DNA of 34,590 nt, taken from contig JAUSID010000106.1 of NCBI GenBank assembly GCA_030648295.1, positions 1 through 34,590 on the forward strand. The letters run 5' to 3'. The DNA comes from Opitutaceae bacterium (GTDB lineage Bacteria; Verrucomicrobiota; Verrucomicrobiia; Opitutales; Opitutaceae). A program made the translations under genes and the position numbers. How positions within the stretch are numbered: the stretch's first letter is position 1; the number at the start of each line of letters is the position of its first letter. This document shows, one piece after another, positions 1 through 34,590 of the stretch. The notes under the pieces were generated by a model that saw only the letters and a list, made by a program, of their open reading frames with translations, made no database searches and was not told the DNA's origin.

Positions 1-329
1 GGCGACTCGCCGGGATAAGCGGCGTACGTAATCGCATTGGCCGCTGTCCCGGAGTCCTCGGGACCGAATGTCACCGGTTTTGAAATACGGTGGATGCCAC
101 CGCGCAGGAACACGGTGACCGGCTGGTTGAACCCACCGGAACGTTTCAGCTCGCGGACCGCGTCGCGCGCCCGCTCGAGCGAACCGAACGGCCGCGCCGC
201 CGAACCGGGATTCGCATCATTGCCGCCCGGCGACACGTGGAATTCGAGCGCGGCGTTCGCGCACGGCGCGAATCCAATGACGAGCGATGTGAGCAGAAGT
301 CGGTGGAGGGGAGTGAACGTGTTCATCAT
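1..329 (-). CDS. Exported right-handed beta-helix protein, N-terminal part (cut by window edge)
   Basis: Only the first 109 codons are in the window. The protein starts with two Met codons (MMNTF, start at 329 or 326), then has a hydrophobic signal peptide ending near an ANA-A site. After it comes the sequence FHVSPGGNDANPGS...PFGSLERARDAVRELK. That is the usual N-terminus of right-handed parallel beta-helix proteins, many of which are polysaccharide lyases or glycosidases. A purine-rich GAGGA lies about 7 bases upstream of the start, one of the few clear ribosome binding sites in the window. The catalytic part is outside, so the substrate cannot be named; a role in extracellular glycan breakdown would fit the neighbouring lyase and sulfatase. 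Confidence 0.75.
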   Translation of the reverse strand, partial: MMNTFTPLHRLLLTSLVIGFAPCANAALEFHVSPGGNDANPGSAARPFGSLERARDAVRELKRSGGFNQPVTVFLRGGIHRISKPVTFGPEDSGTAANAITYAAYPGES

Positions 330-408
330 GCTGCTTCCTCTGAAGAGTTTGTTGGTTCAATTCTTGCAACAGAGGTCCCAGAGCGGCAGTGCCGTAACCA
401 AACACAAA

Positions 409-444
409 CCCTGGTCGCCTTCGGCGCCGCCGTAGGCGGGTAAA
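409..444. repeat. 36-bp GC-rich dispersed repeat, copy 1
   Basis: The unit begins CCCTGGTCGCCTTCGGCG and ends AGGCGGGTAAA. It differs by two bases from a copy at 8850-8885 and is also related to the adjoining unit at 8886-8921. The inner part (CGCCTTCGGCG, CGCCGTAGGCGG) can form small hairpins. It is non-coding and probably one member of a genome-wide repeat family. Confidence 0.8.
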
Positions 445-666
445 CCTCGGATGAGACACAGAGCGCACAGAGGCCAATCAGGAGGACACGGAGCAAGGCA
501 TTTCTCTGTGACCTCTGTTTGTTCTCCGTGCTCTCTGTGACCCGCCTGAAGTTTTGCTGAGAAAACAACATTCTGAAGGATCGTGTTACAGAGAGACCCC
601 GTGTCCTCCGGATCGACCTCTGTTCAGTATCCCTGATAATGCACGCAAGCCGCGAGCATGAGTTAA

Positions 667-736
667 CCGCAAGGAACGCAAAGAGCGCAGGGAAACTGCT
701 CCTCTGTTCCTTTGCGTTCCTTGCGTTCCTTGCGGC
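667..736. repeat. Inverted repeat of the AACGCAAAGAGCGC family
   Basis: The left arm CCGCAAGGAACGCAAAG (667-683) is complementary to CTTTGCGTTCCTTGCG (710-725) and to the following TTCCTTGCGG. A related but larger element sits at 20213-20366 inside the restriction operon. It has no coding potential and is probably a miniature non-autonomous or REP-like element. Confidence 0.7.
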
Positions 737-814
737 TAAATCCATCTCCATTCGGTTGCGGCCGCGCCGCGCCGGGGTCTCTGTGTCCCGCCCGAGGGTT
801 TGGATCATGGTCAT

Positions 815-3331
815 TCACCGTTCTCCCGGTTCCACGAACGTCCACGAAACCGCGCCGCGCTGGGTCGAGCCGACGGCGAAGTGGCCGGTGAGCCGCTGGC
901 CGGCGAACGCGAGCGTTCCGCTTTCGGCGTGCGACATGACGTAATCGGTTCCGTCCGCGGTTTCGACCGTGAGGATCCCGGCCGGATCGACCAGTGTCAC
1001 CTGGCGCACGAATGCCGCCACCCCTTCGTGGGCCTCGAACACCGTGATGAATGTCCGCGCCGCATCACCCTCCGTCCGGCGCACGATGTAGGGCAGCGTC
1101 GCGCCGAGGTCCGAATTCCTCCAGTCCCGCTGGCCCCAGCCATCGGCGACGAATGCGCGCTCGCCCTTCTGGCCGACGTTCCACGCCATGCAGTTCATCT
1201 CGCCATTCTTCCAGGTTGCCCGCCAGACGCCGGGTTCGCCGGCCGCGCACACATTGCCGAAGTCGTAGAACTTGGGCGATGTCGCGGGCGCGAAGCTCGC
1301 GCCGTCGAATTCCGCCGCCTTCACGGCCGCGTGATACACGAAGTCCTGGCGCTGGCCGCCGGCGACGCGGAAAAAATCGACGACATAATTGCGGCCGCCA
1401 CCGTGGTCGATGATCGCCGAGGTGCGGCGGTAGAGTTTCGCCCCGGGATACGCGCGCGACGACGCCTCCATGACCTTCACGTGCGCGGAGGTGCGGAAAA
1501 GCAATACGTCACCGCCGCGCTCCTTCGTCACCTGCTCCTTCTCGTCGATCAGCACGGTGTTGTGCGCGACCGTTCGCGTGGTCTGACTTTTCCGCGGGTG
1601 GTCCCACAGGTAACCGAGATCCGAGAGGACCTCCGTGCCATGCTTGGCGTAATACAGGTTGAGGCTGTCCAGATGGTGGTGACCGCCCCAGTGACTCGCG
1701 CTCAACAGCAGCAGGCTCTCGCGACCGTCGTTGCCCGTGCGCAGATGCCCGATGCGCAATTCGGGCGCGCACCAGTCGGGGAGCCGCAGCGGCGGAGCCG
1801 GTTTTTCCTCCAGGCCCGGCTCACGGTAATAGAGCGCCACCGGCACGTGGCTGCGCGTGAGCCCGCGCCCCGAGGTTTCCTTCAGCAGCGACAGGTATTC
1901 CGGATGCTCCGGGTAATTTGCCACCATCAGCTCGACGAAGTGGCTGCCGAGACCCGAACTCGGATAGGAGTCGGCGAACGGCGGATACCGGAGGTTGCCT
2001 TGCAGCCCCTTGAAACACGCCTCCCACGCGCGGCCGTAACTGGTACCATGATACAGGTCGACACCGTCGAGCCGCTGGCCGGACGCATCGCGGTAGCCCG
2101 GCGGATCGGAATAGCCGCGGAGCGCCTGCGGCAGATCCCAGATGTTGCCCAGCGTCATCATCGCGTAGGCGGGCGACTCCGACGTGGTGCCGTCGGGCAG
2201 AAACCAGCCATCGACGGTGCGTTGAAATCCCTCCCAGCCGAAACGCACGAGTCGGGGATGCCCGACGCAGAGGCCAACGAGCGCCGCGGCCGTGCGGTTG
2301 CCCACGGACTTGTTGTTGATCTGCTTGTCCGCCACCAGGAGTACGGTGCTCTCGAGCAGTAGATCGCGCTCGATCTTTTCGCGCTCATCGTCCGCGTAGA
2401 GCGGCCGCCCCTCGGCGCCGTGCGCCGTGCAGGTGAAATCGTACGCCTCGACCATTTTGCGGACGAAACCCGATTCCTGCCCGCCGCCCGTCGCCCGGCC
2501 CGCGGTCCAGTAACCGGTGTGCAGCCGGCGATCCGGCTGGTTCGGCGGGGGACACAGTTCCGGCTCGGGCAGCTGGTTGATGAACTCCGCCGCGACGCGG
2601 GCATCCATGTCCGCGTACTCGCCATACCCGGTATGCACGAGCCAGCCCGGATAACACGCGGCGAAGCGCAGCAGGATCAGCCGGACTCCGGCGGCGTATT
2701 CAGTTTTCCCTGTCAGCAGGTATGCCTCCGCCATCGAGCGGGCCAGGCTGGACATGAAACCGACTTTCCGCGCGCGGATGTTGCCGGTGAAACTCGGGCG
2801 ACCGGTGCGGTAGCTGAAGATCACGAAGGGTTCGCCGCCATAATAGGCCAGCCGCTGCGACTTTCGCGTCTGCGGCTCGAGCACGACGGTTTCGGGATGG
2901 CGCTCGTTCGGATAGATGGTGTGACAGACCTCGCACGTGAGTTGATCAGGCGACGTCACGTGCCAGTTCCACATCCCGTGCGGATGAACGGGCTTGCCCG
3001 ACTCACGGCAGGCGGGGCAGGGCGTGAACTTCGAGTCGCCCGGCGTGGTTTCCGGAATCATCAGGGCGAGGAACTCCGGCGTGAGCCGGGCGAGATACGT
3101 GCGGGAGTTTTGCTCCAGGCCCGCCAGGTGGCTCCGGGCCCACGCGTAACGCTGGAGGTTCTCGCGCGCGCGGGCGAGGTCCGCCGGCTTGAGCGCGCCG
3201 CTCGGGTGCTGCACGGTGCCCCGATAGCTTTGCCAGTCGGACCAGTCGAACAGCGGCTCGGCCGCGGCGGCGATCGACGCGAGCAGCACGGGCGCAAAAA
3301 TTCCACCGCGAAAAATCCTGGAGGTGATCAT
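815..3331 (-). CDS. Heparinase II/III-like polysaccharide lyase, exported
   Basis: An 838-residue protein when started at Met 3331 (MITSRIFRGG). This start gives a signal peptide cleaved near residues 23-25 (IAAAA-EPL). The frame stays open upstream to 3583, but that extension runs through the tandem repeat at 3361-3587 and would bury the signal peptide. Residues 50-450 are the helical toroid expected of heparinase/alginate-lyase-like enzymes, with an NNKSVGNRTA stretch around 339-348. Residues about 540-700 carry the family signature GGHHHLDSLNLY (549-560) and AHNTVLID (589-596) of the C-terminal beta-sandwich. Two cysteine pairs, C105/C108 (CPAC) and C133/C136 (CEVC), suggest a structural zinc site near the N-terminus. 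The family cleaves uronic-acid-containing polysaccharides by beta-elimination; the actual substrate is unknown. The gene is not clearly in an operon. Confidence 0.85.
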   Translation of the reverse strand: MITSRIFRGGIFAPVLLASIAAAAEPLFDWSDWQSYRGTVQHPSGALKPADLARARENLQRYAWARSHLAGLEQNSRTYLARLTPEFLALMIPETTPGDSKFTPCPACRESGKPVHPHGMWNWHVTSPDQLTCEVCHTIYPNERHPETVVLEPQTRKSQRLAYYGGEPFVIFSYRTGRPSFTGNIRARKVGFMSSLARSMAEAYLLTGKTEYAAGVRLILLRFAACYPGWLVHTGYGEYADMDARVAAEFINQLPEPELCPPPNQPDRRLHTGYWTAGRATGGGQESGFVRKMVEAYDFTCTAHGAEGRPLYADDEREKIERDLLLESTVLLVADKQINNKSVGNRTAAALVGLCVGHPRLVRFGWEGFQRTVDGWFLPDGTTSESPAYAMMTLGNIWDLPQALRGYSDPPGYRDASGQRLDGVDLYHGTSYGRAWEACFKGLQGNLRYPPFADSYPSSGLGSHFVELMVANYPEHPEYLSLLKETSGRGLTRSHVPVALYYREPGLEEKPAPPLRLPDWCAPELRIGHLRTGNDGRESLLLLSASHWGGHHHLDSLNLYYAKHGTEVLSDLGYLWDHPRKSQTTRTVAHNTVLIDEKEQVTKERGGDVLLFRTSAHVKVMEASSRAYPGAKLYRRTSAIIDHGGGRNYVVDFFRVAGGQRQDFVYHAAVKAAEFDGASFAPATSPKFYDFGNVCAAGEPGVWRATWKNGEMNCMAWNVGQKGERAFVADGWGQRDWRNSDLGATLPYIVRRTEGDAARTFITVFEAHEGVAAFVRQVTLVDPAGILTVETADGTDYVMSHAESGTLAFAGQRLTGHFAVGSTQRGAVSWTFVEPGER

Positions 3332-3360
3332 GGCACGAGCGGCGACCAGACCGCCGGATC

Positions 3361-3587
3361 GCCGCGAAGTGGATACGAGCCTCATGCGATCATCAAGGCC
3401 GCTGACGACGTTGGCGGCATGACGATGGCTCTTCTGGACGCTGGGCTTGCGCAGTAGCGCAAACCTGACGCCCGCTGGATTGCCGCGAAGTGCATGCGAG
3501 CGCCGCACGGGCATCAATACCGCTGCACCCGTTTGCCGCACAACGATTCCTGGCTTGGACCCTGGGTTTGCGCAGCAGCGCAAACCC
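3361..3587. repeat. Two tandem ~105-bp repeat units, each ending in a strong palindrome
   Basis: Unit 1 (3361-3465) and unit 2 (3482-3587) both start with GCCGCGAAGTG and share interspersed similarity along their length. Each ends in a hairpin. In unit 2 the arms GGGTTTGCGC (3564-3573) and GCGCAAACCC (3578-3587) are perfectly complementary around AGCA. In unit 1 GGGCTTGCGC pairs with GCGCAAACC with one G-T. The repeats fill the divergent gap between the lyase and the DUF1638 operon. A look-alike palindrome occurs at 31334-31356. Confidence 0.75.
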
Positions 3588-3681
3588 CCGGCTGCGCATT
3601 TTTTGGCCAGCAGAATGCCAGATTTTGCGCCTATTCGATTGCGGACACGCGCGAAGCCAGGGGTTTTCCTTGCGCGACGTC

Positions 3682-4449
3682 ATGCCTCTCACGTCTGCCG
3701 GCCCCCCTGCGCTCGCGCTGATCGCCTGCCGCGTGCTCGACCTGGAACTCGCCGGGTTCACCCGGGGGGCGGCGCATATCGTGCGTTGCGAGACGTTCGA
3801 AATGGGGCTGCACGATCGGCCGTCCGAGCTGCGGTCCACCCTGGCCGGCGCGATAACCCGCGCCGAGGCGGACCCGGCCGTCGAATGCGTCGTGCTCGTG
3901 TACGGGTTGTGCGGGCTGGCGCTCGTCGATCTCGCGCCGCGCCGGTGTCCGATCGTCGTCCCGCGCGCGCACGACTGCATCACGCTGCTGCTCGGCAGCA
4001 AGGAACGCTACGCCGCCTGCATGCGCGAGGAGCCGGGGACGTATTGGTATTCACCGGGCTGGAACCACGGCCAGCGCGTGCCGGGCCCGGAGCGTGAAGC
4101 GACATGGCGGCGCGAATACACCGAGAAATATGGCGCCGACGACGCGGAGGCGCTCCTCGAGGTTGAGCGCGAAACTTTTGCCCAGCACAGCTGCGCCGGC
4201 TACGTGGACCTCGGCCTCGCCGGCAACGCCGCCGATCGCGACTACGCCGAGCGCTGCGCGCGATTGCTCGGCTGGCGTTTCCAACTTCACGCGGGCGATC
4301 CGGCGCTGCTGCGCGATTTGGTGGAAGGCCGGTGGGACGAAGCCCGCTTTCTCATCGTAAAGCCGGGCGAACGGATCGCGCACTCGCCCGACGAAACCAT
4401 CGTGCGCGCGGTTCCCGTCGCTGCGCCGCCGGTACTCGTTGCTCGATGA
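3682..4449 (+). CDS. DUF1638 family protein, first gene of corrinoid methyl-transfer operon
   Basis: A 255-residue protein when started at ATG 3682; the family-like sequence begins right after it (LALIACRVLDLEL). The frame is open further upstream only through the repeat units. Visible features are an Rx-rich N-terminal half with VVLVYGLCGLALVDL and VVPRAHDCITLLLGSKERY, a pattern typical of DUF1638 proteins, which recur beside corrinoid methyltransferase genes. The biochemical role is not known. Its stop codon overlaps the next start as ATGA (4446-4449), so it is translationally coupled to the corrinoid activator. No Shine-Dalgarno sequence is visible. Confidence 0.8.
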   Translation: MPLTSAGPPALALIACRVLDLELAGFTRGAAHIVRCETFEMGLHDRPSELRSTLAGAITRAEADPAVECVVLVYGLCGLALVDLAPRRCPIVVPRAHDCITLLLGSKERYAACMREEPGTYWYSPGWNHGQRVPGPEREATWRREYTEKYGADDAEALLEVERETFAQHSCAGYVDLGLAGNAADRDYAERCARLLGWRFQLHAGDPALLRDLVEGRWDEARFLIVKPGERIAHSPDETIVRAVPVAAPPVLVAR

Positions 4450-6077
4450 AGGAAGCCGAAATCATCGTGCGGTGGCCGGATGGCGCACCGGAGCGGCGGT
4501 TGCCGGCCGGACGTGTGCGTAGTGACAGTCTGGCGACGCGGTTCATGCAGGCGGGCCGCCCATTGAACACCCGCTGCGGCCAGCGCGGGAATTGTGCGGG
4601 CTGCACGGTCGAGCTTCTCGCCGGCACGTTTCAGCAACGCGATGGCGCGGTGATTAGCGCGCGCGCTGAAATCAAGGCGTGCCAGGGGAATGTGCCCCCG
4701 GGAACGCAGGCGCTGCTCGCCGCGCCCGCGCGATCACTTGCGGTCCACCGGCCGCAGGTCGTCACCACCTTCAAACTCGGCGTGACGGCGGCGCAGCAGC
4801 CACTCGTGCCTGTCACTCCCGGCGTATGCGATCACGGGCTGGCGATCGACGTCGGCACGACGACGGTGGTGGTGGCGCTCGTCGATCTTTTGACCGGCCG
4901 GATCGTGCGGGAGGAAAGTGCGTTCAACCGGCAGATCGAACTCGGCGACGATGTGCTCACCCGGATCCAGCTGGCGGGCCTCGCGCAGCAACGTGAGGCG
5001 CTCCGCCACTCGATTGTCGACGAGACGCTGACGCCGCTCATCTGGCAGGCGTGCGCTTTCGCCGGAATTCCGTTCGAACGGATCGCGGGTGCGGTCGTGG
5101 CGGGGAACACCACGATGCTTCATTTGCTGACCGGCACGGACCCCACCGCGATGGGCGTGGCTCCGTTTCGCGCATCGTTCATCCACCACCGTGTCATGAC
5201 CGCGGGCGAGCTTCAGCTCGGCGTGCTTCCGGCTGGCGCGCCGGTTCACCTGTTGCCCGGGATCAGCGCCTATGTCGGGGCCGACCTTGTCGCCGGGTGC
5301 GCGTGCACGGGACTGCTTAACGCCACGGGCCCGAGCCTGCTCGTCGACATCGGAACGAATGGCGAAATTCTTCTCTGGCACGGCGGGCGGTTGCTCGTGA
5401 CCGCCACGGCGGCCGGCCCGGCGTTCGAAGGCGGCCGGTTGTCGCGCGGCACCCGCGCCGTGGCCGGCGCGGTCGCTCACGTCGAGTTCGGCCGCCATGG
5501 ATTTCCGCCCCGACTCCGCACCATCCCCGGCAGCAACATCGTCGGGCTTTGCGGGTCGGCCTACGTCGATTTTCTCGCGCAGGCGCGGAGTTCCGGGCTG
5601 CTCGCCGCCAGCGGCCGGTGGGATCTCGCGATCTGGCGCGTGCTGCCGGCCGCCCATCGGTGCGAGGGGGCGGATGGCCGTGGTGTTCGCCTGGCGCCGG
5701 CCAGCGACGCGACCATAATCACCGAGCGCGATGTGGCGGAGTTGTTGCAGGCGAAGGCCGCCATTGCCGCGGGCATCCAGACCCTGTTGCGCCGTGCCGG
5801 GCTCACGCCGCCGGACGTGCAGCGGCTGTATCTGGCCGGTGGATTCGGGCTGCACCTTGACGTCAGCCACGCCATCGCGTGCGGATTGCTGCCCGGTTTC
5901 ACCGCGGCGCAAATCGAAGTCGTGGGCAACACCTCGCTCGGCGGCGCCTGGCTCGCCCTCGTCGACCGATCCGTGGTCGCCGAAATGGCGAACCTCGGCG
6001 CCACCGCCGCCATCGTCGAACTGAACCGCGAGCCTGGCTTCGAGGACACTTTCATCGATCGCATGATGCTCCCGTAA
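4446..6077 (+). CDS. Corrinoid-activating [2Fe-2S]/ASKHA protein (RamA/RACo-like, DUF4445)
   Basis: A 543-residue protein starting at ATG 4446 in an ATGA overlap with the DUF1638 gene. The N-terminal ferredoxin-like domain has C44-x5-C50-x2-C53 and C79, a [2Fe-2S] cluster pattern. The rest is an ASKHA (actin/Hsp70/sugar kinase-like) ATPase domain with AIDVGTTTVVVALVD (from 133), VVAGNTTMLHLL, LLVDIGTNGEILL and YLAGGFGLH. Proteins of this type use ATP and a low-potential electron donor to return accidentally oxidised Co(II) corrinoid to Co(I). The presumed client is the corrinoid protein encoded 20 bp downstream. Unlike archaeal RamA, which carries a C-terminal 4Fe-4S ferredoxin, this one has the bacterial domain order seen in RACo. 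Confidence 0.9.
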   Translation: MKEAEIIVRWPDGAPERRLPAGRVRSDSLATRFMQAGRPLNTRCGQRGNCAGCTVELLAGTFQQRDGAVISARAEIKACQGNVPPGTQALLAAPARSLAVHRPQVVTTFKLGVTAAQQPLVPVTPGVCDHGLAIDVGTTTVVVALVDLLTGRIVREESAFNRQIELGDDVLTRIQLAGLAQQREALRHSIVDETLTPLIWQACAFAGIPFERIAGAVVAGNTTMLHLLTGTDPTAMGVAPFRASFIHHRVMTAGELQLGVLPAGAPVHLLPGISAYVGADLVAGCACTGLLNATGPSLLVDIGTNGEILLWHGGRLLVTATAAGPAFEGGRLSRGTRAVAGAVAHVEFGRHGFPPRLRTIPGSNIVGLCGSAYVDFLAQARSSGLLAASGRWDLAIWRVLPAAHRCEGADGRGVRLAPASDATIITERDVAELLQAKAAIAAGIQTLLRRAGLTPPDVQRLYLAGGFGLHLDVSHAIACGLLPGFTAAQIEVVGNTSLGGAWLALVDRSVVAEMANLGATAAIVELNREPGFEDTFIDRMMLP

Positions 6078-6097
6078 CCGCCGTCCCTCCAAACCAC

Positions 6098-6751
6098 ATG
6101 ACCACGCTCGAACAACTCTCCGAAGCCATTTCCCTGGGCAAAAACAAGGATGCACGCCTGTTCGCGCAGCGGGCCATCGACGAAAACATCCCGCCGGCGC
6201 AAATCGTCGATCACGCATTGGTGCCGGCGATGGCGCTGGTCGGCGAACGTTTCAAGCGGAACGAGATTTTCGTGCCCGAGATGCTGATCGCGGCCCGTGC
6301 GATGAAGGAGGCGATGACGCTGCTCGAGCCGCGGTTGATCGCCGCCGGCGTGACGCCAAAGTTCACCGCCATCATCGGCACGGTGCAGGGCGATCTCCAC
6401 GACATTGGCAAGAACCTGGTGGCGACGATGTGGAAAGGCGCGAATTTTCGCGTGGTCGATCTCGGTGCCAACGTCTCGCCGGCGAAATTTGTCGCCGCCG
6501 TGCAGGAGCACCGGCCTCACCTCGTCGGTTTGTCCGCGCTTCTCACCACCACGATGCCGGCGATGATCGACACGGTTCGGGCCATCCGCGCCAGCGGCGC
6601 GTCCGCCGTCAAGATCGTCATTGGCGGCGCTCCGATCACGCAGCAGTTCTGCGAGGAAATCGGGGCCGATGGTTATGCGCCCGACGCCGGCTCGGCGGTC
6701 GACAAGGCCAGCGAACTCGTCGCCGCCGGCGCGATCGACTCTCCGCCATGA
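6098..6751 (+). CDS. Corrinoid (B12-binding) methyl-carrier protein, MtbC/MtaC type
   Basis: A 217-residue protein. Residues 1-85 form the helical cap domain (LVPAMALVGERFKRNEIFVPEMLIAARAMKEAM). Residues 88-210 form the Rossmann-like B12 domain with the base-off motif D99-x-H101-x-x-G104 (GDLHDIGKN), in which H101 should be the lower cobalt ligand. IVIGGAPI and the final GADGYAPDA are also conserved. It carries the methyl group between two methyltransferases in the cytoplasm. The start at 6098 places it 20 bp after the activator gene, and its stop overlaps the next start (ATGA, 6748-6751). Confidence 0.93.
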   Translation: MTTLEQLSEAISLGKNKDARLFAQRAIDENIPPAQIVDHALVPAMALVGERFKRNEIFVPEMLIAARAMKEAMTLLEPRLIAAGVTPKFTAIIGTVQGDLHDIGKNLVATMWKGANFRVVDLGANVSPAKFVAAVQEHRPHLVGLSALLTTTMPAMIDTVRAIRASGASAVKIVIGGAPITQQFCEEIGADGYAPDAGSAVDKASELVAAGAIDSPP

Positions 6752-7752
6752 CGCCGCGCGAACGGTACTTTGCCGTCCTGCGCGGACAGCCGTCCGACAT
6801 CCTGCCGCGAATTCCGATCCTGATGCAGTTCGCGGCCGAGCACATCGGCTCGAATTATGGCGCGTTCGCCTCCGACCACCGCGTGCTGGTCGAAGCCAAT
6901 CTGCGCTGCGCGGAGGAATTCGGCATCGATCAACTCAGCACCATCTCGGATCCATATCGCGAGACGTCCGGTTTCGGCGGCGCGGTGGAATACCGGCGCG
7001 ATGGCGTTCCCATCTGCGAGCGCCCTCCGCTGTTGGACGATCGCGACCTCGGCCAGCTGCCGCGTCCCGATCCCCTGCAGGCGCCGCGGATGCGCGATCG
7101 CGTCGATGCCGTCCGCAGCTATCTTGAACGCAGCGGCGATCGTTACTCGATCATGGGCTGGGTCGAGGGTCCCGCGGCGGAGGCGGCTGACCTCCGGGGC
7201 GTATCCAACTTCTTCATGGATCTGCTGGACGATCCGGGCTACGCGCGGGAGTTGATGGCGCGCTGCGTTGAGACGGCGATCGATTTTGCCCGGGCGCAGG
7301 TGGACGCGGGGGCGGACACGATTGGCGTTGGTGACGCAGTGGCCAGCCAGGTTTCGCCGCAGACGTACGAATCACTCATCCTGCCGTTCGAGCGGCAGCT
7401 CGTCGATGCATTGCACGAGATGGGTGTGATCGTCCGGCTGCACATCTGCGGCAACACAACACACCTCCTGCCGGGGATCGCCACGCTCGGCGTCGACATC
7501 GTCGACATCGATCATCTGGTCGATCTGGCGGTGGTGCGGAAGGTGCTCGGTCCGCGGGTGGTGATTTCGGGCAATGTGGATCCGGTCTCGTGTGTCATGC
7601 GCGGTCCGCCGGAGGACGTGAAGGCGGCGGTGGCACGCTGTCACGCGATCGCCGGCGCGCCGTTCATGGTGAACGCCGGCTGTGAAATCCCTGCCTCGAC
7701 GCCGCCGCCCCACCTGCATGCGCTCTGCACGCCCATCGCCGCCCAGCTGTAA
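6748..7752 (+). CDS. Uroporphyrinogen decarboxylase-family methyltransferase (MtaA/CmuA type)
   Basis: A 334-residue TIM-barrel protein, coupled by ATGA overlap to the corrinoid protein gene. It carries the zinc motif of the methyltransferase branch, H232-x-C234 (LHICGN) and C312 (NAGCEIP), rather than the haem-precursor-binding features of true HemE. Enzymes of this branch either move methyl from a donor onto the corrinoid (O-demethylases of the MtvB/OdmB type) or from methyl-corrinoid onto a thiol (MtaA, MtbA). Since no other first methyltransferase is encoded in the operon and a homocysteine methyltransferase follows, it more likely acts on the unknown methyl donor; this assignment is inference. 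Confidence 0.88.
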   Translation: MTPRERYFAVLRGQPSDILPRIPILMQFAAEHIGSNYGAFASDHRVLVEANLRCAEEFGIDQLSTISDPYRETSGFGGAVEYRRDGVPICERPPLLDDRDLGQLPRPDPLQAPRMRDRVDAVRSYLERSGDRYSIMGWVEGPAAEAADLRGVSNFFMDLLDDPGYARELMARCVETAIDFARAQVDAGADTIGVGDAVASQVSPQTYESLILPFERQLVDALHEMGVIVRLHICGNTTHLLPGIATLGVDIVDIDHLVDLAVVRKVLGPRVVISGNVDPVSCVMRGPPEDVKAAVARCHAIAGAPFMVNAGCEIPASTPPPHLHALCTPIAAQL

Positions 7753-7769
7753 CCACCGATCTATTACGC

Positions 7770-8681
7770 ATGGACACAATTTCATTGATTGAGGCGCTGG
7801 TCGACCGGCCGCTGCTCTGCGATGGAGCGATGGGAACCCAGTTGCAGGCGCGTGGTTTGAAACCGGGGCAGTGCGGCGAGGAGTGGAACGTCACGGCGGC
7901 CGCGCGGGTCGAGGACGTGCATCGCCGATATGTCGCGGCCGGTTGCGATCTGATTACGACGAACACGTTTGGCGGCACGGACGTCGCGCTGGCGCGCCAC
8001 GGGCTCGCCGCACGCGGCCGGGAATTCAACGAGGCGGGTGCGCGGGTGGCGCGGCTTGCCGCCGGTCCGGGCCGGTGGGTGCTGGGTGATGTCGGGCCAT
8101 TGGGCGAGCTGCTCGAACCATGGGGCACGATCTCTTCGGCGACGGCGGGGCGCGCGTTCCGGGACCAGGCGGCGGCGCTGCTGGCCGGCGGGGCCGATGT
8201 GATTCTGGTTGAGACGATGAGTGATCCGCAGGAGGCGGCGATTGCGGCGCGCGGTGCGCGCGAAGCCGGGGCGCGGCTGGTGATCGCGACGTTCGCGTTC
8301 CAGGCGGCGGGAGATGGGTTTCGCACCATGATGGGCGCAACCGCGCGCGAATGCGTGCGGGCGGCGATGCAGGGCGGCGCGAGCATCGTCGGCGCGAATT
8401 GCGGCACGAACCTGTCGCTCGCGGACTATGTGCGGCTCGGCCGCGAGCTCGTGGAAGCGGCGGAGGGGCATCCCGTGATCGTGCAGCCGAACGCCGGCGC
8501 ACCGCGGCTCGTCAACGGCGCCGCGGTATACGACGAGAGCGCGGTCGAGCTGGCCAGCTGCGTGCCGAAATTTCTCGCCGCCGGCGTGCGCGTAATCGGC
8601 GGCTGCTGTGGGACGACGCCGGAGCACCTTGCCGCGATGGCCGAGGCCATGCGGCGACACGCTGCGGGCGACCGAGGATGA
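7770..8681 (+). CDS. Homocysteine S-methyltransferase family protein (MetH N-terminal/BHMT-like)
   Basis: A 303-residue protein with CDGAMGTQLQ (17-26), NTFGGT and the three zinc cysteines of the family: C211 (GANCGTN) and C279/C280 (GGCCGTTPEH). It begins 17 bp after the UroD-like gene, so it is the last member of the operon. The family moves a methyl group onto homocysteine zinc thiolate to give methionine. Within this operon the likely methyl source is the methylated corrinoid protein, which would make the set a stand-alone, split counterpart of part of MetH. It lacks folate, B12 and activation domains of its own. The exact acceptor is inferred. Confidence 0.85.
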   Translation: MDTISLIEALVDRPLLCDGAMGTQLQARGLKPGQCGEEWNVTAAARVEDVHRRYVAAGCDLITTNTFGGTDVALARHGLAARGREFNEAGARVARLAAGPGRWVLGDVGPLGELLEPWGTISSATAGRAFRDQAAALLAGGADVILVETMSDPQEAAIAARGAREAGARLVIATFAFQAAGDGFRTMMGATARECVRAAMQGGASIVGANCGTNLSLADYVRLGRELVEAAEGHPVIVQPNAGAPRLVNGAAVYDESAVELASCVPKFLAAGVRVIGGCCGTTPEHLAAMAEAMRRHAAGDRG

Positions 8682-8822
8682 GGAAGGGACTAAAGGACTA
8701 AGGGACTAAAGGACGAAAGGATAAGGGACGAAGGGACTCCAGGCGTCCGGGACCAGAGACTAGAGACCGAAGACCAAAGACCAAAGACCAGGGACCAGGG
8801 ACTAAAGACCACGGACCGCAGG
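8682..8822. repeat. Purine-rich short-period repeat
   Basis: Imperfect units such as GGGACTAAAGGAC, GAAGACCAAAGACC and GGGACCAGGGACTAAAGACC follow each other without spacers. The plus strand is almost entirely A, G and C with few T. It sits directly after the last gene of the corrinoid operon and is not an intrinsic terminator, since there is no hairpin plus T-run. Confidence 0.7.
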
Positions 8823-8849
8823 ACACGTGATTGGATGTGGCACGGGCAT

Positions 8850-8921
8850 CCCTGGTCGCCTTCGGCGCCGCCAGAGGCGGGTAAACCCTGGCCGCCTACG
8901 GCGCCGCCGAAGGCGGGCAAG
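8850..8921. repeat. 36-bp GC-rich repeat, two tandem copies
   Basis: Copies at 8850-8885 and 8886-8921 begin CCCTGGTCGCC and CCCTGGCCGCC and share the core CGGCGCCGCC. The first copy differs by two bases from the one at 409-444, more than 8 kb away, which shows that this is a dispersed family. Confidence 0.8.
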
Positions 8922-8942
8922 CTTGCCCTTGATTGATTGTGG

Positions 8943-9044
8943 CATGGGCGTCTCGCCCATGATTCGAATTGCAATCGGTGGTTTCTCCTGGGAGCGCGGG
9001 CGTCTCGCCCGCAAAGGCGTAGTGGCTGCGGCTTCCAGCCGCAG
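8943..9044. repeat. Cluster of short palindromes (GGGCGTCTCGCCC type)
   Basis: Three hairpins in about 100 bases: CATGGGCGTCTCGCCCATG (8943-8961), GCGGGCGTCTCGCCCGC (8996-9012) and CTGCGGCTTCCAGCCGCAG (9026-9044). A further GC-rich palindrome follows near 9080. A related GCGGGCGGGACGCCCGC occurs near 24378-24394. They resemble REP-like elements and have no coding function. Confidence 0.75.
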
Positions 9045-9158
9045 ATTCGGTCGGATTGGCGTTCGGTATTTCATTGCGGCCGGGGGCGGCCGCGCTCCAA
9101 GCCACACGGCTTTTCAGTTGCTGGCTCGGCGGCGTTTCCGAATAGATTGCGTCGCCCC

Positions 9159-11306
9159 ATGATCACGCGCGCCTTAGCCGGTCTCGCTGCTGCTTTCTCC
9201 CTCACGTTCGCGGCGGGCGCGCAGCCGGCGCAGCCCGCAACGACTCGCGTGACATACGATTTCTCCGGCTGGCGCGGCGACCCGGGTGGTGGTGCGATTG
9301 TGCGTCAGGAACCGCCCGGCTTGCGGCTGACCTGGCCGGCGGGACCCGGGCAAACGGCCGAGATCGTTTTCAACCTCGAACCGAATCAGCCGCTGCTCGA
9401 GAAGCTCGCGCTCGCGCGGGCGGGTCAGCCGGCGGCGACGCTGATGCAGCGTGTGAATCCGGTGACGCTGCTCACGATCGGGCAGCGCGATCTCGGCAAC
9501 CCCGCGAAATGGGTGGCGTTCTTCGACAACCCGCCCCTGCGCGCCTACCAGACCGTCGCCGCCACGTTGAAAAAACAGAATGTGCGCGTGTGGTCGAGCG
9601 GTGCGCGCGCGACGGTGCGGATCGGCGATGTGGCGGCGGGTACATTCCACGGCGCGATCGAGTTCACCGTCTGCCGCAACAGCGCGCTCGTGCGGGTGGA
9701 AACCGTCGTGAAAACGAGCGAGGACGGCCGCGCGATTCTTTATGATGCCGGGATCGTCGGCGTTGCTCCGGACTGGCGGGCGCTGGCCTGGCGCGATGTC
9801 AACGGCACACTTCAGCACACGAAAATCGAGCCGGCCCGCGTGGTCGCGCCGCTGCGGGTCAGCGGTCGCGCGCTTGCCGCCGTAACGAAGGGTGGCTGCG
9901 TCGCGGTGCTGCCGCCGCCGCACCAATATTTCTATCCGCTCGATGCCGCCGACAACCTTGGCTTCGCTTGGCATGGCACCTCCGGCAATGCGCTGATGCG
10001 GGGCTACGGTTTCGGGATCCAGCAACCGCCGCAGGGCGACCGGCGCTGGGTGCCGTGGGTCAACGCGCCGCCCGATTCCGAGCAGCGGCTCGCCATCTTC
10101 TACCTGCTCTCGCTGGAACCGGCGGAGGAGACGCTCGCGGCTGTGGCGCGATTCACGCGGGGCGATCGCTACAAGCCGCTGCCGGGCTATCACACGTTCA
10201 CGAGCCACTACCACATCGAGCATTCCACCGAGCTGGCACGGGCGCAGAAGGAGCAAAACACCACGGGGATTCCGGCGGAACTCGCGCAACCCGGATTCGT
10301 GCGGACGTTCAAGGCCCGTGGCGTCGACATCGTACACCTCGGCGAATTTCACTTCGGCGCGACGCCGCGCCTGCCCGCGGCGGAGCGGTTGCCGCAGCTG
10401 AAGCGGCTGCACGATGAATGCGCGCGGTTGTCGGACGGCGAGCTGCTCGTGCTGCCGGGCGAGGAGCCGAACGTCCACCTCGGCGGCCACTGGATGAGTT
10501 TTTTCCCGAAGCCGGTTTACTGGGTGCTTAATCGCGCGCGCGATCGGCCGTTCGAGGAGCAGGTGCCGGGCTACGGCACGGTTTACCACGTGGGCAGCGC
10601 GGATGATGTACTTCGCGTGATGGAGAAGGAGAACGGCCTGATGTGGACGGCGCACGCGCGGATCAAGGGCTCGCGCAATTTTCCCGATGTCTATTGGGAG
10701 GCGCCATTTTTTAGATCCGAGCGATTCCTCGGGGCGGCGTGGAAGGCGATGCCGGCGGATCTCTCGGCGCCGCGGCTCGGCTCCCGCGTGCTCGACCTGC
10801 TCGATGACATGTCGAACGCCGGGCGGCGGAAGTTCGTGCTCGCCGAAGCGGATCTGTTCCGGATGGAGCCGGACTACGAGACCTACGCGCACATGAACAT
10901 CAACTACCTCCGGCTCGCGCAGGTGCCTCGCTTCGGCGACGGATGGCAGCCCGTGCTCGACGCGTTGCGCGGCGGCCGGTTTTTCGCGAGCACCGGCGAA
11001 GTCCTGATCCCGGGCTTCAGCGTCGCGGGGGCGGAATCCGGCGCGGTGCTGGGCCGCGAGCACGCAGCGGCGAATCAGCCGCTCCGGGCGGCGCTGGAGT
11101 GGACGTTTCCACTCGCGTTTGCCGAGGTCATCACCGGCGACGGAGAGAAAACGTACCGGCAGCGCATCGAGCTATCGGATACGGAAGCGTTCGGCGAACG
11201 GCAGCTGGCGATCCCAGTGGACCTCACGAATCGGAAATGGGTCCGGCTCGAGGTGTGGGATGTGGCGCGCAACGGGGCGTTCACGCAGCCGGTGTGGGTT
11301 GACTGA
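9159..11306 (+). CDS. Exported PHP-like (CehA/McbA-like) putative metallohydrolase
   Basis: A 715-residue protein started at ATG 9159, which gives a signal peptide (AGLAAAFSLTFAAGAQPAQ). Residues 30-330 form a beta-rich N-terminal region with no family that I recognise. Residues 340-650 carry histidine clusters: HYHIEH (350-355), GEFHF (395-399), GEEPNVHLGGHW (434-445) and WTAHA (496-500). This resembles the metal-binding layout of PHP-superfamily CehA/McbA-like proteins. It ends with FFASTGEVLIPGF and a small beta domain. The family call is moderate: the classic HxH and final DxH motifs are not textbook. The region upstream is repeats, and a LarA-like gene follows 219 bp downstream on the same strand. 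Confidence 0.6.
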   Translation: MITRALAGLAAAFSLTFAAGAQPAQPATTRVTYDFSGWRGDPGGGAIVRQEPPGLRLTWPAGPGQTAEIVFNLEPNQPLLEKLALARAGQPAATLMQRVNPVTLLTIGQRDLGNPAKWVAFFDNPPLRAYQTVAATLKKQNVRVWSSGARATVRIGDVAAGTFHGAIEFTVCRNSALVRVETVVKTSEDGRAILYDAGIVGVAPDWRALAWRDVNGTLQHTKIEPARVVAPLRVSGRALAAVTKGGCVAVLPPPHQYFYPLDAADNLGFAWHGTSGNALMRGYGFGIQQPPQGDRRWVPWVNAPPDSEQRLAIFYLLSLEPAEETLAAVARFTRGDRYKPLPGYHTFTSHYHIEHSTELARAQKEQNTTGIPAELAQPGFVRTFKARGVDIVHLGEFHFGATPRLPAAERLPQLKRLHDECARLSDGELLVLPGEEPNVHLGGHWMSFFPKPVYWVLNRARDRPFEEQVPGYGTVYHVGSADDVLRVMEKENGLMWTAHARIKGSRNFPDVYWEAPFFRSERFLGAAWKAMPADLSAPRLGSRVLDLLDDMSNAGRRKFVLAEADLFRMEPDYETYAHMNINYLRLAQVPRFGDGWQPVLDALRGGRFFASTGEVLIPGFSVAGAESGAVLGREHAAANQPLRAALEWTFPLAFAEVITGDGEKTYRQRIELSDTEAFGERQLAIPVDLTNRKWVRLEVWDVARNGAFTQPVWVD

Positions 11307-11372
11307 GGGGCGGGTTGCATTGTGGCGGCCGGAAACCAACCTGATGTCTCCGAGCGCAGCCGGCCCTCGTTC

Positions 11373-11452
11373 TCTTTCTCTTAATCTTTATCTTAATCTT
11401 TCTCCTCATCGCCCTCACCAATTCGAGAGAACGAGAACGATTAAGAGAAAGA
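11373..11452. repeat. 14-bp perfect inverted repeat in a TC/GA-rich tract
   Basis: TCTTTCTCTTAATC (11373-11386) is complementary to GATTAAGAGAAAGA (11439-11452) over a 52-base loop. The left arm lies inside a run of imperfect TCTTAATCTTTA units. No T-run follows the right arm, so it does not look like an ordinary intrinsic terminator; it is probably one more dispersed repeat. Confidence 0.6.
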
Positions 11453-11525
11453 TGCAAGCATCCGGACAAACACGACAGCGCAGGGATACCATGATTACGT
11501 TTCTTCTCCGAACCCGGTTGTTCTC

Positions 11526-12806
11526 ATGACTCGTGTCGTCCTCCAATACGGTCGCACCGGGCTCCCGATCGATCTACCGGCGAAGAACGTCACCGTGGTC
11601 GAGCCGCGCTTCGTGCCGGGGCTGGCGGACGAACCGGCGGCGTTCCGTGAGGCGGTGCGACGGCCCATCGGCCGGCCGGCGCTGCGGGAAATTGTTCGCG
11701 CGACCGATCGCGTGGCCATCGTGATTCCGGATCACACGCGTCCGCTGCCGCGCGAGCGGCTGATGCCATGGTTGTTCGCCGAGCTGGACCACGTGCCGGC
11801 GAACAATTTCGTCATCATCAACGGCACGGGTTCGCACCGGGCAAACACGCCGGACGAGCTGCGCCAGATGGTCGGCGATGCCGTGTTCCAGCAGTATCGG
11901 ATCGTGAATCACGATTCGCGCGCTCCCGCGATGCTGGCCGCGGCGGGCCGCACGGTCGACGGGCGGGCGGTGGCGATGAATCGCGATTACGTGGAGGCGG
12001 ATCGCCGGATTGTCCTGGGGTTCATCGAGCCGCACTTCATGGCCGGTTTCTCCGGCGGCTACAAAGGCGTGTTTCCGGCCGTCGCCGATCTCGAATCGAT
12101 CAAGCATTATCATCGCGCGGCGGTAATCGGCGACCCGAAGAGTACGTGGGGCGTGCTGGCGGGCAACCCGACGCAGGCGCAGATTCGGGCGAACGGTGCG
12201 CTGTTGCCGGTCGATTTCCTGATCAACGTGACCCAGAATCGCGCCCGCGAAATCACGGGGTTCTTCTGCGGTGACGTGCTCGCCGCGCACGAAGCGGGGT
12301 GCGCGTTCGCGAAACGAACCGCGATGATCGCGTGCCCGAAGCCATTTCCGATCGTGGTCACGTCCAACAGCGGGTTTCCGCTCGACCAGAACCTCTACCA
12401 GACGGTGAAGGGCATGTCGGCCGCGGCGCAGATCGTGACGGACGGGGGGCTCATCATCGCGGCGGCGGAATGCGGCGACGGGTTTCCCGAGCATGGGAGT
12501 TTCAAGAAGTTCCTCTTCGAGCACCGCTCGGCGCAGGCGATGCTCGACACGATCGACGCCGCGCCGGCTCCGATCGAGGATCAGTGGCAGGTGCAGCTGC
12601 TCGCGCTGATCCTGGTGAGGGCTCGGGTGGGCGTGTATTCAAAAATCCATGCCACCGACATTCGCCGTGCGCATCTCGAGCCCGTCGCTGACATTGCCGC
12701 CCGCGTGCGGGACGAATTCACGCGGATTGGCGCCGATGCCCCGATCGCCGTCCTCCCCGAGGGTCCGATGACGATTCCGTATTTGGCCGAGGGCGTCAGG
12801 GATTGA
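11526..12806 (+). CDS. LarA-family nickel-dependent racemase/epimerase
   Basis: A 426-residue protein. It keeps the residues known for lactate racemase LarA: PDHTRP (68-73), H104 in GTGSHR, H170 in EPH, the cofactor-linked lysine K180 in GGYKG, and the nickel ligand H196. The H170, K180 and H196 spacings (10 and 16) equal those of LarA H174, K184 and H200. It should therefore bind the nickel pincer nucleotide and interconvert 2-hydroxyacid stereoisomers. LarA homologues act on many hydroxyacids, so lactate is only one option. No larB, larC or larE gene is in the window, so the cofactor must be made elsewhere. The start at 11526 has no visible ribosome binding site. A strong terminator follows 32 bp after the stop. 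Confidence 0.85.
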   Translation: MTRVVLQYGRTGLPIDLPAKNVTVVEPRFVPGLADEPAAFREAVRRPIGRPALREIVRATDRVAIVIPDHTRPLPRERLMPWLFAELDHVPANNFVIINGTGSHRANTPDELRQMVGDAVFQQYRIVNHDSRAPAMLAAAGRTVDGRAVAMNRDYVEADRRIVLGFIEPHFMAGFSGGYKGVFPAVADLESIKHYHRAAVIGDPKSTWGVLAGNPTQAQIRANGALLPVDFLINVTQNRAREITGFFCGDVLAAHEAGCAFAKRTAMIACPKPFPIVVTSNSGFPLDQNLYQTVKGMSAAAQIVTDGGLIIAAAECGDGFPEHGSFKKFLFEHRSAQAMLDTIDAAPAPIEDQWQVQLLALILVRARVGVYSKIHATDIRRAHLEPVADIAARVRDEFTRIGADAPIAVLPEGPMTIPYLAEGVRD

Positions 12807-12838
12807 GGTAATGAAGCGCTGCCGTTGCCACACTCAAG

Positions 12839-12862
12839 ACTACCGGAATTCCGGTAGTTTTT
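12839..12862 (+). terminator. Intrinsic terminator after larA-like gene
   Basis: A perfect 20-base palindrome ACTACCGGAATTCCGGTAGT (12839-12858) runs directly into TTTT. It ends the larA-like transcript and isolates the defence island that starts just downstream. Confidence 0.85.
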
Positions 12863-13013
12863 GTTCGAATTCACCCTTTCCACTCGCGCGCATCCGGTTT
12901 CAACTTCGGCGCTGCTCGTCTCCAGCGAGTTGGTCCAGCCGATCGACGGTCCGGCAGCTGCCGCACAAACGCGGTTTTTCAAGTTCCCGCCATTTATCTC
13001 GCAATTCATCCGC

Positions 13014-13214
13014 ATGGCCACCCGCTCCCGCACCTCCAACGGCCCCGCAAACTCGTCCACTGCGCTTGGCTTCGAGGCGACGCTCCGGTTCGGCACTGAC
13101 GAGCTTCGCAACAACACGGACGCGTCGGAATACAAGCATGTGGTGTCTGGGCTCACCTTCCACATACCCATTTTCGAATCGTTCGGGGAACACCGCACTA
13201 CTCCGGGTACATGA
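13014..13214 (+). pseudogene. Remnant of type I restriction HsdM subunit (N-terminal fragment)
   Basis: A 66-residue reading frame whose middle (LGFEATLRFGTDELRNNTDASEYKHVVSGL) matches the well-known N-terminus of HsdM, usually LGFEAKLW...[25 protein letters not shown]. After HVVSGL the sequence diverges and stops, so the methyltransferase domain is missing. A real HsdM has about 500 residues. The stop codon TGA overlaps the ATG of the helicase gene (13211-13214), so if translated it would be coupled to it. The frame is open upstream to 12861, but that part looks non-coding. It is best read as the scar of a replaced type I system; a small functional leader ORF is the alternative. Confidence 0.6.
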
Positions 13215-16060
13215 CCCTCACCGATTACCACGCGAAGTACTTTGCCTATGAGCTAACCAAACGCTGTCCGTCCGACAGCCTCGAAAAATTGGCCGGGGCG
13301 GTTGCGGGCGCACAGGTGGACCTGAACCCTCATCAAGTGGATGCGGCACTTTTCGCTTTCACCTCTCCTCTTTCCAAGGGAGCGCTGCTTGCCGACGAAG
13401 TTGGTCTTGGGAAGACCATCGAGGCTGGGTTGGTGCTTTCCCAAAAATGGGCAGAACGGAAGCGTCGGATTCTCATCATCGTCCCGTCGAATCTCCGCAA
13501 GCAGTGGCATCAGGAGCTGACAGAGAAATTTTTCCTACCTTGTGAGATCTTGGAGACGAAGTCCTACAACGCGCGGATCAAGGTGGGTAATTTTCGCCCG
13601 TTTGAGACCAAGGACACCATCGTTATCTGCTCTTACCAGTTCGCCCGAAACAAGGCCAAGGACGTCGCGGAGACCGTATGGGATCTCGTGGTGATGGACG
13701 AGGCGCATCGCCTCCGAAATGTCTACAAGCCCTCCAACATCATCGCCAACACGCTCAAGCTGGCGCTGGCCAACAAGCACAAGCTCCTGCTCACGGCCAC
13801 GCCCCTCCAGAACTCGCTGCTCGAGCTCTTCGGACTCGTCAGCTTCATCGACGAGTATACCTTTGGCGATCTGAAGAGCTTCCGCGAGCAGTTCGCCCAC
13901 CTCGATCAGGAGCAGGTCTTTCAGACCCTGAAAACCCGGCTCGCGCCGATCTGCCACCGCACGCTCAGGCGCCAGGTCACAGCTTACATTCCGTTCACCA
14001 AGCGCCATCCGATTCTCGAGGAATTTACCCCGGAGGAAAGCGAGGACCGGTTGTACGAGCTGGTATCGGAGTACCTGCGGCGGGACAACCTGCAGGCCCT
14101 TCCGTCCAGCCAGCGCACGCTGATGACGCTCGTTCTCCGCAAGCTGCTCGCGTCCTCGACATTCGCCATCGCCGGTGCCCTCGAATCCATTTCCAATCGA
14201 CTCAAGGCGCAGATTAAAAAGCAGGAGCCTGGCGAGTCGCTGGAGGAGGAACTCGACCACGACTACGAGGCGCTCGACGAGACCGCCGAGGAATGGACGG
14301 AGGAGGCGCCGGCTGAACCTATCTCCGATGCTACTCGCGCAGCTATCGAGGCTGAGATTGCCGACCTCGATTCCTTCGCGAGCCTCGCCACTTCCATCAC
14401 GCACAACGCGAAGGGCCTGGCCTTGCTCAAGGCACTGACTGTCGTCTTCAGCAAAGCGAAGGAGCTGGGCGCCGCGGAAAAGGCCATCATCTTCACCGAA
14501 TCGCGGAAAACGCAGAGTTACCTCTTGCGTCTGCTGGCCGACAGCCCCTTTGCCGACGGCATTGTCCTCTTTAACGGCTCCAACACCGACGACCGCTCCA
14601 AGCTCATCTACGCCGCATGGCAGGAGAAACACCAGGGCACCGACCGCGTCTCCGGCTCCAAGAGTGCCGATATGCGATCCGCCCTCGTGGATTACTTTCG
14701 CGAGGGGGGCCGCATCATGATTGCCACCGAGGCCGGGGCGGAAGGCATCAACCTCCAGTTTTGCTCGCTCGTCGTGAATTATGACCTGCCGTGGAATCCC
14801 CAGCGGATCGAGCAGCGCATCGGCCGCTGCCATCGTTACGGACAGAAGCACGACGTGGTGGTGGTCAATTTCCTCAACCGCAAGAACGCCGCGGATAAAC
14901 GGGTTTACGAACTGCTCTCGGAAAAATTCAAGCTATTCGAGGGCGTTTTCGGCGCCAGCGATGAGGTGCTCGGGGCCATCGAATCGGGCGTCGATTTTGA
15001 GAAACGGATCAACGACATCTACCAGCGCTGCCGGAAGACCGAGGATATCAAGGTCGCCTTCGACCAACTCCAGCTCGAGCTGAGCTGGGAAATCAACGAG
15101 GCGATGACCATTACCCGCCGAAAACTGCTGGAGAATTTTGACGATGAGGTCCGCGACAAACTGAAGATCCGCGACGAAGATTCGAGGGCATCCCTGAATC
15201 GTTTTGAACGGCGCTTGATGCAACTGACCCGGCATGAATTGGGCACCCGGGCGGAGTTTATCGGCGATTCGTCCTTCCAGCTCAAGTCATGTGAGTTTCC
15301 CGGCGCGATTCCGCTCGGGCTGTATGAATTGCCCCGGCGCTCGGGCGAAGCGCATCTTTACCGCCTGAATCACCCGCTGGCTGAGGCTATTCTCGCCCAG
15401 GCCAAGAGTCGCGAGCTGCCACTCCAGGAAGTCCAGTTCGGCTATGCGGATTACGACGGGAAGATTTCAGTTCTGCAGTCGTTCCTCGGCAAAGGTGGCT
15501 GGCTGATGCTTTCGAGCTTCACCGTGGAAGCCCTCGACCAGTCGGAAGACCACCTGCTGTTTGCGGCGCTTACCGATGACGGGCAGGTCATCCACGAGGA
15601 AGCCGCAGCGCGGCTGTTCTCGCTCAAGGCCCGGCTCGCGCCTGCGGCGACGACCACCGCTCCCACCGAACTGGAAACTCTTACTCAAAAGCAGCGGGCG
15701 GAGAAACAGCGGACGATCTCCGAGCGCAACGCGAAGTTCTTTGAGGTTGAAGTCGAAAAGCTCGATGGCTGGGCCGAGGATCTGAAACTCACCCTGGAGC
15801 GCGAGATCAAGGATATGGACCGGCAGATCAAGGAAGCCCGCCGCACCGCCAGCACGTCCGCCACCCTTGAGGAAAAACTCGCCGGCCAGAAGCAGATCAA
15901 AGCTCTCGAATCGCAGCGCAACGAGAAGCGCCGCTCGCTCTTCGAGGCGCAGGACAAGGTGGACCAGCGTCGAGAAACCCTGATCGCCGCGATTGAGGGG
16001 AAACTGATCCAAAACGCATCCTCTTCTGCACTTTTCACTATCCGCTGGAGCCTTATCTAG
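13211..16060 (+). CDS. SNF2-type DEAH helicase/ATPase of restriction-associated family
   Basis: A 949-residue protein. The SNF2 motor has Walker A DEVGLGKT (62-69), DEAH (163-166), LTATPLQNS (194-202) and the C-terminal helicase motif QRIGRCHRYGQ (535-545). A charged, acidic insert lies near 335-385. The last ~130 residues (about 815-940) are a long predicted coiled coil rich in E, K, R and Q. The N-terminus (HAKYFAYEL...EKLAGAVAGAQVDLNPHQVDAALFAF) is the standard one for a family found next to DNA methyltransferases in defence islands. It probably translocates on DNA or remodels protein-DNA complexes for the restriction set encoded downstream. The next ORF starts 6 bp after its stop. Class 1 DISARM also uses a SNF2 protein, but its partner genes are absent. 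Confidence 0.88.
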   Translation: MTLTDYHAKYFAYELTKRCPSDSLEKLAGAVAGAQVDLNPHQVDAALFAFTSPLSKGALLADEVGLGKTIEAGLVLSQKWAERKRRILIIVPSNLRKQWHQELTEKFFLPCEILETKSYNARIKVGNFRPFETKDTIVICSYQFARNKAKDVAETVWDLVVMDEAHRLRNVYKPSNIIANTLKLALANKHKLLLTATPLQNSLLELFGLVSFIDEYTFGDLKSFREQFAHLDQEQVFQTLKTRLAPICHRTLRRQVTAYIPFTKRHPILEEFTPEESEDRLYELVSEYLRRDNLQALPSSQRTLMTLVLRKLLASSTFAIAGALESISNRLKAQIKKQEPGESLEEELDHDYEALDETAEEWTEEAPAEPISDATRAAIEAEIADLDSFASLATSITHNAKGLALLKALTVVFSKAKELGAAEKAIIFTESRKTQSYLLRLLADSPFADGIVLFNGSNTDDRSKLIYAAWQEKHQGTDRVSGSKSADMRSALVDYFREGGRIMIATEAGAEGINLQFCSLVVNYDLPWNPQRIEQRIGRCHRYGQKHDVVVVNFLNRKNAADKRVYELLSEKFKLFEGVFGASDEVLGAIESGVDFEKRINDIYQRCRKTEDIKVAFDQLQLELSWEINEAMTITRRKLLENFDDEVRDKLKIRDEDSRASLNRFERRLMQLTRHELGTRAEFIGDSSFQLKSCEFPGAIPLGLYELPRRSGEAHLYRLNHPLAEAILAQAKSRELPLQEVQFGYADYDGKISVLQSFLGKGGWLMLSSFTVEALDQSEDHLLFAALTDDGQVIHEEAAARLFSLKARLAPAATTTAPTELETLTQKQRAEKQRTISERNAKFFEVEVEKLDGWAEDLKLTLEREIKDMDRQIKEARRTASTSATLEEKLAGQKQIKALESQRNEKRRSLFEAQDKVDQRRETLIAAIEGKLIQNASSSALFTIRWSLI

Positions 16061-16066
16061 ACGCTT

Positions 16067-16243
16067 ATGGATACCCCATCGCAGGCACTCGCAGCAAAAA
16101 TTACTGACCGGCTGGTTCGAGAGGGACTGATAACCGTAGCCGCAGCCAAGAAGATTCAGACCCAACTTGCGGAGGGAAAACTGCGGGCGGAGGACTGGCG
16201 GCTTCCCGTTGAACTGGCCGAAAGGAAGGAAGCCAAATCATGA
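16067..16243 (+). CDS. 58-residue small protein in defence operon
   Basis: ATG at 16067, 6 bp after the helicase stop, and a TGA that overlaps the next start (ATGA, 16240-16243). The product, MDTPSQALAAKITDRLVRE... to ...LAERKEAKS, looks like two or three amphipathic helices with a central KKIQTQLAEGKLRAEDWRL segment, charged and without membrane segments. The tight packing on both sides supports real translation. I do not recognise a family. A small adaptor between helicase and ATPase, or a regulatory or antitoxin-like peptide, would fit; neither can be shown from sequence alone. Confidence 0.7.
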   Translation: MDTPSQALAAKITDRLVREGLITVAAAKKIQTQLAEGKLRAEDWRLPVELAERKEAKS

Positions 16244-18552
16244 GCACCATCGGACTGAGGAAACTCACCATTGAGCACCTGCGTGGCTCTGTAGTTCCTT
16301 TCGCGCTTCCGTTTGAGACGGCCAAGAAGCTCACGGTTGTTTACGGCGAGAACGGCACCGGGAAGTCAACGATCTGCGATGCGTTCGAGTTTCTTGGCAA
16401 AGGCAAGGTGGGGTCGCTTGAGAACCGTGGCCTCGGCAAGACCAGCAGATACTGGCACTCTCTGGGTAAGAAGCCGGCGGACGTCGCTGTGACATTGGAG
16501 ACGCAGGATAGCTCCTCATGCCGTGCGACAATTGTGAAAAGCGATGTCGTCGCCAATCCGTTGGCGAAACGCCCACGCGTTGAAGTCCTGCGCCGCGGCC
16601 AGATTCTGGCATTGGTGGAAGCGAAGCCAGGTGATCGTTACGCCGCCATCAGCCGGTTCATCGACGTGTCTGGCGTTGAAACTTCGGAAGCGACTCTTCG
16701 CCAATTGATCCGCGACCTCGCGGGCAATCGGGATCTTGCCGTGGCCCGTGTGCTGGAAAATCAGGATGCGATCCGCCAGTTCTGGGATTCAGCCGGGGAG
16801 CCGGGTGGCAGTTCGCTGGCTTGGGCGAACATCGAATCGAAGCGCGATCCGAACTCATCGGACGCTGAGGTTACCGCATTAGCCGCGCTCCAGGCGGCCT
16901 ACTCCCGGCTCGGCGACTACCCGGCAAATCTCAAGGCGGCGAAAGAAGCTTTGAACACAGCGAAAACTGCGGTGGACGCGGCGCGACTGGAAGCCCAGGC
17001 GTGCGTCCAGACGATTGCGGCCGATGCCGGCGAGGTGATGGACGTGCTGGAATCAGCCCGTGCATATCTGCATAAACATCCTGTGCCGGTAGTTTGCCCG
17101 CTTTGCGAAAGTTCTGAGAAAGTGGACGGACTAGCTCGGCGAATCACTGAGCGCCTTGATTCATTTTCTACTCTCCAGACTGCGCAGGCGAAGACCAAAA
17201 CGACCGGCGCTAATTTGCTGCGCGCTGAGCAGCAGTTGGACGCGTTAAGACTGAGCGCGAAGAAGCATGCCGACGCATTTGAGAAGGCACGCACGGGATT
17301 TACTTGGTCGACGGACATTTCGTTGCCGGCGGCATCGGCCGCTCAAGACATCGAGGCTATTGACAGTTGGCTCGCCGGGTCAGCCCACCTGCCAGCTGAA
17401 TGGAAAGAGGCGGAAACGGTTCGACAGGACAAAAAGCAATTCGTCGGAGCGTTGAAGCGGGCCCTCAAGACCTACACGGAGAACGCCCAAGCCCAGAAAG
17501 AACTCGACCTTCTGCTTCCGAGACTAACCGCCGCGCTGGAAATCGTAGAAGACGAACGCCGCCGTTTCACCGACAGCATTCTTGTCAAAATTGCCGGTGA
17601 GGTTGGCCGTGTTTACGAACTCGTTCACCCTGGCGAAGGGTTGAACAAGATCAGTCTCGAACTCGACCCCGACAAACGTGCCTCCCTTGAAATCGGCGCC
17701 AGCTTTTGCGGCCAGGCGGGCACGCCACCTCAGGCATATTTCAGCGATTCGCACCTCGATACCCTGGGACTCTGCGTGTTCTTGGCACTCGCCGCAATGG
17801 ACGGCCCGGAAAACAATATTTTGGTGCTTGATGACGTCCTTGCTAGTGTTGATGAGCCGCACGTGGAGCGCCTCATCGAGATGCTCTATGCCGAGGCGAT
17901 CAAGTTCCGGCATTGCCTCATCACGACGCATTACCGCCCGTGGAAGCAAAAGCTTCGTTGGGGATGGCTGAGGAACGGCCAGTGCCAGTTCATCGAATTG
18001 TCGAAGTGGACGAATCAGCAGGGAATGACGCTCATTCGCAGCATCCCGGATGTCGAACGCCTCCGCGCTTTGTTGGCTGAGACGCCGCCCGATCCCCAAC
18101 TCGTGTGCGCCAAGGCAGGTGTTATCCTTGAAGCGGCGTTGGATTTCCTCACCCAACTCTACGAATGCGCGGTTCCCCGGCGGCCGGGCGGCCTTTACAC
18201 CCTCGGCGATCTTCTGCCGTCGATTGACAAGAAGCTGCGCAACGCCCTCCAAGTCGAAGTTCTCGTAAAAGATGCCTCAGGCGTGTCCGGCTACCAGACT
18301 AGGAGCCTGACGCCGATCCTCGACGAACTGATTCGCATCGCCCAGGCCCGAAACGTATTTGGCTGCCACTTCAATGCCCTGTCGTTCGAATTGCTGGACA
18401 GCGATGCGCTCGGCTTTGGTCAGAAAGTGGTGGAGTTGATCGAGATCCTCGCCGATCCCGATGCCGGTTGGCCGAGGAATTCGAAGTCTGGGAAATACTG
18501 GGCAAACTCAGGCGAGACCCGCCGCCTGCATCCGCTACAACAACCCACTTGA
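16240..18552 (+). CDS. SMC/Rad50-like ABC ATPase with hook-like CPLC and C-terminal HEPN-like motif
   Basis: A 770-residue protein. It has Walker A GENGTGKST (36-44), helical arms at about 210-280 and 295-450 separated by CPLC (286-289) that resembles a zinc-hook half-site, an ABC signature region SDSHLDTLG (502-510), Walker B ILVLDD (527-532) and an H-loop TTHY (562-565). After the ATPase, about 170 helical residues remain. They contain RNVFGCH (R704 to H710), which fits the R-[polar]-x4-H form of HEPN ribonucleases. ABC ATPase plus C-terminal HEPN is the layout of anticodon nucleases PrrC and RloC, RloC also having a zinc hook; the HEPN call is my inference from a short motif. It is coupled to the small ORF upstream, and mod follows after 7 bp. 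A pure DNA-repair-like SMC role is the alternative. Confidence 0.8.
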   Translation: MSTIGLRKLTIEHLRGSVVPFALPFETAKKLTVVYGENGTGKSTICDAFEFLGKGKVGSLENRGLGKTSRYWHSLGKKPADVAVTLETQDSSSCRATIVKSDVVANPLAKRPRVEVLRRGQILALVEAKPGDRYAAISRFIDVSGVETSEATLRQLIRDLAGNRDLAVARVLENQDAIRQFWDSAGEPGGSSLAWANIESKRDPNSSDAEVTALAALQAAYSRLGDYPANLKAAKEALNTAKTAVDAARLEAQACVQTIAADAGEVMDVLESARAYLHKHPVPVVCPLCESSEKVDGLARRITERLDSFSTLQTAQAKTKTTGANLLRAEQQLDALRLSAKKHADAFEKARTGFTWSTDISLPAASAAQDIEAIDSWLAGSAHLPAEWKEAETVRQDKKQFVGALKRALKTYTENAQAQKELDLLLPRLTAALEIVEDERRRFTDSILVKIAGEVGRVYELVHPGEGLNKISLELDPDKRASLEIGASFCGQAGTPPQAYFSDSHLDTLGLCVFLALAAMDGPENNILVLDDVLASVDEPHVERLIEMLYAEAIKFRHCLITTHYRPWKQKLRWGWLRNGQCQFIELSKWTNQQGMTLIRSIPDVERLRALLAETPPDPQLVCAKAGVILEAALDFLTQLYECAVPRRPGGLYTLGDLLPSIDKKLRNALQVEVLVKDASGVSGYQTRSLTPILDELIRIAQARNVFGCHFNALSFELLDSDALGFGQKVVELIEILADPDAGWPRNSKSGKYWANSGETRRLHPLQQPT

Positions 18553-18559
18553 GACGATT

Positions 18560-20212
18560 GTGACCAAGAAGCAAAAACTCGAACTGGCTTGGATTGGAAA
18601 GGAGAACCGGCCCCGGCTGGAGCCGCGCATTCTCCTCGAAGACCCGGAGAAGTCGTATCACGCGGCGCATCGGGTGACGGATCACGACCGGTTCGATAAC
18701 CGGCTCATCTTCGGCGACAATCTCCTCGCTCTCAAAGCGCTCGAACAGGAACTCACGGGGAAGATTCGATGCATCTATATCGACCCCCCTTACAACACTG
18801 GCAGCGCATTTCAGCAGTATGACGACGACCTGGAACATTCCACGTGGCTTTCGCTTATTCGCGACCGTGTCGAAATATTGCACAGGCTCCTAAGACCGGA
18901 CGGCAGTCTGTGGGTCAGCTTAGACGACAGCGAAGCCCACTATTTCAAAGTGATGGTTGATGAAATTTTCGGGCGGCAGAACTTCATCGCGGACATCTCT
19001 TGGCGAAAGCGCGATGGTCCGCCGAATGACCGACGGATGGGAAGCGTGCATGAGCATGTTCTCCTTTGGGGCCACACAAAGCTAAGCAGCTCAAAGAAAA
19101 CGTTGGCGGAAGAGGCATTCAACCTCATGCCCCGAACCGAAAAAGCGAATGCCGAGTACCGGGTGCATCCGGAGCCGGATGGTCCAGATCCGCGAGGTCC
19201 ATTCCGAAAGATTGATACTACGGCTCATGGCAAAGGGGGTCGCTTTGTCCAAAGTCTTTTCTACGCGATACAAAATCCGTATACGAAAGAAGACGTATGG
19301 CCGCGTAAGGGGACCTGCTGGCGTCACAATCGCGGGGAAATGAAGCGGCTCCAAGCGGACCGCCGGCTTTATTGGGGCGTCAATGGCACCGCGACCACTC
19401 CGATGCGGAAGCTTTTTATTTCGGAGGCAAAGCAAGGCATGTGTACCCCCACTATTTGGGACGATGTGGGATTAAACCAACATGCAACGGGCGAAATGGA
19501 AGATTTGTTTGGCGAAAAAGCGTTCTTCGAGACTCCAAAACCTGAGGGTCTGCTTCAGCGAATCATTCATGTCGCGTCTAATCCCGGCGACTTAGTCCTC
19601 GATTCCTTTGCCGGCTCCGGCACGACAGGCGCCGTGGCCCACAAGATGGGCCGGCGCTGGATAATGGTGGAACTGGGCGAGCATTGTCACACGCACATCA
19701 TCCCCCGGCTGAAGAAAGTGATCGACGGCGCGGACGCGGGTGGGATCACGGACGCCGTGGGCTGGAAGGGCGGCGGCGGGTTCCGCTACTACCGGCTCGC
19801 GCCGTCGCTGCTCACGCAGGACAAGTGGGGCAACTGGGTTATTTCGAAGGAATACAACGCGCCCATGCTGGCGGAGGCAGTGTGCAAATTGGAGGGGTTC
19901 ACCTACGCGCCCAGCGATACGGTTTATTGGCAGCAGGGCCGTTCCACGGAGCGGGATTTTCTCTACGTCACCACGGCCAGCCTGAGCCACGACCAACTCC
20001 AGCAATTGAGCGACGAGGTCGGGCCCGAGCGAACGTTGCTCGTGGTCTGCTCCGCCTTCCGCGGCCGGAAGGAAGGCTACCCGAACCTGACCGTGAAGAA
20101 GATTCCCAAGGCTGTCCTCACCCGCTGCGAGTGGGGTCACGACGATTACAGCCTGAAGGTGGAGAACCTGCCGAAGGCCCCGCCTCCGGCGGGGCAGATG
20201 GAGCTGATTTAG
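18560..20212 (+). CDS. Type III-like (beta class) site-specific DNA methyltransferase, Mod
   Basis: A 550-residue protein if begun at GTG 18560 (VTKKQKLELAW), 7 bp after the ATPase stop. An ATG at 18461 would force a 92-bp overlap and adds residues unlike the family. The catalytic motif DPPYNTG (75-81) precedes the AdoMet-binding motif DSFAGSGTTG (348-357), the order of beta-class adenine/cytosine-N4 methyltransferases such as type III Mod. The long section between them (about 140-330) is the likely target recognition domain. It is visibly poorer in GC than the sequence after it: several 60-base blocks are about 45-52% by hand count, against about 75% in a block after 19741. That suggests exchange of this domain. 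It should methylate the recognition site and, with Res, form the restriction complex. Confidence 0.9.
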   Translation: MTKKQKLELAWIGKENRPRLEPRILLEDPEKSYHAAHRVTDHDRFDNRLIFGDNLLALKALEQELTGKIRCIYIDPPYNTGSAFQQYDDDLEHSTWLSLIRDRVEILHRLLRPDGSLWVSLDDSEAHYFKVMVDEIFGRQNFIADISWRKRDGPPNDRRMGSVHEHVLLWGHTKLSSSKKTLAEEAFNLMPRTEKANAEYRVHPEPDGPDPRGPFRKIDTTAHGKGGRFVQSLFYAIQNPYTKEDVWPRKGTCWRHNRGEMKRLQADRRLYWGVNGTATTPMRKLFISEAKQGMCTPTIWDDVGLNQHATGEMEDLFGEKAFFETPKPEGLLQRIIHVASNPGDLVLDSFAGSGTTGAVAHKMGRRWIMVELGEHCHTHIIPRLKKVIDGADAGGITDAVGWKGGGGFRYYRLAPSLLTQDKWGNWVISKEYNAPMLAEAVCKLEGFTYAPSDTVYWQQGRSTERDFLYVTTASLSHDQLQQLSDEVGPERTLLVVCSAFRGRKEGYPNLTVKKIPKAVLTRCEWGHDDYSLKVENLPKAPPPAGQMELI

Positions 20213-20366
20213 CCGCAAAAGAACGCAAGGAACGCAAAGAGCATGACGACGACGAACAGCATACTGCGCGACGGCCTGTGCCTGCGCGGCACCGGGTCCG
20301 CCGGAGGATGGCTGGCGCCATTGCTCCCGGATTTCTCTGCGCTCTTTGCGCTCCTTCGCGGCCCAG
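20213..20366. repeat. Dispersed inverted-repeat element between mod and rhuM
   Basis: The left end, from AGCCGCAAAAGAACGC through GCAAGGAACGCAAAGAGC (20213-20241), pairs with the right end GCGCTCTTTGCGCTCCTTCGCGG (within 20334-20363). It is the same family as the inverted repeat at 667-736. It begins immediately after the mod stop codon and ends a few bases before the rhuM start, so the whole 158-bp gap is repeat. This is the only gap of any size in an otherwise tightly packed operon. Confidence 0.75.
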
Positions 20367-20370
20367 CCCC

Positions 20371-21426
20371 ATGACCCAGGCACCGGAAAACAAGTCCGCC
20401 ATCATTCTCTACCAGACCGAGGATGGTCGCACGCGCGTGCAATGCCGGTTTGAGAACGAGACAGTTTGGCTGACGCAGAAGCTGATGGCCGAGTTGTTCC
20501 AGATCGGCGTCAACACGGTCAACTACCACCTGAAGGCCATTTTTGCCGAAGGTGAGCTTCGACCGGAGGCAACTATTCGACGTTATCGAATAGTTCAAAA
20601 CGAGGGGGGCCGCCAGATCGCCCGGGAGGTGGAGCACTACAATCTGGATGCCATCCTCGCAGTCGGTTTCCGGGTGCGCAGCCATCGCGGCACGCAGTTC
20701 CGGCAGTGGGCCATCGGGCGCTTGAACGAGTATCTGGTGAAGGGTTTCACCATGGATGACGAGCGGCTCAAGAACCCGCCGGGCAAGGGGCAGAAGGACT
20801 ACTTCGACGAGCAACTGGAGCGCATCCGCGACATCCGCTCCTCCGAGCGGCGCTTCTACCAGAAGGTGCTGGATATTTACGCCACGAGCGTGGACTACAC
20901 GCCAAATACGGAGATGTCGCAGCGATTCTTCGCCACGGTGCAGAACAAGATGCACTGGGCGGCGCACGGGCACACGGCGGCGGAGGTGATCCATGCAAGG
21001 GTGGATGCGGGCCAGCCTTTCATGGGGCTGAAGACGACACGGCCTGGCGGCATCATCCGCAAGGAGGACGTAGCCATCGCCAAGAACTATCTCGATCCGG
21101 AGGAACTCGGCACGCTGAACCGAGTCGTGAACGCCTACATCGAATTCGCCGAGCTACGGGCGCTGCAACGCAAAGTGATGACGATGCGCGACTGGATCGC
21201 CAAGCTGGATGAGTTCCTGAAACTCTCCGAGCACGAACTACTCGACCACGCCGGCACAATTACTGCCGAACAGGCGAAGACGAAGGCGGAACTGGAATAC
21301 GAGCGCTATAGGGCGTTTCTGGACACGCAGCCGCGGCTGGTGGACGCCGATTTCGAGAAGGTTGCGAAAGAGCTGAAGAAACTTCCCCAGCCCAAGCCTC
21401 CGAAACCGGGGAAGAAAAGGCTATGA
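20371..21426 (+). CDS. RhuM family protein
   Basis: A 351-residue protein starting at ATG 20371. The N-terminal part (ETVWLTQKLMAELFQIGVNTVNYHLKAIFAEGEL, about 26-60, then FRVRSHRGTQFRQWA, about 105-120) is the hallmark of the virulence RhuM family. It looks like a helix-turn-helix/KilA-N-type DNA-binding unit. The C-terminal half is helical and charged and ends in a lysine- and proline-rich tail. First named from a Salmonella pathogenicity island, the family is now mostly seen beside restriction systems. Its molecular function is unknown; transcription control or DNA recruitment is plausible. The stop overlaps the res start (ATGA, 21423-21426), tying it to the restriction operon. Confidence 0.88.
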   Translation: MTQAPENKSAIILYQTEDGRTRVQCRFENETVWLTQKLMAELFQIGVNTVNYHLKAIFAEGELRPEATIRRYRIVQNEGGRQIAREVEHYNLDAILAVGFRVRSHRGTQFRQWAIGRLNEYLVKGFTMDDERLKNPPGKGQKDYFDEQLERIRDIRSSERRFYQKVLDIYATSVDYTPNTEMSQRFFATVQNKMHWAAHGHTAAEVIHARVDAGQPFMGLKTTRPGGIIRKEDVAIAKNYLDPEELGTLNRVVNAYIEFAELRALQRKVMTMRDWIAKLDEFLKLSEHELLDHAGTITAEQAKTKAELEYERYRAFLDTQPRLVDADFEKVAKELKKLPQPKPPKPGKKRL

Positions 21427-24107
21427 ATCGCCACGTCAACGCCATCGCCGGACGGTTGAGCCTGCGCCAGCCGCAGCGCACGTCGCTCGAAATTCTCGAC
21501 CGGGTCACCGAGATCGTGCCGCCGCGCAAGGCGGCGGACCTCGCGGCGGCCCAGGCGATCATTCGCAGCGAGTATCCGACAGTGACCGATTTCGAACGGG
21601 AATTTCCTTCGCTCTGCTTCGCGCTGGCGACGGGAGTGGGCAAGACGCGACTGATGGGTGCGTTCATCAGCTACCTGCACCTGGCCCACGGGATAAACAA
21701 TTTCTTCGTCCTGGCGCCCAACCTTACGATCTACAACAAGCTGATTACCGATTTCACGCCCAACACACCGAAGTATGTGTTCAAGGGCATCGCGGAGTTT
21801 GCCACGGACGCGCCGGAGATCATCACCGGGGACAATTACGAGGCCAAGGCAGGCACGCTTTTCGATCAGGTGCTGCGCTGCAAGGTCAACATCTTCAATA
21901 TCTCGAAGATCAATTCCGAGGTGCGCGGCGGAAAATCGCCCCGGATCAAACGGCTCTCGGAATACATCGGGGAAAGTTATTTCGAATATCTCGCCGGGTT
22001 GCCGGATCTCGTGCTCATCATGGACGAGTCGCACCGATACCGGGCCAGTGCGGGAGTGCGGGCCATCAATGAACTCAAGCCGGTGCTGGGGTTGGAACTG
22101 ACGGCAACGCCGTTCATCGAAGGTCCGAAGGGGCCGGTGGCCTTCAAAAATGTCATCTGCGACTACCCATTGGCGAGGGCGATGCAGGACGGCTTCGTGA
22201 AGGAGCCGGCAGTGGCGACGCAGAAGAACTTCGACCCAAGTCGGTTTTCCGCCGCCGAAATCGAAAAGATCAAGCTGGAGGATGGCATCCGACTGCACGA
22301 GGACGTGAAAGTGCGGCTCGAAACGTATGCACGGGAGACGGAGCAGAAAATCGTGAAGCCCTTCGTTCTGGTGATCGCGCGCGACACGACGCACGCCGCG
22401 GAGTTGCTCAAGCTGATCCAGTCCGACCGTTTCTTCGAAGGCCGCTACAAGGAAAAGGTCATCCAGGTGGATTCCAGCAAGACCGGCGCCGAGGAGGAGG
22501 AAATGATCGAGCGGCTACTCAAGGTGGAGCACACCGACGAGCCGACGGAGATCGTGATTCACGTGAACATGCTCAAGGAGGGCTGGGACGTAACTAATCT
22601 CTATACGATCATCCCACTCCGGGCGGCGAACGCACGCACCCTCATCGAACAGTCAATTGGACGCGGTCTCCGCTTGCCCTACGGCAAGCGCACGGGTGTC
22701 AGTGCGGTGGATCGGCTCAGCATTGTCGCGCACGATCGGTTCCAGGAGATCGTCGATGAAGCCAACAAGCCCGACTCCGCGATTCGACTGGAGAAAATCA
22801 TCCTCGAACCGCCGGGTCAGCATCAGAAGCTGGCCACGGTGGTCTCACAATCGGGAGTGCTGGCCCAGATTGGCGGCACGTCTCTGGAATCCAGTTCCAC
22901 GACCATCACCCAGTCCGGCACGCCGACAGCCAAGCCGGCCTTTGCGACCGCAGCAGAGCAGAGAGTGGCCAAGGCAACCTATGATGTGCTTGCAGGCTTC
23001 GAGCACCTGGGTTCGTCGGGGTCGCTGCTTTACCCGGAGGTGCAGAGCAAGATTGTCGCCAGGGTTGAGGAAGCGCTGGCGCCGCTGCAGGGCGAGTTGG
23101 CGGCCGTGACCGAGGCCGTCAATGTCGCAGCCGTAGTCGCGAAGACCACAGAAATTGTCGTCCAGCAAACCATCGATATTCCCCGCATCCTCGTGGTGCC
23201 GAAGGGCGAAGTGACGAGTGGGTTCAGCCCGTTCACGCTTGAAGCCAACTCGATCCATTACCAGCCGGTCGAACGTGACATCCTGATCCAAAAGCTTCGC
23301 ACGCACGAGCAGGAGACCCTGACGACTGCGGGCGGCAGGCAGACCGAATTTCGAATCGAAGATTACATCGTCCGCGCATTGATCGATTTCGACGACGTCT
23401 CTTACGACCACCACGCGGACCTGCTCTACGACTTGGCCGGCCAAATGGTGAAGCACCTGCGCGGCTACTTGAAGGATCAGGGCGACGTCCTGAATGTTCT
23501 ACAATACTATCAGCGGCAGCTCGCGGAGTTTATCCACGCGCAGATGCAGGCCCACCACTGGGAGAAGGCGGCGGGCTATGAAGTCGTGGTTAACAAGGGC
23601 TTCACCGCCTTGAAACCGCTGGCGTTCACGGCACCGGCGGACGAAGCGGTCCATCACTTCCGGCATCCCGTGGTCGACAAGTCGAAAATCGCGCAGATGG
23701 TTTTCGGTGGCTTTCATCGATGCCTTTATCCAGTGCAAAAATTCCAATCCGACACCGAACGTGTGCTGGCCGTGATTCTCGATCGGGACGCCGACAAGTG
23801 GTTCAGGCCCGCTCGGACCCAATTCCAGATCTTCTATAAATGGGGCGCCGATCAGCATGAATACCAGCCCGATTTCGTAGCGGAAACCGCGGACGCCATC
23901 TACATGCTGGAGCCAAAAGCGCGTAAAGATATGGAAGACGGTGAAGTCCTCGCAAAGAAGGATTCAGCCGTCCGCTGGTGCCAGCTCGCGACCGATCATA
24001 CAGCCAAGAACAACGGCAAACCGTGGAAGTATCTCCTGATTCCGCACGACGCGATTGCAGAGAACATGAGCATCAAAGGACTGACGGCACAGTTTTTGGT
24101 GAAATGA
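21423..24107 (+). CDS. Type III restriction enzyme Res subunit (helicase plus PD-(D/E)XK nuclease)
   Basis: An 894-residue protein. The SF2 motor has Walker A ATGVGKT (69-75), DESH (201-204), LTATPF and IEQSIGRGLRLPYG. The C-terminal nuclease shows PD (816-817) followed by E830-x-K832 (MLEPKA), so the cleavage site looks intact. The length is normal for Res. In known type III systems Res with Mod uses ATP to cut DNA that carries two unmethylated sites. Here it is separated from mod by rhuM and is translationally coupled to rhuM instead. It is the last gene of the island; no intrinsic terminator is visible after it, only repeats. Confidence 0.92.
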   Translation: MNRHVNAIAGRLSLRQPQRTSLEILDRVTEIVPPRKAADLAAAQAIIRSEYPTVTDFEREFPSLCFALATGVGKTRLMGAFISYLHLAHGINNFFVLAPNLTIYNKLITDFTPNTPKYVFKGIAEFATDAPEIITGDNYEAKAGTLFDQVLRCKVNIFNISKINSEVRGGKSPRIKRLSEYIGESYFEYLAGLPDLVLIMDESHRYRASAGVRAINELKPVLGLELTATPFIEGPKGPVAFKNVICDYPLARAMQDGFVKEPAVATQKNFDPSRFSAAEIEKIKLEDGIRLHEDVKVRLETYARETEQKIVKPFVLVIARDTTHAAELLKLIQSDRFFEGRYKEKVIQVDSSKTGAEEEEMIERLLKVEHTDEPTEIVIHVNMLKEGWDVTNLYTIIPLRAANARTLIEQSIGRGLRLPYGKRTGVSAVDRLSIVAHDRFQEIVDEANKPDSAIRLEKIILEPPGQHQKLATVVSQSGVLAQIGGTSLESSSTTITQSGTPTAKPAFATAAEQRVAKATYDVLAGFEHLGSSGSLLYPEVQSKIVARVEEALAPLQGELAAVTEAVNVAAVVAKTTEIVVQQTIDIPRILVVPKGEVTSGFSPFTLEANSIHYQPVERDILIQKLRTHEQETLTTAGGRQTEFRIEDYIVRALIDFDDVSYDHHADLLYDLAGQMVKHLRGYLKDQGDVLNVLQYYQRQLAEFIHAQMQAHHWEKAAGYEVVVNKGFTALKPLAFTAPADEAVHHFRHPVVDKSKIAQMVFGGFHRCLYPVQKFQSDTERVLAVILDRDADKWFRPARTQFQIFYKWGADQHEYQPDFVAETADAIYMLEPKARKDMEDGEVLAKKDSAVRWCQLATDHTAKNNGKPWKYLLIPHDAIAENMSIKGLTAQFLVK

Positions 24108-24209
24108 TTGATCGGAAGAAGAAATCATCCACGCAGCTTGCTACGGCCGTTGCGGGCGGGACCCACCTTCGCCGAGGCTTCGGCGGCAGGTCGGCCGCGG
24201 CCCCGAGAC

Positions 24210-24249
24210 AATCCGCAATCCGAAATCCGAAATCCGAAATCCGAAATCG
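24210..24249. repeat. Short-period repeat, AATCCGAA type
   Basis: Consecutive units AATCCGCA, ATCCGAA, ATCCGAA and so on, 7-8 bases each, without spacers. The same motif returns at 24413-24460, 165 bases away. It cannot be CRISPR since no unique spacers exist. Confidence 0.8.
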
Positions 24250-24284
24250 CACGGGCCCACGCTCCCAGGCCGGAGCTGGTTTGC

Positions 24285-24310
24285 GTAGCAGCCGCTGGCA
24301 ACGAGGCTGG
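24285..24310. repeat. REP-like GTAGCAGCCG...GAGGCTGG element, copy 1
   Basis: GTAGCAGCCGCTGGCAACGA followed by GGCTGG. CAGCC and GGCTG can pair. A close copy is at 32952-32976, over 8 kb away. Confidence 0.6.
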
Positions 24311-24412
24311 CAATTCCTCGGCGAAGTGCGCATCCGACGGGCTTTCGACACGTGCTTTTCCGAACGTTGAAACCTTGCGGGCGGGACGCCCGCGCTCCCA
24401 GGCCGATCCGCC

Positions 24413-24502
24413 GTTCCGCAATCCGCAATCCGCAATCCGAAATTCCGCAATCCGAAATTCCGCCTCCCGCATCCCGCCTCCCGCATCCAAATCCAAATCG
24501 AA
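24413..24502. repeat. Short-period repeat, ATCCGCA/ATTCCGAA/CCCGCATC type
   Basis: A 90-base tract that passes from CAATCCG units through AATTCCG units to CCTCCCGCATC and finally ATCCAAATC units. It ends one base before the stop codon of the DUF1501 gene on the other strand. Confidence 0.75.
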
Positions 24503-24503
24503 A

Positions 24504-25979
24504 CTACGCCAGAATTCCCTTCACGACCTGCGCCGGCTCGACGCCGCTCAGCCGCATGTCGAGGCCTTGGTGCTTGAAGGTGAACTTCGAGTGATCGATG
24601 CCGAGGCAGTGGAGCAGGGTGGCGTTGAGGTCGTGCAGGCTCACGGGATCCTTCACGATGTTGTACGAAAAGTCGTCCGTCTCGCCATACACCACTCCGC
24701 CTCTTACGCCGCCGCCCGCGAGCCACACGCTGAAGCAGCGCGGATGATGATCGCGGCCGTAATTCGTTTTCGTCAGCGCGCCCTGGCTGTACACCGTGCG
24801 GCCGAACTCGCCCGCCCACACCACCAGCGTGTCGTCCAGCAACCCGCGCTGCTTCAAATCGGTGATGAGCGCGTGACACGCCTGATCCGTGTCCTTGCAT
24901 TGCAGCCGGTGATCGTTCGGCAGGTTGCCATGCTGGTCCCAGCCGCGGTGGAGAATCTGCACCACGCGGACATCCCGCTCGGCCATCCGTCGCGCGAGCA
25001 GGCAGCTCGCCGCAAACGACCCCGGTACCTTCACGTCGTCCCCGTACAGGTCGAGCGTCGCCTGGCTCTCGTTGGAAAAATCCGTCAGGTCCGGCACGCT
25101 GGTCTGCATCCGAAACGCCATCTCGTACTGCGCGATGCGCGTCACCGTTTCCGGATCGCCGTACCGCGCGTGCGCCATCTGGTTGAACTGGCTGAGCGAA
25201 TCGAGCATCGCGCGCCGCGTCGTGCGGTCGACGCCGTTCGGATTCTCGAGGAACAGCACCGGGTCGCCCTGCGCGCGCAGCGCCACGCCGGTGTGCGACG
25301 TGGGCAGAAAACCGCTGCTCCACATCCGCGTGAATAGCGCCTGCGCCGCGGCCTTCGACGACCACTTCGGCGTGAGCACCACGAACGCGGGCAGGTCGTT
25401 GTTCTCGCTGCCCAGTCCGTAGGAAATCCACGAACCGAGGCTCGCCTTGCCCGGGATTTCGCTGCCCGTCATCAGGAACGTGCAGGCCGGATCATGGTTG
25501 ATCGCATTCGTGTGCACCGTCCGGACAATCGCGAGGTCGTCGACCATCGTCGCGGTGTACGGCAGCAGATCGCTGACCCACGCGCCATTCTGGCCGTGCT
25601 GGGCGAATTTGAAGAGTGAAGGCGCGACGGGGAAGCGCGTCTGCCCGCTCGTCATCGTCGTGATTCGCTGGCCCATCCGCACCGACTCCGGCAGTTCGAC
25701 GTCGAAATGCTCCTGCAGTCCGGGCTTGTAATCGAACGTGTCGAGCTGCGACGGCCCGCCGTTCATATGCAGATAGATGATACGCTTGGCCTTGGGGGCA
25801 AAGTGGGGGAAGCCGGGGTGCGGCGGGTGCACGCGCGCCGCGAGCGCCTTGGCGCCGAGGTCCGCCGCCCGCGCGCGCGGCGCGAGCCAGTTCAGTGCCA
25901 CGCCGCCCATGGCCAGCCCCGCCCCGGCGAAAAACTGCCGGCGCGTCAAATGATTCAAGTATTCGTGGCAGGGATTCAT
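24504..25979 (-). CDS. DUF1501 domain protein with twin-arginine-like signal
   Basis: A 491-residue protein when started at Met 25979 ([10 protein letters not shown]); an upstream Met at 26015 would add 12 residues. Residues 13-17 are RRQFF, followed by a hydrophobic stretch and ARA-A, which is a Tat-like export signal. DUF1501 proteins have an alkaline-phosphatase/sulfatase-like fold; visible here are [35 protein letters not shown] and [17 protein letters not shown]. They are numerous in Planctomycetota and Verrucomicrobiota and are nearly always paired with a PSCyt1/PSD1 gene, as here, where that gene lies just upstream on the same strand. The enzymatic activity is unknown; work on polysaccharide or sulfated substrates at the cell surface is a common guess. 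Confidence 0.9.
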
Positions 25980-26031
25980 TTCGGTGGAGAAATCTTGAAA
26001 TCGGGCATCGGTCATCTGGCATCTTGAAATT

Positions 26032-29000
26032 TCAGTTGCGGTTGATCGCCTCGTCGAGGTTCAGCAGCAGGTTCGCCACCATCGTCCACGCGGCGAAATC
26101 GTCGGCCGGCAGGATGGCCGATGGTTTGGACTCGCCGTTGTTCAGCACCTGGCTCGCGGCTTCGCGGTTCTGCGCGAAATGCGCGCGGTGGGTCGCGAGG
26201 GTTTCGGCGAGCAGGGTCTGCTCGGCCGGCGTCGGCGGCCGGGCCGCGACGCACTGGAAGGCGAACGCCAGCCGCTCCGGCTCGGTGCTGGTACGCACGA
26301 GCAGCCGCTCGGCAAACGCGCGCGCGGCTTCGAATTGCTGGACGTCGTTCATCAGCGCGAGCGCCTGGAGGGGAGTGTTCGAACGACCGCGGCCGACGCA
26401 GAACGTCTCCCGCGAAGGCGCATCGAAGGTGACCATGGACGGCGCGGGCGCGGTTCGTTTCCAGAACGAGTATAGGCTGCGTCGATACAGCGCCTCGCCG
26501 TGATCCTGCACGTAAACCTTGGTGTTGCTGCCGCCGAACGCGACCGGCTCCCAGATGTTGCCCGGCTGGTATGGCCGCACCGGTGGTCCGCCGATCTGAG
26601 GCCGAAGCAGGCCGCCGATCGCGAGCGCCTGATCGCGCAGCACCTCGGCATCGAGCCGCAGCCGCGATGCGCGCGCCAGCAGCTTGTTCGCCGGATCGAT
26701 TTCCAGCAGCTTCGGTGTGACGCGTGAGTCCTGCCGGTACGTGCGGGACGTCACCAGCAGGCGGACCAGCCGTTTCACGTCCCAGCCGGACTGCATGAAC
26801 TCGCTCGCGAGCCAGTCGAGCAATTGCGGGTGCGTCGGCGGTTCGCCTTGCGCGCCAAAGTCAGTCGGCGTGCGCACGAGCCCCGCGCCAAAAAGCTGCT
26901 GCCAGAAACGGTTCACCGCGACGCGCGAGGTTAGCGGATGCGTTGGGCTGACGAGCCAGCGCGCGAAATCGAGCCGCGTCACGCGGCCGCCCGTTTTCTC
27001 CACCGGGGGCAGAAACGCGGGCGTGCGCGCCTCGACCGGATCGCCCGGCTTGTCGTACTGGCCGCGGATCAAGATGCGCGCCGGCAGCGGCTCCGACCGT
27101 TCCGCCGAAACCAGCGTGATCGGCAGCGTCATCTCGTAATGCACCTGCTCGGCCATCAGCCGGCGCGCCGCATGCACCTGCGGCTCGAGCGCGCCGCGCA
27201 GCGGGCCGTAGATGTAGTCGCGATAAAAGTCGGCGATGCGTTTCTTCTCCTCGTCATTCTGCTGCGTGGCGGAAAGACCGACGAGGAAGTTGATGTCGTG
27301 CCGCAGTGGAAACGCGTCGAACGCGCGCGCGCCCGTCCGCAGCGAACCCGCCCATGCGCCGCGCGAAATCAGCGGGTCATCGCTCGCGCTCGGGCTCGTA
27401 TACACGGCGCCGATACGGTCCCACCACGCCGCGCCGTCGCTCTGCGCCAGCCGGATGCCGGTGTACGTTTTGCCCTCGTGGAGCCCGGATTCGCAGGCCA
27501 TCGCTTCGAGCCGCACGTAGCTGCCGGGCGGAGGCAGCGCCCCGCCGAATGCCGCGTTTTGCGCCACCTCCGGACCGAACGCGGTCGCGTCGCCCCAGAC
27601 CACGCGCCGCGTTTTCTGCTCGCTGATGAACTCGAGGCTGAGCGCCCGCGGCGGGTTTGTCGGGTCGAGCTGGACGTGGACAAACGCAGTGGCTTCGGTG
27701 CGCACGGTCAACATCACGTCTCCCGCGGTGAACGCGATCGGCCGTTCCACCTTTCCCTCCAGCCGCAACGCCCGCTTGCCGCCGGCGACCGGCACGTCCT
27801 TGCCGCCGAGCCACTGGCCTGCCGGCGCCGGACCGGTGACATTATCCGGCGTCGGCAGATCCGAATCCTCCGCCCAAATCATTTCGTAGGTGATCGGCTT
27901 CCGGTCCGGTTTGATGAGGGTGGTGCCCGCGGCCATCAGTTCTTCCGCCCGCGCGGTCACCGCGGCCTCGAGCGGTTTGACGGCCGCGTTGATCTCGTCG
28001 ATTCGACGCTGTTTCTCCGCCGTGTCGCCGATGATGGCCACCGGTCCCGCCACGCGCACGTTTCCGTCCCAGACCCGATCGGCGAGGCCTTTGAAAATCG
28101 CCCCGAGCGAGTAGTACTCCCGCTGGGTGAGCGGATCGAATTTGTGATCGTGGCACGAGGCGCAGTTCGCCGTCAGTCCCATCCAAACGGCCGAGGTGGT
28201 GTCGACGCGATCGGCGGTGTTGCGCGCCTCGGCCTCGGCTTCAATCGCGCCGCCCTCGGACGTCGAGAGGTGGTTGCGATTGTATCCCGTCGCGACGACC
28301 TGATCGACCCGCGGGTGCGGCAGCATGTCGCCCGCGAGCTGCTCGATCGTGAACTGGTCAAACGGCAGGTTGCGGTTGAACGCCTGCACGACCCAGTCGC
28401 GGTACGGCCAGATGGTGCGCACGTTGTCGAGGTGCAGCCCGTGCGTGTCGGCGTAGCGGATGGCGTCGAGCCAGTGCCGGCCGAAATGTTCACCATAGCG
28501 CGGTGACGCGAGCAGCCGTTCGACGAGCCTCTCGTAAGAGCCGGGAGCGCGATCGGCCACATAAGCCGCGACCTCGTCCGGCGTCGGCGGCAGACCGGTG
28601 AGATCGAGCGTGAGACGGCGAACGAGGATTTCCGGTGGCGCCTCGGGGGAGAGGGCGAGCTGTCGCGCGGCCAGCTTGGCCGCGATGTAGCGATCGACTG
28701 AATGATCGCCGGCGCCGGCCGTGGGCGGGGGCACCTCGGGACGCGCCACCGGCTCGTAAGCCCAGTGGCTCTGATACTCGGCGCCCTGCAAAATCCACTG
28801 CCGGATCAGGTCGCGTTGCGGCGGCTTGAGCGGCGACTTGTGCGAGTCCGGCGGCGGCATCACCTCGTCCTCGTGCGGGCTGTTGATGCGCTGCCAGAGT
28901 TCCGACTGTTCCAAATCGCCCGGCACGATCGCATGCACGCCCTTGCGGTCAGAGAGCGCGCTTTCCCTCTGGTCGAGCCGCAGCTTTTTCTCGCGCTTCT

Positions 29001-29145
29001 TCGCATCGATCCCATGGCAGGCGAAGCAGTTCTCGGCCAGGATCGGCCGGATGTGTTGATTGAACGTGATCGGCTCCGCCGCGCCGGCGCGCTGGAGCGC
29101 GACGATGCCGAGCAGCAACGAACCGCAAAGTTTCCTCGTGGGCAT
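26032..29145 (-). CDS. PSCyt1/DUF1549/DUF1553 (PSD1) cytochrome-like protein
   Basis: A 1037-residue exported protein with signal peptide ([16 protein letters not shown]). A haem-binding CFACH (40-44) lies in the planctomycete cytochrome c domain (about 27-120). DUF1549 follows (about 148-360), with a second CASCH (328-332) in [14 protein letters not shown] middle beta-rich segment (about 400-590) looks like a carbohydrate-binding module. DUF1553 spans about 720-990 ([20 protein letters not shown]). The two CxxCH sites suggest c-type haems in the periplasm. It is the expected partner of the DUF1501 protein downstream and the two probably act as one unit. The function of the pair is not established experimentally, as far as I know. 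Confidence 0.92.
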
Positions 29146-29321
29146 GTGGGACCGTTCGCGAGCGACCGGTGGGACGGACAGTATTCAGTGGGTTCCGTCC
29201 CGCAAGCGGCGCGCGAGGGGCAGAAAGACGCGGCGAAACCGGAGGCGCAAGGCGCAAAACGGCGCCGGCACGTGTTGCTTCGAACTGCTTCCCGAAAGAT
29301 GCGCCGTGGAGAAGGGAGCCC

Positions 29322-29354
29322 CCTCGACAGGCTCGGGGCCTTGAGCCTGCCGAA
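29322..29354. repeat. Palindromic repeat, CAGGCTC...GAGCCTG
   Basis: CAGGCTC (29328-29334) pairs with GAGCCTG (29343-29349). On the minus strand the sequence reads as FRQAQGPEPVEG, a string that recurs in spurious translations of REP-like repeats in many genomes. It is not a gene. Confidence 0.65.
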
Positions 29355-29672
29355 ACGGGAGGGAGAAAGGAGCAGGGACAATTTCCAACGAGGCTCCTAT
29401 GCCCCAAGGGTTTCCCAGGGCGGCGCAGCCGCAACCGAAGTAATATGTGTTCACGCGCAGCCGGAAACGTTTTTCGCTCCACAGTCCCGGACTTTCAATC
29501 AACTCGACTTTGATGCTCGTCGACGCTTGATGGTCCTTGATTGAAATCCTGAAGCGCGCGGTTCGCCTGCCCATGAGCTCGACAAAAAATGTGCACCGCA
29601 GATCCTGCAACTACGTCGTCTACCCAAATTTGAGTATCCCGTCCGTAAAACGCGGTTCAGGCTAATAACACT

Positions 29673-29679
29673 GTTGGGC
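29673..29679 (+). other. attC-like R' core GTTGGGC, left edge of cassette 1
   Basis: GTTGGGC fits the integron core consensus GTTRRRY and lies 8 bases before the ATG of the next ORF. The identical heptamer precedes the second ORF. A matching R'' and folded arm on its left side could not be found with confidence. Confidence 0.4.
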
Positions 29680-29687
29680 AAATAACC

Positions 29688-30515
29688 ATGTGTTACCGAG
29701 CGTTGTTCCTTGTGTGGTATTTTAGCGCTGTGCCCGTTGTTACGGCCCAGACGCTTGTCTTGGATGAGTCACCATCAGGTATCCGCGAATTGATGCTCTG
29801 TATCGGGAAGACTGTTGACAGCGCGGAGTTCAAGAAAGTGAAAAGCGCCCATGGGCTCCGCTTATGGGAAACGAAACAGAATGACCGCGAGACCCACGGA
29901 GATACCTCGATTATCGTAAGGGATACCTGGGTTACCTACCGTGGGACGGGGATTCGTGTGTACGCGCACAAACACGAATACTTACGTCGAGATACAAATG
30001 AGAGCATTTTCTCGGCATTTAGCAGCGCGCAAATCAGGGTATCTCACGTCTCTCTGCTGCTTGGTGAATGCGACGAAAATCTCTGGACGCGGGACCGTTG
30101 GACAGGAGATCTGCCAAAAATCGTAATGCCAGATTCCCCGGCGATGTTGCTACGGACTTACACGCAACCGGAGTATGATCGCACTGAGGAAGAGTTCACC
30201 AACTGGGGTGAGGATCGAAGACGTGAACGGAAGAGGCGAACGGTCAGTTATGCGTTTCAATTTAGCTCAGTGGATTCGTTCCCGTTTACGTTTGTATTTG
30301 AAGACGATGTTCTGGCGATGCTGACGATTCGCGCCACGTTTAACCACGTCATCTGCGTACCGCCCACGCCTCCGAAGGAAGAGCCCAAGTCGCCAGAGCC
30401 AACGCCCTGCGCCGTCATGCCTCGTGCCACCCTACCCAAAATGAAAAGCCCAAGTTGGACTGCTTTCTCTTTCCCTGCACGAGGCATGCCGGCGCAGGGC
30501 GTGGCTCATCTTTGA
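29688..30515 (+). CDS. Secreted protein of unknown function, cassette-like gene 1
   Basis: A 275-residue protein beginning with a signal peptide (MCYRALFLVWYFSAVPVVTAQ). I do not recognise a family. The body is mixed alpha/beta with many charged residues (EEFTNWGEDRRRERKRRTVSY). The last ~45 residues are read through the attC-like site and are probably not part of the original fold. The DNA is visibly less GC-rich than the neighbours and its codon use differs, which suggests transfer. The start lies 8 bp after a GTTGGGC site and no promoter is seen, as expected for an integron cassette gene. It could be a host-independent accessory or immunity protein, but nothing specific can be said. Confidence 0.65.
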   Translation: MCYRALFLVWYFSAVPVVTAQTLVLDESPSGIRELMLCIGKTVDSAEFKKVKSAHGLRLWETKQNDRETHGDTSIIVRDTWVTYRGTGIRVYAHKHEYLRRDTNESIFSAFSSAQIRVSHVSLLLGECDENLWTRDRWTGDLPKIVMPDSPAMLLRTYTQPEYDRTEEEFTNWGEDRRRERKRRTVSYAFQFSSVDSFPFTFVFEDDVLAMLTIRATFNHVICVPPTPPKEEPKSPEPTPCAVMPRATLPKMKSPSWTAFSFPARGMPAQGVAHL

Positions 30516-30523
30516 CGTTGGGC
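30383..30523 (+). other. attC-like recombination site 1 (141 nt)
   Basis: The outer boxes are GCCCAAG (30383-30389, one base off the RYYYAAC consensus) and GTTGGGC (30517-30523). Between them two arms, 30396-30427 and 30477-30507, pair almost perfectly: one T/G mismatch and one extra A on the left arm (GAGCCAACGCCC against GAGCCACGCCC). An unpaired extrahelical base is a hallmark of attC. The loop is 49 nt. The total length is at the upper end of the known attC range. Confidence 0.6.
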
Positions 30524-30528
30524 AAAAG

Positions 30529-30918
30529 ATGAAATCGCTGAGGATCGTGAGTTCCGCGATGATTACAGGGGCTGCCGTGTTTTGCGGAATGTTCGCGCCA
30601 CTCGTCTTCAGTTCGGTGAGGAATGCCATTTGGGAACCGCTGTTCGGCATCGGTTTCTTCACCGCGGGTTTTCTTTTTCATCCTTACTCCGGCAATCGCG
30701 TCATCGGATTGATTGGAGCAATTGCCTGGCCGTTGCTCGTCTGTGCCATAATTGGATGGGGCGTCTGGAAGCTCACGGCGAGTCGGTCGCCTTGGGTTGC
30801 CGTTACGGCAGCGCTCTACTTCCTCTCCCTCTGTGCATGGGTGTCAGTGAAGACAGCGAATCAACTATCCTCGCATGCTTTTCCGTTCTACTCGCAGCTT
30901 TCGGCGGCGTGGTATTGA
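30529..30918 (+). CDS. Small membrane protein, cassette-like gene 2
   Basis: A 129-residue protein with about four hydrophobic segments (roughly 8-28, 38-52, 58-78 and 88-108) and few charges, so an integral inner-membrane protein. No family recognised. ATG lies 5 bp after GTTGGGC, and the stop lies 6 bp before the next attC-like box, which is the compact layout of an integron cassette. The base composition is lower in GC than surrounding genes. A GTG or upstream start is not possible within the cassette. Confidence 0.6.
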   Translation: MKSLRIVSSAMITGAAVFCGMFAPLVFSSVRNAIWEPLFGIGFFTAGFLFHPYSGNRVIGLIGAIAWPLLVCAIIGWGVWKLTASRSPWVAVTAALYFLSLCAWVSVKTANQLSSHAFPFYSQLSAAWY

Positions 30919-30924
30919 GAAAAT

Positions 30925-30977
30925 GCCCAACCCAGAAGGTTGTGTTGCGCGCAGCCGCAACACGACCCTTGTTGAAC
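30925..30977 (+). other. attC-like recombination site 2 (53 nt)
   Basis: R''-like GCCCAAC (30925-30931) and R'-like GTTGAAC (30971-30977) both match the consensus. Inside them GTGTTGCG pairs with CGCAACAC, and AAGG/CCTT extends the stem with bulges. It is slightly shorter than typical attC sites. It begins 6 bp after the stop of the membrane-protein gene. Confidence 0.5.
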
Positions 30978-31453
30978 GGGCCCCTCCTTCGCCCAAGCGC
31001 TACGGCGGGCAGAGCCGGGAATAACGCGTGGCTTTCCTATGCGGAAAGTATTTTTCGCCGGTCTGGCCGGGAGAACCCTTGAGCGGACACCACGGAGGTC
31101 CGGCCCCCCAACGTGGTCGGGCCTGCCGCCGCTAAAGCCCCGCTCGCTCCCCCAAGGTGGTTGATGCTGCGAGGTAAGATGCGCCGTCCTCGCCTATGGC
31201 CGAAGCAGGAGCTGCCGGCCGCCGCATCGCCCTGCGCCGCCGGAATCTTTATATACAAAGTGAGATTCGACGTTGCAACGCGCGGTTCCGGACGGATGCG
31301 CTCAACGCAAGAGCTGATTTGCGCCCTGAAATAAGGTTTTCGCGCAGCGAAAACCTATGCGAGCCAGCCCATGCCCCTCGCTCCGCGCTTGCACGCGGCG
31401 CGCGATTGCTTCTCCTCGAACGACGCCGCGTGGCGGCCAACCCCTTTCCGCTC
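30978..31453. other. Intergenic region, no gene
   Basis: Apart from the palindrome at 31334-31356 nothing is supported. Frames on both strands (for example 31113-31334) give arginine- and alanine-rich products without family resemblance. The promoter for the sulfatase should lie near its end, but no clear hexamers are seen. Confidence 0.55.
31334..31356. repeat. Palindrome related to the 3443-3587 repeats
   Basis: AGGTTTTCGC (31334-31343) and GCGAAAACCT (31347-31356) are perfectly complementary around GCA. Position, arm length and GGTTT..CGC composition resemble the hairpins at 3443-3465 and 3564-3587. Confidence 0.6.
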
Positions 31454-32935
31454 ATGATCAAACGGTCCCGATTCTTCCTCCTCGGCCTCGCCCTGGCGGC
31501 CGCCGCCCCGGCCGCGACGAGCTCCCAGCCCAACGTCCTTTTCATCGCCATCGACGATCAAAACGACTGGGTCGGCTACCTCGGCGGCCATCCCCAGGCG
31601 AAGACGCCGAATATTGACCGGCTGGCCGCCCGCGGCACGGCGTTCACCAACGCGCACTGCCAGGCGACGCTCTGCAACCCGTCGCGCGCCAGCCTGCTCA
31701 CGGGGATCCGACCGTCGAGCACGGGGATCCACGGGCTGGCGCCCGGTATCCGCGATGTCGAGACGACGAAGAACCTCGTCTCGCTGCCGCAGACCTTCAC
31801 CCGGGCGGGCTATTTCACCTATTCGTGCGGGAAGATTTATCACGACGGCGCGATGAAGCCCCAGCACCGCGTGGGTGAATTCAACGAGTGGGGTCCGGCG
31901 CCGGGAGGCATCCGGCCGCCGAAGCGGATCGCGAACCTGCCGGGTGAGCAGCATCCGGCGATGGACTGGGGCCCGTTTCCCGAGCGCGACGAGGACGCGC
32001 CGGACTTCAAGATCGCCGACGCGGCGATCGCGGCGCTCGGCAGGGCGCCGGCGGACAAGCCGTTTTTCGTCGCCTGCGGATTTCGGCTGCCGCACGTACC
32101 GTGCTTCGCGCCCCAGAAGTGGTTCGACCTGCATCCGGACGGCCAGCTCGAGATGCCGCCGATGAAGGCGGGCGATCGCGACGACACGCCGCGGTTCTCA
32201 TGGTATCTCCACTGGAAGCTGCCGGAGCCGCGCGCCGCCACGCTCGAGAAGCTCGGCGAGTTGCGAAAACTCGTCCGCGCGTACCTGTCGAGCACGAGTT
32301 TCATGGACGCGCAGGTCGGCCGCGTGCTCGCGGCGCTCGAGGCGAGCGGCCGGACCGACAACACGATCATTGTGCTGTGGAGCGATCATGGGTACCACCT
32401 CGGCGAGAAGGGTATCACCGGCAAGAATACGCTGTGGGAGCGGTCGACCCACGTGCCGCTCGTGTTCGCCGGCCCCGGCATCGTCAAGGCGGCGAAGTGC
32501 GATCGCGCGGTCGAACTGCTCGACATTTTCCCGACCCTGCTGGAGCTGGCCGGGCTGCCGGCGCGGCCCGATCTCGAGGGTCACAGCCTGCGGCCGCAGC
32601 TGAGCGACGCGAAGGCGCCGCGGCCGTGGCCGGCGATCACGACGCACAACCAGGGCAACCATTCCGTGCGCAACGACCGCTGGCGGTACATTCATTACGC
32701 CGACGGCTCGGAGGAACTCTACGATCTGCAGCGCGATCCCAACGAGTGGACGAACCTCGCGCGTGATCCCGCGCACGCCGCGACGAAGCATGAACTCGCC
32801 AACTGGCTGCCCAAGGTCGACCGGCCGATGGCGCCCGGCAGCGCGCATCGCACGCTCGCCTACGATCCGCGCACGGGCGATGCGGTGTGGGAGGGCAAGC
32901 CGATCGGCAAGAACGACCCGATCCCGCAGTTCTGA
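31454..32935 (+). CDS. Exported sulfatase, iduronate-2-sulfatase-like
   Basis: A 493-residue protein started at ATG 31454, which gives a signal peptide (FFLLGLALAAAAPAA). Metal-binding D34/D35 (IAIDDQNDW) is followed by the sulfatase signature C74-x-P-S-R (CNPSRASLLTG, 74-84). C74 should be turned into formylglycine by a maturation enzyme encoded elsewhere. LPHVPCFAP, WSDHGYHLGEKG and a C-terminal YDLQRDPNEWTNL complete the family picture. It would remove sulfate esters from glycans in the periplasm or outside the cell. The open frame further upstream is rejected since it lacks family sequence and would hide the signal. Confidence 0.92.
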   Translation: MIKRSRFFLLGLALAAAAPAATSSQPNVLFIAIDDQNDWVGYLGGHPQAKTPNIDRLAARGTAFTNAHCQATLCNPSRASLLTGIRPSSTGIHGLAPGIRDVETTKNLVSLPQTFTRAGYFTYSCGKIYHDGAMKPQHRVGEFNEWGPAPGGIRPPKRIANLPGEQHPAMDWGPFPERDEDAPDFKIADAAIAALGRAPADKPFFVACGFRLPHVPCFAPQKWFDLHPDGQLEMPPMKAGDRDDTPRFSWYLHWKLPEPRAATLEKLGELRKLVRAYLSSTSFMDAQVGRVLAALEASGRTDNTIIVLWSDHGYHLGEKGITGKNTLWERSTHVPLVFAGPGIVKAAKCDRAVELLDIFPTLLELAGLPARPDLEGHSLRPQLSDAKAPRPWPAITTHNQGNHSVRNDRWRYIHYADGSEELYDLQRDPNEWTNLARDPAHAATKHELANWLPKVDRPMAPGSAHRTLAYDPRTGDAVWEGKPIGKNDPIPQF

Positions 32936-32951
32936 TCGATCGCACGTTCAC

Positions 32952-32976
32952 GTAGCAGCCGAGGTAACGAGGCTGG
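32952..32976. repeat. REP-like GTAGCAGCCG...GAGGCTGG element, copy 2
   Basis: GTAGCAGCCGAGGTAACGAG followed by GCTGG, a close copy of 24285-24310. It lies 16 bp after the sulfatase stop. No T-run follows, so terminator function is uncertain. Confidence 0.6.
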
Positions 32977-33019
32977 CGCAACCGTTCCGAAAATCTTCCG
33001 CACGTGGCAGCCCGGGTGA

Positions 33020-33160
33020 CGACTGCCCGAGGCGATCTCGCATTTCGAAGCCGCGTTGCGGGCGAACCCCGGTGTCGACGCGGCCCGGAACAACGTCGCT
33101 CGCGCGCAACACCTCCGCGCGGTTTTGCCCCGTCCGCGCCCTGATGCCGGGCAAAGGTGA
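33020..33160 (+). pseudogene. Decayed C-terminal TPR fragment
   Basis: Between an upstream TGA (33017-33019) and the TGA at 33158-33160 the frame reads RLPEAISHFEAALRANPG, then a VDAARNNVARAQ segment. This is a standard TPR repeat pattern (AIxHFEAALRxNP...AxNNLAxA) followed by a short proline/arginine-rich tail. There is no start codon in a sensible place and the rest of the protein is missing. It therefore looks like the end of a deleted TPR gene. Confidence 0.5.
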
Positions 33161-33227
33161 TCCGATCGTTCTCGTAATCATACCTCGCCGGCAGCGCGGC
33201 CGCTGACGTGCAGCTGCCGGATCCCGC

Positions 33228-34463
33228 CTACTTCCTTTTCTTTTCCCGCGGCGGAATTTTTTTGACCGCTGCAATCACGTCCTCTTCGGCGTACGCCCCG
33301 GCCAGATACGCGGCCGGCTGTCGGCCGTCTTTTTTCCGCAGCTTGAACGCGTCGATCTCCACTCCGGCGACGTCGAGCGCCCGGGCCGAGATCTGTTCAC
33401 GCGTCGCGGTCAGGACCATGAAGTGGTGCACGCTCGCCGTCCGCAGCAGCGACGGATCGTCGATCGAGGCGGCGAGGCCCGCGCCGCCGCCGCCGGTGGT
33501 CACATGCTGGATCGCCCACGCATCCGTCGCGCCTTTGGGCACCAACGGCCGGAAACGCTCGTAGAGATGCGAGTGACCGGAGAGCACGAGATCGACGTGC
33601 GTTTTTCGGAACAGCGGGAGATACGCTTCGTGTCCCCAGAGCGAGGCATGGCCGCCAAAGTTGAACATCGGTGCGTGCAAAAGAACGATTTTCCACGGCG
33701 CCCGGCTCGCCTCCAGATCCCGCGTCACAAAGGTGAACTGCTCGTCCGTGACTTTCGTGGAACGGTAGTCGAGCGACACGATGTGGACCGGCCCGATGTC
33801 GCAGCTGTAGAAAAACCGCTGGGTGCCCGGCTCGCGGAAGTACGCGAGATAGTTGGCGCCATCCTGTTCGTGGTTGCCGATTGAGGGCAGCATCGGGATC
33901 TCGTCGATGACACCGGCCAGCGGATCGAAAAACTCGCTGGACCAGCGCTCGTACTCCGAACCCTTGGCCACGAGATCGCCGGAGTGCAGGATGAACTCGG
34001 GGGAGTGCCGCCGGAAGTTTGCCGCCACCGCCGCGTGCCGATCGGGGTTCGTCCGCGTGTCGCTATACGCGATGAACGTCACGCTTTCCTGCGCCGTGCC
34101 AAACGTCTTGAAGCGGCGCGGGCCCGCCTCATCGGTGCCAACGCTCACGTTGTAGCTGTAGCTGGTGTTCGGCCGCAGTTGCGTGAGCGTCGCTTCGTAA
34201 ATGTAGAACGAGTTCGTGCCGCTTTGGACCGTGACCGGATTGATCGGGCCCAGCGCGCGATCGAGCCGCTTGCCCTCGCCGTAGCGCAACGTCGCCGGCT
34301 CCGCCGTCGTCGTTTCCCAGCGGATGGTTATGCTTTCAGCTGACGGCGCCTGCAAATACGGGCCTTTCGACAGCCGTGCAGCCGGCCCTGGCGAAGGGGC
34401 GAGCGCCCCCACGAGGAGAACAAGAACTGAACGCATCGGGAACGGCGGAATTTTCGGCGGCAT
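33228..34463 (-). CDS. Exported metallophosphoesterase with purple-acid-phosphatase-like N-terminal domain
   Basis: A 411-residue protein. Met at 34463 is used; Met10 (34436, MRSVLVLLVG) gives an equally good signal peptide. Residues about 31-122 are a fibronectin-like domain typical of purple acid phosphatases (KGPYLQAPSAESITIRWET...LRPNTSYSYNV). The catalytic domain follows with D135 (SDTRTN), GD (162-163), GNHE (196-199), H263 (LHAPMF) and GHSH (296-299). D135 is followed by TR rather than the classical DxH, so one metal ligand may differ. The likely role is release of phosphate from organic phosphoesters outside the cytoplasm. The tail is strongly basic (KKIPPREKKRK). The gene stands alone. 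Confidence 0.88.
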   Translation of the reverse strand: MPPKIPPFPMRSVLVLLVGALAPSPGPAARLSKGPYLQAPSAESITIRWETTTAEPATLRYGEGKRLDRALGPINPVTVQSGTNSFYIYEATLTQLRPNTSYSYNVSVGTDEAGPRRFKTFGTAQESVTFIAYSDTRTNPDRHAAVAANFRRHSPEFILHSGDLVAKGSEYERWSSEFFDPLAGVIDEIPMLPSIGNHEQDGANYLAYFREPGTQRFFYSCDIGPVHIVSLDYRSTKVTDEQFTFVTRDLEASRAPWKIVLLHAPMFNFGGHASLWGHEAYLPLFRKTHVDLVLSGHSHLYERFRPLVPKGATDAWAIQHVTTGGGGAGLAASIDDPSLLRTASVHHFMVLTATREQISARALDVAGVEIDAFKLRKKDGRQPAAYLAGAYAEEDVIAAVKKIPPREKKRK

Positions 34464-34590
34464 GGAATGGCGGATGATTTATTGGGAGGTTCGCTCCGCG
34501 CCGTTCGAGGCTCGCCCCGCAGCGACAGAAACGCCCCATGCTACGGACGGGACGACGCCGCAGCCACTCATCCACGGTCAAACCCGGGGC

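Follow-up and report, generated by a model that had tools for sequence, protein, structure and literature searches.

A type III restriction-modification operon with a SNF2 gene and an exchangeable position that carries a zinc-hook ATPase with a probable HEPN-like domain

Introduction

What does a type III restriction-modification (R-M) system do with a SNF2 motor, a 58-residue protein, a Rad50-like ATPase and a RhuM protein encoded in the same operon, and do these genes constitute one defence system? We addressed this question for a locus of an Opitutaceae bacterium, using the whole 34,590-nucleotide stretch of DNA that was analysed, hereafter the window, and related loci in other genomes. Gene content, conservation of the neighbourhood, invariance of a C-terminal ATPase motif, replaceability of the genes inserted between SNF2 and mod, and correlated divergence of SNF2 and Res are established below, and they frame a more conditional account of how the locus might work.

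Organization of the operon

Six genes lie on the + strand between positions 13211 and 24107 and are joined by 4-bp overlaps or 6-7-bp gaps with the exception of one larger gap, which confirms the layout given in a preliminary description of this DNA. That description placed the operon start at 13014, which is ~200 bp ahead of the SNF2 start codon. The SNF2 gene (13211-16060, +) encodes a 949-residue DrmD/RapA-like SF2 translocase and is followed, after 6 bp, by the 58-aa ORF (16067-16243, +), which overlaps by 4 bp the gene for its putative partner, a 770-residue Rad50/SMC-like ABC ATPase (16240-18552, +). The mod gene (18560-20212, +; 550 residues) begins 7 bp further on with a GTG codon, and the Mod protein of another locus (L006) has identical initial residues behind an ATG. 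The rhuM gene (20371-21426, +) overlaps res (21423-24107, +; 894 residues) by 4 bp.

The intergenic gap between mod and rhuM (20213-20370, +; 158 bp) contains a 16-nt inverted repeat, with arms at 20227-20242 and 20341-20356, and a second, weaker inverted repeat of 10 nt. Since a 22-mer from this gap occurs a single time in the 9.1-Mb genome (with up to 2 mismatches), we saw no dispersed repeat, and the idea that the gap is a dispersed mobile element finds no support. A promoter and terminator scan of the DNA returned fewer sites than shuffled sequences did, and no clean empty site in relatives, sought via two flanking genes, was evident from the listed coordinates.

The restriction-modification proteins and the SNF2 motor

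Profile matches support the assignment of a type III R-M system accompanied by a SNF2 protein. Mod matches MTase_III (PADLOC, 9e-204) and N6_N4_Mtase (7e-46; 157 bits against a cut-off of 26.7), carries a DPPY motif and is most divergent in its middle, leaving aside the initial 50 residues of the frame; it is an N6/N4 methyltransferase with a variable target region, as expected of type III. Res matches REase_III (PADLOC, 1.7e-224) and ResIII (2e-21, above cut-off), and combines an SF2 helicase with a C-terminal PD...ExK arrangement (D817, E830, K832), read by eye as a PD-(D/E)xK nuclease. It is encoded with mod in the type III manner, rhuM separating the two genes here. RhuM itself (PF13310, 3e-111, 371 bits against a cut-off of 33.7; PADLOC PDC-S05) is present in two of the 15 loci examined in which SNF2, ATPase, mod and res occur together; to judge from these sequences, it is an optional accessory at the mod-res junction and an occasional passenger. 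The related operon of Methylomonas sp. LW13 (L014) carries an MNT-HepT pair between mod and res.

The SNF2 protein matches the SNF2-rel profile of Pfam far above chance (5e-37) and contains the motifs GLGKT, DEAH, TATP and QRIGRCHRYGQ. Along its length it has 45% identity to the SNF2 protein of E. coli B4103-1, whose gene lies upstream of mod in a SNF2-mod-res locus that is 99.9% identical in E. coli NCTC86. Phage records yielded one partial SNF2 match only, in a 4.5-kb record, and no ATPase at 1e-20.

A conserved neighbourhood with an exchangeable position

A survey anchored on the ATPase drew on 24 genome loci, of 49 found, in which the ATPase match is strong; they lie on contigs from Verrucomicrobiota, Pseudomonadota, Desulfobulbus, a Deltaproteobacteria MAG and Chloroflexota. 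SNF2 lies upstream of the ATPase in 22 of the 23 loci with upstream sequence, and mod lies downstream in 17 of the 20 with downstream sequence; the proposal that the neighbourhood is conserved elsewhere is thus borne out in distant bacteria. SNF2 and Res distances correlate strongly across 19 loci (r 0.87).

The 58-aa gene precedes the ATPase gene in 20 of 23 loci. A homologue search among proteins of similar length returned a family of 77 members including the window's own, all of 57-58 residues and 62-100% identical, which indicates that the ORF is a genuine gene. The protein matches a SHOCT-like profile below cut-off (E 0.0038). The gene travels with the ATPase, and weak counterparts (E 1e-4) are encoded on two Bacteroidota plasmids that have no SNF2, mod or res nearby.

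Other SNF2-mod loci carry, at the position held here by the 58-aa and ATPase genes, Abi_2, AIPR, a PrrC/RloC-type ATPase, OLD-like ATPases, DUF2130, DUF6119 or nothing. In a near neighbour of the window locus (L086, SNF2 81%), the slot is filled by DUF2130 and an OLD-like ATPase, and in locus L089 by an AAA_13 ATPase (2e-156), which we take to belong to the PrrC/RloC family. On a SNF2 tree of 38 rows, at least five changes of slot label are needed, four of which are forced by strongly supported branches. Exchange reaches close relatives: E. coli 164 and CFSAN064036 share 97.6% identity in SNF2 and 99.3% in Res, versus 69% in Mod, whose DNA does not align across the middle, and their slots hold Abi proteins 67% identical, one of them split, with AIPR in 164 alone. 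The stretch between SNF2 and mod looks like a plug-in position, and many of the sister-locus genes found there come from abortive-infection or toxin families. Our data do not uphold the preliminary view of the six genes as one fixed unit: RhuM is rarely present, the ATPase and 58-aa pair is replaceable, and the 58-aa gene follows the ATPase.

Such a variable slot could reflect ordinary packing of defence genes, with SNF2-mod-res as a system by itself, and with the 58-aa and ATPase genes and rhuM as independent defence genes that ended up at one place, co-transcribed with restriction and functionally unlinked to it. The many unrelated families in the slot fit this explanation, as does the existence of SNF2-mod-res loci without any slot gene. 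The ATPase is, moreover, encoded on five Bacteroidota plasmids (29-32% identity), two of which, when inspected, had a small ORF preceding the ATPase and lacked, within 10 kb, any annotated SNF2, mod or res, and the correlation between ATPase and Mod distances is not significant (r 0.31, p 0.06). Against packing, the same two genes flank the inserts within the operon, mostly with overlaps or short gaps and across distant phyla; loci with closer ATPases almost invariably have SNF2; and ATPase and Res distances correlate (r 0.60, 16 loci). A PADLOC scan of ten flanking ORFs at 1e-5 gave no match, and thus revealed no further defence gene next to this copy in the window. We regard functional independence as rather unlikely, yet as the strongest of the alternatives to a guard that is coupled to restriction.

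The zinc-hook ATPase and its C-terminal domain

Pfam gives six weak SMC/AAA matches for the ATPase, two of which (AAA_23 and AAA_21) barely exceed their cut-offs. A CPxC zinc-hook feature, as found in RloC, is present as CPLC at residues 286-289 (17095-17106, +), and CP[LV]CE occurs in 117 of the 120 homologues listed. The C-terminal domain (residues 585-770; 17992-18549, +) contains RNVFGCH at residues 704-710 (18349-18369, +), a candidate active site that conforms to the HEPN Rx4-6H motif. The pattern RN..G.H is present in all 118 listed homologues of at least 740 residues (64-100% identical) and in none of the 118 either within residues 1-590 or in the reversed sequences. Its R, N, G and H are also invariant in 21 of 21 C-terminal domains, the others being 33-85% identical to that of the window.

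Searches for HEPN similarity by Pfam on the 21 C-terminal domains, by PDB profile searches, by hhalign against two HepT proteins and by Foldseek with the predicted domain returned nothing. In a second look at the structure comparison of the predicted domain (pLDDT 80, pTM 0.77), HEPN proteins, some of them presumed to be such, made up 11 of the 12 best rows; PrrC/RloC structures were absent from the rows, which is uninformative either way. We conclude that the C-terminal domain is probably HEPN-like and a candidate RNA-cutting domain, in agreement with the earlier suggestion of a Rad50-like ATPase with a possible RNase domain.

The ATPase might instead sense DNA ends or structures and act with SNF2 and Res in an attack on DNA, in the manner of SMC, Lamassu or Rad50 proteins, its C-terminal domain serving for binding and not as an RNase. 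Its full-length model matches the heads of SMC, Rad50, LmuB and JetC (22 PDB chains with E-values up to 0.001), LmuB is its best PADLOC match (61 bits), and some HEPN-fold proteins, for example MtlR, which is row 16 of our structure comparison, are probably non-catalytic according to PMC3710099. However, the invariance of R, N, G and H down to 33% identity suits catalysis more than binding, and several other slot genes belong to Abi or RNase-toxin families. A DNA-directed role of this kind, with no RNase activity, is less probable still than independent packing.

Relation to known systems

The preliminary description knew of no named system with this gene set and proposed a PADLOC check. The PADLOC protein models assign the genes to different systems. 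The claim that no such system is known holds in part. A 58-aa protein coupled to a zinc-hook ATPase that ends in a HEPN-like domain was not found in the open-licence literature, and subscription papers or supplements may describe one; the frame and the coupling of R-M to ABC-HEPN and RhuM genes have precedents.

The SNF2-mod-res frame is partly published: Murray 2021 (PMC8259958) describes Eco86II of E. coli NCTC86 and BspHIV, in its third group, as type III R-M systems that have an "additional helicase-like ATPase" of unexplained role encoded upstream of mod, counts such a gene beside type III R-M in >500 genomes and attributes m4C methylation to this group. Like that group, the window has a related SF2 ATPase gene ahead of mod and res, whereas in that group SNF2 adjoins mod with no slot gene and in the window the 58-aa and ABC-ATPase genes lie between. 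The B4103-1/NCTC86 locus represents another type III subfamily, because its Mod and that of the window are 25% alike (376 aligned columns) and BLAST finds no significant match between the Res proteins.

With PrrC/RloC the window protein shares a Rad50-like ABC-ATPase (with the zinc hook of RloC), a C-terminal HEPN-type motif and a place inside an R-M operon. It differs in scoring 27.3 bits against AAA_13 (PF13166; cut-off 36), in a C-terminal region that is not recognised as that family and in having a 58-aa partner. Multi-level loci that couple R-M to ABC-HEPN and RhuM or DOC genes, as in the window, are described in Anantharaman 2013 (PMC3710099); the text of its section 10 does not contain a separate SNF2 gene beside type III genes, the 58-aa gene or the exchange slot.

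A reading of the locus as class 1 DISARM, decayed or hybrid, with the SNF2 protein as DrmD is very improbable. In its favour, DrmD is the best PADLOC and NCBIfam model of this protein (~698 bits). Against it, the score of 697.9 bits does not reach 950, the curated DISARM_DrmD_b cut-off, DrmA, DrmB or DrmC is the best match of none of the six genes, the ten flanking ORFs scanned contribute no PADLOC match, and close SNF2 relatives accompany type III mod/res in many loci.

Membership of other systems was rejected as well. The SNF2 protein scores 182 bits against HmaA versus 697 against DrmD, and DUF499 is absent from the Pfam matches of the ATPase, which sets the locus apart from Hma/DUF499 systems as presented in PMC8565338. 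The ATPase resembles Lamassu in its weak LmuB match, and no LmuA is among the PADLOC matches shown for the six genes. A weak mad3 match recalls MADS, and in E. coli relatives SNF2 is preceded by an HTH gene with the NCBI name MAD1; the E. coli stretches examined contain no other MADS-labelled gene. Measured against passages of the respective papers, the locus is not a member of ARMADA (YprA-centred, PMC12458937), BREX-related systems (PMC12839542), CoCoNuT (PMC11090510) or Dnd-related systems (PMC10853773).

Proposed working of the locus

We consider it somewhat probable that the locus combines type III restriction and a dedicated motor with an exchangeable abortive guard in the SNF2-mod slot; what we infer from sequences and predicted structure includes every activity, as well as the trigger, the target RNA and an inhibitory role of the 58-aa protein. 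Mod and Res would mark their own sites and cut DNA with unmarked sites, with the SNF2 protein as a motor dedicated to them. The guard module, encoded between SNF2 and mod, would consist of the 58-aa protein and the zinc-hook ABC-ATPase/HEPN-like protein. In a resting cell, the HEPN RNase would be restrained by its own ATPase part, by the 58-aa partner or by both, perhaps on the R-M complex. Blocked restriction or accumulating DNA ends may then be sensed by the Rad50-like head, upon which the HEPN domain would cut RNA of the host, tRNA if PrrC/RloC are a guide, and thereby stop translation and phage growth. R-M loci with ABC-HEPN proteins, as covered in PMC3710099, offer a precedent for such a guard.

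Implications for type III restriction

More tentatively, SNF2-type III R-M loci could be a widespread modular immune platform, in which SNF2 and Res are conserved and the specificity region of Mod and an abortive guard cassette are exchangeable. The 58-aa/zinc-hook ABC-HEPN pair would then be a new family of guards that can move between R-M loci and stand-alone positions, with an RNase released when the motor or cutter fails. If true, this would explain why Murray's extra helicase is dispensable for cutting, its job being sensing and control of the guard, and it would give a candidate role to the unexplained gene that PMC8259958 counts beside type III R-M in so many genomes. The idea of restriction backed by programmed dormancy would become testable at one defined operon site, between SNF2 and mod, where related loci, near-identical E. 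coli ones included, already differ.

Operon architecture and genomic context

The six-gene operon is present on the forward strand with the borders given in the preliminary description, except that it begins at 13211 rather than 13014. The genes encode, in order, a SNF2 motor, a 58-aa protein, a Rad50-like zinc-hook ATPase with a predicted HEPN-like C-terminus, Mod, RhuM and Res. Gaps of 6 bp and 7 bp separate SNF2 from the 58-aa gene and the ATPase gene from mod, the 58-aa/ATPase and rhuM/res pairs each overlap by 4 bp, and the 158-bp mod–rhuM gap contains a 16-nt inverted repeat. A short ORF at the 5' edge (12861–13214) weakly matches a type I methyltransferase model (E 0.001, match 13059–13190) and has no match in a Pfam scan; it may be what is left of the N-terminal part of hsdM. 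Shortly 3' of res, positions 24210–24488 hold the short tandem repeats AATCCGA, TCCGCAA and a 14-mer, CCGCCTCCCGCATC.

In 1-kb windows, the operon has a G+C content of 57–62% versus 61–70% upstream and 65–69% at 25–29 kb; since values fall again to 55–57% at 29–31 kb, low G+C is not peculiar to it. Pfam names five of ten flanking proteins scanned (lactate racemase LarA, DUF1501, PSCyt/PSD1, a sulfatase and a metallophosphatase), and PADLOC at 1e-5 returned no match for ten flanking ORFs. The source genome alone among 27 of its genus carries the ATPase, and the operon is likely a horizontally gained insertion.

Mod and Res match type III profiles, and RhuM clearly belongs to PF13310. The model nearest to SNF2 is DrmD (697 bits in PADLOC, 698 bits in NCBIfam); identification as DISARM DrmD was rejected because the latter score lies below the curated cut-off of 950, and the sequence suggests a DrmD-like protein. 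For the ATPase, matches to SMC/Rad50-type models are weak, and its full-length structural model (mean pLDDT 74, pTM 0.45) resembles SMC, Rad50, LmuB and JetC heads. It contains a CPLC motif and motifs that we take to be Walker A, Walker B and the H-loop.

Conservation of the neighbourhood

Searching genomes with a profile of the ATPase yielded at least 49 loci, of which the 24 with strong matches (L001–L024) were counted and 25 weaker ones left out; neighbours were called by tblastn with the window proteins. SNF2 lies upstream of the ATPase in 22 of the 23 loci having upstream sequence (exception L023), with an AIPR gene between SNF2 and the 58-aa gene in L001, L008 and L016 and an ORF without family call there in L021. 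Downstream, mod follows in 17 of 20 loci having sequence (absent from L008, L021 and L023), accompanied by res in 16; the sequence of the remaining locus, L010, stops before the res position. A 58-aa gene stands ahead of the ATPase in 20/23 loci (16/19 by HMM, plus L011, L016, L019 and L021 by tblastn), the HMM misses being the 30%-identity loci L017, L020 and L023. Of the 15 loci that combine SNF2, ATPase, mod and res, two (L002 and L020) contain RhuM. Thus, within the proposed six-gene unit, the 58-aa/ATPase pairing is tight and RhuM is loosely linked. In L021 (2238–3545), the N-terminal part of the ATPase is joined straight to the end of res, through either a deletion within the locus or a join made during assembly. 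Plasmids of Hymenobacter (L106) and Fibrella (L107) carry a 58-aa-like gene (E 1e-4) and the ATPase beside recombinase genes at 9769–12382, with no SNF2, mod or res annotated nearby, and these two genes perhaps form a portable module.

Across 288 genomes of the phylum, a close SNF2 (E 1e-100 or better) occurs in 20, a close Res in 13 and both in 7 (one-sided Fisher p 3.4e-6). Both genes share a contig, 3.6–7 kb apart, in the window and three others of the seven; in the remaining three (G048, G145, G268) they lie near the ends of separate contigs. A close SNF2 is missing from 6/13 Res genomes and a close Res from 13/20 SNF2 genomes; in the four of the latter inspected, genes for other type III methyltransferases lie next to SNF2. 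The same SNF2 family adjoins methyltransferases of other type III subfamilies (PDLC03646 and PDLC03634 among them) in L104, L103, L090 and L089, and several type III lineages may make use of it. At least 20 of 23 plasmid Res records also have SNF2, 15 being closely alike Salmonella plasmids. Raw protein-distance correlations, which include shared host phylogeny, are highest for SNF2–Res (r 0.87, 19 loci), followed by Mod–Res (0.64, 19), ATPase–Res (0.60, 16), SNF2–Mod (0.53, 20), SNF2–ATPase (0.50, 17) and ATPase–Mod (0.31, p 0.06, 17).

Exchange of genes between SNF2 and mod

The stretch between SNF2 and mod (the slot) holds variable genes. Alongside the ATPase it contains AIPR in eight loci (L001, L004, L007, L008, L013, L015, L016, L024), MNT and HepT in L010 and HNH in L020. 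Replacing the ATPase are DUF2130 with an OLD-like ATPase (L086), DUF6119 (L087), DUF2130 with an AAA_13 ATPase (L088), an ATPase matching AAA_13 at 2e-156 in a locus with a different type III pair (L089), AAA_15 and a 182-aa ORF upstream of a type III mod (L090, a stretch with no res of the window's family) and Abi_2 (L098, res on a different contig). Plasmid slots hold IS256, Abi and a small protein (Salmonella); AIPR, HTH, a small ORF and VapC (Deinococcus); AAA and DUF4276 (Aeromonas); or an unannotated 362-aa frame (Roseomonas), and are empty in E. coli pEC316_2 and Cupriavidus. Genes are also inserted at a second place, the mod–res junction, which contains RhuM (window, L002, L020), MNT and HepT (L014) or YhcG (L003). 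Several loci have a small HTH gene 5' of SNF2 (L126 13808–14008; L119; L123), called "MAD1" by NCBI in E. coli, yet no other gene in the stretch is MADS-labelled, so the name may be over-transferred.

On an SNF2 tree (38 rows, quick method, LG+G4), the 58-aa/ABC-HEPN label requires five changes, four forced by strongly supported branches, versus 12.5 on average in shuffles (0/500 as low as five); the label is therefore clustered, with repeated exchange. Tree rows were picked through ATPase or SNF2 searches, so slot frequencies are not population frequencies.

One near-identical SNF2 is carried by 29 of 5,426 E. coli genomes. Among the eight loci inspected, five have Abi and AIPR ahead of mod and res; SMN152SH1 has Abi and a 206-aa product where AIPR would be, CFSAN064036 combines IS1 with a 245-aa Abi and a 69-aa gene, and in MB46 IS1 and Abi genes are present and the stretch shown lacks mod and res. 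Strains 164 and CFSAN064036 share 97.6% identity in SNF2 and 99.3% in Res versus 69% in Mod, and no DNA alignment extends through the central part of mod: the two ends of the locus hardly vary, and slot and Mod differ. Two unrelated guards (slot genes) do not account for the slot difference. Strain 164 has one Abi, which aligns with both the 245-aa (67%) and 69-aa (58%) products of CFSAN064036; these two thus look like a diverged, split copy, and AIPR is present in 164 and not in CFSAN064036. The two slots differ by divergence of Abi and by loss or gain of AIPR.

Relation to described systems and interpretation

A related locus is treated by Murray et al. 2021 (PMC8259958). The NCTC86 locus is in the genome collection, its SNF2 being 45% identical to ours as measured on the 99.9% identical B4103-1 locus. 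Murray et al. report that, in E. coli NCTC86 and Acinetobacter sp. H, an additional gene for a helicase-like ATPase lies on the 5' side of mod, and that such a gene is found nearby in over 500 genomes. Methylation does not require this ATPase, and mass spectrometry did not show it in the partly purified cutting enzyme. ABC-HEPN proteins and RhuM have been proposed as back-up of restriction–modification (Anantharaman et al. 2013, PMC3710099) and AIPR noted with type III systems (Makarova et al. 2012, PMC3506569). No description of the 58-aa gene, or of the SNF2–mod stretch as an exchange slot, was found in the portions of the open-licence literature covered.

Our data confirm the observation made in the preliminary description and partly support its interpretation as restriction backed by an abortive response. 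We hold most firmly that motor and cutter (SNF2 and Res) form a constant frame in which guard and specificity (Mod) are exchanged. A type III restriction–modification system with a SNF2 motor and an exchangeable abortive guard is, with confidence somewhat above even, the best explanation; that the E. coli slots differ by a diverged Abi and AIPR loss or gain and not by unrelated guards weighs slightly against it. By analogy with PrrC and RloC, the guard would act through a triggered RNase step. The operon is a type III restriction–modification variant carrying a probable new guard family.
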